A stretch of 64,000 nucleotides of DNA from an uncultured Lachnobacterium sp. GTDB taxonomy: Bacteria > Bacillota > Clostridia > Lachnospirales > Lachnospiraceae. This document shows, piece after piece, positions 1 through 64,000 of the stretch. Location of the stretch: NCBI GenBank assembly GCA_900546625.1, contig URDU01000012.1:1-64000 (forward strand), written 5' to 3'. A model generated the notes under the pieces. That model saw nothing but the letters and a program-made list of their open reading frames with translations. It was not told where the DNA came from and ran no database searches. The translations under genes and the position numbers were made by a program. Positions within the stretch are counted from its first letter, which is position 1. Every line of letters starts with the position of its first letter.

Positions 1-110
1 CTTTCCAAGAAATCAATGACTTCTTTAGATTCCCTTGCGGGTTTCTATGTAATCGAAGGGTCACAGTCCCTCCGTAGAGGGTCAACCGCCTACCGTTATG
101 GTGACACCCA
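1..110 (-). ncRNA. Putative structured transcript leaving the left edge
   Basis: Read on the minus strand from about 110 downward, this DNA can fold repeatedly: CCCTC-TACG-GAGGG, CCC-GCAA-GGG, and an outer GGGTGTCAC/GTGACCC pairing. It begins just below a good sigma-A promoter (116-144). No convincing protein is visible on either strand. It could be a small regulatory RNA, a type I antitoxin-like RNA or the structured leader of a gene beyond the window. I do not recognise the family. Confidence 0.3.
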
Positions 111-115
111 ATGAA

Positions 116-144
116 ATTTTATCATAGCACATTGGCATTTTCAA
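116..144 (-). promoter_or_regulatory. Sigma-A promoter for the left-edge transcript
   Basis: On the minus strand TTGAAA (144-139) is followed after exactly 17 bp by TAAAAT (121-116). Transcription would start near 108-110 with GGTGTCACC. Spacing and both hexamers are close to consensus. Confidence 0.5.
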
Positions 145-211
145 TCTAATATTGCTATAAATCGACAATCTTTTATAAAAATTTAATGGTGTCAGGCACC
201 AAAACATTAGC

Positions 212-264
212 TCCGCTATACTTAATACTAGTATAGCGGAATGCCATGTAAAATACAATTCAAA
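212..264 (+). repeat. Dispersed palindromic repeat, copy 1
   Basis: TCCGCTATAC (212-221) and GTATAGCGGA (231-240) form a 10-bp stem with a 9-nt loop. The palindrome is followed by a conserved tail (GCCATGTAAAATACAATT). Copies 2 (521) and 3 (2012) share both hairpin and tail in the same orientation, so this is a roughly 52-nt repeat unit and not a chance terminator. Confidence 0.75.
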
Positions 265-291
265 TCATTGCATTGTCTGCACAATTTATTG

Positions 292-297
292 TATAAT
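292..297 (+). promoter_or_regulatory. Possible -10 box of the Uma2 relic
   Basis: TATAAT lies about 50 bp before the relic start codon at 346. The -35 match (TTGCAT, 18 bp upstream) is poor. AAAGGATG at 331-338 is a plausible ribosome binding site for the downstream ATG. This is probably the surviving promoter of the decayed gene. Confidence 0.35.
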
Positions 298-345
298 TAA
301 GTAAATAAGCAACTAAGAAACGTCTTTAAGAAAGGATGCATGAAT

Positions 346-514
346 ATGTCACTCGACTTACAATCAGATATAGGAACCATCACCCTTAAAGAATACGAAA
401 AACTTCCGGAAGATAAGCATATAGAAGTATTCATTTGATTCCGTAGTCAAAGTAAACATATATGATGATCTGTTCATAGATTTCTCTGAGATATCCAAGA
501 TGCTGAATTCTTAA
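346..514 (+). pseudogene. Uma2-family endonuclease relic, internally deleted
   Basis: The ATG at 346 opens a 30-codon frame containing LKEYEKLPEDKHIEVF, which resembles the N-terminus of Uma2 proteins (PD-(D/E)XK-like nucleases common in Firmicutes and cyanobacteria). It stops at 436-438. In the +1-shifted frame, 437-514 reads SVVKVNIYDDLFIDFSEI..., which resembles the Uma2 C-terminus. The roughly 130-residue catalytic middle is missing, so the gene is dead: the two ends were joined by a deletion that also broke the frame. Copies of the palindromic repeat lie on both sides (212 and 521). The family call rests on remembered terminal motifs. Confidence 0.65.
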
Positions 515-520
515 AAATGT

Positions 521-573
521 TCCGCTATACCTAACTCCGGTATAGCGGATTGCCATGTAAAAAATACAATTTA
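521..573 (+). repeat. Dispersed palindromic repeat, copy 2
   Basis: TCCGCTATAC (521-530) pairs with GTATAGCGGA (540-549) across a 9-nt loop, followed by the shared tail. On the minus strand the hairpin is followed by ACATTTTTAAG and lies just past the abiH-like stop codon, so it may also act as that gene's terminator. Confidence 0.75.
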
Positions 574-612
574 AAAGTTACTGACTACTTCGATATGGCT
601 CTATATATTTAG

Positions 613-1791
613 TTAATCTGTATTACTATCTATTTTAATAAATATTATTTTATTATCATCCATATTTTTTTCTACAATATCCCGCCCAAACAAAGTTATA
701 AGATTTATTACTTTTAACTCAAAATCTTGCTGATCATAATAAAAGATAATAACTTTCCGTGCTTTCATTTGAAACTGATTTTTATCATCAAAATCTCCAA
801 TAGCAAATTTCAAAACATCCTTGTCAGTTTCATCCAAAGAATGACCATATATGTATAACTCATAATCATTGTATTCTTTATCAAATTCGTCACTAGATTT
901 AAAAATACACGGTTCATTTATAATATACTTATAATCAACTCCACAATGCTTTTGTATTCTTTGAAAATACTTAACAAAATATATAAAATCCTTATTATTG
1001 TAATCATTCACACCAAGAACCATATTATTACTGCCACAATCAAGATCATCTCTAATAACACCATGAATATGATGTACATTATTGATTCCATAATACTTCT
1101 CAGTATGAGTATAATTAAAACTTATAATATAATCAGGTTCAATTTCTCTAATCTGACTGATAGGATGTACATCAGAAGCTTTCTCAACAAACTCATAAAA
1201 ATATATTTCTAAAGCTTCAATAAATTCTAAAAATTCATTTTTCAAATCTCTTAAAAGCGTCTTTTTCATTAATCCATAACTTGAATCAATATAATCATCT
1301 TCAACATATATTTTATTGTTCAAAATAGTAAAATATTTAGTAAAAAAATTATTAAATTTGAAAAAGCTATTTCTTTCAAATATAATAGACCTATCTACCA
1401 AATTAATATCTGCACTTAATATAAAATCAAATATATCTAAAACAGGAACAAGTTCTCTTTCAAAATCTATCCATAAGTCAATTTCTGCTCCACATCCCGA
1501 GTAATACTCAACCCACGAATTATTTCTAATAATTTTATCTAACTTCTCAAGATTCTTTGAATCATATGACTCTAACGCTTTTTGGATATTATCAGCTATC
1601 TTCTCATCAAATCCTGTATCAATCTTTCTATTTATATACGAACCATAAAATGACTTCCGCTTTTTGAACACTTCTAACACATCACTATATCTGGTCTTAA
1701 GATTATGTGCTAAGTCAAATCCATTTCCTACTATTAATATTTTTTTATTATCCATTTCTTCCAAAGTATTTCCCATCTCCATCATCACCAT
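613..1791 (-). CDS. AbiH family abortive-infection protein
   Basis: A 392-residue protein of the AbiH family, whose lactococcal founder aborts phage infection by an undefined mechanism. The family pattern is visible: an N-terminal nucleotide-binding-like strand and loop (ILIVGNGFDLAH, residues 18-29), a central SFNYTHT (224-230), a nearby HIHG (241-244) and a late YGHSLDETD (315-323). The length fits the family. The start is uncertain: ATGs at 1791 and 1755 are both possible and neither has a strong Shine-Dalgarno. It stands alone, flanked by palindromic repeats, a nuclease relic and unusually AT-rich DNA, which fits a single-gene acquired defence locus. The defence role is inferred from the family. 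Confidence 0.8.
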   Translation of the reverse strand: MVMMEMGNTLEEMDNKKILIVGNGFDLAHNLKTRYSDVLEVFKKRKSFYGSYINRKIDTGFDEKIADNIQKALESYDSKNLEKLDKIIRNNSWVEYYSGCGAEIDLWIDFERELVPVLDIFDFILSADINLVDRSIIFERNSFFKFNNFFTKYFTILNNKIYVEDDYIDSSYGLMKKTLLRDLKNEFLEFIEALEIYFYEFVEKASDVHPISQIREIEPDYIISFNYTHTEKYYGINNVHHIHGVIRDDLDCGSNNMVLGVNDYNNKDFIYFVKYFQRIQKHCGVDYKYIINEPCIFKSSDEFDKEYNDYELYIYGHSLDETDKDVLKFAIGDFDDKNQFQMKARKVIIFYYDQQDFELKVINLITLFGRDIVEKNMDDNKIIFIKIDSNTD

Positions 1792-1882
1792 CTTTTAATC
1801 AACTGATAAATTATAAAAAAGCATTTTTAACAACTAATTTTCTCAATAATATATCCGCCATCATTTTCTTCTGATTAAAAAT

Positions 1883-1931
1883 AAAATGCTAGCATCTAAC
1901 ATACAAAAGATGTCTTTACCGCTAGCATTTT
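1883..1931 (-). terminator. Inverted repeat, possible terminator
   Basis: AAAATGCTAGC (1883-1893) and GCTAGCATTTT (1921-1931) are perfect 11-bp inverted arms, with an inner CATC/GATG pair. The U-rich arm end on either strand makes it a possible weak bidirectional terminator for the secreted-protein gene to its right. The rest of 1792-2189 holds only palindrome copy 3 and no gene I can support. Confidence 0.4.
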
Positions 1932-2011
1932 CTGATGCTTGCTATGTGTATTGTTAAATTTGTGAACACTTACCCAGCACGTCCAAGTCTAGTTAACAAA
2001 TATAAAAATTA

Positions 2012-2064
2012 ATCCGCTATACTTAATTCTAGTATAGCGGATTAACATACAAAATACAATTTAA
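2012..2064 (+). repeat. Dispersed palindromic repeat, copy 3
   Basis: TCCGCTATAC (2013-2022) pairs with GTATAGCGGA (2032-2041), followed by a diverged copy of the tail (AACATACAAAATACAATTTA). It has the same orientation as copies 1 and 2. Confidence 0.75.
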
Positions 2065-2189
2065 AGTTTATACTGAATTTGCGTCGAGCTAAACACCATA
2101 AGTACTTGTTTCTAATTACTTACAAACTTTATTAACCAACCTATTATAGATAACAGATATCGTATACTTTGTTATTTATTAATCTCACT

Positions 2190-3161
2190 CTATAATATAG
2201 GTGTTTCCCATTCTTCATAATTAATATGTAAAGCACTAACAGTTTTTGTGTAAACTATCTTTCCATCTTCACCTGTTAACTTACAGCGAAATTTCATTCC
2301 AACTCTTCCCTCTGTAAGTTCAAATTGCATACGAGCTTTATCATATCCTGCAACCCAACTCCAGGCATAGAAATTCTTTCCATCTGTACTATACTGCCAC
2401 TGGTATGATGTTACCCCATCGGCTTGTACATCTAGTGTTAATTTCTCTCCTATTCCTCCTTTAACATCCTGTGGTTGATTTTTTATTATAATTTCATTCT
2501 TTCTTTCTGCAGTTACTACATTTGTATACACTGTCTTTCCATCTTCTCCGGTTATCTTACAGCGGAATTTCATTCCTACCCTTCCCTCTGTAAGCTCAAA
2601 CTTCATGCTGGCTTGGTCATATCCTTCTACCCAACTCCAGGCACTATAATTCTTTCCATCTGTGCTATACTGCCACTCGTATGTTTTTACACCCTCTGCT
2701 TTTACATCAAGTGTTAACTGCTCTCCTACTTTTCCTTTAATATCCTGCGGCTGCTCTAATATCTTTATTTCATGTCTTTTTTCTGCAGTTACAATATTCG
2801 TGTATACTTCTTTTCCATCTTCTCCAGTCAGCTTACAGCGGAATTTCATTCCTACCCTTCCACCTGTAAGTTCGAATTTAATGCTGGCACTGTCATATCC
2901 TTCTACCCAGTTCCACTCATTAAAATTCTTTCCATCTGTACTGTACTGCCACTCGTATGTTTTTACACCCTCTGCTTTTACATCAAGTGTTAACTGCTCT
3001 CCTATTTTTCCTTGTACACTATTTGGTTGCTTTAAAATCTGCAATTGATACAAATTGTCAGCAAATACATCTGTTTTTAAAAAAAATATCGAACACATCA
3101 TAATTACAAGCATTGTAATCGTTAACCTATTAAATTTAATATTATTATTTTTTTTTCTCAT
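2190..3161 (-). CDS. Secreted protein with three tandem Ig-like repeats
   Basis: A 323-residue secreted protein. Residues 1-34 form a signal peptide (basic N-terminus, hydrophobic core, likely cleavage after DVFA). The rest is three near-identical repeats of about 88 residues (about 40-127, 128-216, 217-306), each with QP...G..GE.LTLDV.A.GV..Y.WQYSTDGKN, a central W-V-GYD and GRVGMKFRCK.TGEDGK. This looks like a bacterial Ig-like or carbohydrate-binding beta-sandwich. There is no LPXTG motif or membrane anchor, so it is released or held non-covalently. The SD AAAGGG lies 7 nt before the ATG. Function is unknown; a surface or polysaccharide-binding role is a guess from the adjacent capsule genes. 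The high identity between repeats suggests recent duplication or homogenisation. Confidence 0.7.
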   Translation of the reverse strand: MRKKNNNIKFNRLTITMLVIMMCSIFFLKTDVFADNLYQLQILKQPNSVQGKIGEQLTLDVKAEGVKTYEWQYSTDGKNFNEWNWVEGYDSASIKFELTGGRVGMKFRCKLTGEDGKEVYTNIVTAEKRHEIKILEQPQDIKGKVGEQLTLDVKAEGVKTYEWQYSTDGKNYSAWSWVEGYDQASMKFELTEGRVGMKFRCKITGEDGKTVYTNVVTAERKNEIIIKNQPQDVKGGIGEKLTLDVQADGVTSYQWQYSTDGKNFYAWSWVAGYDKARMQFELTEGRVGMKFRCKLTGEDGKIVYTKTVSALHINYEEWETPIL

Positions 3162-3372
3162 TTTATTACCCTTTCCTAATTTAAATTAACCAATATCTAA
3201 ATCTAATATCAAACTTTAAATACTCATATAATCTCCCCCTCTCAATATATAATTTTAATAACTATTTCGGATTTATTATTTTCTATAAAATCCAATTTTC
3301 TAATTAAAATTATATCAAATTAACAAGCGAATCTTTTATATAATCTATACAATGAATAATCTGGTTCTAATT

Positions 3373-3595
3373 GTTCCACCTATCCGGTGTAAAGTGAGCC
3401 ACTTCATCTACAATTGTTTTTGATATGGCTAGAGTATGATATTGAACACATCTTATAAATCCTGCTATCACACCGCTGTAGCGGCAAGGGCTTGACAAGA
3501 TATGTCCACTCTCATAATTAGCATCTAGCAAAATCAAAGTGGATTGATGTCAGTCGTAATACTGGCTCACCCAATACCAGAATGGTGACTCTCAC
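3373..3595. mobile_element. IS21-end-like remnant (mini-element)
   Basis: Two related motifs of about 28 bp face in opposite directions: on the minus strand at 3402-3375 (TGGCTCAC..TACACCGGA..GGTG) and on the plus strand at 3563-3590 (TGGCTCAC..AATACCAGA..GGTG). They resemble the repeated terminal motifs of IS21-family elements. About 160 bp without a usable reading frame lies between them, so this is at best an internally deleted element. It accounts for most of the non-coding stretch 3162-3637; I see nothing else there. The family assignment is from memory. Confidence 0.35.
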
Positions 3596-3637
3596 GAAAC
3601 AGAATATCCATACAAATCATCTTTCTTACAAAAATGA

Positions 3638-3877
3638 TTAATTTAGAATTTTTCTTATAATTTCAATTATGCTCCTTTTTGAAGTGTATTTAAAAGAACA
3701 AACTCCAACACACTTGTAACACTTTACACATTTACTTTTATCAATATATGGATATACAAAACCTTCTTCATCCTGTAACATTGATATAGCATCTTTGAGA
3801 CAAACAGCATAGCAGGCAGTACATCCACAACATTCTTCTTTTCTTGTATACAATATAGGTATTTTTTTCAATTCCAC
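3638..3877 (-). CDS. Small 2x[4Fe-4S] ferredoxin-like protein
   Basis: About 79 residues with two 4Fe-4S ligand sets: CCGCTACYAVC near the N-terminus and CVKCYKCVGVC about 33 residues later. This arrangement normally forms the N-terminal ferredoxin module of F420-hydrogenase/dehydrogenase beta-subunit-like proteins in polysaccharide loci. Here it is a separate gene downstream of the matching catalytic part (3928-4917), so it probably supplies that protein with electrons. The frame can be extended to a TTG at 3895. A near-perfect SD (TAAGGGGTGA) favours GTG at 3877 or TTG at 3871. It is the last gene of the operon. Confidence 0.8.
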   Translation of the reverse strand: MELKKIPILYTRKEECCGCTACYAVCLKDAISMLQDEEGFVYPYIDKSKCVKCYKCVGVCSFKYTSKRSIIEIIRKILN

Positions 3878-3927
3878 TTCACCCCTTATAATCAAAATAA
3901 AATAACAAAATATATCCCCTATAAAAA

Positions 3928-4917
3928 TTAATCTTTATTTACAATTCTATCAAACATCTTTACAACTTTAATCTTAACTTTTGTTCCTAAAGAATATTTT
4001 ATCCGTGAATCATACTTTTTTTCCATCTCTTTAAAACTCAATTTGTGCATATCAACAAAAAACTCATCTCTTTGCAAAGGTCTTGTGCATGATCTATATT
4101 CGGCAGGATTACTTTTTACCGCTAACTCATATGATATTTCTTTAAATTTCATCTTACCGCTAATATGATTAAATATATCTTGTCCCTTATTAGTTCTTAT
4201 CAATACCAGTGATGTTCCAATTCCATCAAACAATTCAGGTAACTCTTTAACACCCCAAAAATCACCAAGTGTCAAATCTGACTCTAATTTTTTTTTTGCA
4301 ACACATTCATAACAAGATGGTCTCAGGCAAAAATTTCTTAAGAACATCTGCATATATGGATTCATATCTTTAGATATATAATTTTTTATTTCCTTATCTT
4401 GCGTATTTTTTTTTAGTATTTCTTTCATACCATAATTAATCCAGCTATCATCTTTACATCGAAATTCTATTTGTTTTAATTTTCCATCATTCTTTTCTTC
4501 TTGATTTCTTGCATACTTCTCCCATAAATAAGGTGATGGTACCCCATGGCAAATTACATCCGCACAAATTAGATTTTCATAATCCTTACCAAGAAAACCC
4601 TTAAGCCCATTTACCTGACACCCTGTTCCGGTAAAAAGTACTGTTTTTCCAGCAAGTAAATCATTTTTCACTTGTCTAAATATATTACCTATTTTTGCTT
4701 GTAAATATTTTGAACCTCTAAGTTTCTCCAATCCAATTTTATCTGTAACTGCGATAAATTCTGATGAATAACAATCCTCAGACATTGCTACACCATAAAC
4801 AATACCATTTTTATTAAAAACATATTCTGATATAGCGGAAAAAACTCCTCCCGATGAGCTGTTCAATCTCACATCTTTATTTTTATTATAACAAGCATAT
4901 ACTTTTTTTGCTTTCAT
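3928..4917 (-). CDS. Coenzyme F420 hydrogenase/dehydrogenase beta-subunit-like protein
   Basis: 329 residues. The N-terminal KVYACYNKN..RLNSSSGG and the following GTGCQVNGLKGFLG, CADVICHGVPS and CYECVAKKK..DLTLGDFWG are the hallmarks of the FrhB N- and C-domain family (PF04422/PF04432). Proteins of this type recur in Firmicutes and Bacteroides capsule loci, where they probably carry out a flavin-dependent redox step on the glycan or its precursor; the organism need not use F420. The usual N-terminal ferredoxin module is absent: the protein begins exactly where that module would end, and a free ferredoxin is encoded immediately downstream. It starts 15 bp after the flippase stop, so the two are co-transcribed. 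Confidence 0.8.
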   Translation of the reverse strand: MKAKKVYACYNKNKDVRLNSSSGGVFSAISEYVFNKNGIVYGVAMSEDCYSSEFIAVTDKIGLEKLRGSKYLQAKIGNIFRQVKNDLLAGKTVLFTGTGCQVNGLKGFLGKDYENLICADVICHGVPSPYLWEKYARNQEEKNDGKLKQIEFRCKDDSWINYGMKEILKKNTQDKEIKNYISKDMNPYMQMFLRNFCLRPSCYECVAKKKLESDLTLGDFWGVKELPELFDGIGTSLVLIRTNKGQDIFNHISGKMKFKEISYELAVKSNPAEYRSCTRPLQRDEFFVDMHKLSFKEMEKKYDSRIKYSLGTKVKIKVVKMFDRIVNKD

Positions 4918-4932
4918 TTACCCATCCCCCAT

Positions 4933-6444
4933 TTATCGCCTATCTTTTTTTAATGGTTCCTTAACTATTTTCTTCTCTTCAATATTCATACCAAATAAAT
5001 ACATTGAGAAAAAATATATAATCGTATAAATTATCGTAACTATACCTAATCTAACAAAACCTCTAATATCTACAAACTTAACGATAAGAATTCCAACTAT
5101 ACTTGGAACAATCAATGCTGGAATAAATTTCATAATTTCTTTCCAAAAATAAATCATATCTATTTCAATACGAAAATGATAATACCAGTTCATAAAAAGA
5201 ATATTACCTGCAAACAATGATATTGCAGTGCCAAGTGCTGCACCTATCGGACCCATTAGTTTGATTAACGGTATACTAATAGCTACATTTGCAAGTGCAA
5301 TAAACAAATAAACAATAGCTCTTGCTTTATGCATATTTTTTGCTCTCTGAATCTCAATACCCAAATTCTGTATCAATGGAACTGTTACAGGAACAATCAA
5401 CAGTAAAGCTATAACATAAGAATCTTCATATTCTTGACCAGCCCATATTTCCACAAAAGAATGACCGAAGAAAACAAACCCTGAGAGAATCAAACCTAAT
5501 ACCATAAATTGAATGCGTCCAACATTTGTAAAAAGGATTGTTAACTTTGTGTTGTTATTTGATTCCGCCACTATGCGATTTACTTTTGGAACAAATACAT
5601 TGGATATTGATGTTGAAAATTGTAAATATAATGAATTAATTTGTCCCCCTACTCCATAAACTGCAACTGCCGTAGTGCCGGCAAATCTACCCAATAAAAA
5701 TTTATCTACACTCCAATTTATCTGATCAATAATTTGATTTATAAATATAAAAAATGTAAACACCCACATTTCTTTAAGTAAACCAATTTGAAATCCATGA
5801 AAAATAAATTTAATATGTAACTTCTTAAAACAATAATATATATTAGATAATAACACTACAAATGTTAAAAAAGTCGTAACTAATACCATCCCAATTGAAC
5901 CATATCCCATGATAAGCAATGGTAATGATAAAAAAGGATTAAACAAGTTTTGTATAACTATTAACAATTTTTGGAACAGAAACCTCTCACTTGCAGTAAT
6001 TGAACAATTAAATACACTATTAGGAAATGTCATCGCTAGATTTATTATAAGAAGTTCCATCAAGATTTTTGCTTTAACATATTCTCTTTCTGTAAGACCT
6101 GTTCCAAATATATCATGAATTCTTTCTACCATTATAGTTCCGCATAAAACACAAATTACAGAAATAATGCAGAAAATAATCATAAACATTCCATTCAATT
6201 TTGCAATACTTTCTTCATCATCTTTTACCTTATATTTTGAATAAAATCGCAAATAAGAACTACCAAAACCTAAACTAAGTAAGCTTAAATAAGAGACGAC
6301 AGAGTTAACCAGTTGATATAACCCATATTCACTTTGTCCTACTAATCTCAACATTACTGGTGTATAGATTAAACCAACAAGTATATTAATCAATTGACCT
6401 ATATATGATAATATGACTCCAATTTTCTTTTGACTAAAATTCAT
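4933..6444 (-). CDS. Oligosaccharide flippase (Wzx-like)
   Basis: 503 residues, hydrophobic throughout, with about 14 predicted membrane segments. The opening segment (IGVILSYIGQLINILVGL, then TPVMLRLVGQSEYGLYQL) is the typical start of the MATE/MVF-superfamily polysaccharide exporters. It would move the undecaprenyl-linked repeat unit across the cytoplasmic membrane before polymerisation. The partner polymerase candidate is at 7703-9022. The C-terminus is a short basic cytoplasmic tail. It lies 27 bp after the pyruvyltransferase gene in the same operon. Confidence 0.88.
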   Translation of the reverse strand: MNFSQKKIGVILSYIGQLINILVGLIYTPVMLRLVGQSEYGLYQLVNSVVSYLSLLSLGFGSSYLRFYSKYKVKDDEESIAKLNGMFMIIFCIISVICVLCGTIMVERIHDIFGTGLTEREYVKAKILMELLIINLAMTFPNSVFNCSITASERFLFQKLLIVIQNLFNPFLSLPLLIMGYGSIGMVLVTTFLTFVVLLSNIYYCFKKLHIKFIFHGFQIGLLKEMWVFTFFIFINQIIDQINWSVDKFLLGRFAGTTAVAVYGVGGQINSLYLQFSTSISNVFVPKVNRIVAESNNNTKLTILFTNVGRIQFMVLGLILSGFVFFGHSFVEIWAGQEYEDSYVIALLLIVPVTVPLIQNLGIEIQRAKNMHKARAIVYLFIALANVAISIPLIKLMGPIGAALGTAISLFAGNILFMNWYYHFRIEIDMIYFWKEIMKFIPALIVPSIVGILIVKFVDIRGFVRLGIVTIIYTIIYFFSMYLFGMNIEEKKIVKEPLKKDRR

Positions 6445-6471
6445 TTTATTAAACTTTCCTTATTCTACTAA

Positions 6472-7479
6472 CTAATCGACTTTTTTATTAAATCTTTCCG
6501 TTAAAAATAAAAGAGCTTTTTTTCTTTCTTCTTCTAATTTTTTATTTGTAACAGAGTAATCTATAATGCATTTTTTGAATGGTCCTTTGCCATCATCTAA
6601 ATGTACATCAAGCTTTGAAAATAATGTCTCAAATCTGCTTTGCATATTAATCCCCGCAGTATTACGATTAAGATAATAAACAGGCTTATGATATAAAATA
6701 GAAAATATCATACCATGATAAGAATCTGTAATCACATATTTTGCACAACTAATTAAATATAAAAACTGAGATGGCCCGACATTGAACCATTCCGTTCCTT
6801 TTGTTAATTGTATAAGTGAACATTTTTTACTTTTAGCAAAATCATTTAGTTTTTCATCTTCATTAGAATCTCCCAAACCATAATATAAAATATACTTATC
6901 TGGTAATGAATATTTAGGAACAATTATGTAATTGCTCCAAAAATCAGAATCAAACATCAGTGTAGGATCAATCAGAGTTTCAATTGATACTGACACAAAT
7001 TCTTTTAAAAGCTCTTTAGACTGTTTTTCTCTAACTGAAATAGCATCAAATCCTCGCATATACCACCTATAAAGGATTTTTTTCTTTTGGGGAATATTAT
7101 CTGTAGCCATACTGGGCGCATAAGCAACTCTCTTTTTTGTAGATGCAAATTTCAAAAAAAAAGTCCAATTTACATCTGGTGAATATGGTGACCATACTTG
7201 ATCACTTCCAACAACAAAAAAATCAAATGCCCCTAGTCCTTTTGGAATTTTATATTTGCCTATACTATCATAATAAAAATCAATAAATTTATTATTAAAA
7301 TATTCAAAACAAATATGTCTTTCCTCTTTTTCTAATTTCATATAACGTCTTGGTACAACTTGTGGAATAGTATATACCTCAAATCCAAAAGTTTTAAGTA
7401 ATTCCTGCACCGCTAAATTTTGTAATCGTTGTCCAAAATTATCTCCATATGTAAAAGTAAGAATTCCTATTTTCTTCAA
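6472..7479 (-). CDS. Polysaccharide pyruvyl transferase family protein
   Basis: 335 residues matching PF04230: GILTFTYGDNFGQRLQNLA at the N-terminus, VGSDQVWSP (about 90-98), DPTLM, and TDSYHGMIFSILYHKPVYYLNR in the C-terminal half. Family members transfer pyruvate from PEP to sugars, making ketals on exopolysaccharides. It starts with TTG (7479), preceded by AAAGGAAA at suitable spacing. Its pairing with a flippase and an F420-dehydrogenase-like gene is a common capsule-locus arrangement. Upstream (7480-7702) is a non-coding gap holding a decayed coding fragment. Confidence 0.87.
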   Translation of the reverse strand: MKKIGILTFTYGDNFGQRLQNLAVQELLKTFGFEVYTIPQVVPRRYMKLEKEERHICFEYFNNKFIDFYYDSIGKYKIPKGLGAFDFFVVGSDQVWSPYSPDVNWTFFLKFASTKKRVAYAPSMATDNIPQKKKILYRWYMRGFDAISVREKQSKELLKEFVSVSIETLIDPTLMFDSDFWSNYIIVPKYSLPDKYILYYGLGDSNEDEKLNDFAKSKKCSLIQLTKGTEWFNVGPSQFLYLISCAKYVITDSYHGMIFSILYHKPVYYLNRNTAGINMQSRFETLFSKLDVHLDDGKGPFKKCIIDYSVTNKKLEEERKKALLFLTERFNKKVD

Positions 7480-7544
7480 ATCAATTTCCTTTCACTCTTA
7501 TATTATGCTCAAAAGATATTTTATTTATAAATAATCATATTACC

Positions 7545-7660
7545 AGTAGCTTTGCATTCTCATAATCTAACTGTACCTCGAAATCTTCTAAATACGAGCT
7601 TTACATAGTAAATCGATACTTTCTCTGTATAGAGTGTGTCTCGAAGGTATACATTAAATT
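7545..7660 (-). pseudogene. Decayed coding fragment in the operon gap
   Basis: The minus strand reads ...QRKYRFTM, a stop, then SSYLEDFEVQLDYENAKLLVI and a stop at 7545. This looks like the tail of a lost protein within an otherwise tightly packed operon. The fragment is too short to assign; a removed glycosyltransferase or modification gene is possible. Confidence 0.25.
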
Positions 7661-7702
7661 ACACGCATCCTTGATATCTTTTACCACTTTAATCATTGTA
7701 TT

Positions 7703-9022
7703 TTACAAATCATTAATTTTCTTTTTACTCATTTCCCTATTTGTTACCCCCAGAACAATACCACAAAAAATAACAATAATACTTACAGTATTAATGCTAA
7801 TTAATTGGGTATAAAAGAACAATAATAATAAAACAACATATAATAAAACATATCCCAATCTGGATTTACTCGTTTTTCCGCTATATATAATTTTAATATA
7901 GTAGTTCATCCATACAATAAATACTACTACAGTAAAAAGTAATCCCCCCAAACATAAAAAAGCTCCTAAATCGGCTTGTCCAAAATGTCTAAAACCTAAT
8001 ACATCATCTGTATGCCATGGAAATGCTCCCATTCCATATCCCAATTTTAACGCATTATATTTATCGAATGCATATATTACCATATATAGTCTATCCGCAC
8101 TACCATACCCCAAAATACTATTTGATGTTGTCGCTTCAATTAAAAGTTCAACAGCATATATAAAATTCATATATATCTCATCACGAATAATAGGCACTGT
8201 TAAATATAAAAATATCCCCATTATTGTCCCTACAAAAATTATCATAACAAGATTAAAATTTTTTCTTTCTATTTTCTTTTTCATAAAATTTAATCGTTCT
8301 GTCAAATACAAATAGAATAGCAATGCCAATGGCAACTCTATGTATACCATTTTATTGTCATTAAATGAAGAAATAACAATTACAAATGCAATTAATATAA
8401 TAGAATATATGCGATATACATAATTCCTTATATAATTTGAATTACAAAAATCACTATAATACAAATTGAGAATAATTATAAAAATTGAAAATAGTCCAAA
8501 TTGAGGTGTTGCCGAGTATCCCATCAAACCACATATTAAATCCTCGTGCATAGGATTTATCCATGTAGATATACCTGACATAAATCCTTCCACTTGGATT
8601 TGAATGCATGAAACAATCATATTAAAAATAAAATATAAATTTATAATCCAAATAGAACTGTTTAAAATTTGTAATACAAAGTAATAACGATAATTAATAA
8701 TATACGAAACATATACTAATGGAATTATTGCATACAAAATCGATAAAAAATTTGAAATGAAAATATCTCTATGGTATTCATGGCCTAATTTTGCACTAAA
8801 ATATCCAATAACAAAAATAATCAAAATCCATCCCATGCTTTTTAAAATCGAAATTTTTATTTTACCAACTAATAATATTTCTACAACCAAACGAACCAAT
8901 ATTAAAAAACAAATAACTTTTATGCCTATATTTGATAAATTCAAATAATTCAAAACTGCAACTTGTATAAAAAGAAGGGAAAAAATAATTTTATCAAAAA
9001 AATCAAATAATATAGTTTTCAT
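7703..9022 (-). CDS. Wzy-like polysaccharide polymerase / O-antigen ligase-type membrane protein
   Basis: 439 residues with about 11-12 hydrophobic segments and a larger polar loop near residues 300-345 (containing YGSADRLYMV and GYGMGAFPWHTDDVLGFRHFGQAD). That layout is typical of Wzy polymerases and O-antigen ligases, which are poorly conserved in sequence. Being the only such protein in a locus with a flippase, it is the best candidate for joining repeat units outside the membrane. The SD AAGGAGAG precedes the ATG. Its start overlaps the stop of the upstream glycosyltransferase by 4 bp (ATGA), indicating translational coupling. Confidence 0.72.
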   Translation of the reverse strand: MKTILFDFFDKIIFSLLFIQVAVLNYLNLSNIGIKVICFLILVRLVVEILLVGKIKISILKSMGWILIIFVIGYFSAKLGHEYHRDIFISNFLSILYAIIPLVYVSYIINYRYYFVLQILNSSIWIINLYFIFNMIVSCIQIQVEGFMSGISTWINPMHEDLICGLMGYSATPQFGLFSIFIIILNLYYSDFCNSNYIRNYVYRIYSIILIAFVIVISSFNDNKMVYIELPLALLFYLYLTERLNFMKKKIERKNFNLVMIIFVGTIMGIFLYLTVPIIRDEIYMNFIYAVELLIEATTSNSILGYGSADRLYMVIYAFDKYNALKLGYGMGAFPWHTDDVLGFRHFGQADLGAFLCLGGLLFTVVVFIVWMNYYIKIIYSGKTSKSRLGYVLLYVVLLLLFFYTQLISINTVSIIVIFCGIVLGVTNREMSKKKINDL

Positions 9023-10311
9023 CTCAATCTCTCCTTTATTTTTTTATAAATGTTGCAACTCATGTGTATACATGAAAGTATTCTAAATTTATGTGCATTA
9101 TGAATCTCATGGTAAATCTCATGATTATTAACATAACTTTTAGGTGAAATTAGTAAACTTATATCTTCATTGATTTCATAATTTGAATAATAATGATCTG
9201 TACAACATTCCAATTTTTTTATGAATTCTTTTGGTCTTTTCATTAAATATATTAGTTCATCTATATTCTCAAATACCAACCCGCTGTTTTCTTTAATTAC
9301 ACTTTCTGCAATGTTTCCCGATTGATTATATGTAATAACTTGTGCACCAACGCTTCTCATTTCATAGTAAGTATAACTATATGTTTCTTGACATTTAGAC
9401 CATAAAAAAGCAATATCAATTTTATATTTTTTTGCTGCAAGAGACATCGCCTTATTCCCCTGAATTGATGCATCAACATAAACTGAAGTAACAGCTTCTC
9501 TTTTCACCTTTGATGCTCCTAAATAATAAAATTCATAATTAGAACTATTTTTAAAAGATTCATACAACTTTTCCCATTCACTAATTCCTTTGTGTTCAAA
9601 TTCTCCGCCAACATATGCAATTCTCAATGGAAATTTAAGTTTATTTTTTTTGCATTTAGTATCAAATTTCAAATGTCCTCTAATATGAATACGATCATTC
9701 CAATTTGGATAAGCAATTAAAATATTATTTTTCACATTAAGTGAGGGGGCGATAACTCCCCAAATCATATCATCTATTTCTTCATAAAAGAATTTGATCT
9801 TTTTTTGACTTATGGCTGCTAATGATTTATAACAACAGTCATCACATACCTTAAAATTTCCTTCAAAATTCTTACAACAAATGCTTCTATTCTTCAATAA
9901 TATTGGCGATTCAGGGCATATTGAAGTATAATCATGAATCCAAATCAAAATAGGAAGCGAAATGCTCTGCAAATAATCTTTCAAATAATCGTAATCATGA
10001 TTTAATACATTATGTATATGAACTCCTATAAAATTTACTTTATATTTTTTTTGTACCATATTCATAACGTTTGGTATGTCTTTATATAAATATATACCCA
10101 GAAATTTTTTATCATAGTTGATTCCAACTTTTCCATTCATGTTACTTAAATGCTGCAAACGGCTATTTTCTTCAAATGAAAAAATCTGAAAATAATGTAT
10201 TTCATTTTTTTTAAGCACACAAGCAATCTCTCTCATACATTTTTCAGTTCCAGCATTTCTATATAAATAATCCGAATGCGAAATTGCTATAATACATTTA
10301 CTATTCTTCAT
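9019..10311 (-). CDS. Glycosyltransferase, GT4-like (GT-B fold)
   Basis: 430 residues. The N-terminal half has a GT-B-type start (CIIAISHSDYLYRNAGTEKCMREIA) and a Cys-rich stretch (CPES...CCKNFEGNFKVCDDCCY, about residues 133-163) seen in some capsule GT4 enzymes. The C-terminal half has RIAYVGGEFEHKG, then SYTYYEMRSVGAQVITYNQSG, the donor-binding region. It would add one sugar to the lipid-linked repeat unit at the inner membrane face. It overlaps both neighbours by 4 bp. Substrates cannot be deduced. The Cys cluster might bind a metal. Confidence 0.75.
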   Translation of the reverse strand: MKNSKCIIAISHSDYLYRNAGTEKCMREIACVLKKNEIHYFQIFSFEENSRLQHLSNMNGKVGINYDKKFLGIYLYKDIPNVMNMVQKKYKVNFIGVHIHNVLNHDYDYLKDYLQSISLPILIWIHDYTSICPESPILLKNRSICCKNFEGNFKVCDDCCYKSLAAISQKKIKFFYEEIDDMIWGVIAPSLNVKNNILIAYPNWNDRIHIRGHLKFDTKCKKNKLKFPLRIAYVGGEFEHKGISEWEKLYESFKNSSNYEFYYLGASKVKREAVTSVYVDASIQGNKAMSLAAKKYKIDIAFLWSKCQETYSYTYYEMRSVGAQVITYNQSGNIAESVIKENSGLVFENIDELIYLMKRPKEFIKKLECCTDHYYSNYEINEDISLLISPKSYVNNHEIYHEIHNAHKFRILSCIHMSCNIYKKIKERLR

Positions 10312-11324
10312 ACTTGATTACCTTCTAAATAACTTTGCAACATTGAAAGCAGCCTAACCGGTGAGTACCTACCATCATAATCATAATTTACTATATCTAT
10401 TTTTCCTTGCAATAAAGTCTGAATTTCTTCCGTATTCTCAAAATAATACATATGATTTTTTTTGTAGTATGGTGTTTTTTTAACACTAGGATTATTTGTA
10501 AGTAATGCTTTATTATATTGTAATGCCTCGAAATAACGCAATGAAAGTCCACTCTGCTCTGGTATTCTAATATCAACAATTCCATATGATTTTGATAATT
10601 CTTCTACTACCTTGTCATATGGAATATATTTATTATAAATAATTCCATCGTCTTTGATCATTTCATTCTCTTCAACATCTGTAATTCTAAACAAGCATTT
10701 ATAACCACTCTTCTTAAGTGCAAAAAATGTGTCCATAATATAATCATATCTATTTTTCTTCTTACCCACAAAATAAAAATCGTATTCTTTTTTTGCTTTT
10801 GAAGGAATCAATCCCGAATATAAAGACGGAAAATAATGCAGTTTATATTTACTTGCATCATGATTATCAAACGTAAATATTTTATCCATATTCAAAGAAT
10901 TAATAATTTTTTTAACAGTATTACTATTTGCATTAAAATCGTGTTCACAAGAATTCAATAATATTAAACAATATGTTAAATTGTATTTTATCTTCAATCT
11001 TTTCCAAAAAATAAAATCGGTTTGTACACGCATTACATCTGAAAAAACAATAATATTTTTAAAATCGGTATCAAATTCAACGTCATTTATTGTATAATAT
11101 TTGCGCCATAGTTTCTTACCTGGAATATGCCAGAATAGATTTAATTTGAAACTATATTGCTTTTGTTCAACAGCGTCGAACATTTTTTTTAGTGGAAATT
11201 TTTCATATATTGGTGTATCTAAAAATATAACATTTTCTTTTTCAACTGCATCTTTCCACATATATTTTATATAGTCGTTTCCTGTTCCGATAATATAAAA
11301 TCTATATTTATTATATTTTTTCAC
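10308..11324 (-). CDS. Putative glycosyltransferase (CgeB/GT-B-like)
   Basis: 338 residues. The N-terminus (YRFYIIGTGNDYIKY) and the C-terminal EQSGLSLRYFEALQYNKALLTN...YYKKNHMYYF resemble the nucleotide-sugar-binding half of GT-B enzymes, with SGLSLRYFEAL equivalent to the usual E-x7-E region. There is no signal peptide or membrane segment. The N-terminal domain is divergent, so the assignment rests on the C-terminal half and on position inside the operon, with a 4-bp overlap to the next gene. Substrate unknown. Confidence 0.6.
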   Translation of the reverse strand: MKKYNKYRFYIIGTGNDYIKYMWKDAVEKENVIFLDTPIYEKFPLKKMFDAVEQKQYSFKLNLFWHIPGKKLWRKYYTINDVEFDTDFKNIIVFSDVMRVQTDFIFWKRLKIKYNLTYCLILLNSCEHDFNANSNTVKKIINSLNMDKIFTFDNHDASKYKLHYFPSLYSGLIPSKAKKEYDFYFVGKKKNRYDYIMDTFFALKKSGYKCLFRITDVEENEMIKDDGIIYNKYIPYDKVVEELSKSYGIVDIRIPEQSGLSLRYFEALQYNKALLTNNPSVKKTPYYKKNHMYYFENTEEIQTLLQGKIDIVNYDYDGRYSPVRLLSMLQSYLEGNQV

Positions 11325-11346
11325 TAAAAATCACCTGATTTCTTAA

Positions 11347-12264
11347 TTAATTCCGACAATCATAAAATCGAATATTATATATTAAATTGTTACATAAATC
11401 ATTTTCTATTTTATATGTCAATTTATGTATTGAACTTATTTTACAAATAATATCAAAAAATATCTCATTAATATTTTTTATATTTTTTTGCATTAATAAT
11501 GGAATATTTGCTGGGATAAATACCATTTTTTTAATGTCTTGTGGATATTTTTCACTTGCCATTTTCATAAAAATAAACATAATAAAATAATCCCTAATTT
11601 TGTTTTCTTTTCTCCAATATTCATTCATTAAATCTAGTGTAACTTGTAATATTCTATTATGGGCATTTGCCTTAATAAACCAGCTTTCACCAATTTTTGT
11701 AACATCGTAATCATTTGATTGATACATAAAAAAATCTGCGTTTTTTATATAATCTGGAAGTTTCCCTGTCATTAGTACTGTGGCATCAACCCAAATTCCA
11801 CCAAACTGTGTCAAAACACTCAATCTAACAAAATCTGAAAATAATGTGTTACTAATAATCCCTTTTTTCCACTTATTTATTATATAATCAGGGAGCTTAA
11901 CATATTCGAACAAATTATTCTGATCAATAACATGAATTTTTCTATCTGGCATCCATTTTTTTATTGATTGATAACATACTTTCACAATATCCGGAGCATT
12001 ATCTATCCCCTGCAACCAACAAATCCATACATTATCTGTTTCTATTCCACTATCCTTTTCATTATAACAGCATGAATTTAAAAACCTTGAATAATGCTTT
12101 TTTAAATATCTATATACTCTATTCCTGACTTCTAAATCTTGTAATTCATGATTTGAATATCCAAATTTTTCAAATAAAGCACATGGCATTTTATATCTAA
12201 GATTTCCATATTTCAATGCACGATTTAATGCACCTTTAAATCCTCCATCTAATTCATTAAGCAT
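11347..12264 (-). CDS. Capsular polysaccharide synthesis glycosyltransferase (GT32-like)
   Basis: About 305 residues matching the Caps_synth / glycosyltransferase sugar-binding family (PF05704): VWICWLQGIDNAPDIVKVCYQSI, SDFVRLSVLTQFGGIWVDATVL and a later SWFIKANAHNRIL. WVDA holds the expected metal/nucleotide-sugar Asp of the DxD-type motif. A GTG at 12273 is in frame, but AGGTGG sits just before the ATG at 12264, which I take as the start. The gene follows the acetyltransferase stop at 12274 almost directly, so it is in the same operon. Confidence 0.82.
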   Translation of the reverse strand: MLNELDGGFKGALNRALKYGNLRYKMPCALFEKFGYSNHELQDLEVRNRVYRYLKKHYSRFLNSCCYNEKDSGIETDNVWICWLQGIDNAPDIVKVCYQSIKKWMPDRKIHVIDQNNLFEYVKLPDYIINKWKKGIISNTLFSDFVRLSVLTQFGGIWVDATVLMTGKLPDYIKNADFFMYQSNDYDVTKIGESWFIKANAHNRILQVTLDLMNEYWRKENKIRDYFIMFIFMKMASEKYPQDIKKMVFIPANIPLLMQKNIKNINEIFFDIICKISSIHKLTYKIENDLCNNLIYNIRFYDCRN

Positions 12265-12273
12265 CTCTACCAC

Positions 12274-12679
12274 CTATTTTATAATGTGTGCAGGATTACC
12301 CACAACTGTTGCACCTGCCGGCACAGATTTTGTAACTACAGTTCCCGCTCCTATCACAGCATTTTCACCTACTTGAATATTCCCCAGTATTATCGCATAT
12401 GCACCTATTTTCACTCCCCCCCCCGATATGTGGAATGCCTTTATCGTTTGCACCTATTGTTACATGATGCTGAATTAAAACATTTTTTCCTACAACAGCA
12501 TTTTCATTAATAACAGTACCTAATCCATTGTGGGCAAAATTTACACTCGAAGAAAGGCAATTATTGGGATGAATATCACAATAAAAGTAATGTTTGCAAA
12601 ACCAATATATAAACTTCTTGCATAATTTTGATTTACTTTTACAACCAAATTTTATAACCTTATTTATATCTAAATCCAT
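12274..12679 (-). pseudogene. Serine-acetyltransferase-like hexapeptide-repeat protein, frameshifted in a G9 tract
   Basis: The start is ATG 12679, with AAGGTG 6 nt upstream. The frame reads [19 protein letters not shown], a left-handed beta-helix acetyltransferase pattern, up to GIPHIGGG, then derails. The plus strand has nine C at 12416-12424. With eight, the frame continues [21 protein letters not shown]...[10 protein letters not shown] and stops exactly at 12274, giving a complete protein of about 134 residues. A single base in a homopolymer therefore decides the product. It could be slipped-strand phase variation, a fixed mutation or a sequencing error. The intact protein would O-acetylate a sugar of the polysaccharide. 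Confidence 0.85.
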
Positions 12680-12689
12680 TTTTATCACC

Positions 12690-13748
12690 TTATAACTCTG
12701 AATAAATAGCACTCAACTTTTGATGCATCACATCCATACTAAATTTCTGATCAATCAGATTTCTATTAGCTATTCCAGCACTTTTTATAGAATTCTCATC
12801 TTTACAGTACTTTAGTAGTGCATCAGCCAATGCCTTAATATCTCCTGGCTCAATAAGAATTCCATTTTCTTCTTTTACTACTTCTGGAATAGCTCCCACC
12901 ATTGTACTTATAATTGCTTTACCACAAGCCATCCCCTCCAATATAGCCATTGGTAACCCCTCGTTATATGATGGTAAAACTAATACACTGGATTTTTTCA
13001 AAAGTTCTAATTTCCTCTTAAAATCTGCCCATCCTATGATTAAAATATTATGCTCTAGCTTATTATCTTTTACTAACTCTTCACATTTTTCAATTTCACC
13101 ATCTCCAGCCAAATAACATAAAATATCAGGAATTTCAGATCGAACTAGATTAATTGCATTAATCAAATCATATGTGCCCTTTCTTTGCCCCAGTCTACCA
13201 AGTGCAACAAACGTATGCGGATGATCTTTATAATCCGAAATGGCTGGTTTTAGACGTTCTGTATCAATACCATTTTCAAGCACAATACAGTTGTTTAATC
13301 CAAATGTTTTATCAAATTTATTCTTCCATTCATCAGACAATGCTATAACTTTATCGGCAGAATTAAGAATAGAACAGATTTTTTTCTTATTATTGCTCTT
13401 ATTATAAAATTCCATGTATTCCGCACCATGCACGTGCAGAATCACTTTTTTTCCCCATCTTTTTGCTGCATTCACATACCAGCCTTTTCTAAAAGTGCTG
13501 CCATATGACGCTGTGTGAATATGATAAATATCATAACTTCGTTTTGTTATATAAAAATGTAAAAATGACCATACTGAGTATGCCAAAACTGTTAATATAT
13601 TTCCATCTATATAAGATTCATAAATTTCTATATCATATTGCTCATTTAATATTTTATCTTTTGATATTTCTTCAATTACCGTTGCCATTCCCCCTTTCGA
13701 TTTTGTAGGGCTTGGTCCAACAACCAATATTCTTTTCTTTTCTGTCAT
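12690..13748 (-). CDS. Glycosyltransferase family 4
   Basis: 352 residues, a clear GT4 enzyme: RILVVGPSPTKSKGGMATVI at the N-terminus (glycine-rich acceptor loop), FVALGRLGQRKGTYDLI at the start of the second Rossmann domain, and PSYNEGLPMAILEGMACGKA, the E-x7-E donor-binding motif. A retaining glycosyl transfer from an activated nucleotide sugar is expected, on the inner face of the membrane. It is followed after 10 bp by the frameshifted acetyltransferase. Confidence 0.88.
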   Translation of the reverse strand: MTEKKRILVVGPSPTKSKGGMATVIEEISKDKILNEQYDIEIYESYIDGNILTVLAYSVWSFLHFYITKRSYDIYHIHTASYGSTFRKGWYVNAAKRWGKKVILHVHGAEYMEFYNKSNNKKKICSILNSADKVIALSDEWKNKFDKTFGLNNCIVLENGIDTERLKPAISDYKDHPHTFVALGRLGQRKGTYDLINAINLVRSEIPDILCYLAGDGEIEKCEELVKDNKLEHNILIIGWADFKRKLELLKKSSVLVLPSYNEGLPMAILEGMACGKAIISTMVGAIPEVVKEENGILIEPGDIKALADALLKYCKDENSIKSAGIANRNLIDQKFSMDVMHQKLSAIYSEL

Positions 13749-13805
13749 TCTTAATCCTTTTTAAATCGATAATTTATACTTTATCTTGCTAATTTATAAA
13801 TCAAC

Positions 13806-14705
13806 TTAAATACTTCTCTTTATATTTCCCCAATACGGAATCTCCAATTTTTGTCCAAACATTAAATCTGTTTCATATTTGATATCTGGATCAAACCCCG
13901 AATTCGGTGACAATGTTATTTCACCAAAATATATCTTCCCATCGACGTTATACAAATCTATTCTTGCAAACACAAAATCTTTTGAGAGTTCTTTTGCAAT
14001 ATCTATCATTTCATCTAAATTCTTAGGCTTTTGTATATCAACATTTTTTATGTTTTCATCACCTTTGTTTAGTGGTTGAAACTGCCATTCCTGATTGAAA
14101 AAATAATATGATGCTCTGTGTGTATTTTTACTAAATCTGTCTTTACACACCAAAATCACATCTGGCACCCCATTAAAACAATATATCTTATAGTCCATCG
14201 GAACATTACCGTTATCAGAAATAAACTTTTCACACAAAATCATTGGCTTTATATTACGATACTGATACTCTCGTCCAATATAAAAAAAATTACTATTTAA
14301 TGATTTTTCAATCTTTCTTTTGGCTTCGATATGATCTAGTTTTTCTTTATCGTTGCAAACCACTAACCCACCTGAATCATGATTACACTTCAGAACAAAT
14401 TTTTCCGGCAACAACGAAAAATCTATATCGTCATATTTCTTCCAACTTCCTATCAATGGAATCAAATATTTCTCTCCAATTTTATCCTTCACATACTCTC
14501 GTACAAGCAATTTATCAGACACTATGGATTGCAGTGGAAATCTATAATTAAACTTTAACCACTGTAATTTTTCATTCAAAGTGATTGGATTATTCATATT
14601 GAGCTTTCTTCCAACCCGTAATCTATAATATAGTTTTATGTAACTTTTATCAGGTAAAAATCTTAGACTTTTTTTTGCAAAAGTCATTATTTTATCTCTG
14701 TTCAT
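13806..14705 (-). CDS. TupA-like ATP-grasp protein
   Basis: 299 residues of the TupA-like ATP-grasp family (PF14305) found in teichuronopeptide and capsule loci. Visible marks are LNEKLQWLKFNYR, VSDKLLVREYVKDKIGEKYL, LPEKFVLKCNHDSGG (nucleotide-binding lysine and glycine-rich loop), EKFISD and the metal-binding ARIDLYNVDGKIYFGEIT near the C-terminus. ATP-grasp enzymes join a carboxylate to an amine, so it may attach an amino acid or similar group to a uronic acid of the polymer; ugd in the same operon could supply that uronic acid. Annotation pipelines often call this family a glycosyltransferase. Confidence 0.82.
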   Translation of the reverse strand: MNRDKIMTFAKKSLRFLPDKSYIKLYYRLRVGRKLNMNNPITLNEKLQWLKFNYRFPLQSIVSDKLLVREYVKDKIGEKYLIPLIGSWKKYDDIDFSLLPEKFVLKCNHDSGGLVVCNDKEKLDHIEAKRKIEKSLNSNFFYIGREYQYRNIKPMILCEKFISDNGNVPMDYKIYCFNGVPDVILVCKDRFSKNTHRASYYFFNQEWQFQPLNKGDENIKNVDIQKPKNLDEMIDIAKELSKDFVFARIDLYNVDGKIYFGEITLSPNSGFDPDIKYETDLMFGQKLEIPYWGNIKRSI

Positions 14706-14707
14706 TT

Positions 14708-15199
14708 TTAAATTTCCTTTATAAATTCTTCTATACTATCTATAATATTTTTAGTATTTGATACATAGCTAGCATATTTTGTATTTCTAACCGTTTTTAA
14801 TGCTATTTCCAAATCTTCCGTTGCTTTACACGAATATATCAGATTCAAATCATCAAACTGTTTAATTAACTGTAGTTGATGATCATCTACATGTTCTCCA
14901 TATTTTGCCAGCCTCGGAACAGCAATAACCTTTTTTCCTAGTTTAACAGCTCCGATAATTGCACCTGTTCCACCATGAGTTATAACAATATCAGCATTTC
15001 CCATTTCCATACCAAATTTATCTCTATCCAAAAAATTTTCATATTTATAATTCTTTGGAATGTAATCACTGTATCCAACCTGTGCAAAAACATTTTGTGA
15101 TTTAATTATTTCTTTTTCGCACAATTCATCTACTGCTTTTAATAATCTATTAAACTGAAATTTTTGTGAGCCTAATGTGATAAATATTCTTTCACACAT
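14708..15199 (-). CDS. Alg13-like glycosyltransferase subunit (PssE/EpsF type)
   Basis: 163 residues matching the GT28 C-terminal domain (PF04101): IFITLGSQKFQFNRLLKAVDEL at the N-terminus and NADIVITHGGTGAIIGAVKLGKKVIAVPR, the nucleotide-sugar-binding loop. Proteins of this length work as the donor-binding half of a two-subunit enzyme whose membrane-anchored half is Alg14-like. That partner is the gene directly upstream (15200-15673), and start and stop codons abut. Together they probably add the second sugar to the lipid carrier. Confidence 0.85.
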   Translation of the reverse strand: MCERIFITLGSQKFQFNRLLKAVDELCEKEIIKSQNVFAQVGYSDYIPKNYKYENFLDRDKFGMEMGNADIVITHGGTGAIIGAVKLGKKVIAVPRLAKYGEHVDDHQLQLIKQFDDLNLIYSCKATEDLEIALKTVRNTKYASYVSNTKNIIDSIEEFIKEI

Positions 15200-15673
15200 T
15201 TAATATATTCCTCCCAAATAAACAGCTTTAGGATAAAACTTTAACATTGACTCCCACTGTACGTAAAACCTATCAGCAAATTTATAAAGTAATTTTCCTG
15301 TTTCAGTTGGAGATGTAACTTTTGCAAATGACTCAATATAAATAAGTTCTTTTCCCATTATTTTTGAAATCATACATATAGGAATCATTGCCAAAACACC
15401 TGTACATATGATTACATCCGGTTTTTCTTTTCTATAAATTCCTATTGATTTCCATACATTTTGAATCATAGTCCAAATAAGATTTTTTTCTTTACGATTA
15501 ACCTGATTCAAATAATAAATCTTCTCTCCTTTTGTCTCAGCACTATAATTTGTCTTTTCAGTAATTACAAAACTGTCGTATTTTTCCATAAGAGGTTTCA
15601 ACATCAAAAGCTGTTCATAATGACCGCCTGATGAAGCAGCGAAACATATTTTAATTTTTTTCTTATCATCCAT
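15200..15673 (-). CDS. Alg14-like glycosyltransferase subunit (PssD type)
   Basis: 157 residues of the Alg14 family (PF08660): KICFAASSGGHYEQLLMLKPL with the SGGH loop, VIICTGVLAMIPICMI as the hydrophobic membrane-associating segment, and YIESFAKVTSPTETGKLLY. It recruits the Alg13-like catalytic subunit to the membrane and provides the acceptor site. It lies 2 bp after ugd and abuts its partner gene. Confidence 0.85.
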   Translation of the reverse strand: MDDKKKIKICFAASSGGHYEQLLMLKPLMEKYDSFVITEKTNYSAETKGEKIYYLNQVNRKEKNLIWTMIQNVWKSIGIYRKEKPDVIICTGVLAMIPICMISKIMGKELIYIESFAKVTSPTETGKLLYKFADRFYVQWESMLKFYPKAVYLGGIY

Positions 15674-15675
15674 GT

Positions 15676-16923
15676 TTAATCCCTCTCAAATATATCTCTC
15701 GTATAAACCTTTTCTTTTACATCATCAAGTTCTTCATTATATCGATTTGCAATTATGGCCTGACTCACAATCTTAAACTTATCCAAATCGTTAATAACTA
15801 CACTTCCAAAGAATGTTTCTCCATCCTTTAGTGTTGGTTCATAGACAATTACAGTAGCTCCTTTAGCCTTAATCCTCTTCATAACTCCTTGAATAGAACT
15901 CTGTCTAAAATTATCACTGTTACTCTTCATTGTTAAACGATATACACCAACAATTACTTTTTTCTCTTTTTTTACACTAAATTCGTTGTCGTCATCATAA
16001 CCATAATAACCTGCAAGCTTCAAAACACGGTCTGCAATAAAATCTTTTCTAGTTCTATTACTTTCAACAATAGCCCCAATCAGATTTTCAGGGACATCGG
16101 CATAATTTGCTAACAATTGTTTAGTGTCTTTTGGCAAGCAATATCCACCATATCCAAATGAAGGATTATTGTAATGACTTCCTATACGAGGATCAAGACA
16201 AACTCCTTCTATTATTTGTTTGGTGTTTAATCCTTTACTTTCTGCATATGTATCCAACTCATTAAAATAAGCTACTCGCAATGCTAAATATGTATTAGCA
16301 AAAAGCTTAACAGCTTCTGCCTCTGTAAATCCCATAACAAGCGTATCAATATTATTTTTTATAGCGCCTTCTTGCAGCAATACAGCAAACTCATTGGCAG
16401 CTTTCATAAGTTTTTCATCTTCTAAATCGGTACCTACTATAATTCTTGAAGGATATAAATTATCATATAAGGCTTTACTTTCTCTTAAAAATTCCGGACT
16501 AAAAATAATATTTTTCGTACCATACTTTTTACGTACACTCGCTGTATAACCAACCGGAATCGTTGACTTGATTACCATAATGGCATTAGGATTGCATTTA
16601 AGAACCATTTCAATAACATTTTCTACAGCTGTAGTATCAAAATGTTGTGTTTCAGAATCATAATTTGTTGGTGTAGCTATAATCACAAAATCAGCATCCT
16701 TATATGCCATTTTTCCATCTAAAGTAGCTGTCAAATCAAGTTTTTTTTCATTTAAATACTTTTCTATATACTCATCTTGAATAGGTGATATTCGTTTATT
16801 TATCAAATCAACCTTTTCTTTAATAACATCTACAGCCACTACCTTGTTGTGCTGTGACAACAAGGTAGCAATTGATAGTCCAACATAGCCTGTTCCAGCA
16901 ACTGCAATTTTTACGTTTTTCAT
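15676..16923 (-). CDS. ugd: UDP-glucose/nucleotide-sugar 6-dehydrogenase
   Basis: 415 residues. Oxidises a UDP-hexose to the uronic acid with two NAD+. The N-terminal Rossmann motif is AGTGYVGLS (about 9-17), followed by [20 protein letters not shown]. The catalytic cysteine sits in [14 protein letters not shown]. The C-terminal NAD/UDP domain ([19 protein letters not shown]) is complete. Its product is a likely precursor of an acidic polysaccharide. AT-rich codon use matches the genes downstream and differs from the sugar transferase upstream, placing the compositional boundary near 16.95 kb. Confidence 0.92.
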
Positions 16924-16981
16924 TATAAAAATTCTCTCCTAGTTCTTACGTTTTAGCATGCCTACCTAATGCAAATTTTCC

Positions 16982-18430
16982 TTATACTGCTCCCTCATTC
17001 TTCATCACTCTTATAATAGTATGAAAAATAATCTTAATATCCCCCTTCACACTCCACTCCCCAATATACTGAGTATCCAGCTTTACCACTTCTTCAAAGT
17101 CCGTGATATTACTCCTGCCACTCACCTGCCACAGCCCGGTCAATCCCGGTCTGAATGACATTCTGGCTCTGTGGTGTGGTTCATACTTCTCCCACTCATC
17201 GAGTGTTGGTGGTCGTGTTCCTACCAGGCTCATATCACCCTTGAGGATGTTCCAAAACTGCGGCAGCTCATCTATTGATGTCTTCCTTATAAACTGTCCT
17301 ATGCCGGTTTCCTTTGTTCCATCAGACAGTATCCTGTTGCCTATGATTCTCGGATCGAAGTCCATCTTGAACATCATTCCGTCGCTCACCTTGTTTTGTG
17401 CCGCAAGTTCCTTCTTTCGCTCCTCGGCATCCATGTACATACTTCTGAATTTGTACATCCTGAACTTTCTTCCGTTTCTGCCGATTCGCTCCTGTGCGAA
17501 GAAAATCGGTCCCGGTGATGCTATACGGATTGCCGGTCCCACAAATATCGTCACTATCAAAGTGATGATGCATCCGACCAGTCCTCCGAGTATGTCCATG
17601 CCTCTTTTTGCAAGAAGCTGTGTGGTGCTCGCATAGTTCATACTGGCGGTGATGACTGTATAGTCACCGATTTTTTCTATCTGATTAAAGCTGCCTGCCA
17701 TGGACTTGTTTTTGGTGATGCCTCTGTGAACGGCTATTCCCATCTCAAGAAATATGTCTGCCATTTCATAGGGATATTCGCTCTCCGCACATGGTGGGAT
17801 AAGCACCTCATCAACCCATTCCTCACAGGCATAGTCCACTATCCCGTCGTGGTTTGCAACTATTGGTATCTCGCATATTGTTTTTCCCTTCAGGTCGGCA
17901 TCTGTTGCCGCTGCCACTATCTGTGTGTATCCAAAGCTGTTATCCTTTAGTCCCTGAAGTGTCTCCTCAAGGAGCTTTTCCTGTGCTATGACAAAGAGTG
18001 ATTTTTTTGATGAAGCAAAGCTTCTTTTTTTGATAATTTTCTTTAACACCACTCTGCCTAAGTACGACACAAGAATATATATTGGAATCATGATGTAGTA
18101 AGACATACGCGAATATATCTCGCCCATCTGTGTGGTAAACAGGAAGAAGGTTGTTATTATTTCTACAAGTGCCACATGCTTACATGTAGCTATGAGCTCA
18201 TCAAGATAACCGCGCTTCAATACATTTTTGAAGGCATCGGATACTATTTCCACGAAGAAATCTATGAGCATAAATGCTGTTGCAAGTATCCTGTAGTCCT
18301 TATCTATGTATGGATTGTCAGGTCCAAAGCGCCATATGTATGAGACTATGAATGCTATCTGCATGCACAGGACATCTAATAGCATAAAATCTATATGCTT
18401 TGTCCAGCCTCTTCCTTTCTTTCTGTACAT
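16982..18430 (-). CDS. Polyprenyl-phosphate sugar-1-phosphate transferase (initiating enzyme)
   Basis: 482 residues. About four membrane helices (within 12-130) precede a CoA-binding-like middle domain, then the catalytic bacterial sugar transferase domain (PF02397): KRGMDILGGLVGCIITLIV, GPIFFAQERIGRNGRKFRMY, KFRSM, DELPQFWNILKGDMSLVGTRPP, and FRPGLTGLWQVSGRS. It transfers a sugar-1-phosphate from a UDP-sugar to undecaprenyl phosphate, the first step of repeat-unit assembly (WbaP/EpsL type). It is the first biosynthetic gene of the operon, 32 bp after the helicase stop. Its codon use is less AT-rich than the downstream genes, like the core chromosome. Confidence 0.92.
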   Translation of the reverse strand: MYRKKGRGWTKHIDFMLLDVLCMQIAFIVSYIWRFGPDNPYIDKDYRILATAFMLIDFFVEIVSDAFKNVLKRGYLDELIATCKHVALVEIITTFFLFTTQMGEIYSRMSYYIMIPIYILVSYLGRVVLKKIIKKRSFASSKKSLFVIAQEKLLEETLQGLKDNSFGYTQIVAAATDADLKGKTICEIPIVANHDGIVDYACEEWVDEVLIPPCAESEYPYEMADIFLEMGIAVHRGITKNKSMAGSFNQIEKIGDYTVITASMNYASTTQLLAKRGMDILGGLVGCIITLIVTIFVGPAIRIASPGPIFFAQERIGRNGRKFRMYKFRSMYMDAEERKKELAAQNKVSDGMMFKMDFDPRIIGNRILSDGTKETGIGQFIRKTSIDELPQFWNILKGDMSLVGTRPPTLDEWEKYEPHHRARMSFRPGLTGLWQVSGRSNITDFEEVVKLDTQYIGEWSVKGDIKIIFHTIIRVMKNEGAV

Positions 18431-18462
18431 TTTTTCTGTGTCTCCCTGTATTTCTTTAAACC

Positions 18463-20523
18463 CTATTTCCAGTTCATCCCTATACTGTCGAGCCTTGCTA
18501 TGCGCTCTGTGTCGAGCACCATGCCGCTGGCCTTCGGGTTTTTTCTTTTACATCTGATATTTGATATCCAGCGTCCCAGCTTCACTCCGTCTGTGGAGTA
18601 TGATACCGGTACATCCAGATTGCCGTTTTTCTCGTAATATGTTTTTGCAAGCTCAAACTTTCTGTTCCACTGTATGGCCGTCTTGCTTTCTGACCTGTAG
18701 CCTATGCTCTGCAGGCGCTTTAGCTGCTCGTCTGTCATTGAGCGGCTATTGGTCTGGTTGGACAGCCACCGTCCAAGCGGTATGCCGTCTGCTGTGACAT
18801 ACTTTGCAGGTACTTCGAGGTTGCCATGCTCCTTGTAGTAGGTCTTGGCTGCGCTGTAGTACTCTTCCCACTTCTGCTTGTTGTGGTCCCATATCATGCC
18901 AAGCTCCTCTAAAGCTTTTCTCTGCTCATCGGTGAGCGCCTGCTCTATGCCATACTTTTTCACCTTGAAGCGCATGTTGTTGATCCATGAGCCAAGCCTA
19001 AAACCTGTAGGCGATACGTATTTGGCTTTGATGTCCAGATTGCCGTAGGTATTGCGGTAGCTTTTAAGCTCCTCAAGCACCTCCTGCCAGCTTGAGTCCG
19101 TGACATCCCATATCATGCCTATGTCGTTTAGCTTTTGTATCTTTTCCCAGGTGAGGTTTCCGGATATATTGCCTGACTTCACACGCCTCTGGGTGTTTAT
19201 CCATGCTCCCAGTGTGAGGCCTGACTCAGTTACATAGCTCTTTGGTATCTTGAGATTGCCATTTTCCTCATACCACTGCTTTGCCGCCTCATAGTATGTG
19301 TCCCAGGCACTTCCCAGATTCTCCTGCAGGCGCATGAATATCTCCCTGCTGTCCTTGGTCTCGTCTATGATGCGGAATCTGTCGTCAAAATGCTCTCTTG
19401 GCGAATGAGTGTCCGGATACAGTAAAAATGCTTCCTGCATCTCGTTTTTCAGGCAGTCTATGCAGTAGAGGCTGTCGAAGTTATTGACCAGGTCAAATAT
19501 GACCGGTTGGTTTTTACTTCCTGCTGACAGTGCTCTGCCTATCTGCTGCAGATAGATGATTGGCGACACTGTAGGGCGAAGCAGTATTACTCCGTCCACA
19601 TCGTCCACATGTATGCCCTCGTTCAGCATGTCTATGCAGTAGAGGAGCTTTAAGTGGCTTCCTGTGTCCTTTTTGAATTCGGCAAAGGCTTTGCTGGTCG
19701 ACGCTTCGTTGTAGTACGCTGTGTATATGTGTGGCTTTTTGTCCACCTTGCTAAACCAGTCGGCAGCCTGCGACTTCATCTCATCCATATGCTCTCTGCC
19801 TGAGCAGAATACTATGTATTTGCCATCAGGCTTTGTCATCTGTCTGGCAAAGACCTCTGTGAGGCCGTCTGCCTGCTCGAGTGCACGCTTTAGCTGCTCT
19901 AGAAGCTTTTCGTTTTCCGATACAAGTCCCGGGTTTGATAAGCCCTCGATTCGTTTTTTCAGTTGTTCGAGCTCTTTCTTGTATGAATACATGGCTATAA
20001 CATATTTAGGCTCCGGAAGTATTTCCCTCACGATTGCTTCTCCGAGTGTCATCTCTGAGGCTATGTTGCCCTCAAAGAGCTCCTCTGCCATATTGCGCTG
20101 GTTGTCCAGATAGCGTATGTTTGTCGCTGAGAGCCCCAGGCGCTTTGCCTTCGGATATGCTTCCAGAAGCTTCTTCACACTCTTGCCCCACTCTGCGGCT
20201 CCACAGCGGTGGAACTCATCGAGTATGATGTAGTCAGGGTGCAGGGTGTCTATGCTGTCCTCATGCTTCATGAGTCTGCTGTACGACATGTATTCTATGT
20301 TTGAGAACTGTGTGTCTATGTTCTCAATCTGTGTCTTGTAGATGTACTCACTTGGCGATAGCCATAGAAAATGCTTGTGTGGATGCTGCTCCACGAGCTT
20401 GAAGGCTATCATCGACTTGCCCGTGCCTGTCGGATGGATGACGGCTGCCATCTGCTTGTCCTCCAGCATGGTTTCGACTGCTCTGTATGCATCTTCGTTG
20501 TGTTTGTAAAGATGTATGCTCAT
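18463..20523 (-). CDS. SF2 DEAD/DEAH-box helicase with four helicase-associated (HA) repeats
   Basis: 686 residues. The helicase core has Walker A HPTGTGKS (about 30-37), IILDEFHRCGA (DEFH box), LGLSATN (motif III), and the C-terminal RecA domain with EGIHVDDVDGVILLRP and QQIGRALSAG (motif VI). From about residue 405 come four HA repeats (PF03457) of about 65 residues, each with W...YY.AAK.YY.E.GNL.VP..Y....G..LG.WI. HA domains are thought to bind nucleic acid. The SD GGAGG precedes the ATG at 20523. It heads the polysaccharide operon and directly follows the recombinase switch. I see no nuclease or methylase domain, so its role (regulatory, DNA repair or defence) is open. Confidence 0.85.
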   Translation of the reverse strand: MSIHLYKHNEDAYRAVETMLEDKQMAAVIHPTGTGKSMIAFKLVEQHPHKHFLWLSPSEYIYKTQIENIDTQFSNIEYMSYSRLMKHEDSIDTLHPDYIILDEFHRCGAAEWGKSVKKLLEAYPKAKRLGLSATNIRYLDNQRNMAEELFEGNIASEMTLGEAIVREILPEPKYVIAMYSYKKELEQLKKRIEGLSNPGLVSENEKLLEQLKRALEQADGLTEVFARQMTKPDGKYIVFCSGREHMDEMKSQAADWFSKVDKKPHIYTAYYNEASTSKAFAEFKKDTGSHLKLLYCIDMLNEGIHVDDVDGVILLRPTVSPIIYLQQIGRALSAGSKNQPVIFDLVNNFDSLYCIDCLKNEMQEAFLLYPDTHSPREHFDDRFRIIDETKDSREIFMRLQENLGSAWDTYYEAAKQWYEENGNLKIPKSYVTESGLTLGAWINTQRRVKSGNISGNLTWEKIQKLNDIGMIWDVTDSSWQEVLEELKSYRNTYGNLDIKAKYVSPTGFRLGSWINNMRFKVKKYGIEQALTDEQRKALEELGMIWDHNKQKWEEYYSAAKTYYKEHGNLEVPAKYVTADGIPLGRWLSNQTNSRSMTDEQLKRLQSIGYRSESKTAIQWNRKFELAKTYYEKNGNLDVPVSYSTDGVKLGRWISNIRCKRKNPKASGMVLDTERIARLDSIGMNWK

Positions 20524-20555
20524 TTGCTGCCTCCGGGTGAAACACTACATTAAAA

Positions 20556-20604
20556 GGGAGGTTGGAATTCGCAGATTATTACAATCTGCGAAATCCAACC
20601 TCCC
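20556..20604 (-). terminator. Long hairpin between recombinase and helicase (contains inverted repeat IR-L)
   Basis: GGGAGGTTGGA (20556-20566) plus TTCGCAGATT pairs with AATCTGCGAA plus TCCAACCTCCC (20594-20604): 21 of 22 stem positions match, with a 5-nt loop ATTAC. On the minus strand it is followed by TTTTAATG, so it should terminate transcription arriving from the recombinase. Only 32 bp, without a promoter, separate it from the helicase ATG. Confidence 0.75.
20568..20592 (+). repeat. Inverted repeat IR-L of the recombinase segment
   Basis: A 25-bp site: TTCGCAGATT + ATTAC + AATCTGCGAA. It is the exact reverse complement of 22030-22054, on the other side of the recombinase gene. The asymmetric 5-nt centre fixes the orientation, so recombination between the two copies would invert 20568-22054. 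Confidence 0.75.
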
Positions 20605-20634
20605 CTATGTATAAAATAAGCATTTATATAAATT

Positions 20635-20652
20635 TGACCATTTTTATGACCA
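20635..20652 (+). promoter_or_regulatory. Paired TGACCA motifs, possible integrase arm-binding sites (left)
   Basis: TGACCA at 20635-20640 and 20647-20652 are direct repeats with a 12-bp period. An identically spaced pair lies at 21876-21893 beyond the other end of the recombinase gene. Short direct repeats near core sites are typical of arm-type sites bound by the N-terminal domain of tyrosine integrases. Confidence 0.4.
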
Positions 20653-20653
20653 C

Positions 20654-21787
20654 TTATGGGATAACTATAGAATTGATTGCGGAGCGCTTGGTCTCCAGAT
20701 TTGGATGCACATAGCGGTTCAATGTAATATTCACATTGGAATGTCCAAGAATCTCACTTACACTCTTAGCATCGGCACCGCTGCTGATACAGTTTGTGGC
20801 AAAGGTATGGCGCAAAGCATGAAAGTGAGTATCACCGATACCTGCCTCTCTTAAATAGATATGAAATTTATTCTGATAAGTGCGGGGATCCATAGGCTGA
20901 TTTTTCTTTAGAAAATAAGAGTCACTTTTTATTGAAGTGTTATAATAATCTGACAGCTTGTCATATATAAAGTCCGGGATAGGAATCTCACGAAGTGAAT
21001 TTGAAGTCTTGGGTGAATCTATATATAAAGAAGTCTTTTTTGTGGCAGTGTGGTTATTTTGCAATGAACCGGATGTGTTTACTGTGTCTACCGGAAGCCT
21101 CTGCACTGTGCGATTGACATGCAGAGTGCGACCAATCATGTCGATATCTTCCCATTTCAGGGCACAAATTTCCCCTAAACGAAGCCCCATAAAAAGGCAC
21201 AATAAAATACCGAGCTTATAGATATCAAGCTCGGTAAGAAGATACTTGGTTAGCTTTTGCTGGTCAGTTGTATTGATTGTATTTATGCTGTTTGAGGATG
21301 TGGCGGATGAAAGCCTTGCCCTGTACGACAGATGGATTTCCCCGGTGCCATATGTGGCAGCTCCATATGCAAGGATAGAATTGAATATACAAAATATGCT
21401 CTTTATAACGCTCTCACCGGCTGTTTCAGGCAGTACCTTGAGTATTTCATTCTGATTTAACTCTCCTATGATACGTTCTCCCCAGTTCGGTTTGATGTAT
21501 TTATTGTATATAGTAGAATACTTTTGAATGGTGGAGAGCTTCCGGCTGGTTGCTATGCTTTCAAGCCATTTCTCAGCGACTTCTTTTACGGTGATAGTGG
21601 ACTGCTTTGGGGCTGCCGTTTGATTAAGTGAAGCTGCTTTTGCTGTAAGCAGCCTTTCTGTTACTTCCTTATAGCTGTGGCCGTATACCGATTTGCACTT
21701 TTTACTGCCGGCTATGTCTACTATGTAGTAGCGGCCCTCCCATCGTCCGTCGGCTCTCTTTCTGATGTTGGTTCCTCTTCTTGACAT
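20654..21787 (-). CDS. Tyrosine recombinase (phage-integrase family)
   Basis: 377 residues. The N-terminal part has an arm-binding-type domain (GRWEGRYYIVDIAGSKKCKSVYG), then a SAM-like core-binding domain (TITVKEVAEKWLES...), then the catalytic domain with R203 in GLRLGEICALKW, HALR (H323, R326), LGH (H349) and the nucleophile Y359 in NRYVHP. All key residues are present, so it should be active. The SD AAGGAGG lies 8 nt before the ATG. It carries no excisionase or other phage or ICE genes, and is bounded by exact 25-bp inverted repeats. This suggests a DNA invertase acting on its own segment and not the integrase of a larger element. Confidence 0.9.
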   Translation of the reverse strand: MSRRGTNIRKRADGRWEGRYYIVDIAGSKKCKSVYGHSYKEVTERLLTAKAASLNQTAAPKQSTITVKEVAEKWLESIATSRKLSTIQKYSTIYNKYIKPNWGERIIGELNQNEILKVLPETAGESVIKSIFCIFNSILAYGAATYGTGEIHLSYRARLSSATSSNSINTINTTDQQKLTKYLLTELDIYKLGILLCLFMGLRLGEICALKWEDIDMIGRTLHVNRTVQRLPVDTVNTSGSLQNNHTATKKTSLYIDSPKTSNSLREIPIPDFIYDKLSDYYNTSIKSDSYFLKKNQPMDPRTYQNKFHIYLREAGIGDTHFHALRHTFATNCISSGADAKSVSEILGHSNVNITLNRYVHPNLETKRSAINSIVIP

Positions 21788-21875
21788 GTCTGTTTCCTCC
21801 TTAAAATATATATGTATATATATAATTTATAGGAAGAAGAATATTAACTCCATATAATATCTTCTGTTTTATTTC

Positions 21876-21893
21876 TGACCACCATTTTGACCA
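21876..21893 (+). promoter_or_regulatory. Paired TGACCA motifs, possible integrase arm-binding sites (right)
   Basis: TGACCA at 21876-21881 and 21888-21893, with the same 12-bp period and orientation as the left pair (20635/20647). They lie upstream of the recombinase gene, so binding there could also regulate it. Confidence 0.4.
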
Positions 21894-21971
21894 TCTAAAA
21901 CTAAAAAATATATAAAATACATCCCAATAATCCCTTAAAAATGTAAAAAGATACAAAAAAAGATACAGCAG

Positions 21972-22000
21972 TTGACATAAATTGACTAAAGTTTTATTAT
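21972..22000 (+). promoter_or_regulatory. Strong outward-facing sigma-A promoter inside the invertible segment
   Basis: TTGACA (21972-21977) is followed after exactly 17 bp by TATTAT (21995-22000), reading rightward. In this orientation the transcript, starting near 22007, would meet the hairpin plus T-run at 22030-22060 and end after about 50 nt without reaching a gene. After inversion it would lie at about 20622-20650, reading into the helicase and polysaccharide operon. Confidence 0.7.
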
Positions 22001-22029
22001 ATATCTAGTGTTTTTTAACAGAGGTGAAG

Positions 22030-22060
22030 TTCGCAGATTGTAATAATCTGCGAATTTTTT
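22030..22060 (+). repeat. Inverted repeat IR-R, doubling as a plus-strand terminator
   Basis: The 25-bp site TTCGCAGATT + GTAAT + AATCTGCGAA (22030-22054) is the exact reverse complement of IR-L. It is followed by a run of T (to 22061), so the 10-bp stem can stop transcription from the promoter at 21972. The gap 21788-22131 otherwise holds the recombinase leader, the arm-like motifs and the promoter. Confidence 0.75.
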
Positions 22061-22085
22061 TATTCTTTCGGATTAAGACATTAGC

Positions 22086-22123
22086 AAAAAACACCTCCAT
22101 TGCACTGCAATAGAGGTGTTTTC
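22086..22123 (-). terminator. Bidirectional intrinsic terminator
   Basis: AACACCTC-C-ATTGC-ACT-GCAAT-A-GAGGTGTT forms a stem with A- and T-runs on its two sides. It lies just after the stop of the broken Rpn-type gene. Confidence 0.7.
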
Positions 22124-22131
22124 TTGCATGT

Positions 22132-22476
22132 TTACTCTTCAATCATCGAAAGACGTTCCTTAGCAATCTTAATGTCCTCATCTGACGAATTAAGCATTTG
22201 TTTTGCTGCAGCTACAGTACCATCATTTTTGAAGAAGGTCACCAATGTAGAAATTCGCTCTTCTCTACGTCCTTGTTCGATTCCTTGTTCGATTCCTCGT
22301 TCTTTAATTCCTTGACTTAGATTACACATAGATTTCAACAACTCCTTTCTGTCACCTTCCATTTTGATATCAAACTCATTCTCCAGCATATCATTTTTTT
22401 CCTCAGCACTTAGTTCTGGCAGAAATAATTATATAATAATAAGTCTATCCAATGCAATAGCCCAAATGTCATTAAA
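22132..22476 (-). pseudogene. Rpn-family nuclease, C-terminal fragment with in-frame stop
   Basis: The open part (22132-22389) ends in AAAKQMLNSSDEDIKIAKERL, almost the same as the C-terminus of the intact Rpn-type protein at 23853-24689. Upstream in the same frame the minus strand reads FNDIWAIALDRLIII, a TAA stop, then LFLPELSAEEKNDMLENEF, so homology continues past a nonsense codon up to the terminator of the flavodoxin operon. The N-terminal nuclease domain is missing. Rpn-type genes (PD-(D/E)XK, formerly annotated as transposases) are often multicopy and decayed. Confidence 0.75.
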
Positions 22477-22514
22477 AAAGAGAGCGGGCCGGCGAATGGG
22501 AAGTTCGCCGGCCC
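22474..22514 (-). terminator. Intrinsic terminator of the flavodoxin operon
   Basis: GGGCCGGCGAA (22486-22496) pairs with TTCGCCGGCCC (22504-22514), an 11-bp GC-rich stem. On the minus strand it is followed by GCTCTCTTTTTT. Confidence 0.85.
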
Positions 22515-22612
22515 AGATTTACACTAGGAGCAAAGTTTATACTTTGCGGAGATAAAATATATTTTTTTCGTGGCCATTCCTGTTGTCGCGGCCACGCTAT
22601 AGTCTGATTTGC

Positions 22613-23044
22613 TTATACCGCTGCAAGCTTCTTTCCAAGCTCCTCGCAGGCTGTCTTTGCATCATCGTCCGGTGCATCCTGGCAGATAACACCCTCGCCG
22701 CCTACTACTGTAGCTCCGGCTGCTGTCATTCGCTCTACCCAGTCGCGCATCCACTCGCCATCGCCCCATCCGTATGAACCGAACAGACCGATTGTTTTAC
22801 CTGCCACACTGCCCTCGAGCTCTGTGACAAATGGCTCCATCTCGCCCTCCTCGAGTACCTCTGCACCCATTGCAGGGCATCCGAGTGCAAATGCTGTCTC
22901 TGATTTAAGCTCATCTATTGAAGCACTGCTTACGAATACGATTTCTGCTTCCTTTCCGGCGTCTGTGACACCCTTTGCCACTGCCTCTGCCATTGCTGCT
23001 GTATTGCCTGACTGTGACCAATAAACTACACTGATTTTGCTCAT
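22613..23044 (-). CDS. Flavodoxin
   Basis: 143 residues. The FMN phosphate-binding loop WSQSGNTAAMAEA (about 9-21) and the later GLFGSYGWGDGEWMRDW loop are typical of short-chain clostridial flavodoxins. It replaces ferredoxin as a one-electron carrier, typically under iron limitation. It is co-transcribed with a DUF3793 gene 11 bp upstream, under a promoter carrying the same 16-bp operator as the feo operon, which supports iron-responsive control. Confidence 0.92.
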   Translation of the reverse strand: MSKISVVYWSQSGNTAAMAEAVAKGVTDAGKEAEIVFVSSASIDELKSETAFALGCPAMGAEVLEEGEMEPFVTELEGSVAGKTIGLFGSYGWGDGEWMRDWVERMTAAGATVVGGEGVICQDAPDDDAKTACEELGKKLAAV

Positions 23045-23055
23045 TTTAATTCCTC

Positions 23056-23673
23056 CTATACCGCTATCTGCTGCGGTTCTTCTTTATATATTTCCAGTAT
23101 CAGCCTCATATCTATATCCTCGGCCAATAGCTGTATGACACTTTCCTTCGCCTTTTCAAAATCCTCAAACATCTTCTTTTTAAGAGGTACGTTGCGGTAT
23201 ACCTTCCAGTACCCTGAATACAGGCAGCTGCATCCGTTATGCTCTATAAAGCCTCTCACATCCTCTATCGGATATCCAAGCAAAAGCCCCATCTCATGCG
23301 GAAACTGCTTGTGTTCATCATTCAGATACGCTTCATAGCGTTTTTTGAATTTAAGTAATATCTTGCCGAATGAAAAATCCTCATATCCCGCTTTCTTTAG
23401 TATGTCCAAAGCCTCTGAATTATTCAGATATGCTTCTAAGCGGCTCCTGCGGAATAAGAGGAAGGCGGTTTTCTCATTCCTTGCTGCGAGTCTGAAATGC
23501 GATATACCGGAAGCTCTAAGGATCACTCTCATGGCGCTCTCATCAGCGCTGTCAATCATGAGCATATTTGAGATTCTCGCTCCTGTTATTAGTGGGGCAC
23601 ACTGGAGGGCAAGCTGCATTTCCACGCTCTTTAAATTCATGCTCATCGCAATCTGAAAAACTTCCTGACACAT
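23056..23673 (-). CDS. DUF3793 family protein
   Basis: 205 residues from the ATG at 23673, which has AAAGGAG 6 nt upstream; the frame extends to 23697 without a good SD. Family marks (PF12672) are APLITGARISNML, FLLFRRSRLEAYL, HEMGLLLGYPIEDVRGFIEH and SGYWKVYRN. The biochemical function is unknown. It is frequently found beside flavodoxin and iron-transport genes in gut Firmicutes, and here shares operon and operator with flavodoxin. No membrane segment or signal is visible. Confidence 0.8.
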   Translation of the reverse strand: MCQEVFQIAMSMNLKSVEMQLALQCAPLITGARISNMLMIDSADESAMRVILRASGISHFRLAARNEKTAFLLFRRSRLEAYLNNSEALDILKKAGYEDFSFGKILLKFKKRYEAYLNDEHKQFPHEMGLLLGYPIEDVRGFIEHNGCSCLYSGYWKVYRNVPLKKKMFEDFEKAKESVIQLLAEDIDMRLILEIYKEEPQQIAV

Positions 23674-23688
23674 TTTGGCTCCTTTCGT

Positions 23689-23704
23689 GTTAGTCATCTC
23701 TAAC
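23689..23704 (-). promoter_or_regulatory. Putative iron-responsive operator (flavodoxin operon)
   Basis: The plus strand reads GTTAGTCATCTCTAAC, with inverted arms GTTAG/CTAAC. It differs from the feo site at 28653-28668 (GTTAGTATACTCTAAC) only in the three central bases. It overlaps the predicted transcription start, just downstream of the -10 box, a typical repressor position. Confidence 0.6.
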
Positions 23705-23712
23705 CTGAGTTA

Positions 23713-23741
23713 AATATATCTTACTTATACCTATATGTCAA
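23713..23741 (-). promoter_or_regulatory. Sigma-A promoter of the DUF3793-flavodoxin operon
   Basis: On the minus strand TTGACA (23741-23736), a 17-bp spacer, then TATATT (23718-23713). A start near 23706 would leave a leader of about 30 nt. Confidence 0.75.
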
Positions 23742-23772
23742 GTGTTTTTTTATATTTTCATCTTTTGGGTAT

Positions 23773-23810
23773 AAAAAAAGCACACTAAGATTTTTTATTT
23801 CTTAGTGTGC
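23773..23810 (-). terminator. Intrinsic terminator of the Rpn-type gene
   Basis: GCACACTAAGA (23780-23790) pairs with TCTTAGTGTGC (23800-23810). On the minus strand it is followed by seven T. Confidence 0.85.
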
Positions 23811-23852
23811 CTCTATATTTATAATTTCATATACTGTCCTTAATGCAAGCCC

Positions 23853-24689
23853 TTAGGACAATGATACCAGCCTTTCTTTAGCAATTTTAATATCTTCATC
23901 TGACGCATCAAGCATTTGTTTAGCGGCAGCCTCCGTTCCATTATTTCTAAAGAACTTAACTAATAACTCCAATTGCCCTTCCTTAATTCCTGCCTTCTTT
24001 TGTTCTTCACCATACTCTCTTACTGCATCACTCATAACACCACGACCTTCCTTTCCTTTATAGTAAGCTACTGCCTCTGACAATATTTCGTTTTTTATCT
24101 GTTCCGGTATGCACTGATGAAAATCCCTCATCATCTGGCCGATATCATCATTACCATTATACTTTCCATTAACATAGATGATATGTGAACCATCCCCAAA
24201 AACTTCACCTGTTTCATCAACACGTCTTTGAATGTGATAAAATGGCAGGCCCTTTTTAAACTTATCATGATCATAAATAAAGATTACGTAGGAATCCTCA
24301 ATCTCCTTGAACTCCTGACCTTCTTTCAGCATCCTTGCATCCATCATACTGCTGTGATACCTAGCACGCTTAACATGTGCTCCCTCTGCGTTAATCTGTA
24401 CCTCAATATCAATATGCCGCCCATCAGTATCAATTGCGTGAACATCCAAAGTAATACACCGTCCACCTATCACCGAATTCTTAAACTCGTCCTGCCCCTG
24501 CACGCTGACAACCTCAATATTACGCTCCATTATCACGCGAAGCAGCAACTCCGTTGCCTCGATATTCTGCCCAAATACCAGGCTCATCAGATTGTCGTCA
24601 AACAGTGTCATATTATCAATCAGTCTGTTGACGATTACATCATTTTGAACACCATTATTGCCCAAAATTTCTTTTGTCTCTCCCGACAT
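23853..24689 (-). CDS. Rpn family recombination-promoting nuclease / putative transposase
   Basis: 278 residues. The N-terminal nuclease domain shows the PD-(D/E)XK arrangement: LVFGQNIEATELLLRVI, then LDVHAIDTDGRHIDIEVQ (D...ExQ core), then YHSSMMDARMLKEGQ. The C-terminus has a coiled tail (REYGEEQKKAGIKEGQLELL) and a repeat-like AAAKQMLDASDEDIKIAKERL. E. coli RpnA is a DNA endonuclease that promotes recombination; the family may have defence or mobility roles. A broken relative lies at 22132-22476. The SD AGGAGG precedes the ATG. Confidence 0.8.
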   Translation of the reverse strand: MSGETKEILGNNGVQNDVIVNRLIDNMTLFDDNLMSLVFGQNIEATELLLRVIMERNIEVVSVQGQDEFKNSVIGGRCITLDVHAIDTDGRHIDIEVQINAEGAHVKRARYHSSMMDARMLKEGQEFKEIEDSYVIFIYDHDKFKKGLPFYHIQRRVDETGEVFGDGSHIIYVNGKYNGNDDIGQMMRDFHQCIPEQIKNEILSEAVAYYKGKEGRGVMSDAVREYGEEQKKAGIKEGQLELLVKFFRNNGTEAAAKQMLDASDEDIKIAKERLVSLS

Positions 24690-24752
24690 TATTCTCCTCC
24701 TGTTAAGTTGTGTGAGCAGGGAGAAAATATTATCGTATTATAAAACAACTTG

Positions 24753-24979
24753 TTAATATAAAGCACCTGCAACCCACTTTGCTTCATAAAAACCAGGCTT
24801 TTCAACCGACATATCCATTTCCCTGCTATTGATTGGTAACTTAAAGCATTGAAAATTTCCATGTCCTTTGTCGAAAAATAATAAGTGGTTCTGCCCTCTT
24901 CAAAGTGATACGCACCGATGAAAATATGTACTGTGGTGCCGCTCAACAGAAATATAATGCTTTGAGATGATTGTAGCAT
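24753..24979 (-). pseudogene. Probable decayed small gene
   Basis: No single frame looks like a normal protein. Two minus-strand frames together do: HIFIGAYHFEEGRTTYYF in one, and FFDKGHGNFQCFKLPINSRE followed by VEKPGFYEAKWVAGALY and a stop at 24753 in another. This suggests a frameshifted remnant. I do not recognise the family. Confidence 0.25.
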
Positions 24980-25035
24980 ATTGCATTTTATTTGTCATCA
25001 TATTTTTTACTCCTTTTCATTCCTTCAACAATACT

Positions 25036-25063
25036 AAAAACACCCCACCAAAATGGTGGGGTG
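25036..25063 (-). terminator. Intrinsic terminator of the feo operon
   Basis: CACCCCACCA (25041-25050) pairs with TGGTGGGGTG (25054-25063), followed on the minus strand by TTTTT. It lies 17 bp past the Fur-like stop codon. Confidence 0.88.
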
Positions 25064-25079
25064 CCTCCTAAAACCAGGC

Positions 25080-25337
25080 TTATGATACCTGCACTCTATA
25101 CATATTTTTGCGGTCAATCGCTCCAATCTCTTCGAGCGTATTGATCATCCGATACACCGTAGCAGTCCCGATAGAGCGGTCTATCTTCGATGCCCGGTAA
25201 TAAATCTCTTTGCAGCTTCCGCACTCGCCCTCGAGGATTACATCAAGCAAAATAAGTCTCTGCTTTGTAATCCTGCACCCGCTGTCCTTTAGCTTGCCAA
25301 CGATTACCTCTTTTTGCTCTATTGCTTCTTTCGACAT
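25080..25337 (-). CDS. Short Fur-family winged-helix regulator (DNA-binding domain only)
   Basis: 85 residues. GCRITKQRLILLDVILE, CKEIYYRASKID, and IGTATVYRMINTLEEIGAIDR form the Fur/PerR winged helix, including the recognition helix. The C-terminal metal-binding and dimerisation domain (about 60 residues with HxHxxC motifs) is absent, and the terminator follows at once, so this is the natural end and not a frameshift. It is the last gene of the feo operon. It could be a local regulator of iron uptake that binds without the canonical sensing domain. A DtxR-like protein elsewhere may be the true iron sensor. Confidence 0.82.
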   Translation of the reverse strand: MSKEAIEQKEVIVGKLKDSGCRITKQRLILLDVILEGECGSCKEIYYRASKIDRSIGTATVYRMINTLEEIGAIDRKNMYRVQVS

Positions 25338-25439
25338 ACATCCTCCAATCGTTACCGATGCCGGCAGATGCCGCGTAAGCCCCCGATGAGTTTTTCATTA
25401 GGTTACCCATCCGGTGCTTCTTACGTACCCCGCCGGGGA

Positions 25440-25577
25440 TTAATGACAGCCCTTGCAATGGCTGCAGTCCATTCCACACTGCAGGCTCTTGCCTGCTTTC
25501 TTTGATTTGATTATTGTCCTGATTACAAGTGCAACTATCACTACGAGAATTGCAATTACAATGATATCAGCCAGCAT
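25440..25577 (-). CDS. FeoB-associated Cys-rich membrane protein
   Basis: 45 residues: one N-terminal membrane helix (LADIIVIAILVVIVALVI), a basic segment (RTIIKSKKAGKS), and a tail with four Cys (CGMDCSHCKGC) suited to binding iron or a similar metal. It matches PF12669, found almost always beside feoB, and may gate or chaperone Fe2+ at the cytoplasmic face. GGAG precedes the ATG at 25577. It lies in the feo operon between a second small membrane peptide and the Fur-like gene. Confidence 0.88.
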   Translation of the reverse strand: MLADIIVIAILVVIVALVIRTIIKSKKAGKSLQCGMDCSHCKGCH

Positions 25578-25624
25578 GTCATCATCTCCTATTCACTACA
25601 AATGCTACTAAATATGCTACTGCA

Positions 25625-25738
25625 TTATTTCTTTTCTTTGAAAAATCCTATTATTATCTTTACGGCAAGCCCCAGCAGGCATAGAAGAACTATGACTGCT
25701 ATGAGGTCTGCTGTGTTAAATTCCAGGTTGATTCTCAT
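25625..25738 (-). CDS. Small single-pass membrane protein in the feo operon
   Basis: 37 residues: a short polar N-terminus (MRINLEFNTAD), one hydrophobic helix (LIAVIVLLCLLGLAVKIIIG) and a basic tail (FFKEKK). It starts 11 bp after the feoB stop, with AGGAG 5 nt before the ATG, so it is probably translated. It resembles the Cys-rich FeoB partner in size and layout but lacks the Cys tail. It may be an accessory FeoB subunit; I know no named family. Confidence 0.6.
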   Translation of the reverse strand: MRINLEFNTADLIAVIVLLCLLGLAVKIIIGFFKEKK

Positions 25739-25749
25739 TTAAACTCCTG

Positions 25750-27900
25750 CTATACATTTGATGCCGCAAATGAAGCACTCTTTACTGTTGCCTTATTAGG
25801 GTCTTTTCTAAACAATAAGTATAATACACCTGCAAGGAGTACAAATGCAACTACTGTCCAGAAGTTGAAGGCTACCTCACCTATACAAAGTCCCACGATC
25901 TGGTAGAACATAAGTGTTACACAGTAAGCTGATACGTTCTGGAATATGATTGTAAACCAGAAGAACTTACGGTTGTTAAGCTCCTTTGCTGTTGTTGAGA
26001 TAGCTGCAAGACATGGTGAGTCAAACAGGTTGAACAACAGGAATGATACTGCTACCATTGTTGTTGGGAAGAATGCTGCAAACTGATCATGCATGCTTAC
26101 TGCATACTCTTCTACCTCTCCAAGTCCTGAGAGCACACCCATTGTTGAAACGATACCCTCTTTTGCTACAAAGCCTGAGAGTGATGATGCAACTGCCTGC
26201 CATGTATCGAATCCGAGTGGTGCAAAGATAACTGCGATTGCAGATCCGATTACTGCAAGTAAGCTGTTTTCTTTGTCAACAAGTCCGAATGCGCCATCCT
26301 GGATGCCGAAGCTTGAAAGGAACCACATAACTGCACAGCAGAGGAAGAGGATTGTTCCGGCCTTCTTGAGGAATGCCCATACTCTCTCCCATACATGTAA
26401 CAGCACACCCTTTACTGAAGGGATATGATACTGTGGGAGCTCCATTACGAACGGTGCAGGCTCTCCTGCAAATGCTCTTGTTTTCTTTAAAATGATACAG
26501 TAGATGATTGTGAGGCCGATTCCTGCAAAGTACATAAGAGGTGCCATCCACCAGCAGCCGTCACCCATAATAAAGCCTGCGATAAGTGCGATAACCGGAA
26601 GCTTTGCTCCACATGGGATATTTGTTACTGTCATCATTGTCATACGACGGTCTTTTTCGTTCTCGATAGTACGTGTTGCCATGATTCCCGGAACACCACA
26701 TCCTGATCCGATAAGGAATGGAATGAAGGACTTTCCTGAAAGACCGAATCTACGGAAGATTCTGTCCATGATGAAGGCTACTCGTGCCATGTATCCACAG
26801 TCCTCAAGGATTGAGAGGAATAAGAATACGATAGCCATCTGTGGTGCAAATCCGATAGGTGCACCAAGACCTCCGATGATACCTTCAACTACAAGTGATA
26901 CGAGCCAGTCAGAGCAGCCTACATTCTCCATAAATGTCTGTACTGCCGGCTGAATCCACTCTCCAAAGAGTGTGTCGTTTGTCCAGTCTGTTACAATTCC
27001 ACCGAGTGATGATACTGCTACATAATATACACCCCACATGATGAGTGCGAAAATAGGCAGTGCCAAAAATCTGTTTGTAACAATCTTATCAATTTTGTCT
27101 GATACCGTCTCTTTTCCGGCGCGTGCCTTCTTTACGCATGAGCCGATGATTGAAGATATGTACTGATATCTCTCGTTTGTGATGATACTCTCTGTGTCAT
27201 CATCGTATTTGTCCTCGAGAGCTTTAATCTCTGCGTCTACGTTTGGAGCACTCTTTAATACCTCAGAAATCTTTGAGTCACGCTCTAAAAGCTTGATTGC
27301 AAAGAATCTCTTCTGGTTCTCTGCTACTGCAAGACCAAGCTTATCCTCGATGCCTGCTATTGTGCTCTCCACATCATCTGCAAAGTGATGTACCCTCTGA
27401 ACGGATTTGCCTGACTTTGCTATCTCGATAGCCTTCTCTGCTGTCTCCTTGATTCCGGTCTTCTTTAAAGCTGAAATCTCAACAACCTCACAGCCGAGCT
27501 TCTCGCCGAGTGCCTTGATATTGATCTTATCTCCGTTCTTTCTTACGATGTCCATCATATTTACAGCCATAAGAACCGGAATACCAAGCTCGATAATCTG
27601 TGTTGTCAGATATAAATTACGCTCGATATTGGTTCCGTCCACGATATTGATAATCGCATCAGGCTGCTCTCCGATAAGGTAATTTCTTGCAACAACCTCC
27701 TCGAGAGTGTATGGAGAAAGTGAGTAGATACCCGGTAAATCCACCAGATCTACATCCTTGTGACCGATAAGCTTTCCCTCTTTTTTCTCAACTGTAACAC
27801 CAGGCCAGTTACCAACATACTGGTTGGCACCTGTTAAGGCATTGAACAGTGTTGTTTTTCCGCAGTTCGGGTTTCCTGCGAGAGCAATTTTTACTGCCAT
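25750..27900 (-). CDS. feoB: Ferrous iron transporter FeoB
   Basis: 716 residues. The N-terminal G-protein domain has G1 GNPNCGKTT (9-17), G3 DLPGIYSL and NMMDI (G4-like), followed by the GDI-type helical region. From about residue 270 come the FeoB membrane core with two gate motifs (GSGCGVPGIMATRTIENEKDRRMT and the matching FVAKEGIVSTMGVL) and about ten helices. It imports Fe2+ across the cytoplasmic membrane. Operon order is feoA-like 2, feoA-like 1, feoB, small peptide, Cys-rich peptide, Fur-like regulator. The length is typical. Confidence 0.96.
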   Translation of the reverse strand: MAVKIALAGNPNCGKTTLFNALTGANQYVGNWPGVTVEKKEGKLIGHKDVDLVDLPGIYSLSPYTLEEVVARNYLIGEQPDAIINIVDGTNIERNLYLTTQIIELGIPVLMAVNMMDIVRKNGDKINIKALGEKLGCEVVEISALKKTGIKETAEKAIEIAKSGKSVQRVHHFADDVESTIAGIEDKLGLAVAENQKRFFAIKLLERDSKISEVLKSAPNVDAEIKALEDKYDDDTESIITNERYQYISSIIGSCVKKARAGKETVSDKIDKIVTNRFLALPIFALIMWGVYYVAVSSLGGIVTDWTNDTLFGEWIQPAVQTFMENVGCSDWLVSLVVEGIIGGLGAPIGFAPQMAIVFLFLSILEDCGYMARVAFIMDRIFRRFGLSGKSFIPFLIGSGCGVPGIMATRTIENEKDRRMTMMTVTNIPCGAKLPVIALIAGFIMGDGCWWMAPLMYFAGIGLTIIYCIILKKTRAFAGEPAPFVMELPQYHIPSVKGVLLHVWERVWAFLKKAGTILFLCCAVMWFLSSFGIQDGAFGLVDKENSLLAVIGSAIAVIFAPLGFDTWQAVASSLSGFVAKEGIVSTMGVLSGLGEVEEYAVSMHDQFAAFFPTTMVAVSFLLFNLFDSPCLAAISTTAKELNNRKFFWFTIIFQNVSAYCVTLMFYQIVGLCIGEVAFNFWTVVAFVLLAGVLYLLFRKDPNKATVKSASFAASNV

Positions 27901-27973
27901 GTTTTAATCTCCTTATTTTTGTTTGCTCATTCTGCCTACAGTTTGCATCCGCTAACTTATAGTCAAAAAAAAT

Positions 27974-28195
27974 TTACTCTACTTCTATCATAGAGGCATC
28001 GTCCTTACGAAGTGATAGCTCATAGCCTCTCACTGTCACCTCTACCGGATCGCCAAGCGGTGCCACCTTGCGGATAAATATTTCAACACCCTTAGTGATT
28101 CCCATGTCCATGATACGTCTCTTGACTGCACCCTGGCCTGTGAGCTTGACAACCTTGACTGTCTCGCCTACTTTGGCTTGCTTTAATGTCTTCAT
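27974..28195 (-). CDS. feoA: FeoA family protein (copy adjacent to feoB)
   Basis: 73 residues with an SH3-like FeoA fold: LKQAKVGETVKVVKLTGQGAV, RRIMDMGITKGVEIFIRKVAPLGDP, and VRGYELSLRKDDA. FeoA binds and regulates FeoB in the cytoplasm. It lies 73 bp upstream of feoB. Confidence 0.92.
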   Translation of the reverse strand: MKTLKQAKVGETVKVVKLTGQGAVKRRIMDMGITKGVEIFIRKVAPLGDPVEVTVRGYELSLRKDDASMIEVE

Positions 28196-28242
28196 GCTGA
28201 CTACTCCTTTTTTAATTTTATTGTTTTTTAAAAAATATATAT

Positions 28243-28276
28243 AAACGATTGCATAATTTCATATACAGAATCGTTT
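28243..28276 (-). promoter_or_regulatory. Inverted repeat between the two feoA-like genes
   Basis: AAACGATT (28243-28250) and AATCGTTT (28269-28276), 8-bp arms around an 18-bp centre. On the minus strand it is followed by ATATATATTTTTT, so it may be a partial terminator that sets expression of the distal genes, or an operator. Confidence 0.35.
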
Positions 28277-28381
28277 AAACCTAAAATTATTACAGCTTAT
28301 ACAGTGCATTGCTGCATGTGTTTATGTACGCTATATATGCTATATCTATTATATCAATCTATGTCTGTTACATATATAGTA

Positions 28382-28594
28382 TCAGACCATGATTTTATTT
28401 GCCATGTCCTTGCCGATTGCTACTCTGGCGCCCTTTACATTGACTATCATATTGCCGGCTATCTCTGAGATGACAGTCACCTCTCCACCTACTACAAAGC
28501 CAAGCTTTTCAAGGAATGATCTGACTTCTTCCTTTCCGCCGATTTTCTTTATTATCTGTGCCTCCCCGGCACCACTCATTGATAATGGCATCAT
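28382..28594 (-). CDS. FeoA family protein (second copy, operon-leading)
   Basis: 70 residues: MPLSMSGAGEAQIIKKIGG, VRSFLEKLGFVVGGEVTVISEIAGN and VKGARVAIGKDMANKIMV match FeoA. It is divergent from the copy at 27974, so the two probably form a heteromeric FeoB regulator and are not redundant duplicates. AGAGG precedes the ATG. It is the first gene after the iron-operator promoter, and 187 bp separate it from the next feoA. Confidence 0.88.
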   Translation of the reverse strand: MMPLSMSGAGEAQIIKKIGGKEEVRSFLEKLGFVVGGEVTVISEIAGNMIVNVKGARVAIGKDMANKIMV

Positions 28595-28652
28595 ATTTAC
28601 CTCTTTTCACGTCTTTAATGATAAAAAACATCATTTGGTATCTCTTACGGCT

Positions 28653-28668
28653 GTTAGTATACTCTAAC
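28653..28668 (-). promoter_or_regulatory. Putative iron-responsive operator (feo operon)
   Basis: GTTAGTATACTCTAAC on the plus strand; the inverted arms GTTAG/CTAAC cover the -10 box (28656-28661). It matches the flavodoxin-operon site at 13 of 16 positions. Confidence 0.6.
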
Positions 28669-28684
28669 GTTGCTTAGATGTCAA
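28656..28684 (-). promoter_or_regulatory. Sigma-A promoter of the feo operon
   Basis: On the minus strand TTGACA (28684-28679), a 17-bp spacer, then TATACT (28661-28656): near consensus. A start near 28649 gives a leader of about 55 nt before the ATG at 28594. Confidence 0.75.
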
Positions 28685-28759
28685 TAATATTTTTTAGATT
28701 TTTCTTACTTTTTTCAGTTATGGCTAATATAACCTTATAATCATTTCACCACAACGTAA

Positions 28760-28960
28760 GGTACGCGCGCCCCGGGCACCGGTGGCGCACATGTACTCTC
28801 CTGCAGGCGCATAGCGAAGCAGTTTAGATACTGTTAACGTTTCGACGGTTTCGTCAAGCATAGAAACCCTAAAAAGCATAATTCATACAGTATCTTAACT
28901 GTAAAGCGTAGCCTGCAGGAGAGTACATGTGCGACACCAAGTGTCCGGGGCGCGCGTACC
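28760..28960. repeat. Approximately 200-nt imperfect palindrome (long hairpin)
   Basis: The left arm begins GGTACGCGCGCCCCGG (28760) and runs through ACATGTACTCTCCTGCAGG to CAGTTTAGATACTG (ending 28833). The right arm (28888-28960) is its imperfect reverse complement, ending CCGGGGCGCGCGTACC. The 54-nt loop contains GACG-GTTT-CGTC. It is GC-rich compared with its flanks and lies between the serine acetyltransferase stop and the feo promoter. It encodes no protein. It may be a non-autonomous mobile element, a structured RNA or a barrier/terminator. Confidence 0.75.
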
Positions 28961-28987
28961 GACCTCAGAAAAAAGTATATTAAAATA

Positions 28988-29944
28988 TTATATCACATAG
29001 AACCAGCTCGAATCAGTCTCCATCTCGCTGGCCACAAGCTCCTTTCGCTCTCCTGTTCTGATGGAAAGCTCCTGGTTTTTGATGCTGACACGAGCCCCCG
29101 GCTCGATAGATGAAGTAATAAATGCATTACTTCCAATGACAGCACCTCTTCCGATAACAGTCTCACCACCAAGTATAGAAGCTCCGGCATAGATAATGAC
29201 ATTGTCCTCGATAGTCGGATGTCTCTTCACACCCTTAAGCTTCTGTCCGCCTCTTGTAGAGAGAGCTCCGATAGTCACTCCCTGATATACCTTGACATTG
29301 TCACCGATAATAGTTGTCTCCCCGACCACGATGCCTGTTCCGTGGTCAATAAAGAAATTCTTGCCAATGGTGGCACCAGGATGGATATCAATACCGGTCT
29401 TGCTGTGTGCGTACTCTGTCATCATACGTGGGATGAGCGGTACTCCAAGCAGATGCAGCTCGTGGGCTATACGGTTTGTAGTGATTGCAAGCAGTCCCGG
29501 ATAGCAAAGGATAATCTCATTGTAATTGTAGGCTGCAGGGTCTCCGTCAAAAAACGCAGCCACATCAGTCTCCACCAGAGCCCTGATTTTTGGAATCCTT
29601 TTAAAGAAATCATTGCTGATTTTCTCAGACATATTGACAAGCTCGTGATGAGATAAGCTCCTGTATTTAGGATTCTGTGGCAGGGCAAGCACCACCTGCT
29701 TGCGCAGATTATACATGATATCCTCTAAAAGCACTGCAATCTGGCTGTCCAGATTGTAATATCTGAAGCTCGTGCCCTTGAAATAGCCGGGATACATTAT
29801 CTTAATGAGCTTTGAGAGCAGGTCACACACAGCATCCTTGTCAGGCTGTGAAAAAAGTGCCTGCTGATTTATGATTTTGTCATCATGATAGTCGTCAAGT
29901 ATCTGTGATACGAGCTCCTCTATCATTTCTTTATTATTATCCAT
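28988..29944 (-). CDS. Serine O-acetyltransferase (EpsC/CysE type)
   Basis: 318 residues from the ATG at 29944 (GGAGG 10 nt upstream); an ATG at 29989 is also possible. It makes O-acetylserine from serine and acetyl-CoA, the first step of cysteine synthesis. An N-terminal helical domain precedes the left-handed beta-helix: IHPGATIGKNFFIDHGTGIV, VVGETTIIGDNVKVYQGVTIG, HPTIEDNVIIYAGASILGG, IGSNAFI. The catalytic His in DHGTG is present. It overlaps or abuts the YihY gene upstream. The long palindrome lies just after its stop. Confidence 0.9.
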   Translation of the reverse strand: MDNNKEMIEELVSQILDDYHDDKIINQQALFSQPDKDAVCDLLSKLIKIMYPGYFKGTSFRYYNLDSQIAVLLEDIMYNLRKQVVLALPQNPKYRSLSHHELVNMSEKISNDFFKRIPKIRALVETDVAAFFDGDPAAYNYNEIILCYPGLLAITTNRIAHELHLLGVPLIPRMMTEYAHSKTGIDIHPGATIGKNFFIDHGTGIVVGETTIIGDNVKVYQGVTIGALSTRGGQKLKGVKRHPTIEDNVIIYAGASILGGETVIGRGAVIGSNAFITSSIEPGARVSIKNQELSIRTGERKELVASEMETDSSWFYVI

Positions 29945-29966
29945 ATATTCGAAGCCTCCGAATTTA

Positions 29967-30950
29967 CTATTTATAATATTTTTTTGCATCCATACGCTCC
30001 TCCCATGTGCGGTTTATTATACCGCCTATGAAAAGCACATACATGCAACCATATAACCATACCATTATAAGCGCAATAGTGGTCATTGTGCCATAAAATG
30101 AAGAATAATTATTGTATTTATCCACGTACACAGAAAAGATTCCCGAAAAAATCATCCACGCAGCCGCCGCAAATACTGCCCCCGGGAGCTGGTACTTTGC
30201 CCTCTGCTTCTTGTTTGGCAAAAACACATAAATCACCCAGAAAAATAAAATAAGCACCGGCAGGCAGATTACCAGGCGATAATCAACCACACTGCCTATT
30301 ATACTTCCAATTATATGATTAACATTCGAAAAATAAAGCTTCCTAAGCTTATTTCCAAACACCATGACACCCAGTAAAAAAATAAGTGCCAGCGCAAAAA
30401 CGATACTGTAAAGCACCGAATATATGCGCCTCAAAATAAAATTTCTGTTTTCCTTCACATGGTACATATCATCAAGCCCTAGCTGAAACGAAATAAATGC
30501 CTTTGAGCTTAAGTACACGGCGGTGATCATAGTGATAGAAAGCCTGCCCGTGCCGCTGGCATACACCTCACTGGCCAGATCCTTCATGATGTCGCTGAAC
30601 GATTCCGGAATAAATGAACTCGCCCACATCAGAAAATCAGCCTCAGTAAGCGGTGTCCAGCTCAGCAGCGAAAAGAAAAACAACAAAAACGGGAAAAACG
30701 ACAACATCAAAAAGAAAGCCGCCTGCCCTGCATATGCAGAAATAGAGCTCTCTGAAAAATTGGTCACAAAATCAAAGGCTGTCACAATGATATCCCATCT
30801 TCGGCTGTATTTCCTCGCACTTATTTCCCCGGAATTTACTTTTTCCTTGCTATCTCCTACTTGGCTCTTTTTACCATGGTCATTTTTTCCGGTACCAGCT
30901 TCGGTGTTACATTCCTTACTATTTAAATCCTGTCTATTTTGCTTTGTCAT
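29967..30950 (-). CDS. YihY/BrkB family inner-membrane protein
   Basis: About 327 residues. A hydrophilic, charged N-terminal tail of about 50 residues is followed by six membrane helices: AYAGQAAFFLMLSFFPFLLFFF, the conserved WASSFIPESF, YLSSKAFISFQLGLDDMY, LALIFLLGVMVFG, and the final GTMTTIALIMVWLYGCMYVL with GGIINR. The family (PF03631) has no proven enzymatic role; roles in membrane or serum resistance have been proposed. The frame extends to a TTG at 30977, but the ATG at 30950 is more likely. It overlaps the thioesterase stop by 17 bp, so the two are coupled. Confidence 0.88.
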   Translation of the reverse strand: MTKQNRQDLNSKECNTEAGTGKNDHGKKSQVGDSKEKVNSGEISARKYSRRWDIIVTAFDFVTNFSESSISAYAGQAAFFLMLSFFPFLLFFFSLLSWTPLTEADFLMWASSFIPESFSDIMKDLASEVYASGTGRLSITMITAVYLSSKAFISFQLGLDDMYHVKENRNFILRRIYSVLYSIVFALALIFLLGVMVFGNKLRKLYFSNVNHIIGSIIGSVVDYRLVICLPVLILFFWVIYVFLPNKKQRAKYQLPGAVFAAAAWMIFSGIFSVYVDKYNNYSSFYGTMTTIALIMVWLYGCMYVLFIGGIINRTWEERMDAKKYYK

Positions 30951-31320
30951 CTGCCTTCTTCTGGAATTTCTCCTCAAATACTATAAAACGCTCATGAGTA
31001 CCCTCACCAATGAGTCCTGCCTCATCAAAAGCCTTCACAGAAAAAGTGAGCGCTCTGCCATCCACCTTCACAAGCTCTGACTCACAGGTCACCTTCATGC
31101 CAACCGGTGTAGCCGAAACATGCTTGATATCAAGCGCAGTACCGACAGTACCGCTTCCCTCCTCAAGCTCAGACGCAACACTCTCAAAAGCTGTATTTTC
31201 CATTAGCGCAATCATCGCCGGAGTAGCAAACACATCCATCGTGCCACTTCCCATAGCCTTCGCTGTCTTATCCAAAGTCACTGTAATCTCTTTCTTACCT
31301 TTAATACCTGTCTGTAACAT
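30934..31320 (-). CDS. FlK-like hotdog thioesterase
   Basis: 128 residues from the ATG at 31320, with AAGGAG 6 nt upstream; the upstream extension to 31362 is not needed. It is a single hotdog domain: VFATPAMIALMENTAFESVASELEEGSGTVGTALDIKHVSATPVG and VKAFDEAGLIGEGTHERFIV resemble the fluoroacetyl-CoA thioesterase-like family. Substrate unknown. It is the first gene of an operon with the YihY and serine acetyltransferase genes. Confidence 0.85.
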   Translation of the reverse strand: MLQTGIKGKKEITVTLDKTAKAMGSGTMDVFATPAMIALMENTAFESVASELEEGSGTVGTALDIKHVSATPVGMKVTCESELVKVDGRALTFSVKAFDEAGLIGEGTHERFIVFEEKFQKKADDKAK

Positions 31321-31352
31321 ATTAGTCTCCTTATAATTATATGATAAAATAA

Positions 31353-31381
31353 ATCCTAGCATTTTTACGCCATAATGTCCA
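31353..31381 (-). promoter_or_regulatory. Possible promoter of the thioesterase-YihY-cysE operon
   Basis: On the minus strand TGGACA (31381-31376), a 17-bp spacer, then TAGGAT (31358-31353). Confidence 0.45.
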
Positions 31382-31451
31382 GTGAAAAATAAGTTTATAA
31401 ACTTTTCACAATTCCCAAAATGCCCAGTTCATGCGGTTTGTCGTCGTTTTG

Positions 31452-31478
31452 TTAGCACTCACTAATTTTGAGTGCTAA
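31452..31478 (+). promoter_or_regulatory. CIRCE element (HrcA operator)
   Basis: TTAGCACTC (31452-31460), 9 bp, GAGTGCTAA (31470-31478): a perfect CIRCE. It is the binding site of the HrcA heat-shock repressor and lies 7 bp upstream of the htpG -35 box. Confidence 0.95.
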
Positions 31479-31485
31479 TTTTTTA

Positions 31486-31514
31486 TTGACTTTTCCGATA
31501 TTGCGAACTATTAT
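31486..31514 (+). promoter_or_regulatory. Promoter of htpG and long leader
   Basis: TTGACT (31486-31491), a 17-bp spacer, TATTAT (31509-31514). The predicted start near 31521 leaves an unusually long leader of about 285 nt. The leader contains GCCACAGG (31630-31637) and its complement CCTGTGGC (31699-31706), so it may fold. I recognise no known riboswitch in it and see no gene in 31515-31806. Confidence 0.7.
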
Positions 31515-31806
31515 TTTATTATGCTTATAAAACAAGCTAATTTACTGCAAATATTAAATGACCTACACTCGCGGAAACAGACTTAAATTGCGGGTAGCAG
31601 ACAGTTGTTCCGAAGATAAAATATGAACTGCCACAGGGTTCCATTACCGGACAAGGCGGCACAACCAAAATTATGCCATAACACTATCCATACAAAATCC
31701 TGTGGCTGACTTCATTTTTTCTCTGAGGAATTATTGTCTGTCCTACTGCACCTCACAGCCTATAACCGCGGCGTAAATGTAAATAAAAAACAAGGAGTGT
31801 GTAAAA

Positions 31807-33894
31807 ATGACAGAAAAACACGGCAATCTTTCAATTGACAGCGACAACCTGTTCCCTATTATAAAGAAATGGTTATATTCAGACCACGATATCTTCTATC
31901 GTGAGCTCATCTCAAACGGCTGCGATGCCATCACAAAGCTCAAAAAGCTCGACATGATGGGTGAGTATTCCCTCCCTGTAGACTACAAGGGCAAGATTCA
32001 GGTGCTTGTAAACCCTGACGAAAAGACAATAAAGATTATCGATAACGGTCTTGGTATGACAGCCGATGAGGTTGAGGAATACATAAGCCGTATCGCATTT
32101 TCAGGTGCTACAGACTTCATTGAGAAATATAAGGACAAGTCAAATGATGACCAGATTATCGGTCATTTCGGTCTCGGCTTCTACTCAGCATTCATGGTAG
32201 CTGACGAGGTAACAATCGATACTCTCTCTTATAAAGAGGGCTCTACACCTGTTCACTGGTCATGTGACGGTGGCACAGAGTACAACATGGAAGATGGCGA
32301 CATGGACGACGTCGGAACAGAGATTACTCTCTACTTAAACGATGACTGTCTCGAGTTCGCAAACGAGTACCGCGCACGTGAGGTTATCGAAAAGTACTGT
32401 TCTTTCATGCCTACAGAGATTTACCTTGCAAAGGAGAATGCTCCTGAGGAGTACGAGACAATAGACAAGGCTGACAAGCGCGACACTGACACTGTCATCG
32501 AGGAAATCCATGAGGATGCCAAGTACGAGGAAAAAGGAAATGACAAGGGCGAGAAGGAGCAGGTAGAGGTATCTCCTGCAAAGGATCAGCTCAAAATCGT
32601 TAAGCGTCCTGTTCCGCTCAATGATACAACTCCACTTTGGACAAAGAGCCCGAATGAATGTACAGATGAGGAATACAAGGACTTTTACAGAAAGGTATTC
32701 TTAGACTACAAGGAGCCTCTTTTCTGGATTCACCTGAATATGGACTATCCTTTCAACTTAAAGGGTATCCTCTACTTCCCTAAGATCAACACAGAGTACG
32801 ACTCAATCGAGGGAACTATTAAGCTTTACAACAATCAGGTATTTATTGCAGACAATATCAAGGAAGTCATTCCTGAGTTTTTGATGCTCCTTAAGGGTGT
32901 TATCGATTGTCCGGATTTACCGCTTAACGTATCACGTTCTGCTCTCCAGAATGATGGCTTCGTAAAGAAGATTTCTGAGTACATCACCAAGAAGGTGGCT
33001 GACAAGCTCATCGGTATGTGCAAGACAGATAAGGAAGCCTATGAGAAATACTGGGATGACATCAGCCCATTCATCAAGTTTGGCTGCTTAAAGGACGAGA
33101 AGTTCTGCGACAAGATAAACGACTATATTCTTTTCAAGGATATCAATGACAAGTATCAGACTCTTCCTGAGCTGCTCGCACCTGTTGCGGAGGATGAAAA
33201 AACAGATGCAGAAGGTTCCGATGCTTCTGACAATACAGATGCAAATGCAGACAGCTCAGCCGACACTGATGAAAACAAGGAGCCTGAGAAGAATACTGTT
33301 TACTATGTCACAGATGTAGTACAGCAGGGTCAGTACATCAAGCTGTTCAAGGAGCAGGGCATGAACGCTGTTATCCTTGACCACAATATCGATACCTCAT
33401 TCATCACACAGCTTGAGCAGAGAAATGACCACTACAAGTTCATGAGAATAGATGCAGACCTCACAGAGTCTCTCAAGGATGAATCCGGTGCAGACCTCAC
33501 AGAGGCAACCACTACTCTCTCAGAGGTATTCAAGAAGGCTTTGAACAATGACAAACTCACTGTAAAGGTAGAGAACCTTAAGAACGCAGATGTAGCATCT
33601 GTGCTCACACTCTCTGAGCAGGGCAGACGTATGCAGGATATGATGAAGATGTACGCAGCCGGAGGCATGGGTGGAATGGATCCAAGCATGTTTGCCGCTG
33701 ACCAGACACTCACATTAAATGCCAACAACGAGCTCGTGAAGTATATCTTAGATAATAAGGATTCTGAGCATGTTCCAATGTTTGCTGAGCAGCTTTACGA
33801 CCTTGCAATGCTTTCTAACCAGCCGCTTTCAGTTGATCAGATGACAAAATTTGTAAAGAGAAGTAATGATATCATGCTTCTTCTCACAAAGTAA
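31807..33894 (+). CDS. htpG: Molecular chaperone HtpG (Hsp90)
   Basis: 695 residues, the only clear plus-strand gene. An ATP-driven cytoplasmic chaperone. The GHKL ATPase domain shows ELISNGCDAITKLKKL, DNGLGMTADEVEEYI and GHFGLGFYSAFMVAD. The middle domain has LFWIHLNMDYPFNLKGILYFP and the conserved LPLNVSRSALQ. An acidic, Asp/Ser-rich insert lies at about residues 463-496 (EDEKTDAEGSDASDNTDANA and on), longer than in E. coli HtpG. The C-terminus has NANNELVKYILDN. The SD AAGGAG lies 9 nt before the ATG. Regulation by HrcA through the upstream CIRCE is expected. Confidence 0.96.
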   Translation: MTEKHGNLSIDSDNLFPIIKKWLYSDHDIFYRELISNGCDAITKLKKLDMMGEYSLPVDYKGKIQVLVNPDEKTIKIIDNGLGMTADEVEEYISRIAFSGATDFIEKYKDKSNDDQIIGHFGLGFYSAFMVADEVTIDTLSYKEGSTPVHWSCDGGTEYNMEDGDMDDVGTEITLYLNDDCLEFANEYRAREVIEKYCSFMPTEIYLAKENAPEEYETIDKADKRDTDTVIEEIHEDAKYEEKGNDKGEKEQVEVSPAKDQLKIVKRPVPLNDTTPLWTKSPNECTDEEYKDFYRKVFLDYKEPLFWIHLNMDYPFNLKGILYFPKINTEYDSIEGTIKLYNNQVFIADNIKEVIPEFLMLLKGVIDCPDLPLNVSRSALQNDGFVKKISEYITKKVADKLIGMCKTDKEAYEKYWDDISPFIKFGCLKDEKFCDKINDYILFKDINDKYQTLPELLAPVAEDEKTDAEGSDASDNTDANADSSADTDENKEPEKNTVYYVTDVVQQGQYIKLFKEQGMNAVILDHNIDTSFITQLEQRNDHYKFMRIDADLTESLKDESGADLTEATTTLSEVFKKALNNDKLTVKVENLKNADVASVLTLSEQGRRMQDMMKMYAAGGMGGMDPSMFAADQTLTLNANNELVKYILDNKDSEHVPMFAEQLYDLAMLSNQPLSVDQMTKFVKRSNDIMLLLTK

Positions 33895-33934
33895 TCTCAT
33901 AAAGTAAGCTTACGGTTCACATCTCATTATAAAC

Positions 33935-33986
33935 AAAAAGCTGTACACTATGCGGGCTTCATAGCCCTGCATGTGTACAGCTTTTT
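33935..33986. terminator. Bidirectional terminator between htpG and the PAP2 gene
   Basis: AAAAAGCTGTACAC (33935-33948) pairs with GTGTACAGCTTTTT (33973-33986), with an inner GCGGGCT/AGCCCTGC pairing. It serves the convergent htpG and PAP2 transcripts. Confidence 0.9.
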
Positions 33987-34512
33987 ATTTGGTCACCTCA
34001 CTCTTACCGGCTCTCTTAAACAAATAGTTCACAAACACTGCCGATATCACTCCAAGCACAGCTCCCGCTAGGACATCCGTTGGAAAATGCATGAAGTTGT
34101 ACATACGTGAAAATGCTATAAGTATAGCAAGTACAAGCGCCGGTATTCCCATTCTTTTATCTATAAACATAAGTGTCACTGCTGCCGTTATGCCGTTTAG
34201 CGTGTGTCCCGAAGGAAATGATGAGTCAAACGGTATCGTTACTATAAGACTGACTGTCTCATCTATCTGGCATGGTCTCAATCTGTCGACTATATTTTTT
34301 ATTATCAGATTGCCCACTATAAAGCTCAAAAGCTCTGCCGAAAGCATCTGCAAGCCTCCACGACGGTATTTTTTTGAAATACAAAGCACTACACCTATCA
34401 CAACCCACAATGCGCCTGCATTTCCGAGGGTGGACAAAAGTGCCATTACCTTGTCCAAAAGGGGTGTTCTGATACTCTGAATTGCATAGAGGAAGTCAAA
34501 TTCCCAGTCCAT
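33985..34512 (-). CDS. PAP2-family membrane phosphatase
   Basis: 175 residues with about five membrane helices. All three phosphatase motifs are present: KNIVDRLRP (K-x6-RP type), PSGH, and SRMYNFMHFPTD (SR-x5-H-x3-D). It probably dephosphorylates a lipid phosphate such as undecaprenyl pyrophosphate or phosphatidylglycerophosphate at the outer membrane face. It follows the PrsA-like gene by 36 bp. Confidence 0.88.
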   Translation of the reverse strand: MDWEFDFLYAIQSIRTPLLDKVMALLSTLGNAGALWVVIGVVLCISKKYRRGGLQMLSAELLSFIVGNLIIKNIVDRLRPCQIDETVSLIVTIPFDSSFPSGHTLNGITAAVTLMFIDKRMGIPALVLAILIAFSRMYNFMHFPTDVLAGAVLGVISAVFVNYLFKRAGKSEVTK

Positions 34513-34548
34513 ATTATATGCTCCTATCTATTTTAGTGTCCTCTTATT

Positions 34549-35538
34549 CTAGTTATCTTCTTTAAAGTATTCATCATACACGGTAAAAAAGGAGCTTGTT
34601 TTCACATCTTTTTCATCCTTTATACTGATGGAATCCCATAGGTCGCTGTTTAAGCTAAAGCCTGCTTTTTTTACAAAGTGCTCATAGTCGTCATTAAACT
34701 GCTCCTGCTGCCGCTTTTGCAGTATCGTGACCTTGTTCTGCTCTGTTTTTTCACGATCCAGCTTGGATATACACTTGATGAAATAGTAGCCGTCATCTGT
34801 GCTTATCATATCCGATGTCTCTCCATCGCCAAGCTCAAATGCTATAGCCTCAACCTCCTGTGGCAGAGTGCCCTTTGCCGCATATAGTTCTGTCTGGCTG
34901 TCCTCACTGCTGCCTGATGCGACTGCTGCAAAATCTTCCTTCACCGAGAGCTTCTGGCTCACAGCATCTGCGCTCTCATTGCTCTTTACAAAGATTTTTT
35001 GTATATGGATGACTCTTGCATCCTCATCGCTTACCTCTGTATCAACGCCCTTCGACAGAGATTTGTACAGCTTTTGCGCAATCGCATAATGCTCGTATGC
35101 GCTCTCTATGTCTGATTCGTCAGCCTTTGTGAATTTCTTTTCAGCTTCATTTAATGAGCCATAGTATTCCTTTGCTGCCTTTGACACACTACTCTTTTCC
35201 TTGTCTGTAAGAGTAATCTTCTTCTGCTGTGCAATTGAAACCATGCAGTATATGCGCGTCAGCTCATCAACAGTGACATCCCTTATGTATTTTTCCACAT
35301 CAGACGCATCATCTGTCTCGAGCAGATTCACATCATACATAGTGCCATACAGATTTTTGTAATTGGCCAGATATATGAGTGCCTCCGTCTTATCGCACTT
35401 CATATTGTCCACGGAAAAAACTGTATGGCTGTTCGTGGTATTTATATCAAGCACTATTTCCTTGCCCCCAATACTGCAGCCTGTGAGCAGTGTCGCGGAT
35501 GCAAGCAGCATACACATCGTTTTCTTTAAATATTTCAT
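34549..35538 (-). CDS. PrsA-like lipoprotein peptidyl-prolyl isomerase (parvulin type)
   Basis: 329 residues. A lipobox LLTGC ends at Cys21, so it is exported and lipid-anchored. An N-terminal helical chaperone region (SurA/PrsA-like, about 40-165) precedes a parvulin-like domain (about 170-265: DARVIHIQKIFVKSNES, FAAVASGSSED, KGTLPQEVEAIAFELGDGETSDMI, GYYFIKCI). It helps exported proteins fold. The active-site signature is diverged (no clear HI.YS start), so isomerase activity is uncertain. It lies 5 bp after the upstream small gene. Confidence 0.82.
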   Translation of the reverse strand: MKYLKKTMCMLLASATLLTGCSIGGKEIVLDINTTNSHTVFSVDNMKCDKTEALIYLANYKNLYGTMYDVNLLETDDASDVEKYIRDVTVDELTRIYCMVSIAQQKKITLTDKEKSSVSKAAKEYYGSLNEAEKKFTKADESDIESAYEHYAIAQKLYKSLSKGVDTEVSDEDARVIHIQKIFVKSNESADAVSQKLSVKEDFAAVASGSSEDSQTELYAAKGTLPQEVEAIAFELGDGETSDMISTDDGYYFIKCISKLDREKTEQNKVTILQKRQQEQFNDDYEHFVKKAGFSLNSDLWDSISIKDEKDVKTSSFFTVYDEYFKEDN

Positions 35539-35543
35539 ACCTG

Positions 35544-35807
35544 CTATCCTTCCACAACAAGGAATCTGCCGTCCGCAATGGCAAAGACCTCACTCTGGTC
35601 CATAAGCTCATCATCTGACATGCCCGAAATATCTGAGCCTGCCTCATCAAAATAATCTCTTACTTCCTTTATATTCTTACATACCACAGCCATGCAGTCC
35701 TCTAAAAATTCCTCTGCGGCCTCCGGAGTATCAGCAACCTCCTCGCTAAAAAGCTGTGTCTGTTTCTTTAAAAATGTGTCTAATACCTCGTCATCGTACT
35801 CGTACAT
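35544..35807 (-). CDS. Small acidic hypothetical protein
   Basis: 87 residues from the ATG at 35807 (GGAGG 8 nt upstream). It is acidic and mostly helical: YDDEVLDTFLKKQTQLFSEEV, AEEFLEDCMAVVCKNIKEVRDYFDEAG, SDDELMDQSEVFAIADGRFLVVEG. It has no signal or membrane segment. I do not recognise the family. It lies 5 bp upstream of the PrsA-like gene and is presumably co-transcribed with it. Confidence 0.65.
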   Translation of the reverse strand: MYEYDDEVLDTFLKKQTQLFSEEVADTPEAAEEFLEDCMAVVCKNIKEVRDYFDEAGSDISGMSDDELMDQSEVFAIADGRFLVVEG

Positions 35808-35904
35808 ACTGTATTCCTCCATGTAAATTATGTTCTTTGGTTTTATAATTATATAATAGATTGCTGTGACATGCCACTATTTTTTATATTCATAAACGGC
35901 TGTA

Positions 35905-38900
35905 TTAATTATTTGCGTTACCGTTTACTTCAGTATGACCGGTAACAATTGTCTGCTGTAAACAAAATGAATATATGAGCCTCTCATCCGCCTGTATACT
36001 CTTACCATCTGTGGAAAAAATTCTTCCAAGTGCATCAGCATACAATTCAAGCTGTGTGCTGTATCTGTCGATAAGCTCCTGTGCGGCATTTACCCTGTCC
36101 GTCTTGTAATCAAGCAGCACTATTTTATCATTTTCCAGCCAGAATACATCAATAATTCCCTGAACCAATACTCCCTCATAGTCCATCACAAAAGGCTTCT
36201 CTTTATACAAATCGCCTCTCTTATCCGCCTGTGCCATACGCGCTGCCACATCTGATGATATAAACTGCTCTATAAGCTTTGGTCTGGTCAGCCTGTACAT
36301 GTCATCTGTGATAAGCCCCTTTTTTAGCATTTCATCCATGCTTTTCTTCACAAATGCACTAACTGCCACATGGTCTTTTGTATCTATATCACACAGCCTC
36401 TTGAAATCCAGGCACTCCATAACACGGTGCACTGCAGTTCCGCGCAGCGCTCCCTGATTCACACCAACTGCATTTTTTAGCTCTTTGCTTTCATTAGAAG
36501 CACCGCCTGCCTCATCATCCCTCGCAAAGTCCGGCACATACGTCTCCTTCTCCTCCAATAGGAACTTAGGACGCTCTGCCTCCCTCTCTGTGCTGTCGTA
36601 CTTTTCAACCATAGAGTCATGCTTCAGCTCAGATACAGAATATTTGCTTTTTTTAGTTATATCAGAGGCATATGCATACTCAAAATCAAATTCCTCTGCG
36701 AGCTCTTTGGCTTTTGTTTCATCCGCTGCACTTATGTGCCCAATAAGCTGCGCTTTTGATATATCGTTTGCCGCCATATCCATCGCAGTTCGTGCAGCAA
36801 ACTCTGTGGCATCGACTGTGGATACCGTATACTTATCCGGATATGACAGCATAGCCGGTATAATCCAGTCCAGATAACATCCTGCGCCCTCCCTTTGTCC
36901 GAAGCTTATTGGCTGGTTTGCATTTACATTGCCTCTATACTTCTCAAAGGATTTTTGGGCATTTGAAAGGCCACCTGTCAGGATTATCTTTTCCTTTGCC
37001 CTGGTGAGTGCTACATACAGCACACGCAGCTCCTCTCCCAGATTTTCCCTTTTAATGCGGCTCTCTATCTCATTTCTGATTAGTGATGGCCGCTTTGTCC
37101 TTGGGCTTTTTGTTTTTTCCACCAGACCAAGTCCCAGTTTTTCGTGTATCACCAGGTCTGATTTTATGTCCTGCGTATTGAAAAGCTTGCCAAGTCCGGA
37201 AACAAACACCACCGGAAACTCAAGACCCTTGCTCTTGTGAATTGTCATGATACGCACCACATCATCGTTCTCGCCTGCTGTATCTGCCTCTCCGTAGTCT
37301 ATCTCGTATTTTTGCTGTATATCTATGTACCTGACAAAGTGAAACAGCCCCTTGTAGCTGGTCTTTTCATAGGCTGTGGCCATCTCTATCAGCATATCTA
37401 TATTCTGTCTGCGCCGCTTTCCTGCCGGCATGGCCGATGCATACCTGTAGAAGCCTGTCTCATCAAGTATCATGTACAAAAGCTCATGGATTGGCGTATC
37501 AGCTACGGCACCTCTGAGTCTCTCAAATACCGCTGCGAAGGCTTCAAGCTTCTCATCCTCATAGCCATCCTCTCCTGCCATGGCGCTAAGTGCAGCCTGT
37601 GCAAAGCTTACTCCCTTAAAGGCTGCCCTGATCTGTGCAAGCTCCTCATCATCCATGCCCACGATAGGCGAGGCAAGCACTGCTGCCATCGGAATATCCT
37701 GCAGCGGATTGTCGAGTATACGAAGCATTGACAGTATCACCTGTATCTCATACGATGAGAAGTAGCCTGTATTTGACTCTACATGCGCCGGAATATCACA
37801 GTCCTTTAGCACAGCTGCCACTGTATTGCCCCAGGTCGCAACACTTCTCGAAAGTATCACTATATCCCTGTACTGCACTGCCCTTAGCTGCCCTGTCTTT
37901 TTATCAGTCACCGTACCGTTTTCCATCAGACTCCTGATACGGTTTGCAATCAAAAGAGCCTCTATCTGCACCTTGTCTCCATCCTCATCCTCTATAATTT
38001 CAGACAGCTCCTCGTCCTTGTAATCAACAAGCAAAAGCTCAGGACTCATCGTCTCCTCCGGATAGCTTGCCCCCGGATACAGTGCCGCATCGTCATCATA
38101 CTGCACATTGCCCAAATCAGCTGCCATTATTTTGTAGAATATGTCGTTAGTAAAGTCTAACACCTCATTCCTGCTTCTGAAATTCTTATGCAGATCTATC
38201 CTCTGGTGTGCACTGTCATCTGACGTATATGTGTTGTATTTTTCCATAAACAGCTCAGGACGTGCCATTCGAAACCTGTATATGCTCTGCTTCACATCCC
38301 CCACCATAAACATGTTGCCGACTCCCCGGTGCTCTCTTGAAATAGCTCTTAGTATATCCTCCTGCACCTGGTTTGAGTCCTGATACTCGTCAATCATGAT
38401 TTCCTCAAAATGCTTTGAAAACTCACGCGCTGTCTCGGTCGGCTCAAGTGTCCGCTCATCCACCAGTATGCGAAGCGCAAAATGCTCTATATCCGAAAAA
38501 TCAAACACTCTTTTTTTTGTCTTTACAGCCTCCATAGCATCATAAAACTCGAGTGAGAGCCGTATGAGTTCTTTAACAAATGGTCTTTGGCGCTCAAGCT
38601 GCTCATACATGAGATCCGTTGACATGCCAAAGTATTTCTGCTTTATTCCATCCACCTTCTTCTTGGTGGCATCGCGCATGCTTTTCACGCGCTCTTTTTT
38701 CTTCTCGTCTCCGTCAAATTTCCTGATGACTGCAATTCTGCCAAAGGATATTTTGTTTAAGAACTCCTGCATGCTGCCATAGCCTGTCACATCAGACAGT
38801 CCATCAAACAGCTCTATATCCTCTGAAAGCGTAAGCGCATACTTTTCAAGTCCCGGTGTCGCCAAAGACATATCTTTAGCCAGTGTAAGCTCCTGTACGG

Positions 38901-39582
38901 CCTCCTCCAAAAGCACTCTGCTGTAATCCACTATCTCCTTAATGATTTCTGAGTCCTCAAGCTCTTTAGCTGACTTTATATCATAAAGCATTAAGAGGCT
39001 GTTCATCCACCTTCTTGGCCATGATGAACTGCCTGCCTTATAGTAGATATCCTCCACCATCTGCCTGACTGCAGAGTCATTTCTCCCCTTGCTGTAGGTA
39101 TCTACCAGATTAATAAATGCCTCGTTGTCTTCTCTTGCATAATTGTCCTCAAATACCTGTGCAAGTGCATCCTTTAGCATAAGCTTAAGCTCGGCCTGGT
39201 CACCAATCCTGAAATCGGGATCCAGATCAAGCTGCGCGAAATTGTTCTGCACCACAAACAGACAAAACGAATCTATTGTAGTGATTAGCGCATTGTGAAC
39301 AAGTGTCGACTGCCTCTGCAGATTTTCATCGTCCGGCTTTTGCTCCTTCAAGCTGTCTATGGCGCGGCTTACACGCTCTCTCATCTCAGCTGCTGCCGCC
39401 TTGGTAAACGTCACCACAAGCATCCTGTCGATATCCACAGGCGGATCATCCACACATATTCTGTTTACTATACGCTCAACGAGTACTGCCGTCTTTCCCG
39501 AGCCCGCTGCCGCCGAGACAAGTATATCCCTGTCTCTTAAATCTATAACCTTCTGCTGTTCACTGGTCCATTTAACATCCAT
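35905..39582 (-). CDS. addA: ATP-dependent helicase/nuclease subunit A
   Basis: 1225 residues. A UvrD-type helicase with a C-terminal RecB-like nuclease; with AddB it processes double-strand breaks for recombination. Walker A is AAAGSGKT (24-31), DEYQDSNQVQ is motif II, VGDVKQSIYRFR motif III, TIHKSKGLEFPVVFV motif V and LRVLYVALTRAKEKI motif VI. The nuclease domain near the C-terminus has GTAVHRVMECLDF and VLLDYKTDR, with its catalytic Asp and Lys. It starts 14 bp after the addB stop. Confidence 0.96.
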   Translation of the reverse strand: MDVKWTSEQQKVIDLRDRDILVSAAAGSGKTAVLVERIVNRICVDDPPVDIDRMLVVTFTKAAAAEMRERVSRAIDSLKEQKPDDENLQRQSTLVHNALITTIDSFCLFVVQNNFAQLDLDPDFRIGDQAELKLMLKDALAQVFEDNYAREDNEAFINLVDTYSKGRNDSAVRQMVEDIYYKAGSSSWPRRWMNSLLMLYDIKSAKELEDSEIIKEIVDYSRVLLEEAVQELTLAKDMSLATPGLEKYALTLSEDIELFDGLSDVTGYGSMQEFLNKISFGRIAVIRKFDGDEKKKERVKSMRDATKKKVDGIKQKYFGMSTDLMYEQLERQRPFVKELIRLSLEFYDAMEAVKTKKRVFDFSDIEHFALRILVDERTLEPTETAREFSKHFEEIMIDEYQDSNQVQEDILRAISREHRGVGNMFMVGDVKQSIYRFRMARPELFMEKYNTYTSDDSAHQRIDLHKNFRSRNEVLDFTNDIFYKIMAADLGNVQYDDDAALYPGASYPEETMSPELLLVDYKDEELSEIIEDEDGDKVQIEALLIANRIRSLMENGTVTDKKTGQLRAVQYRDIVILSRSVATWGNTVAAVLKDCDIPAHVESNTGYFSSYEIQVILSMLRILDNPLQDIPMAAVLASPIVGMDDEELAQIRAAFKGVSFAQAALSAMAGEDGYEDEKLEAFAAVFERLRGAVADTPIHELLYMILDETGFYRYASAMPAGKRRRQNIDMLIEMATAYEKTSYKGLFHFVRYIDIQQKYEIDYGEADTAGENDDVVRIMTIHKSKGLEFPVVFVSGLGKLFNTQDIKSDLVIHEKLGLGLVEKTKSPRTKRPSLIRNEIESRIKRENLGEELRVLYVALTRAKEKIILTGGLSNAQKSFEKYRGNVNANQPISFGQREGAGCYLDWIIPAMLSYPDKYTVSTVDATEFAARTAMDMAANDISKAQLIGHISAADETKAKELAEEFDFEYAYASDITKKSKYSVSELKHDSMVEKYDSTEREAERPKFLLEEKETYVPDFARDDEAGGASNESKELKNAVGVNQGALRGTAVHRVMECLDFKRLCDIDTKDHVAVSAFVKKSMDEMLKKGLITDDMYRLTRPKLIEQFISSDVAARMAQADKRGDLYKEKPFVMDYEGVLVQGIIDVFWLENDKIVLLDYKTDRVNAAQELIDRYSTQLELYADALGRIFSTDGKSIQADERLIYSFCLQQTIVTGHTEVNGNANN

Positions 39583-39596
39583 ATTATGTCTCCCGA

Positions 39597-42500
39597 TTAT
39601 GGCTTTATATTATTGTCTCCATAGACTTCTTTATGCTCTGCCTCTGCAAGCTGAGTACGCATTTTATCAAGCACATCTTCCTTATTGTCACCGTTAAAGC
39701 TTCTTTCGCTAAAGCCCGGTATCCTTGAATCATACCTGCATATGGCCTGAAAAGCGCAATATGCGCAGCTGTCTGTTTTCTTGTTTTTGATAGGATTGAC
39801 TGCGACATTTCCATCGTATATTTCTCTTCCTATCTCGCGAAGCTTCTCTCTCGCAAACCTTGTTATTACATCAAACTCTTCGGCACTTACCACCCTTGAG
39901 CCTGCAGCCGGTGTCTGGTCCTTTTTTAAAGTGACAGGAATTACATCGGAGCTTTTCTCAAAGTCCCTGTCCATGCCCCTGTATGCCTTTTCATCCGAGT
40001 TTATGAGTCCATCAGGCTTGAGCCTCTTTAATATCATCTGATTGATTTCTTCCTCAGACAGCTCCGCACCCGGAGCCACATCCTTTAAATCAATTACAGG
40101 ATCGTCAATGTGATAGTATAGCATACCGCCCGGCTCCACACTTACCTGCTTTTGTGCCGCCTTCTTTTGCTCCATGACAGCGTCCATATACACTGCAAGC
40201 TGAAGCTGTGTGCCATAGTACAGCTTCACCAGGTCAAAAACTGTATTTCCCGACTTGTAATCCAGTACCTTCACAAACAGCCTGCCCTCATCCCGGTATG
40301 TGTCAGTTCTGTCCACGCGTCCCTTTATATCAACCGTCACATCATTTGCCATATCAAGGCTCTCGTAAAAGTAAAACTCAAACCTCTCCGGAACAAAGCT
40401 TCCCCTTCGTATCTGGGTTGTGAGCGCCCATACTGTCTGCTTAAAGACCGCCTTCATATGTGAGACGGTGTGCAGGCTCTCTGCAGTATCAAATATGCCA
40501 AAGCCTGTATACTCATCAATCACCTCATTTATTGCTTCCATCGCAAGCTCATCTCTTTTTGCATCTGTCACGCTAAACCAGTCAGTACTCTCCCTATCAA
40601 GTTTTTTACTGTATCTTTCGAGTGCTCCATGGTATATGTTACCCATATCAAGGGATGAAAAGCCGCTTTCCTCACGCTCTGTAAGCCGCAATCCATAATT
40701 CAGGAAGTGCGCATATGCACACCTCGCAAACTGCTCAAAGCGCGTGATACTGCCCTCCATGTGTCTGCCGTATATGCTTCTAGCCACGTTACGGCTTATC
40801 GGATCCTTTGAATAATGCTCAAACCTTGCCTCTATGAGCCGCTCCACGGCATTTTCATTGACATATTCTTTATCATTTACTTTATCATCTGCTTCATTAC
40901 ACATCTCATCATAAAGCATCACCGCTGCCGCAATCTCGCACCAGCTGTCATCCACCTCGTTTGACAGCAGATAGTCCATGGCGCTTCTTTTGCCGGAAAG
41001 ATCTGCAAGCTGCTCCACGTCCTCTGTCTCTGTCACTGCAAGCTTTGGAAACATTCCCCTTAATACACCTATGAGATATGATGGCTGGGCAGCCTTTTTC
41101 TCACTGTCAAGCCTCGTGTAGCTTATATAAAGCTCCTTAGATGGCTTTGTCATATTCAGATACAGATAAAACCTCTGTATAAACGCCTGCTCCCTCGCAC
41201 CCGGCGCAAGCTCTATATCCAGCTCCTTAAGTGCATCTCTCTCATACTGGGATATGATGCCTCCTCTTCCTGCTGCCTTTGGCACAATCCCATCATTTAC
41301 GCCCGCAAAAAACATGATCTTTATGTTGGTCAGACGTGTTCTCTCGATATCTCCGATGGTCACTGTGTCGTATCCAGGCGGTATGACTGCCACATCTGCT
41401 GCATCAAGCCCGGCATCCAGTATCTGTGTAAATTCCTCTGCATCCATGCATTCATCACCCAGCACCGCCACATATTTTTCAAAGAGCTGCATGACTATTT
41501 TGTATATCTGTCCGTATTCCTTTGATGCTGTCTGGTCTCCTGCCTCAAGCAGTGCCTGCTCCTTTTTTGCAAGCTTATCAGGTATATCAAGCAAAACTGT
41601 CAGCCTGTATATCGCCATTACATAGTCCTTTACACTTGACTTTTTATCGGAAAACACCTGATATACCGGCTTTAAAAGCTCTATTATATACTCCCTGCTT
41701 TTATTTAAAAGCTCAAGGTCATAGCATGCCCTTTGCTTTGGCAGCCTGACCCACTTTTTGTCCCACGCGCTTTTACCTCTCACACCACAGGCGAGCACGT
41801 AGTTTTCAAGTACGTCTATTTCATTGTCCAATAGCTTACTAAAGCCGCACCGCAAAAATCTAAACACCGAATCAGCGGAGAAATTCTGTGCCGCAATATC
41901 AGGAATGGATCTGATAAACTCAATAAACGGATGAAACAGAATCTCCTGTGTGGCATCGATAAAGTAAGGAATATTGTATTTGTCAAATATCTCACGCACA
42001 TAATTTGCATATGTATTTACATCACCTGTGACTATCGCAATATCACGATAGCGCAGACTTTCGTTTCTCACGAGCTCATTAATTTTTCTTGCTATCCTTG
42101 TCAGCTCCTGCTTTGGGTCACGCAGACAGTCTATGTGAATGTGCTTTGGTTCTTTTTCAAAGGAGCATCTTCGTTTTCTGAAAAGCTGCTGCTCCATAAA
42201 GCTTAGCTCCTCGTTTTCTGAAAGCCTGTAGTTTTTATCAAGGATAATGGGGTCCTCGACCTCTATGCCATAAAACGCTGCCATTTCGGTGAGTGATTTC
42301 ACAGTCCTTTTTGGCATGTCGAACAGCTCCTGCATGCCCCTGCTCTTAAAAATATCCTCACGACAGTCTATAGTCAATGTGACATATATTTTCTTTGAAA
42401 TGACAAAGAGCTTTTTGATGAGCTGGTTCTGTATAGGTGTAAAGCCTGTAAATTCATCAAATGCAATGACTGAATTTCTAAGAATGGCAGACTCCTCTGC

Positions 42501-43061
42501 CACATTGCAAAGCACATTAAGTATTTCCTCTGCCGTAATATATTTATCCTGCATGAACTTCTCAAATGCTTCATAGAGCACGAGCACATCCTTGAGCTTG
42601 CCGGAAAGCGTATCGGACAGCCTGCCGGAATCAATATATCTTCCCAGCTCCTTTGGTGATATATTGTACTGCACAAGCTCTGAAAGCAGTGACTTTACCT
42701 CGCTTATATAGCCGATGCGGTTTAAGTTTCTGCCTATTACGCCAAGCTTATCCGCTTCCTGTGCCGCAAGCTTTCTGAGCACGAGATTCTTTCCTGTCTC
42801 CTCAAGCACCGTGAGATTTGTGATTCCCAGCTCATCAAACACTCTGTAGGCTAAGCGCTTAAAGCTTAGCACATCTATATTCATGATGGCTTTGTTCTCA
42901 GACAAATCCACAAGCTGTCTCTGCGTCTGCATCGTAAACTGCTCGGGCACTATGACAAGATAATTGTCCCTTGGGTGTGCCTTTGCCTCTTTCACTATCG
43001 TGTTAAAGAGATATTTTGTTTTTCCGTTTCCTGAATTACCTGTGATAAACTGTAATGACAT
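39597..43061 (-). CDS. addB: ATP-dependent helicase/nuclease subunit B
   Basis: 1154 residues. The N-terminal Walker A is GNSGNGKT (8-15). The middle helicase-like region is degenerate, as in other AddB proteins. The C-terminal nuclease has VKVLDYKSGN, flanked by the cysteines of the 4Fe-4S staple (CAYAHFLNYG upstream; CAYCAFQAICRYD downstream). It is needed for Chi recognition and degradation of the 5' strand. Its promoter overlaps the end of the adjacent chemoreceptor gene (43105-43133). Confidence 0.96.
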   Translation of the reverse strand: MSLQFITGNSGNGKTKYLFNTIVKEAKAHPRDNYLVIVPEQFTMQTQRQLVDLSENKAIMNIDVLSFKRLAYRVFDELGITNLTVLEETGKNLVLRKLAAQEADKLGVIGRNLNRIGYISEVKSLLSELVQYNISPKELGRYIDSGRLSDTLSGKLKDVLVLYEAFEKFMQDKYITAEEILNVLCNVAEESAILRNSVIAFDEFTGFTPIQNQLIKKLFVISKKIYVTLTIDCREDIFKSRGMQELFDMPKRTVKSLTEMAAFYGIEVEDPIILDKNYRLSENEELSFMEQQLFRKRRCSFEKEPKHIHIDCLRDPKQELTRIARKINELVRNESLRYRDIAIVTGDVNTYANYVREIFDKYNIPYFIDATQEILFHPFIEFIRSIPDIAAQNFSADSVFRFLRCGFSKLLDNEIDVLENYVLACGVRGKSAWDKKWVRLPKQRACYDLELLNKSREYIIELLKPVYQVFSDKKSSVKDYVMAIYRLTVLLDIPDKLAKKEQALLEAGDQTASKEYGQIYKIVMQLFEKYVAVLGDECMDAEEFTQILDAGLDAADVAVIPPGYDTVTIGDIERTRLTNIKIMFFAGVNDGIVPKAAGRGGIISQYERDALKELDIELAPGAREQAFIQRFYLYLNMTKPSKELYISYTRLDSEKKAAQPSYLIGVLRGMFPKLAVTETEDVEQLADLSGKRSAMDYLLSNEVDDSWCEIAAAVMLYDEMCNEADDKVNDKEYVNENAVERLIEARFEHYSKDPISRNVARSIYGRHMEGSITRFEQFARCAYAHFLNYGLRLTEREESGFSSLDMGNIYHGALERYSKKLDRESTDWFSVTDAKRDELAMEAINEVIDEYTGFGIFDTAESLHTVSHMKAVFKQTVWALTTQIRRGSFVPERFEFYFYESLDMANDVTVDIKGRVDRTDTYRDEGRLFVKVLDYKSGNTVFDLVKLYYGTQLQLAVYMDAVMEQKKAAQKQVSVEPGGMLYYHIDDPVIDLKDVAPGAELSEEEINQMILKRLKPDGLINSDEKAYRGMDRDFEKSSDVIPVTLKKDQTPAAGSRVVSAEEFDVITRFAREKLREIGREIYDGNVAVNPIKNKKTDSCAYCAFQAICRYDSRIPGFSERSFNGDNKEDVLDKMRTQLAEAEHKEVYGDNNIKP

Positions 43062-43104
43062 AAAAAGACTCCATGATTAACTACGGTGTAAAATGTATAC
43101 TGTA

Positions 43105-43133
43105 ATTATATCATGAAGTCCTCTATTATTGAA
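43105..43133 (-). promoter_or_regulatory. Possible promoter of addB-addA
   Basis: On the minus strand TTCAAT (43133-43128), a 17-bp spacer, then a perfect TATAAT (43110-43105), about 40 bp before the addB ATG. Confidence 0.5.
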
Positions 43134-44807
43134 TTATTTAATTTTAAATCTTGAGGTAATATTCTGTAATTCCGATGCAGAATCCTTACAGTTTGTAGAG
43201 CGCTCAAAGCTCTCGCTTGTAAGCTCAACTACCTCTGTTGTCTTGTTGGCAATATCATTGATGCCGATTGAGCATTCATTGATATTCTGGTTGATTGAAT
43301 CCATAGAATCCGTTATGCGGCTTATCGCATTTCTAAGCTGCTCAACCTCGCCGTTTGCCTGATTCATGAAATCCTCGATGCTTCTTGCTACATCACTGTA
43401 CTCATCAGATGATGTCATGAAAGCATCATAGTCATTCATTACCTTATTCTCAAGGAAGTCAAGTACATCAACCAGACATCCTGTAAGTGTCTCTACCGAT
43501 GAATTAACCTGTGCAACAATTGTCACAATATTGGCACCTGTTGCTGTTGATTCTGCCGCAAGATTTGCTATCTCACTGGCTACAACCGCAAAGCCCCTGC
43601 CCTGGTCTCCGGCTCTTGCCGCCTCTATTGAAGCATTTAAAGAAAGCAGTGTTGTCTCATCTGCTATATCCTGAATAGCCTTCGCAAGCTCATTAATCTT
43701 TTCTACCTGCTTCGCATCTGTTATTGCCTTTTCAGATGTACTCTTGATAGAATCATAAACCTTAAGGGTTTCTTCTCTTGCACTGCTTGTTCTGTTATGG
43801 ATGGCATTTGCCTTCTCCATGGCTCCGGCTGTCAGGCTTGTTCCCTCACTTATCTTGTTTGCCACCTCGATAGCATTATTGTTCATATTGAGGACACTGT
43901 TTGTAACCTCCTCTGTTGACTGTGAGGTAGACTCCATGCTTGCGGCAAGCTCCTCGTTGGTTGCCGAGTTGTTGGTCGAAGCATCGGTTACATTCTCTGA
44001 AATATCATAGAGAGTATTTGAGTCGTTTACGAGCTTCCCTGAGATTCCGTTGAGCTCTGTTATAATACCATTTAACTGCTCCTTCATTCTCTTTAGAGCC
44101 ACACCCATGACACCGATTTCATCCTTCGTAATTGGAATTTCATGCTCATCGGTCATGTTGAGCTGTGAGATATCATCGATAACTGCTGTAAGCTTTGTAA
44201 TTGGCTTCGTAATCCTTCTAGTGACAAGGATACCGATTCCAACTGCTAAAATAACCAGTACCACGCCCATTAAAAGAGAGAATGTGGTGATCGTGGTGAT
44301 GGATGCAAGCACATCTGATTTATCTGCCTCTACATATACTACCCAGTCATTGACCGTACACATAAATGCTATGTACTTTTCCTTGCCGTCCACCTTACAT
44401 TCCTCAACCTTTGCAGTTTCCATGACTCCTGTAGAGTTGAGCTTGTCGAGTACCTTTTGGATTACGGGATTATCCTCCATCTTTTTGCCTATCATCTTAG
44501 GGTCGTCATGATAGACATATTTTCCATCCTTGTCCACCAGATATGCCTTACTTGAATCCATATCCTGGATGCCGACATTGTAAAGTATATACTGCACCCT
44601 GACATCCATATTGACCTGGTCTGTATCTCCGTAAAAGCTCTCATATAGTGTATTTGACGCAGATACACATGTATCATACAAATAGTTCTCACATAAAGTT
44701 ACCACGTTCTTCTTCATTACGGTAAGCGAAACCGATAATATTGCCACAATAAGAACAAGTGAAGTCGTGGCAATAAGCGTCGCTACCTTTGCCTTTATAG
44801 TTTTCAT
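43134..44807 (-). CDS. Methyl-accepting chemotaxis protein with Cache sensor
   Basis: 557 residues. TM1 (about 8-33), an extracellular single-Cache-like domain (about 40-185, with [29 protein letters not shown]), TM2 (about 190-212), HAMP ([17 protein letters not shown]), then the cytoplasmic signalling domain with the hairpin tip [21 protein letters not shown]. It signals to CheA/CheW and implies a motile cell. It starts 3 bp after a solute-binding lipoprotein gene, so ligand-loaded binding protein may be its input. Confidence 0.92.
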
Positions 44808-44810
44808 AAA

Positions 44811-46154
44811 TTATTCCTCCTCACTGCTCTTTTGATTTATCCAGTCAGCCTTGACTGTATCTACAAGTGTATCCCAGTCCATCTCACCATTAACGTAGAG
44901 CGTCAGGTCGCTTCCCATGTTATCCTTAAACTTCTGGTTCGGGAATGTAACAAAGTTCCATGGCACAGACTTCCTTGAGCTGTCATTCATGTACTCAAGT
45001 ACCTCAACTGCAAGTGGGTTTGACGGATATTCTGATTCCTTAAACGTACTAAACGGAGGAATAAATCCAAACTTTTCTGTTACAAATTTCTTTCCCTCTT
45101 TTGAGCTGTAAAGCCACTCCAAAAAATCAATAGAGGCCTGCTTTTCTTCATCTGTTGCCTGTGAGTTGATACAGATATAATTCTCTGTTCCGATGCAAAG
45201 TCCCTGTGACTCTTCACCATCCATACCTGTATATATAGGCATGTATTTTGCATCCTCCTGTTTGACCACATTGCCTTCCGTACTCTCTATCTGTGTCCAG
45301 CCCCAGTTACCGTTTTGAATCATTGCAGCCTTGCCCTGCGCAAATTCCTGCATTGAATCCTCTACACCCTTATCTGTGAGCTCCGATGCCGGAGTGCATG
45401 AATTGTTTACATACAAATCAAAAACATTTTTAAATTCATCACTGTATGTAAAATCAATTGAGTCAAGATCCGATGCATTTTTATCCTGAAGCTCATAGGT
45501 TATAGGGATATTCATCAGATGTGTATGCCATCTCCAGCTCTCACCCGGTGAAAGAGATGTTGAGCCAAACACTCCCTCTATTCCAAGCTCACTCTTATGA
45601 GCCTGCATATCCTCCACTACCTCCTTTAAGGCAGCGAAATTGTTTATCTCCTTCACGCTCTTTATCTGGCTTGTCTTATCTGATAATGCAAAGTATTTGT
45701 CCATAATTGCGTTGTTGTAGATGATTCCATAGCCCTCAACAACGTAAGGTATGCCGTATACGCCCTTTCCGTTGTCGCCGGTCACTGCCATGCTCTTGTC
45801 CAAAAGCCATGAATACAGCTTTGTGTCTGAAAGATCCATACAGTAATTCTTCCACTTGCCATACTCAACAGGACCGTTTATCTGGAACATTGTCGGGTAG
45901 TCCTTCTTTGCAAGCTCCGCCTTAAGTGTTCTCTCATGATTGCCATCAGCTGCTGTAAGCACCTTGAGCTTAATACCGGTCTCCTTTTCATAGGCTGCTG
46001 AAACCTCCTCCCAGACTGACTTCACCTCTGGTTTACAGCTCAGGAAGTATATCTGTGTGACCTTTTTTGATGATGAACCAAATGAACATCCTGACAGCAT
46101 TGATACAAGCATCGCCAATGTCATAAGTGATGCCACAAATCTTCTCTTTTTCAT
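44811..46154 (-). CDS. Extracellular solute-binding lipoprotein (family 1)
   Basis: 447 residues. The lipobox LSGC (Cys23) anchors it outside the membrane. The body is typical of carbohydrate ABC binding proteins: VKSVWEEVSAAYEKETGIKLKV near the start, FAQGKAAMIQNGNWGWTQIES, INSQATDEEKQASIDFLEWLYSS. No permease or ATPase gene is nearby. Its only operon partner is the chemoreceptor immediately downstream, which points to a role as chemotactic ligand sensor, alone or shared with a transporter elsewhere. AGGAGG precedes the ATG. Confidence 0.88.
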   Translation of the reverse strand: MKKRRFVASLMTLAMLVSMLSGCSFGSSSKKVTQIYFLSCKPEVKSVWEEVSAAYEKETGIKLKVLTAADGNHERTLKAELAKKDYPTMFQINGPVEYGKWKNYCMDLSDTKLYSWLLDKSMAVTGDNGKGVYGIPYVVEGYGIIYNNAIMDKYFALSDKTSQIKSVKEINNFAALKEVVEDMQAHKSELGIEGVFGSTSLSPGESWRWHTHLMNIPITYELQDKNASDLDSIDFTYSDEFKNVFDLYVNNSCTPASELTDKGVEDSMQEFAQGKAAMIQNGNWGWTQIESTEGNVVKQEDAKYMPIYTGMDGEESQGLCIGTENYICINSQATDEEKQASIDFLEWLYSSKEGKKFVTEKFGFIPPFSTFKESEYPSNPLAVEVLEYMNDSSRKSVPWNFVTFPNQKFKDNMGSDLTLYVNGEMDWDTLVDTVKADWINQKSSEEE

Positions 46155-46307
46155 TCATTTCCTCCTAATAACTAATTATTTTAAATTTAACATAATTTTT
46201 TTTTAGCTAATTAAGTGCTTTTTTAAAATATAACATCTTTTTCACTTAAATACTAGTACTTTTTACATATTTGATTAGAAAACTTTTGTTTGCTCATAAC
46301 ACATCGC

Positions 46308-46344
46308 AAAAACGGCATGAATCCTGTTGGATTCACACCGTTTT
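46308..46344 (-). terminator. Intrinsic terminator after the purine genes
   Basis: AACGGCATGAATCC (46311-46324) pairs with GGATTCACACCGTT (46329-46342), with A- and T-runs on either side. The rest of 46155-46382 is the AT-rich upstream region of the binding-protein gene. Confidence 0.8.
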
Positions 46345-46382
46345 ATCTTTATTTAGTATATAATTTCTCTTATACCCTGTGA

Positions 46383-47561
46383 TTAGTGATGGAAAAGTCT
46401 GATTCCTGTAAAGCTCATCACCATGCCATACTTATTACATGTATCAATAACATGGTCATCTCTCACAGATCCACCCGGCTGGGCTACATACTTCACGCCA
46501 CTCTTGTGAGCACGCTCAATGTTGTCACCAAATGGGAAGAATGCATCAGATCCAAGTGCTACATCTGTATTCTTGTCAAGCCATGCTCTCTTCTCCTCTG
46601 CTGTAAATATGTCCGGCTTTACCTTGAAGAACTTCTGCCACTCGCCCTCTGCAAGCACATCCATATAATCCTCACCGATATAAAGGTCAATAGTATTGTC
46701 GCGGTCTGCACGTCTGATACCATCCACGAACTGAAGTCCAAGCACCTGTGGAGACTGACGAAGCCACCAGTTGTCTGCCTTTGAGCCTGCAAGTCTGGTA
46801 CAGTGGATACGAGACTGCTGGCCTGCTCCGATACCGATTGCCTGGCCGCCCTTTACATAGCATACAGAGTTGGACTGTGTATACTTTAATGTAATCATAG
46901 AGATTGCCAGATCGATCTTAGCCTGCTCTGTGAGCTCCTTGTTCTCTGTCACAATATTTGAGAAGAAATCATCATCAATATGAAGCTCGTTTCTGCCCTG
47001 CTCGAATGTGATGCCAAATACATCCTTTCTCTCGATAGGTGCCGGCTCATATGACGGGTCAATCTCGATAACACAGTAATTGCCGTTTTTCTTAGCCTTT
47101 AAAATCTCAAGAGCCTCGTCTGTGTAGCCCGGAGCGATAACACCGTCTGATACCTCTCTCTTGATTACAAGTGCAGTGCTCTTGTCACATACATCTGAAA
47201 GTGAAATAAAATCACCAAATGATGACATTCTGTCAGCGCCTCTTGCTCTGATGTATGCATTTGCAAGTGGTGTAAACTCGATATCCATGTCATCAACCCA
47301 GTAAATCTTTTTCTCCACATCTGAAAGTGGCTGTCCTACTGCTGCACCTGCAGGTGAAACATGCTTGAAGGATGTTGCGGCCGGAAGACCTGTTGCCTTC
47401 TTAAGCTCTCTTACAAGCTGCCATCCGTTAAAGGCATCAAGGAAGTTGATATATCCGGCTCTACCGTTAAGCACTTTTATAGGAAGCTCTCCCTCCTTCA
47501 TAAATATTCTGGCTGGTTTCTGATTTGGGTTACATCCGTATTTTAATTCATATTCCTGCAT
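46383..47561 (-). CDS. AICAR formyltransferase, stand-alone (PurH C-terminal domain)
   Basis: 392 residues. It transfers the formyl group of 10-formyl-THF to AICAR, giving FAICAR, the penultimate step of IMP synthesis. ELKYGCNPNQKPA, SFKHVSPAGAAVG, SVCYVKGGQAIGIGAGQQSRIHCTRLAG (shown only in part as the family signature KGGQAIGIGAGQQSR) and PGGSVRDDHVIDTCN match the transformylase part of PurH. The N-terminal cyclohydrolase domain of bifunctional PurH is absent; the next gene upstream supplies that activity. Both lie downstream of a ZTP riboswitch. Confidence 0.92.
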   Translation of the reverse strand: MQEYELKYGCNPNQKPARIFMKEGELPIKVLNGRAGYINFLDAFNGWQLVRELKKATGLPAATSFKHVSPAGAAVGQPLSDVEKKIYWVDDMDIEFTPLANAYIRARGADRMSSFGDFISLSDVCDKSTALVIKREVSDGVIAPGYTDEALEILKAKKNGNYCVIEIDPSYEPAPIERKDVFGITFEQGRNELHIDDDFFSNIVTENKELTEQAKIDLAISMITLKYTQSNSVCYVKGGQAIGIGAGQQSRIHCTRLAGSKADNWWLRQSPQVLGLQFVDGIRRADRDNTIDLYIGEDYMDVLAEGEWQKFFKVKPDIFTAEEKRAWLDKNTDVALGSDAFFPFGDNIERAHKSGVKYVAQPGGSVRDDHVIDTCNKYGMVMSFTGIRLFHH

Positions 47562-47620
47562 TTTTCTGTTCTCCTGTTTTTATCTGCTTATCTTGTATAT
47601 TTGACCGTTTATATAGTGTT

Positions 47621-48334
47621 TTATTTGTTTTTGTTTACGATTCTGCTCTCATACTCGCCTGTTGCGATATCAATATATCTGACAAAAAGTGATACCTTAT
47701 TGTCTTCGTTTAAGTTCTCCCATACCATATCAGTAAACTCATCGATATCTCCCTCGATGTCTACCCATGTAGGCTCACCCTCAAAGCTTGGCAGTGGATT
47801 TCCATCGCCCATATATGTATGGATGAAATGTCCCTCTCCCGCAACCGGTGCTGAGTATGCAAATGTGTATCTGTTGCATGCATCAGGATTGCCGTTGTTG
47901 CTCTTTAAGATTGACATAGCGTAGTTGAACTCGCCATTGTCAATATGCATGATTCCTGAAATTCTTGGTGTATAGTTAGGAGCGTCAGGCTCAAACTCTC
48001 TTGTCCTTAATGCCTGCTCAAATGTCTGCTGCTTGTCCATCAGCTCATAGATAGTATCTGTCTGGTCACCGTTTGTGACAATTGTCTTGTTGCCGAGCAC
48101 TCTTACAGGTGCGTAAATGATAAGACTTGGATCCTCAAGCTTTGAAGGGTCAAATGCCTGTGTTCTGATGCCCTCGCCATCCTCTACAAATACTCTGTTG
48201 CGGCTGTTTTCGCTTCTGCCCATGATAAAGTATGCTGTTACAGCCTTCTTACCATCCTTTGTGCGGCCGATTACGATACCTCTGCCAGGGTATGTTGTGC
48301 TTGATAATTCCTTTGCTAATGATACTCTTTCCAT
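47621..48334 (-). CDS. IMP cyclohydrolase (PurO-like)
   Basis: 237 residues from the ATG at 48334, which has GGAGG 5 nt upstream; the frame runs on to 48418 but crosses the riboswitch terminator region. It closes FAICAR to IMP. It matches PF07826, the archaeal-type IMP cyclohydrolase: YPGRGIVIGRTKDGKKAVTAY, IMGRSENSRNRVF, IIYAPVRVLGN and TRFEPDAPNYTPRISG-like segments. Together with the stand-alone formyltransferase it replaces bifunctional PurH, a split seen in many Lachnospiraceae. Confidence 0.9.
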   Translation of the reverse strand: MERVSLAKELSSTTYPGRGIVIGRTKDGKKAVTAYFIMGRSENSRNRVFVEDGEGIRTQAFDPSKLEDPSLIIYAPVRVLGNKTIVTNGDQTDTIYELMDKQQTFEQALRTREFEPDAPNYTPRISGIMHIDNGEFNYAMSILKSNNGNPDACNRYTFAYSAPVAGEGHFIHTYMGDGNPLPSFEGEPTWVDIEGDIDEFTDMVWENLNEDNKVSLFVRYIDIATGEYESRIVNKNK

Positions 48335-48394
48335 GTCATCCTCCATGTTTTCTGATAATGTGGTCTGCATCCCCAAATTACTCGGGCCTGCCGG

Positions 48395-48472
48395 AAAAAA
48401 AAGACCGTCTGAACACACATAATAATATAAAGCTCTGCATGAAACCTATATTAAATGTGCGCCCAGACGGTC
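48395..48472 (-). terminator. Riboswitch expression-platform terminator
   Basis: The minus-strand GACCGTCTG (48472-48464), which is the 3' part of the ZTP aptamer, can pair with CAGACGGTC (48411-48403) followed by eight T. Ligand binding holds the first strand in the aptamer and prevents the terminator from forming. Confidence 0.85.
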
Positions 48473-48528
48473 GGCAATCAACTGTTATACTCCATGTGGT
48501 TATCCACTTCCGTCAGTCATATAACTGT
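48459..48528 (-). promoter_or_regulatory. ZTP (pfl) riboswitch aptamer
   Basis: The minus strand reads CAGTTATATGACTGACGG, then a CCACATGG stem, AGTATAACAGTTGATTGCCGA and CCGACCGTCTGGGCG, the conserved core of the ZTP/pfl class. It senses ZMP/ZTP (AICAR nucleotides), which build up when 10-formyl-THF is short, and turns on purine and folate genes. Here it controls the IMP cyclohydrolase and AICAR formyltransferase genes. Confidence 0.92.
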
Positions 48529-48532
48529 CTTT

Positions 48533-48561
48533 ATTTAATCATGTATTTTTGTCATTGTCAA
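48533..48561 (-). promoter_or_regulatory. Promoter of the ZTP-riboswitch operon
   Basis: On the minus strand TTGACA (48561-48556), a 17-bp spacer, then TTAAAT (48538-48533), a few bases before the aptamer. Confidence 0.6.
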
Positions 48562-48576
48562 GTACCACTTTAAAAT

Positions 48577-48615
48577 AAGCATGTACTTATAAGTTATTCT
48601 TATAAGTACATGCTT
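48577..48615 (-). terminator. Terminator of the PFL/ACT operon
   Basis: AAGCATGTACTTATAA (48577-48592) pairs perfectly with TTATAAGTACATGCTT (48600-48615), followed on the minus strand by ATTTTAAAG. It insulates the upstream operon from the purine operon. Confidence 0.75.
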
Positions 48616-48635
48616 GTAAACAATACCATTATTTA

Positions 48636-50000
48636 CTAATTTTTAAAGCTGTGAATAGGTGCCGGGATTCTTCCTCCGCGGTTTACAAATGCATCGCAAG
48701 AGAATCTGTTTACCGGCATAACCGGTGCACTTCCAAGGAGTCCTCCGATTTCTACCACATCACCTACATCCTTTCCGATTGCCGGAAGCAGTCTGCAGGC
48801 TGTTGTCTTTTGATTTATCATACCGATAGCCATCTCATCTGCGATAATTCCTGAAATTGTGGTGGCCTTTGTATCGCCCGGGATTGCAATCATGTCAAGT
48901 CCCACTGAGCACACACAGGTCATAGCCTCAAGCTTTTCGAGAGTGAGTGCACCATCATTTACGGCATCTATCATTCCCTGATCCTCTGATACAGGAATAA
49001 AGGCACCTGAGAGTCCGCCGACATATGAGGATGCCATGATACCGCCCTTTTTCACCTGATCGTTTAAGAGTGCAAGTGCTGCTGTTGTTCCCGGAGCTCC
49101 GGCTCTCTCTAAGCCTATCTCACAGAGAATATCAGCTACAGAGTCTCCGATAGCCGGTGTAGGTGCAAGTGAGAGGTCTATGATTCCAAATGGCACTCCA
49201 AGCTTCTTTGAAGCCTCCTTTGCCACGAGCTGTCCTACTCGAGTAACCTTGAAGGCTGTCTTCTTGATTGTCTCACAGAGCACCTCAAAGTTCTCGCCTC
49301 TTACCTTTTCAAGAGCAGTCTTTACAACTCCCGGTCCGCTGACACCTACATTGATGATGGCATCTGCCTCTGTCACACCATGGAATGCTCCTGCCATAAA
49401 CGGATTGTCATCAGGAGCGTTGCAGAATACTACAAACTTGGCACATCCTGATACAGGAAGGTGCTTTGTCACCTCTGCTGTCTCCTTTATCATCTCACCA
49501 ATCAGCTTTACTGCATCCATGTTGATTCCGGTTTTTGTAGAGCCAACATTTACAGAGCTGCATACCAGGTCTGTCTCAAGCATTGCCTGAGGGATGGATT
49601 TGATTAAAAGCTCATCCGCCTTTGTCATGCCCTTTGACACAAGTGCTGAGTATCCACCGATGAAGTTGACACCTACCTCTTTGGCAGCTCTGTCAAGTGT
49701 CTTTGCTATGGTAACAAAATCCTCTGAGCTCTTGCAGGCCGCACCACCGACAAGCGCGATAGGTGTAACTGAAATACGTTTGTTTACGATAGGGATACAG
49801 TAGTTGTTCTCTATCTCTTTTCCTGTTGATACAAGATTCTTTGCAAGTGTTGTAATCTTGTTGTAGATATTCTCATTTACCTTTGCAAGGTCTGAGTCTA
49901 TACAGTCGAGCAGGCTGATACCGAGTGTGATTGTACGCACGTCAAGATTTTCCTTCTCCACCATGTCATTGGTCTCAATTACTTCACCAATATTTATCAT
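48636..50000 (-). CDS. PFL family protein (DUF711/UPF0210)
   Basis: 454 residues. It belongs to the DUF711 family, structurally related to glycyl-radical enzymes but without the radical Gly loop or an activase. [60 protein letters not shown] and [17 protein letters not shown] are family segments. The biochemical function is not established. It always travels with a small ACT-domain protein, here 43 bp upstream, which suggests amino-acid or ligand control of the pair. Confidence 0.88.
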
Positions 50001-50043
50001 TTTGCTGTTCTCCTTTAACTGTGTATGACATTTTTATGCTAAA

Positions 50044-50328
50044 CTAGATTCGATGCATCATCTCAAAGATTTCTTCCTTCTGACACTTTATTGTTACACC
50101 AATTTCTTCTCCAAGTGCATCAAGCTGGTCAGAAATCTCTGCAAATGAAGCTGTAGCATTTGCCATATCCACAATCATCATCATGTTGAAATAACCTGAA
50201 ACGATAGTCTGTGAGATATCAAGCACGTTTACACTACCCTCTGACAGATATGTACATACCTTTGCGATGATTCCTACTGTGTCTTTTCCGACAACTGTGA
50301 TGATTACTTTGTTCTTTGTGTTATCCAT
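50044..50328 (-). CDS. ACT domain protein (UPF0237)
   Basis: 94 residues: KVIITVVGKDTVGIIAKVCTYLSE, VNVLDISQTIVSGYFNMMMIVD and a C-terminal LGEEIGVTIKCQKEEIFEMMHRI. A single ACT domain of the GcvR-like type, expected to bind a small ligand and partner with the DUF711 protein encoded downstream. It lies 22 bp after the MBL-fold gene. Confidence 0.9.
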   Translation of the reverse strand: MDNTKNKVIITVVGKDTVGIIAKVCTYLSEGSVNVLDISQTIVSGYFNMMMIVDMANATASFAEISDQLDALGEEIGVTIKCQKEEIFEMMHRI

Positions 50329-50350
50329 AACAACTTATTCTCCTGTTCTC

Positions 50351-51154
50351 TTATTCTACGGCTATGCGGTCTGATGCCCTGTCTCTCTTAGCCACATACA
50401 TAGGGAAATCACTTGCCTTATATGGATTGTCTCCCATTGTGACCTCAAGCCTGACGGCTTCATACGCCAGCTTTTCGTAGTTGTTTTCTTTACTAAGGTG
50501 TCCCAGTATTACTGAGCCAAATTTATCATGAAGAAGCTCGCATAACAACTGCCCGCTTCTCTCATTCGACAAGTGCCCGCTATCCCCCATGATCCTGCGC
50601 TTGAGCGGATACGGATATGCCCCAGTTTGGAGCATATTTATATCATGATTGGCTTCAAGCAACAGCCCATCCAGGTTCTGAAGCTTTGAAACCAGTGCAT
50701 CATCATACGTGCCAAGGTCTGTCACAACCGCCATCGCATGATTTTCGTTTTTAAATCTGTACGCGACAGGATCAGCCGCATCGTGTGATATGTGAAGAGG
50801 CTCAAACTCTATATCGCCTATTGTAAAATCGACGCCTGCCTCAACAGGATGAAACAGCTCATCATCTATATTTCCAACGGATTTGGTACATTTTATGGCC
50901 CCGATTGTGGCCTTTGTTGCATAAATCGGAATATGATAGCGCCTTGCCATGACACCAAGCCCTGCGATGTGGTCTATATGCTCATGCGTCACAAGAATGC
51001 CCTGCATATCTGTGGCAGTCATATCAAATTCATTCAGTCCGTTTTCTATTTTCTTACCGCTGATGCCCGCGTCTATGAGCACATGACAATCATCCGTACC
51101 CACGCATATACAGTTTCCACTGCTGCCGCTGGCAATGCTGCATAATTCTAACAT
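50351..51154 (-). CDS. MBL-fold metallo-hydrolase (YycJ/WalJ-like)
   Basis: 267 residues. LELCSIASGSSGNCICVGTD opens the YycJ family. The metal ligands are THEHIDH (about 56-62) with HISHDAADP, DLG and GHLSKENN further on. In Firmicutes YycJ is a 5'-3' exonuclease linked to DNA repair and usually sits in the walRK operon. Here it follows the FtsA-like gene by 1 bp in the polA-coaE operon, which also fits a DNA-metabolism role. Confidence 0.88.
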   Translation of the reverse strand: MLELCSIASGSSGNCICVGTDDCHVLIDAGISGKKIENGLNEFDMTATDMQGILVTHEHIDHIAGLGVMARRYHIPIYATKATIGAIKCTKSVGNIDDELFHPVEAGVDFTIGDIEFEPLHISHDAADPVAYRFKNENHAMAVVTDLGTYDDALVSKLQNLDGLLLEANHDINMLQTGAYPYPLKRRIMGDSGHLSNERSGQLLCELLHDKFGSVILGHLSKENNYEKLAYEAVRLEVTMGDNPYKASDFPMYVAKRDRASDRIAVE

Positions 51155-51155
51155 G

Positions 51156-53330
51156 TTAATTCTCTTTCCAGTATAATTCTATTTTGTCTCCCTCATGAAG
51201 CTCCTCGGAAAATTGGGCATCCCTGCCATTTATTACAGTGGCTATTGCCCTGCCCTTTCCTGCCTGCAAATCAAATGAGATATGGGTAAATATATCGACA
51301 AATATATATGTATCCTTGCCGGACAGCTCCACAGGCTCACCGTTTACAATTACTGTAATTGTATTTTCTGATGAGTCTTCTTCGTGTATTTCTTCCTGTA
51401 TATCATTTTTTGGCAATTCATTTTCCGGCAATTCGTTTTCCGGCACAGCAGATGCTTCAGCTTCTTTAGCAAAATCATCATGCAGCTCATCGAGCACCTG
51501 ATTCATCATCTGCTCTGATGTTCTGGCTACTGTGTTGTCAGACTCTTGTGTGTCATTATAATTGTTATTGTCGATTCTTGCAACACCATATTCATCTGTT
51601 TTCCACTCAACAGAGAAATTTTCGTATACAAGAGTGTCGAGATCAGCCTCTTCATTGTTTACAAATATCATCTGGTCTGTGTCAATAACGAGGTCCATAA
51701 ACTGCGCAATCTGACGCACTGTATAGTAATTTCTTGTCTCAATCACATCGTTTTCCCTGATGCTGTAATCCTCCGGCTCAAGCTCTCCGTTTACCTGGAC
51801 AAACCTAGGACATGAAACCCTTCTGCCGTTTATGATAAAAGTAATGACAGAATGATTGTACTCATCAAGCTGCGATATCTTATACACTGCTGCCTCTCCT
51901 GCTGTGGACGGCTCTATGATTATCTCACTGTTTGGCTCAAGTGGTGTATTGATGCTTGCAGGCTTTCCATTCATGGTCACCACTGCGCCCTCTCCTGCTT
52001 CGCCTCTTACAAGTCTTGCAACACCGTTTACCGTAAAGTTTATCGGTGTGCCGCGCTTTGGAAACAGCTCATCGTTTGGAAATCCCGCCTGAAGCGCCGC
52101 ATCGACTATTGTAAGCCTGTTATTGTCATAGAGCTTTATTCTCTCACCGTTGAATCTGACCATGATAAAATTATTTCTCTGATCATAATAATTCAGACAT
52201 ATGCCAATCGGAGTGACAATAAGCGGATCCTTCGTGATATCCTCCTGCTCAAAAATTACCTCGCCAAGCACTTCCTCGCCTCTTAGGGCGACTCTTTCCT
52301 CCGGCAGGTCGAGGTCTTCCGCAAGCTTTTCCGTAAAGCCGTGTATCTTGCCTCCGCCTCCGACTACAAAGCAGGCGCTTACTGTTTTGTCACCGTTTAG
52401 CTCTCTGATTTTAGCCGATACCTCTTGTGCAATATTATCAACAACAGGTGCTGCCACATCCCAGACATCCTGTGCAGGAATTGTGTGCTCGATGCTCATG
52501 ATATCCTTGTATGTAACCTTATCACTAGTCGTAGACTGAAGCTTGATGCTCTCAGCCATGTTGAAATCCACGAGAAAATGCTGCACGATAACCTCTGTCA
52601 GCTCATCTCCTGCATGTGGTATCATGCCGTAGGCAATAATACTTCCGTCCCTTGTGATTGATATATCACTTGTTCCGGCTCCCACATCGACAAGTGCGAT
52701 ATTAAGCATACGATAGTTTTCAGGTATGGCCACATTGATAGCCGCAATAGGCTCCAGTGTCATATTGGCAACACTAAGCCCGGCCTGTCCCACTGCTGCA
52801 TACAGTCCGTCTACCACATCCTCAGGCAGAAATGTAACTATGATATCCTCGCCTATTTTATTGGCCTTATGGCCCTCAAGGCTGATAAACACCTCATCAT
52901 TTAAAAAGAATTTGACTGTAGAATATCCCACACAGTAAAACTTATAGCTTGTATCGTTTACCTCCTTGAGTGCCTCCTGCGCCTTTTCTATGCCAAGCAG
53001 GTTAAGCGTATGGACATCCTCGCCGGTCACCACAGACTCCTGCGCATACTCATACTCCACATGCGTCGTGACAGTCTTTAATACTCGTCCTGCGGCTGCT
53101 ATACACACCTCTTCAAGCGGCTGTCCCGTCTGTTTTTCAAGCTCGTCCTTTACTTCCTTAATTGTTTTTGCCACCCTGCCTATATCATGTATCTGACCGT
53201 CGAGCATCGCTCTGGTCTCATGCTCCTTCACATACTGTGCTGTAACCACAAATTCCTTGTCATCAGTCTGATAGCCGACAGTTCCTACAACATTTCTTGT
53301 ACCAATATCCAAACCGAATACATTATTCAT
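51156..53330 (-). CDS. FtsA/PilM-like actin-fold ATPase with C-terminal beta-grasp domains
   Basis: 724 residues from the ATG at 53330 (AAGGAG 8 nt upstream; a GTG at 53336 overlaps the coaE stop). The first 370 residues are an FtsA-like ATPase: FGLDIGTRNVVGTVGY (phosphate 1), an SHS2-like region, IALVDVGAGTSDISITRDG (phosphate 2) and CFVVGGGGKIHGFTEKLA. Unlike FtsA it continues with about 250 residues containing two ubiquitin-like segments (FTVNGVARLVRG and FIINGRRVSCPRF regions), a PENELPENELPKN repeat linker and a final domain with ITVIVNGEPVELSGKD. There is no membrane-targeting helix. The role is unknown; a cell-division or envelope-assembly scaffold is possible. Confidence 0.82.
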   Translation of the reverse strand: MNNVFGLDIGTRNVVGTVGYQTDDKEFVVTAQYVKEHETRAMLDGQIHDIGRVAKTIKEVKDELEKQTGQPLEEVCIAAAGRVLKTVTTHVEYEYAQESVVTGEDVHTLNLLGIEKAQEALKEVNDTSYKFYCVGYSTVKFFLNDEVFISLEGHKANKIGEDIIVTFLPEDVVDGLYAAVGQAGLSVANMTLEPIAAINVAIPENYRMLNIALVDVGAGTSDISITRDGSIIAYGMIPHAGDELTEVIVQHFLVDFNMAESIKLQSTTSDKVTYKDIMSIEHTIPAQDVWDVAAPVVDNIAQEVSAKIRELNGDKTVSACFVVGGGGKIHGFTEKLAEDLDLPEERVALRGEEVLGEVIFEQEDITKDPLIVTPIGICLNYYDQRNNFIMVRFNGERIKLYDNNRLTIVDAALQAGFPNDELFPKRGTPINFTVNGVARLVRGEAGEGAVVTMNGKPASINTPLEPNSEIIIEPSTAGEAAVYKISQLDEYNHSVITFIINGRRVSCPRFVQVNGELEPEDYSIRENDVIETRNYYTVRQIAQFMDLVIDTDQMIFVNNEEADLDTLVYENFSVEWKTDEYGVARIDNNNYNDTQESDNTVARTSEQMMNQVLDELHDDFAKEAEASAVPENELPENELPKNDIQEEIHEEDSSENTITVIVNGEPVELSGKDTYIFVDIFTHISFDLQAGKGRAIATVINGRDAQFSEELHEGDKIELYWKEN

Positions 53331-53335
53331 TTCCA

Positions 53336-53935
53336 CTACTCCTTGTATTTGCTAAGCGCTTTATTTATTGAAGCTATCGTGTTTTCGATATCTCCGTCAT
53401 TATCGATAACCTCCCTGCAGTGCCTTCTGTACTCATCTTCTTTAAGCTGGCTTGCAAAGATGCTGTCTATCTTCTCATCTGAATAGCCTCTTGATGACTT
53501 AAGTCTTTTTCTTCTGACTTCTTCACTTGCATAAATATACCACAGCTCGTCGCAGATTTCACCATATCCCTCCTCTATAAGGAGTGCTGCTTCAAGCACG
53601 AGCATGAAAAGACCTTCTTTTTTGGCCTCCTTGACCGCATTAAGCACATATTCCTTTACTGCAGGATGCACTACTTCATTTAGAAGCTCTCTTTTTTTAT
53701 CATTCGAAAAAATCACTCCTGCCAGTGCCGGTCTGTCAAAATGCCCGTCCTCAAGCCATATCGGTTCGCCCGCAAACAATTCCTTTAATCTGTTGTAGCA
53801 GTCGCTTCCCGGCTCCATCAGCTCATGTGCTATCTCATCGGAGAGCATGACCCTTACGCCATCAAGTTCCTTAAGATAGCCAAGCACTGCCGATTTTCCG
53901 GCACCTACACCACCTGTTATTCCTATAAAAATCAT
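53336..53935 (-). CDS. coaE: Dephospho-CoA kinase
   Basis: 199 residues from the ATG at 53935 (AAGGAAA upstream). The last step of CoA synthesis. The P-loop is GGVGAGKS (8-15); DEIAHELMEPG, DRPALAGVIFSNDKKRELLNEVVHP and LEAALLIEEGYGEICDELWYI are family motifs. It lies 19 bp after the polA stop, in the common polA-coaE arrangement. Its stop overlaps the FtsA-like gene. Confidence 0.95.
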   Translation of the reverse strand: MIFIGITGGVGAGKSAVLGYLKELDGVRVMLSDEIAHELMEPGSDCYNRLKELFAGEPIWLEDGHFDRPALAGVIFSNDKKRELLNEVVHPAVKEYVLNAVKEAKKEGLFMLVLEAALLIEEGYGEICDELWYIYASEEVRRKRLKSSRGYSDEKIDSIFASQLKEDEYRRHCREVIDNDGDIENTIASINKALSKYKE

Positions 53936-53954
53936 ACTATTTCCTTTTCTGTCA

Positions 53955-56666
53955 TCAATGCGCATCATACCAGTCATAGCCACACTCGGTGCCCACCTCC
54001 ATGGATACCTTCATGTCCACCGCACCACGCATCTCTTTCTCCAGAAGCTTAATCACTTTATCCTTCTCAGCTTCCTTTGTCTCAATTAAAAGCTCATCAT
54101 GCACCTGAAGGATAAGTCTTGACTTTAAGCCCTCGTCAAGAAGCCTGTCATGCACACGTATCATAGCAATCTTTATGATATCGGCTGCTGTACCCTGAAT
54201 AGGTGAGTTCATCGCAACTCTCTCTCCAAACTGTCTTTGCATGAAATTGCTCGAGTTCAGCTCGGGAATCGGTCTGATACGCCCAAACATGGTCTTTGTA
54301 TAGCCGTTTTTCTTGGCATCCAAAACCGTCTGATCCAAAAACTCCTTAATCTTTGGATATTTGACAAAATAGCTGTCTATATAGCCCTGTGCCTCTTTCC
54401 TTGAAATTCCCAGGTCGTTAGACAGACCAAACGCGCTAATACCATATACGATACCAAAATTTACCGCCTTTGCATTTCGTCTTTGAAGGTCTGTGACCTC
54501 ATCAAACGGTGTGTCAAACACAAGGGATGCTGTACTTCTGTGGATATCCTGACCATTCTTAAAGGCCTCTATCATCCTTTCATCCCCTGAAAGCGCCGCA
54601 AGCACCCGAAGCTCGATCTGCGAGTAGTCCGAGTCAACAAACAGATCTCCATCCTCAGGCAGAAATACCTTTCTGATAAGCTTGCCCAGCTCAATCCTTA
54701 TCGGGATATTCTGCAGATTAGGCTCTGTGCTTGAAAGACGGCCTGTCGCAGTGATTGTCTGATTTAAGGTAGTATGGATTTTGCCATCAGATGCAATATA
54801 TCCCGAAAGTCCGTCAGCATATGTGCTCTTTAGCTTTGTGAGCTGTCTGTATTCCAGAATATCCGCGACAATCGGATACTCCGGTGCCAGCTTTTCAAGC
54901 ACATCTGCCGCAGTAGAATAACCGGTCTTTGTCTTCTTTTCATTTGGCAGTCCAAGCTTTTCAAAGAGAATGACTCCAAGCTGCTTTGGCGAATTTATAT
55001 TAAACTCTTCACCTGCTGCCTCATATATTTTCTTTTCAAGCTCAGCTATCGAAACAGCAAGCTTGTCTCCATACTCCTTAAGCTTTATTCCATCAGCCCT
55101 TATACCCTCATTTTCCATATCATACAGTACGAAAACGAGCGGGAGCTCGATATCTTTATAAAGCGTGAGCATATCCATTTCCTTTAGCTTCTGCAAAAGA
55201 ACCGGCTTTGATTTCCAGGCAGTATACACCTCGTAGCAGGCACAGTCCACTGCCTTTTTCTCATCCTCCTTCATCATCTGGGTAAAATCAAGCTTCCCCA
55301 GATAATCCTTTTTAGATGAGAGCATAAGCCCCAGATAGTCCTTTGCAACCGCATCATATGGATACTCCCCGACAAGCGGATTGATAAGGTATGCAGCCAC
55401 CATCATGTCAAAATATCTGTCTCTGTCCTCTGCCTTTATCTCTTTGCTCTTAAATCTGTGCAGATTGGTCTTTAAATCCGGTGATATCCATGACTTTACT
55501 TCCAGGGTATTTAGTTTTTCATCCAGGAAGTTGCTTGAAATCTCATCACCTGTACAGATAAAATAAATGTCCTCCTCTGAAAAACAAATCGAAACAGCAA
55601 GATAATCGTTCGAAACCGGCTCCGAAAACAGACTTAGCTGTCCATCACTTTCGCTGTTTCCCAAAGACTCTCCCGGTACTACCGCAAAAGCGACCTCCTT
55701 GTCCTTTGCCTTCTCAAACACACTCTCTGCAGTCTTTAAGTCCCTTACTACCACAAAATACTCCTCGGCATTGTTTTTAGGAGCCTCCACATTAAACCGT
55801 GACAGCATGTTTTTGAATTCGTATCTTTTGCACAGTAAAAAGGCTTCCTCTGTGTAGAGTGACTCTACTCCGCCACTAAGCTTTGCATCAGAAAATTCAT
55901 AGTCAACCGGTGCATCAAGTATGATTGTAGCAAGCTCTTTGCTCATAAGCGCCTGCTCCCAGTACTCCACTATATTCTTTGAAGCCCTTGGCGGCTTTAC
56001 ATTCTCAGCGTCCTCATGTACTGCCTCTATACAGTGATATTTTGCTATAAGTGCGCCTGCTGTCTTTTCGCCGATACCGGGTACCCCGGGAATATTATCA
56101 GACGTATCTCCCTGCAGAGCCTTTACATCGATAAACTCCTTTGGAGTGACGCCGTACTTTTCGATAACATCTGCTGTATTATAGTTTTCTATCTCGGTTC
56201 CTGTTTTCTTTGTCTTTGGAATCCTTACCATGACATGGTCAGTCGCAAGCTGCAAAAGGTCTCTGTCTCCGGAAATGATGGCGACATCCATACCGGCCTT
56301 TTCTGCCCTGACAGATAAGGTTCCAAGTATATCGTCGGCCTCATAGCCTTCCTTTTCCACGATTTTAATGCCCATAGCAGTAAGCATTTCCTTTATCATA
56401 GGCAACTGCTGCCTGAGTTCCTCGTCCATAGGCTTTCTCGTGCCCTTGTACGCATCAAACATCCTGTGCCTGAATGTCGGTGCATGCACATCAAATGCCA
56501 CCGTCAGATAGTCAGGCTTTTCCTCATCAAGAATCTTGAACATGATATTCAAAAATCCATAGACTGCATTTGTGTGAAGCCCCTCTGAATTGGTCAGATC
56601 AGGAAGTCCGTGATATGCCCTGTTTAAAATACTGTGTCCGTCTATAAGTACAAGCTTTTCACTCAT
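53955..56666 (-). CDS. polA: DNA polymerase I
   Basis: 903 residues. The N-terminal 5'-3' exonuclease (about 1-290) has DGHSILNRAYHG, YEADDILGTL, ISGDRDLLQL and LQGDTSDNIPGVPGIGEKTA. The middle 3'-5' exonuclease-like domain has lost the DxE metal site (AFAVVPGES where DTET is expected), so there is no proofreading, as in Bacillus and Taq. Polymerase motif A is DSDYSQIELRVLAALSGD, motif B RRNAKAVNFGIVYG and motif C QVHDELLIE. It carries out Okazaki fragment and repair synthesis. Confidence 0.97.
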   Translation of the reverse strand: MSEKLVLIDGHSILNRAYHGLPDLTNSEGLHTNAVYGFLNIMFKILDEEKPDYLTVAFDVHAPTFRHRMFDAYKGTRKPMDEELRQQLPMIKEMLTAMGIKIVEKEGYEADDILGTLSVRAEKAGMDVAIISGDRDLLQLATDHVMVRIPKTKKTGTEIENYNTADVIEKYGVTPKEFIDVKALQGDTSDNIPGVPGIGEKTAGALIAKYHCIEAVHEDAENVKPPRASKNIVEYWEQALMSKELATIILDAPVDYEFSDAKLSGGVESLYTEEAFLLCKRYEFKNMLSRFNVEAPKNNAEEYFVVVRDLKTAESVFEKAKDKEVAFAVVPGESLGNSESDGQLSLFSEPVSNDYLAVSICFSEEDIYFICTGDEISSNFLDEKLNTLEVKSWISPDLKTNLHRFKSKEIKAEDRDRYFDMMVAAYLINPLVGEYPYDAVAKDYLGLMLSSKKDYLGKLDFTQMMKEDEKKAVDCACYEVYTAWKSKPVLLQKLKEMDMLTLYKDIELPLVFVLYDMENEGIRADGIKLKEYGDKLAVSIAELEKKIYEAAGEEFNINSPKQLGVILFEKLGLPNEKKTKTGYSTAADVLEKLAPEYPIVADILEYRQLTKLKSTYADGLSGYIASDGKIHTTLNQTITATGRLSSTEPNLQNIPIRIELGKLIRKVFLPEDGDLFVDSDYSQIELRVLAALSGDERMIEAFKNGQDIHRSTASLVFDTPFDEVTDLQRRNAKAVNFGIVYGISAFGLSNDLGISRKEAQGYIDSYFVKYPKIKEFLDQTVLDAKKNGYTKTMFGRIRPIPELNSSNFMQRQFGERVAMNSPIQGTAADIIKIAMIRVHDRLLDEGLKSRLILQVHDELLIETKEAEKDKVIKLLEKEMRGAVDMKVSMEVGTECGYDWYDAH

Positions 56667-56735
56667 TTTATACTTTCCTTATTACTTAATATTGTTGTAA
56701 TCGCTGCCGGTCACACTGCAGTGCAGGCAGTAATG

Positions 56736-58526
56736 TTAAATAGCTCTTGTATATTTCTTAAGCCACTGAGCCTCCTCATCATTCAAAAAAGGTGAAACAA
56801 GCTCATAAACTCTGGCATGGTAAGCGTTCAGGTATCCCTTTTCCCTGTCTGTCATCTGATTTGGATCAATAGCATCTAAATCTATAGGCACATAAGTCAG
56901 ATTCTCAAAATACATAAACTGACCATACTCATTTTTCTCACCCTTTCGGCAGATAAGCTCATTCTCTGTACGAATACCGAATTTGCCCTCTAAATAGATG
57001 CCCGGCTCATCTGTAGTGACCATGCCCTCTTCTATCACACGCTCTGCCGTTCTGCCCGGGTACTGCTTCCAGTGAAAGCTATTTGGTCCCTCATGCACAT
57101 TGAGCACATAGCCCACACCGTGTCCGGTGCCGTGATTGTAGTCCATGCCAATCTCCCATAAAGGCTCTCTTGCCAGAATATCAAAGTTTAGTCCCGAGCA
57201 GCCCTCCTTAAACCTTGCATTTGCCAGGTTCATATTTGAGCGGCACACTCTCGTAAACATATCCTTCATCTCGTCAGTCACCGGTCCTAACGCAAAGGTT
57301 CTCGTGATATCTGTGGTTCCCTCCAGATAATGTCCGCCTGAATCAACCAAAAGAAGACTCTCAGGCTTAAGCTGCCTGTCAGACTCCTCTGTTGCAGAGT
57401 AATGCACAATAGCACCATGATCAGCATATCCGCATATTGTGGCAAAACTCAAATCAAGAAAGCCCTCCTGCTGCGCTCTAAGCGATGCAAGATAATCTGA
57501 AGCCGAAATCTCTGTCATAGGTATCTTACCTATATTTGTCTTAAGCCAGTACATGAACCTGCACATCGCAACTGCATCCTTCAAATGCGCCTTGCGCAGA
57601 TTTTCAAGCTGTACTTCATTCTTTACGGCCTTCATGACAACTGTAGGATCCTCCGCATCAATCACCTTAACACCCTTTGGCAGGCTGTCGCAGACGCGGT
57701 AATTTACAATCGATGTATTTAAAAGCACTGTCTCTTTTTCATCAATATGCTTCACATATTCATAAAAATCATCGTAAGGTCTTGTCTGTATACCATTCTT
57801 ATCGAGGTATGCCTTAAGAGTCTCTGTCACAACCTCTTCCTGCAAAAACCATATGCAGCTGTCCTGTGACAGTGCCAGGTACGAAAGCACTACAGGCACA
57901 TAGCTTATGTCGCCTCCCCTGACATTTAAAAGCCAGGCGATATCGTAAAGTGATGACATCAGATGAAGTGTTGCACCCTTTTGTGCCATCTGCTCTCTGA
58001 CTCTTTTAAGCTTTGAGCTTATATCCTCACCGGTATATTTATTGTCAAAAATCATGACAGGTGCCTTTGACATAGGAGGCCTGTCTGTCCATATAAGGTC
58101 AATCAGATCCTCATTTACATACATGCTGCCATGCTTTTCTTTTGCGATTTCAGAAAGCCTTTTGCCCCATGCGGCATTTACCACTCTGCCGTCAAAGCCT
58201 ATTACACCGCCATCCGAAAGAGTATCCTTTATATACTCATCAACTGTCGGTACGCCCTCCTCGCCAATCTTAAACAGCTTTACAGTGGTATCCTTAAGCT
58301 GCGCAGCCGCCTGCACAAAATACCTGCCGTCTGTCCAGAGTCCAGCCTCATCCATAGTGATGACTGCGGTACCTGCTGAGCCCGTGAAGCCTGTAATATA
58401 TTTGCGTGCCTTAAAATGCTCTCCTACATACTCTGACTCATGAAAATCAGCAGTAGGAACCACATACAGCGAGATGCCCCTCTTTGCCATCTCGCTTCTC
58501 AATGCTTTTAATCTATCCTGTATCAT
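56736..58526 (-). CDS. Aminopeptidase P family protein (Xaa-Pro aminopeptidase, M24B)
   Basis: 596 residues from the ATG at 58526, 4 bp after the thioesterase stop. The long three-domain form: two creatinase-like N-domains (GFTGSAGTAVI...DGRYFVQAA; LNVRGGDISYVPVVLSYL), then the pita-bread catalytic domain. Metal ligands are seen in LLVDSGGHYLEGTTDITRT (two Asp), HGTGHGVGYVLNVHEGP (His), TDEPGIYLEGKFGIR and ENL (Glu). It removes residues preceding proline from peptides in the cytoplasm. Confidence 0.93.
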   Translation of the reverse strand: MIQDRLKALRSEMAKRGISLYVVPTADFHESEYVGEHFKARKYITGFTGSAGTAVITMDEAGLWTDGRYFVQAAAQLKDTTVKLFKIGEEGVPTVDEYIKDTLSDGGVIGFDGRVVNAAWGKRLSEIAKEKHGSMYVNEDLIDLIWTDRPPMSKAPVMIFDNKYTGEDISSKLKRVREQMAQKGATLHLMSSLYDIAWLLNVRGGDISYVPVVLSYLALSQDSCIWFLQEEVVTETLKAYLDKNGIQTRPYDDFYEYVKHIDEKETVLLNTSIVNYRVCDSLPKGVKVIDAEDPTVVMKAVKNEVQLENLRKAHLKDAVAMCRFMYWLKTNIGKIPMTEISASDYLASLRAQQEGFLDLSFATICGYADHGAIVHYSATEESDRQLKPESLLLVDSGGHYLEGTTDITRTFALGPVTDEMKDMFTRVCRSNMNLANARFKEGCSGLNFDILAREPLWEIGMDYNHGTGHGVGYVLNVHEGPNSFHWKQYPGRTAERVIEEGMVTTDEPGIYLEGKFGIRTENELICRKGEKNEYGQFMYFENLTYVPIDLDAIDPNQMTDREKGYLNAYHARVYELVSPFLNDEEAQWLKKYTRAI

Positions 58527-58530
58527 TTTA

Positions 58531-58992
58531 TTATGCCTCTTTAAATTCAAAAAATTTCGTATCTAATTCCGGATACATTCTCTTTAGTGAGATTGGTTTG
58601 CCGGATTTGTTCAAAAAGCAATGGCTGCTTTTTGCAGTAGTGCGAAGCTCGCCTGTCTCTTTGTCCTTCATGACATACTCAAGCTCCATCTTGATTCCGT
58701 TATACTTAAGCAGCTTTGTGTAGATGACGACCGTATCATCGAAATGTACCATACTGTGATACTCTACCGATATCGACAGCACCGGACTTATGATTTCCAT
58801 ATCCTCCATCTGCCTGTAGTTGAGTCCTATCTGATCCATCAAATCAAGTCTTGCTTCTTCCATCCACTTGACATAGTTTGAATGGTGGATTATACCCATC
58901 TGATCTGTTTCATAATACTTTGCGTGGTGCTCGTAAGGACGTATTCTAAGCTCGCCCTGTGAGCCGGCAATCTGCAACTCATTGTTTGCCAT
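58531..58992 (-). CDS. Acyl-CoA thioesterase (YbgC/4HBT family)
   Basis: 153 residues from the ATG at 58992, 8 nt after GGAGG. A hotdog fold with the family active-site pattern YYETDQMGIIHHSNYVKWMEEAR (Asp in TDQMGI), then VHFDDTVVIYTKLLKYNGIK. It hydrolyses acyl-CoA esters; the substrate is unknown. It is coupled to the aminopeptidase gene. Confidence 0.9.
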   Translation of the reverse strand: MANNELQIAGSQGELRIRPYEHHAKYYETDQMGIIHHSNYVKWMEEARLDLMDQIGLNYRQMEDMEIISPVLSISVEYHSMVHFDDTVVIYTKLLKYNGIKMELEYVMKDKETGELRTTAKSSHCFLNKSGKPISLKRMYPELDTKFFEFKEA

Positions 58993-59085
58993 AAAAAATT
59001 CCTCCATTCATATTTTAGTCTTCTTTCTATTATGCCACATTGGACAATTAAATTCAACGACCTGACAGTAAAATATGAACCGTGA

Positions 59086-61029
59086 TTAGCTGCGTATCAT
59101 GCTGTAACAGTCCCTGCAAATATTGCGTGAATTGCCAATCGGGAGGATTCTTCCGCAATACCGGCATCTGATTATATACTCATCCTTGCTCTTTGATAGA
59201 AGCTGCATGATCTTAGCCTGTGTTTTGTCGCGCTCGCTTTCAAGCCAGTCCTCCTCCACAATTTTGCCCATGCGGACCGAAAACTGATAGTACAGATCAA
59301 GCTTTTTGTAATAGGACTCGTATTTCATGAGCCCCTGATACCTTGAGTGCTTATCCGGCTTGTCAAGAGATATATCAGATGTATACGACATGCAGTAGCG
59401 CAGCCATTGTCTGACCAGCTCTTTATCCTTTATATCTATCGGACAGGTAATCATCTTGTAGAGCAGATATTTGTCATCGAAATCTGCGATAAAGTAGCGC
59501 TCCTTGTACGCATAGCCATACAAAAACAATATCTCATCGACATTGATTTTCCTAAATGGCGCTGACGGGTTTGCCTCATGCCAGAGCTTAATTATCGCAT
59601 CAAGCGGCGCATCCATTGTAAGAAGCACCTGTGGGAAGCCAAGACTTACGATATCGATATCCTGCTCCGTTATATTTAGAGTATTCTTCAGATAATTCAG
59701 ATTCTTTTGACCTAAGGCTGTCACATAGCCTGTATCATATATGCCAAATCTGCCTGCACGGCCTGCTATCTGCTTTATCTCAGAGATGACAAGCGGACGT
59801 CTTGATACTCCGTCAAACTTTTCCACCTCCAGAAATACGATTCTTCTGACCGGCAGATTGAGCCCCATGCCTATCGCATCTGTTGACACGACAACCTGTG
59901 TCTTTTTCTCGTTGAAAAGTGTCATCTGTCTGCGCCTTATTTCCGGCGGCAGGCTTCCGTAGATGACACTTGGCTTTATGCCGTTTTCCTCAAGACGCCC
60001 TGCGATATTGAGTACCGACTTCTTGGAAAACACGATAAAGGCATCGCCCTCCCTCACATCCTGCGGAAATGAAAACGGCTTATCCTCCAGCTTTAGAGCT
60101 GTCTTTCTCTCATACTCCCTTATCTCATACTCGTCATGGCACAGATTAATCAGATGAATGACAACATCCTTTGCCACCGGGCTCATGCATATATGAATCT
60201 CTTTCGCAAGTGTACCAAGAATTGCCCTTGTCCACGAATGTCCCCTGTCATCATCTGCTACCATCTGTGCCTCATCAATCACTGCGATATCATATTCCTT
60301 ATCACAGTCAAGCATCTCCACTGTCGATGCGATAATTCTGCTGTCTGATACCTCAAGGCACTCCTGGCCTGTGAGCATGGTGCATGGTATACCTGCATCA
60401 TTCATCTTCTCATACACCTCGAGTGCCAGAAGGCGAAGTGGCCCCAGATAAACTCCGTTTTGCGCCAGCTTAAGCCGCTCGAGTGCCTGATAAGTCTTAC
60501 CGCTGTTAGTCGGTCCTATATGGAGTATGAAGCGCCTTTTCATGCTCTGGGCTTTTGGAAACTCAAGCTCCGGCCGCGCCGGAACCAGCGTGACAATCTC
60601 TCTTCTAAGCTCCTTGCTGCGATACTCATTGTAAAGTGCTTTCATGCTTCTGGTACATATCGCACCTATATACTCCTTGCGCAAAAGCTTTAAAAAATCC
60701 TCTGTGAGATACTCTGCCTCCTTCTCATCAAACTGCTCCATATCCACCCTGACGAGCTGCGGAAGGATTTCTCTATTTAAAATCTGCCTTGCATTTTTAT
60801 TGTTGGAATAATAGGTAATCAATGCAAGCCTTTTTATTTCCTGATGCAGCTTGTCGAGTGCTATTGTCTCGTTTTTTGAAAAGCGCGCATATTTAATTGA
60901 TTTTGCTTTACTGTTGAGCCTGTGAATATAGTGTGCCAGCTTCACAGGCTTACCTGTACTTTTCTTCGCATTCTCCCTGTACTGGTCAATATAAAACTGT
61001 ACCAGTATCTCTTCAAACGATTTTTCCAT
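59086..61029 (-). CDS. Suv3-like SF2 RNA helicase with C-terminal zinc ribbon
   Basis: 647 residues. Motif I is HIGPTNSGKTYQALERL, motif II IAVIDEAQMVADDDRGHSW, then VIYGSLPPEIRRRQMTLFN, VVSTDAIGMGLNLPVRRIVF and EIKQIAGRAGRFG (motif VI): the Suv3/SUPV3L1 signature. Mitochondrial Suv3 works with an exoribonuclease in RNA decay; the bacterial version is little studied. A charged N-terminal helical region of about 165 residues precedes the core. The C-terminus ends in a CRYCGR..P...CRDC zinc ribbon. It lies 18 bp after the FKBP gene. Confidence 0.88.
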   Translation of the reverse strand: MEKSFEEILVQFYIDQYRENAKKSTGKPVKLAHYIHRLNSKAKSIKYARFSKNETIALDKLHQEIKRLALITYYSNNKNARQILNREILPQLVRVDMEQFDEKEAEYLTEDFLKLLRKEYIGAICTRSMKALYNEYRSKELRREIVTLVPARPELEFPKAQSMKRRFILHIGPTNSGKTYQALERLKLAQNGVYLGPLRLLALEVYEKMNDAGIPCTMLTGQECLEVSDSRIIASTVEMLDCDKEYDIAVIDEAQMVADDDRGHSWTRAILGTLAKEIHICMSPVAKDVVIHLINLCHDEYEIREYERKTALKLEDKPFSFPQDVREGDAFIVFSKKSVLNIAGRLEENGIKPSVIYGSLPPEIRRRQMTLFNEKKTQVVVSTDAIGMGLNLPVRRIVFLEVEKFDGVSRRPLVISEIKQIAGRAGRFGIYDTGYVTALGQKNLNYLKNTLNITEQDIDIVSLGFPQVLLTMDAPLDAIIKLWHEANPSAPFRKINVDEILFLYGYAYKERYFIADFDDKYLLYKMITCPIDIKDKELVRQWLRYCMSYTSDISLDKPDKHSRYQGLMKYESYYKKLDLYYQFSVRMGKIVEEDWLESERDKTQAKIMQLLSKSKDEYIIRCRYCGRILPIGNSRNICRDCYSMIRS

Positions 61030-61047
61030 ATATGTGTGTTATCCTCT

Positions 61048-61605
61048 TTATTTGTATACACCGTTAAGTGTCACCTCAAACGTAACATCCTTTCCGGCAA
61101 GCTCTGTATTTACCTTATAATCATCCGGGAACTTAAGGTTCAAATCAAAGGTTTCTCCAACCTTATGACCTACCACTCCGTCCTCAAAGCCATCTATATA
61201 GCTGCCTGAGCCAAGCACCAGGTCTGTGCCCTGTCCATCAGTGCTTCCACCCTCGAATTTTTCTCCGTCCATATATCCGGTGTAGTCAATATTTACCTTA
61301 TCTCCGTTTTCTGCAACTGTGTCAGCCTCGGTATTAAGTGTTGCTGCCTCGGTCTGTGAATCACTGCTTTGTGTCTCGGATGCCTGAGATTCTGTGGTCT
61401 GTGATGCAGCTTCTGTTCCACTGGTGCTCTTTGACGATGAACCGCCCGATGTCGCAACTGCCCAGATGAGTACTATGACTACCACGACAACTGCCACTAT
61501 CGGCACCCAGAATTTCAGCTGATTCACTACCTTTGCCTTCTTTTCTACTTTTTCTCTCTCAATTCTTCTTTTTTCCTGTGCGATTTTTTTGTTTTGTTTG
61601 TTCAT
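61048..61605 (-). CDS. Membrane-anchored FKBP-type peptidyl-prolyl isomerase
   Basis: 185 residues. A basic cytoplasmic N-terminus (about 1-29) and one membrane helix (FWVPIVAVVVVVIVLIWAVA) precede a low-complexity Ser/Thr/Glu linker of about 50 residues and an extracellular FKBP domain: VNIDYTGYMDGEKFEGGS, LVLGSGSYIDGFEDGVVGHKVGE, and a final DVTFEVTLNGVYK. The domain is short, like the PPIase insert of trigger factor and not full FKBP12. It probably aids folding of exported proteins. Confidence 0.88.
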   Translation of the reverse strand: MNKQNKKIAQEKRRIEREKVEKKAKVVNQLKFWVPIVAVVVVVIVLIWAVATSGGSSSKSTSGTEAASQTTESQASETQSSDSQTEAATLNTEADTVAENGDKVNIDYTGYMDGEKFEGGSTDGQGTDLVLGSGSYIDGFEDGVVGHKVGETFDLNLKFPDDYKVNTELAGKDVTFEVTLNGVYK

Positions 61606-61711
61606 TTTGTTAATCTCCTGTTTTAGTTTTATTATTTAAGTTTACCATTACAATTTGAACATTCTGTGTTTCGCATAATTGTATTGCATGCATTACCGGT
61701 CACTGTAAGCA

Positions 61712-64000
61712 TTATCTGTCCCTGTGAGGTTTCAGCTGTAAACTGCTGCGTCTATTAACCATTTGACGCCCCAATAAAAGCAGTAGAAAAATGCCCACAC
61801 AGCCTGCGCTTATAGCTGCACCTGCCTTAAGTCCCGGTGTCTCATAATAAAGCTCTATCTCATGCTCTCCCTCATCCAGATGAATGCTCACAAACGTATC
61901 GGAAAAATCCTCATACTCTGTCTCCTTCCCATCCACCTTCATTGTCCAGCCCTTTTCACTCGGAATAGAAAGCACAAGTCTGCCTGCCTGCTTTACATCA
62001 ATGTGTCCGCTTATGTGTGTATCTGAAAAATCATCCACAGAAAGTGTCTGCGCATTGAGCGCATTGTATGCACTTTCCACTGCTGCAACGGAAAGCTCGT
62101 AAACGTTAAACCTTACAGCATCGGCATCAGTGTTTGTGACAGTAACTGTCTCCCCCGCCTTCACATATCCCAGGTCAAACAGATACCTGTGAGTGGTCTT
62201 CGAGTATGTGGTCTCATACTCCCCGTGGCTGAAGGTCAGACTGTCAGCGCTGCACGAATCGTATGCCGCATAGTAATACCCGTCATGGTCAAAGGTAAGC
62301 GTCGTGCTTCCCGGATTTTCTTCCTGAGTGCACTCTGTCAAGGTCAGCGTATCATCTGCTGCACCAAGAAGCCTGCCAAGGGAATTAATCGAATAGATTT
62401 TCGATGAAGAGGATGGCTTCCACGCATCAATCACTCCCTCATTCATCATAAACCCAAGCGGAAGCGTGTAGTTGTTCCGATACAGATAGTGATTTTTACA
62501 TTTTCCTACAAGTGTAGTCAGCTCATTCTGTGGCTGTATGGATTTTGTAACCATATATCTGACCGAAAGCATAGCTGATGTGATAGGTGTGGCACCGTTA
62601 TAGCAGTAGAAATTCTTGCCTCCCTCCATATAAAGAGCCTGATAAAAATGGCTCACATTTATATTCATCAGGGAAGAAAACTGTGTTCCCGAAGCATAGC
62701 CGTACCGCGTATCATCATTTTTAGTAAGTCTGCCTGTATCCTCAATCCTGTAAAATGGCACATCGTTGTCAGCTGCATCCTCTTTTGCAAGCTCCAGTGC
62801 CTCTTGTATATCATCCACATTGGCATTGTAGCTGCTTCTGCCGGTACATCCAAGTCCTGTCACAGCCATATTGACAGCCAGCTCCACAATCGCAATACCG
62901 CATGTTATGACCATCAAAAGCTCCCTGTTTTTCCTTGCTGCAAGCTTTAAAAGTACTATCATAATGCCGTACAGCGCAACAAACAATATGCTTATGATAA
63001 CTGCATAATACTCTGTCACATCCTCACCGGCAAACATCGTGCTTACTGCCATAAGCGCCGATGCAAATACCACTGCCACACCAACATGCCACAGTCTTAT
63101 GCCACGCCACTTTCTTACTGTAGCATAGCCTATGGTCAATACAAGAAATGCGTACAGATACGACTGTCTGCCAGGCAGCGAATCCGGAAAATGCAGTCCG
63201 TGCCATATAAAGTCAAGCTGTTTATTGGCAAAGCTTGCCATGAAAAACAACACAAACAATACTGGAGCTATTTTTTTCTTCCAATTAATCCTTTTATTGA
63301 GCAAAAACAGTATCAAAAGCATCACACTAAAGGCTCCGGCATACAGATTCGGCCAGTTCTCTGCCCCCTCATAGACACTTGCAGTCGTGCACATCCTGCC
63401 TGTCTCAGATAAGAGATTAAAATACCACTCTATCTGCTTTGGAAACTCAATGCCCGATGAACCGCTGTAGCTTAATATGATAAGCTCTGGGATGATGAGC
63501 ACCATCGCAGTCCCTCCCGCCAAAAGTGAGTAAACAGCAAACCTGACGATTGCAGCCATTTTACCGCCCTTTTGCGTAAAGAAAAGCCATGCAAACCAGA
63601 ATACCAGAAAGATACAAAGCATGATGCTTAAATAATAATTCGACAATATGCAAAGTGCCAGTGATACATAGTAAAGCACAGGCTTTTTATCCCTCACAAG
63701 CTTCTCAAGACCTGCTATCGCAAGCGGTGCAGCTGCCACAACATCCATCCACATGACATCCCAGCTATACGCAGCCACAAAGCCTGAAAGCGCATATGCC
63801 GTAGAGAAAACAAATGCCGGCACAAATGTACTATTGTGATATCTGTTATCCTTTCCAAGAAGCACAAAGTGTTCCTTCAGAAAATAGAAAAAAGTTGCTC
63901 CGCTGAGCGAAATCTTAAAAATAATAAGCAGCTCTATAAACTCGATGATATGGCTCTTGGGAAAAAGCACCACAAGCCAGTTTATCGGACTCGCGAGATA
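61712..64000 (-). CDS. YfhO family membrane protein (5' end outside the window)
   Basis: At least 763 codons. The frame stays open to the window edge, reading YLASPINWLVVLFPKS before the first internal Met, so the true start lies beyond 64000. About 12 membrane helices (GFVAAYSWDVMWMDVVAAAPLAI, LCILSNYYLSIMLCIFLVFW) are followed by an extracellular C-terminal beta-rich domain (about the last 300 residues) and a final helix (AAISAGCVGIFLLLLLG) with a basic tail. It matches PF09586, a GT-C-like family; B. subtilis and Listeria YfhO homologues glycosylate lipoteichoic or teichoic acids. The exact substrate is unknown. Confidence 0.88.
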   Translation of the reverse strand, partial: YLASPINWLVVLFPKSHIIEFIELLIIFKISLSGATFFYFLKEHFVLLGKDNRYHNSTFVPAFVFSTAYALSGFVAAYSWDVMWMDVVAAAPLAIAGLEKLVRDKKPVLYYVSLALCILSNYYLSIMLCIFLVFWFAWLFFTQKGGKMAAIVRFAVYSLLAGGTAMVLIIPELIILSYSGSSGIEFPKQIEWYFNLLSETGRMCTTASVYEGAENWPNLYAGAFSVMLLILFLLNKRINWKKKIAPVLFVLFFMASFANKQLDFIWHGLHFPDSLPGRQSYLYAFLVLTIGYATVRKWRGIRLWHVGVAVVFASALMAVSTMFAGEDVTEYYAVIISILFVALYGIMIVLLKLAARKNRELLMVITCGIAIVELAVNMAVTGLGCTGRSSYNANVDDIQEALELAKEDAADNDVPFYRIEDTGRLTKNDDTRYGYASGTQFSSLMNINVSHFYQALYMEGGKNFYCYNGATPITSAMLSVRYMVTKSIQPQNELTTLVGKCKNHYLYRNNYTLPLGFMMNEGVIDAWKPSSSSKIYSINSLGRLLGAADDTLTLTECTQEENPGSTTLTFDHDGYYYAAYDSCSADSLTFSHGEYETTYSKTTHRYLFDLGYVKAGETVTVTNTDADAVRFNVYELSVAAVESAYNALNAQTLSVDDFSDTHISGHIDVKQAGRLVLSIPSEKGWTMKVDGKETEYEDFSDTFVSIHLDEGEHEIELYYETPGLKAGAAISAGCVGIFLLLLLGRQMVNRRSSLQLKPHRDR

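Follow-up and report, generated by a model that had tools for sequence, protein, structure and literature searches.

The best-known phase-variable surface sugars are those of Bacteroides, where invertible promoters stand before the polysaccharide operons of the UpxY/Mpi capsule loci and the first gene of such an operon may be regulatory. In Salmonella, the H-segment carries the gene for the recombinase Hin inside the DNA that flips and an outward promoter at one of its ends, and invertible promoters reportedly were also the subject of work by Jiang and colleagues in 2019. Sections of PMC5903667 name Hin as lying inside its own segment, name Mpi, and describe a putative 844-bp segment with a recombinase ORF within inverted repeats, likened to fimbrial switches; sections of PMC11892184 name UpxY and tie a Clostridia inverton group, 139, to tyrosine recombinase group 35. 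Recombinases within invertible segments and Clostridia invertons tied to tyrosine recombinases are already known (PMC5903667, PMC11892184).

Here we analyse a stretch of 64,000 nucleotides from an uncultured Lachnobacterium sp. (the window), in which a 1.49-kb segment at the head of a polysaccharide operon appears to be an invertible promoter, that is, a phase-variation switch with its own recombinase, drawn OFF; we put the probability of this reading at about 0.87. The segment resembles the H-segment in enclosing its recombinase gene and in its one-end outward promoter, but Hin is a serine recombinase, whereas the window enzyme has a Phage_integrase (tyrosine) domain and probable arm sites, and its target would be a polysaccharide operon. 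With the UpxY/Mpi loci it shares an invertible promoter heading polysaccharide genes; Mpi, however, is a serine recombinase acting on scattered sites, whereas the family described here has an internal tyrosine recombinase and a helicase or TnpB-like head gene. From Tn1549/Tn916, to which its integrase is related by fold and distant sequence comparison, it differs in its matching inverted centres and in that no conjugation or excision gene was found among the ORFs of at least 90 aa in the segment, of which there is one. Inverton group 139 likewise has an inverted-repeat segment and a linked tyrosine-type recombinase and is mostly found in Clostridia; in the sections of PMC11892184 considered, however, two of its examples span about 255 bp and recombinases are linked when they intersect a segment or lie within 5 kb, whereas the window recombinase lies inside. 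The 844-bp segment also encloses a recombinase ORF but, as presented in those parts of PMC5903667, is a single putative example with 14-bp imperfect repeats, unlike the exact 25-bp sites of the window. None of the matches listed in a literature search that covered few subscription journals describes this Lachnospiraceae architecture. What is new here are phased TGACC pairs, recombinase-less versions before the same helicase, and apparently nuclease-dead TnpB-like head genes in sister operons. Surveys aimed at short segments that have a recombinase next to them could overlook recombinase-containing segments of 1.4 kb.

Layout of the segment and its likely operon

The elements of the locus, in window coordinates, are:

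3928..16923, minus: remaining genes of the likely operon (UDP-glucose dehydrogenase, PssD, PssE, TupA-like, glycosyltransferases, pyruvyl transferase, flippase-like, FrhB-like; some ORFs match no family)
16982..18430, minus: exopolysaccharide polyprenyl glycosylphosphotransferase
18463..20523, minus: head gene, a ResIII/DEAD-type helicase of 686 aa in which helicase-associated (HA) domains are repeated
20556..20604, minus: terminator-like hairpin in the recombinase/helicase interval, 22 bp followed by UUUU, −42.4 kcal/mol
20568..20592: left core recombination site, TTCGCAGATT-ATTAC-AATCTGCGAA, with 10-bp arms
20635..20651, plus: probable arm-type pair TGACC-N7-TGACC, lying 42 nt inward from the left core
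20654..21787, minus: tyrosine recombinase, 377 aa (Phage_integrase, E 2.8e-28)
21854..21881, minus: putative recombinase promoter TGGTCA-16-TATTAT, weak (9 of 12)
21876..21892, plus: probable arm-type pair TGACC-N7-TGACC, lying 137 nt inward from the right core
21972..22000, plus: outward promoter TTGACA-17-TATTAT, at present directed away from the operon
22026..22058, plus: right hairpin with T-run, −19.2 kcal/mol, which would, as drawn, stop an outward transcript
22030..22054: right core recombination site, TTCGCAGATT-GTAAT-AATCTGCGAA, same arms, inverted relative to the left

The segment, 20568-22054, thus has the recombinase ORF enclosed by two inverted 25-bp core sites, as a preliminary description of this DNA had stated. 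The core pattern TTCGCAGATT-N5-AATCTGCGAA, with up to three mismatches, has these two matches in 64 kb and none in 100 shuffles, and a repeat listing of the window gives the pair as a 32-nt inverted repeat of 94%. Because the arms are palindromic, the 5-bp centre alone fixes the orientation of a site, and ATTAC and GTAAT set the pair in inverted orientation, again as described earlier; inverted repeats with matching crossover centres also bound invertons. Rfam, at gathering thresholds, has no match within 18000-25000.

Of 65 promoter-like sites counted in 15.2 kb at a lower threshold, where shuffles give a mean of 70.0, the outward promoter alone matches at 11 of 12 positions. Its aim, outward from inside the right end into a terminator, agrees with the hairpin and T-run found there, and coordinate mapping (x to 42622-x) bears out that inversion would shift it to 20622-20650, facing the helicase; as in an inverton, the internal promoter would switch target on inversion. 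The helicase had been said to have no promoter of its own, and indeed none of the promoter-like sites listed, which leave aside five weaker ones, lies on the minus strand from its start (20523) to 20942. From the spacing of the genes, the compact, helicase-led polysaccharide run left of the segment (16.6 kb, 3928-20523) is likely co-transcribed.

A coupled terminator swap had also been proposed, in which inversion would leave a 10-bp stem without a U-run in place of the left hairpin (arms 20556-20577 and 20583-20604, 22 bp, 95%). The modelled inverted leader contradicts this detail: GAGGU/ACCUC pairing lengthens the stem, and CCUUUU follows. The hairpin is weaker after inversion (−42.4 to −22.9 kcal/mol), so this part of the proposal stands, but the U-run persists, and inversion would therefore weaken the barrier without removing it. 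The hairpin and UUUU of the modelled ON leader might allow transcription attenuation.

Related segments and their orientations

A related recombinase (E 1e-40 or better) occurs in 93 of 397 Lachnospiraceae genomes sampled, switch status being examined only at fetched loci. We fetched 60 regions, mostly from the best matches and with some good matches left out; 56 contain a recombinase match long enough to use, and adding the window and L006 gives 58 recombinases. Exact inverted repeats of 16-39 nt flank 48 of them, and the spans run from 1.08 to 1.95 kb, most being close to 1.4-1.5 kb; these loci are not independent (L081, L083 and L086, for example, come from one genome), and some pairs of 16-17 nt may be chance, since 7% of control ORFs have one. 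The other ten (L068, L072, with just 243 bp of upstream sequence, L077, L079, L090, L110, L113, L119, L122 and L124) show no exact flanking pair of at least 16 nt, and a looser search (20-mers, up to four mismatches) found a weak pair in L113 (4/20 mismatched) and none in the other nine. Because the exact-repeat search filters on inverted matches, it cannot alone test orientation. Without that filter, two exact-arm sites are found in the window, G001, G010, G085, G244 and G458, and the centres are reverse-complementary in all six, with five different centres among them; seven other genomes (G016, G029, G102, G333, G375, G398 and G409) have a single exact-arm site.

Promoters were scored in the first 140 nt inward from either end of the 48 segments, with 20 shuffles each. 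At the recombinase-5′ end the outward score exceeds the shuffled mean in 48/48 and is at least 9 in 38; at the opposite end the corresponding numbers are 12 and 0. Every segment would thus have an outward promoter, on the recombinase-5′ side in all cases. Inward, a score of 9 is attained in 6/48 and 1/48 at the two ends. An inward promoter for the recombinase was rejected as a family trait, with 26/48 above the shuffled mean, in a test made partial by its 140-nt span, as the recombinase usually starts farther in.

Both orientations exist between homologous loci, as they do for invertons. In one genome (G427), the paralogous loci L083 and L086 carry a 1,418-bp segment (95.0% identity over 1,431 bp) in opposite directions relative to flanks that match at 91.8% over 2,523 bp and 93.5% over 248 bp, the sides being exchanged with breakpoints at the sites. 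A TnpB-like head gene lies on the recombinase-3′ side (OFF) at seven loci and on the 5′ side (ON) at four, a TadZ head gene is OFF once and ON once (L116/L120), and DUF4379 is found once in each state (L084/L118). Together with the family architecture and the outward promoters, these orientations support the earlier proposal of a self-encoded invertible promoter before a polysaccharide operon, drawn OFF.

Exit hairpins were modelled for 38 of the 48 members (30 OFF, 8 ON), leaving out ten whose target side is unclear. In OFF members the mean energy is −14.2 kcal/mol toward the non-target side and −13.7 toward the target, with mean U counts of 2.2 and 2.1. In ON members it is −16.9 toward the target and −12.0 toward the non-target, against expectation, and the U counts, 0.6 and 2.2, go in the expected direction. 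Many modelled exits in relatives are without a U-run. With no consistent energy swap among the modelled members, we rejected the terminator swap as a family design.

Phased TGACC pairs occur in all 30 members of one recombinase branch and in 1 of 18 of the other. Both pairs lie in the segment and point the same way, one at 36-55 bp from its core and the other near the recombinase start; in the window the latter and the first hexamer of the likely recombinase promoter overlap. The pairs are probable arm-type sites, a new element of these switches.

A close relative of the window is the uncultured Lachnospiraceae RUG297 (L001; same contig positions as G001/L066), whose segment contains an HTH_3 regulator gene (L066:8472-8951) absent from the window and G016. 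We rejected its loss in the window: G016 also lacks the gene, with a junction nearly as in the window, so insertion in L066 is more likely. At another locus, L078:8676-10328 (G046), sugar transferase-like genes flank the segment, facing away from it on each side, and additional inverted stretches surround the core; a single flip there might select between two operons.

Head genes and recombinase-less versions

The helicase itself leads to further pairs. We collected 33 helicase homologue loci with the N-terminus, 29 of them (not all from different genomes) with at least 900 bp upstream. An inverted pair of at least 16 nt lies just upstream of 22 of the 29, as against 37 of 542 control ORFs from the fetched loci, switch targets included; the other seven helicase homologues have no such pair upstream. 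The promoter points OFF in 17 of the 22, ON in three (L083, L142 and L144), and is unclear in two (L128 and L134). In L142, from the same genus and with a helicase 70% identical, the recombinase is present and reversed, and TTGACA-17-TACTAT reads through the core site into the helicase, making this the ON form.

Half of the pairs (11/22) have no recombinase in the upstream stretch. One, L103 in G085, is a 424-bp segment with the same arms and TTGACA-17-TATTAT, OFF; the G085 recombinase is on a different contig, where a lone imperfect site that shares the centre (ATTTT) lies 102 bp downstream of it. These recombinase-less pairs, with a recombinase elsewhere in G085, suggest that the enzyme may act in trans. 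A second type of core site, resembling GTAATGAAG with CTTCATTAC, stands before other helicase homologues (L127, L130, L131, L135, L139, L140 and L141), pointing to another recombinase specificity with the same head gene.

A sister operon group has a TnpB/Cas12f-like protein as its head gene (11 loci in one cluster, among them L082:9033-10406, L087:6051-7394, L075, L085, L089, L091, L096, L098, L100 and L108). TnpB family matches were obtained for 2/2 tested with Pfam and 4/4 tested with PADLOC. In ten aligned proteins, other residues occupy the positions we take to be those of the RuvC acidic motif, so that these head genes are apparently nuclease-dead, and the protein is a candidate TldR-like regulator of glycan operons.

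Proposed recombination mechanism and alternative readings

The closest solved relative of the recombinase, in fold as in distant sequence comparison, is Tn1549 Int. R203, K260, H323, R326, H349 and Y359, which we take to be the active site, are invariant in an alignment of 14 recombinase sequences. In the predicted model the N-terminus forms three strands and one helix, a putative arm-binding domain; the structure comparison spans mostly residues 61-377.

These features are consistent with the following mechanism. If active in the window strain, the integrase, of Tn1549/lambda fold, would bind both inverted core sites and probably also the TGACC pairs, and would exchange strands within the 5-bp centre. 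The centres match only if the sites are paired as inverted copies, and the exchange would flip about 1.46 kb. In the OFF state the strong promoter would fire away from the operon into the hairpin with its T-run, and the 22-bp hairpin would part the recombinase from the helicase. In the ON state the promoter, its −10 element some 100 bp ahead of the helicase ATG, would drive the helicase and the polysaccharide genes, with a presumable change in their expression and in the polysaccharide phenotype. More tentatively, and possible rather than favoured, a lambda/Tn1549-type integrase may have been domesticated in Lachnospiraceae into a stand-alone flip module that uses arm-type sites and heads a class of surface-glycan operons with a nucleic-acid-binding regulator as first gene. 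On this tentative view, with the TGACC pairs inside the segment and one of them near the recombinase start, the enzyme would control its own expression as well as the direction or rate of flipping, and the regulator (HA-domain helicase or nuclease-dead TnpB-like protein) would silence or open rival operons. The picture that emerges is of a self-contained switch, widespread in Lachnospiraceae, that may alter how these abundant gut bacteria appear to phages and the immune system, and its conserved sites, promoter and head genes offer a handle to find such loci and read ON or OFF from ordinary sequencing data.

The switch could instead be real in the family yet locked OFF in the window lineage and heading for loss, which we consider unlikely. 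The window, G001 and G016 represent the same locus and are all OFF, so the window locus itself was not seen ON, and G016 has a truncated recombinase besides its single exact site. Furthermore, among the 120 best listed recombinase alleles, 12 close to that of the window (P0007-P0010, P0013, P0018, P0020, P0034, P0036, P0052, P0093 and P0100) run into other sequence at various residues from 185 onward, so that loss recurs; the search detects only fusions retaining the recombinase N-terminus. In eight of the 12, the partner has a helicase-associated, glycosyltransferase, pyruvyl transferase, epimerase or EpsG-type Pfam domain, and the joints look as if deletions into the operon had recurred. In the window, however, the recombinase is full length and intact with its putative active-site residues, no mismatch is present in either core or either TGACC pair, and dN/dS relative to L066 is 0.20 (0.06 for the helicase), all of which speaks against a locked switch.

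Less probable still is a minimal mobile element of the Tn916/Tn1549 kind, an integrase with its ends that excises and inserts, the orientations stemming from separate insertions. The relationship to Tn1549 Int, the TGACC pairs at both ends and the several head genes, for which well supported branches of the recombinase tree force three changes of the helicase label and three of the TnpB-like label, would fit such an element. Insertion into new targets does not predict centres that are inverted copies in every exact-arm pair seen, however, and the flanks exchanged at the sites in L083/L086 and the recombinase-less inverted pairs before the same helicase also speak against it. That the palindromes are merely terminators, their inverted match a relic without recombination, is scarcely credible: both sites fold into hairpins followed by T-runs, but a terminator has no need of the centre, which is reverse-complementary within pairs yet different between them, and many modelled exits of relatives have no U-run. 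We also rejected a phage origin: viral contigs gave no match by the exact site pattern and none by the recombinase, considering close relatives only. Among plasmids, 12 records match the recombinase, all below 60% identity (31-35% in the ten rows listed). One homologue of 645 aa from the protein collections carries the name Agathobacter rectalis.

Around the locus, 22151-22273, just outside the right site, is 72% identical over 123 nt to part of 23853-24689, a PD-(D/E)XK transposase-family gene, and L001 has a 315-aa relative at this place. Past the end of the polysaccharide run, 613-1791 is an AbiH-like abortive infection gene.
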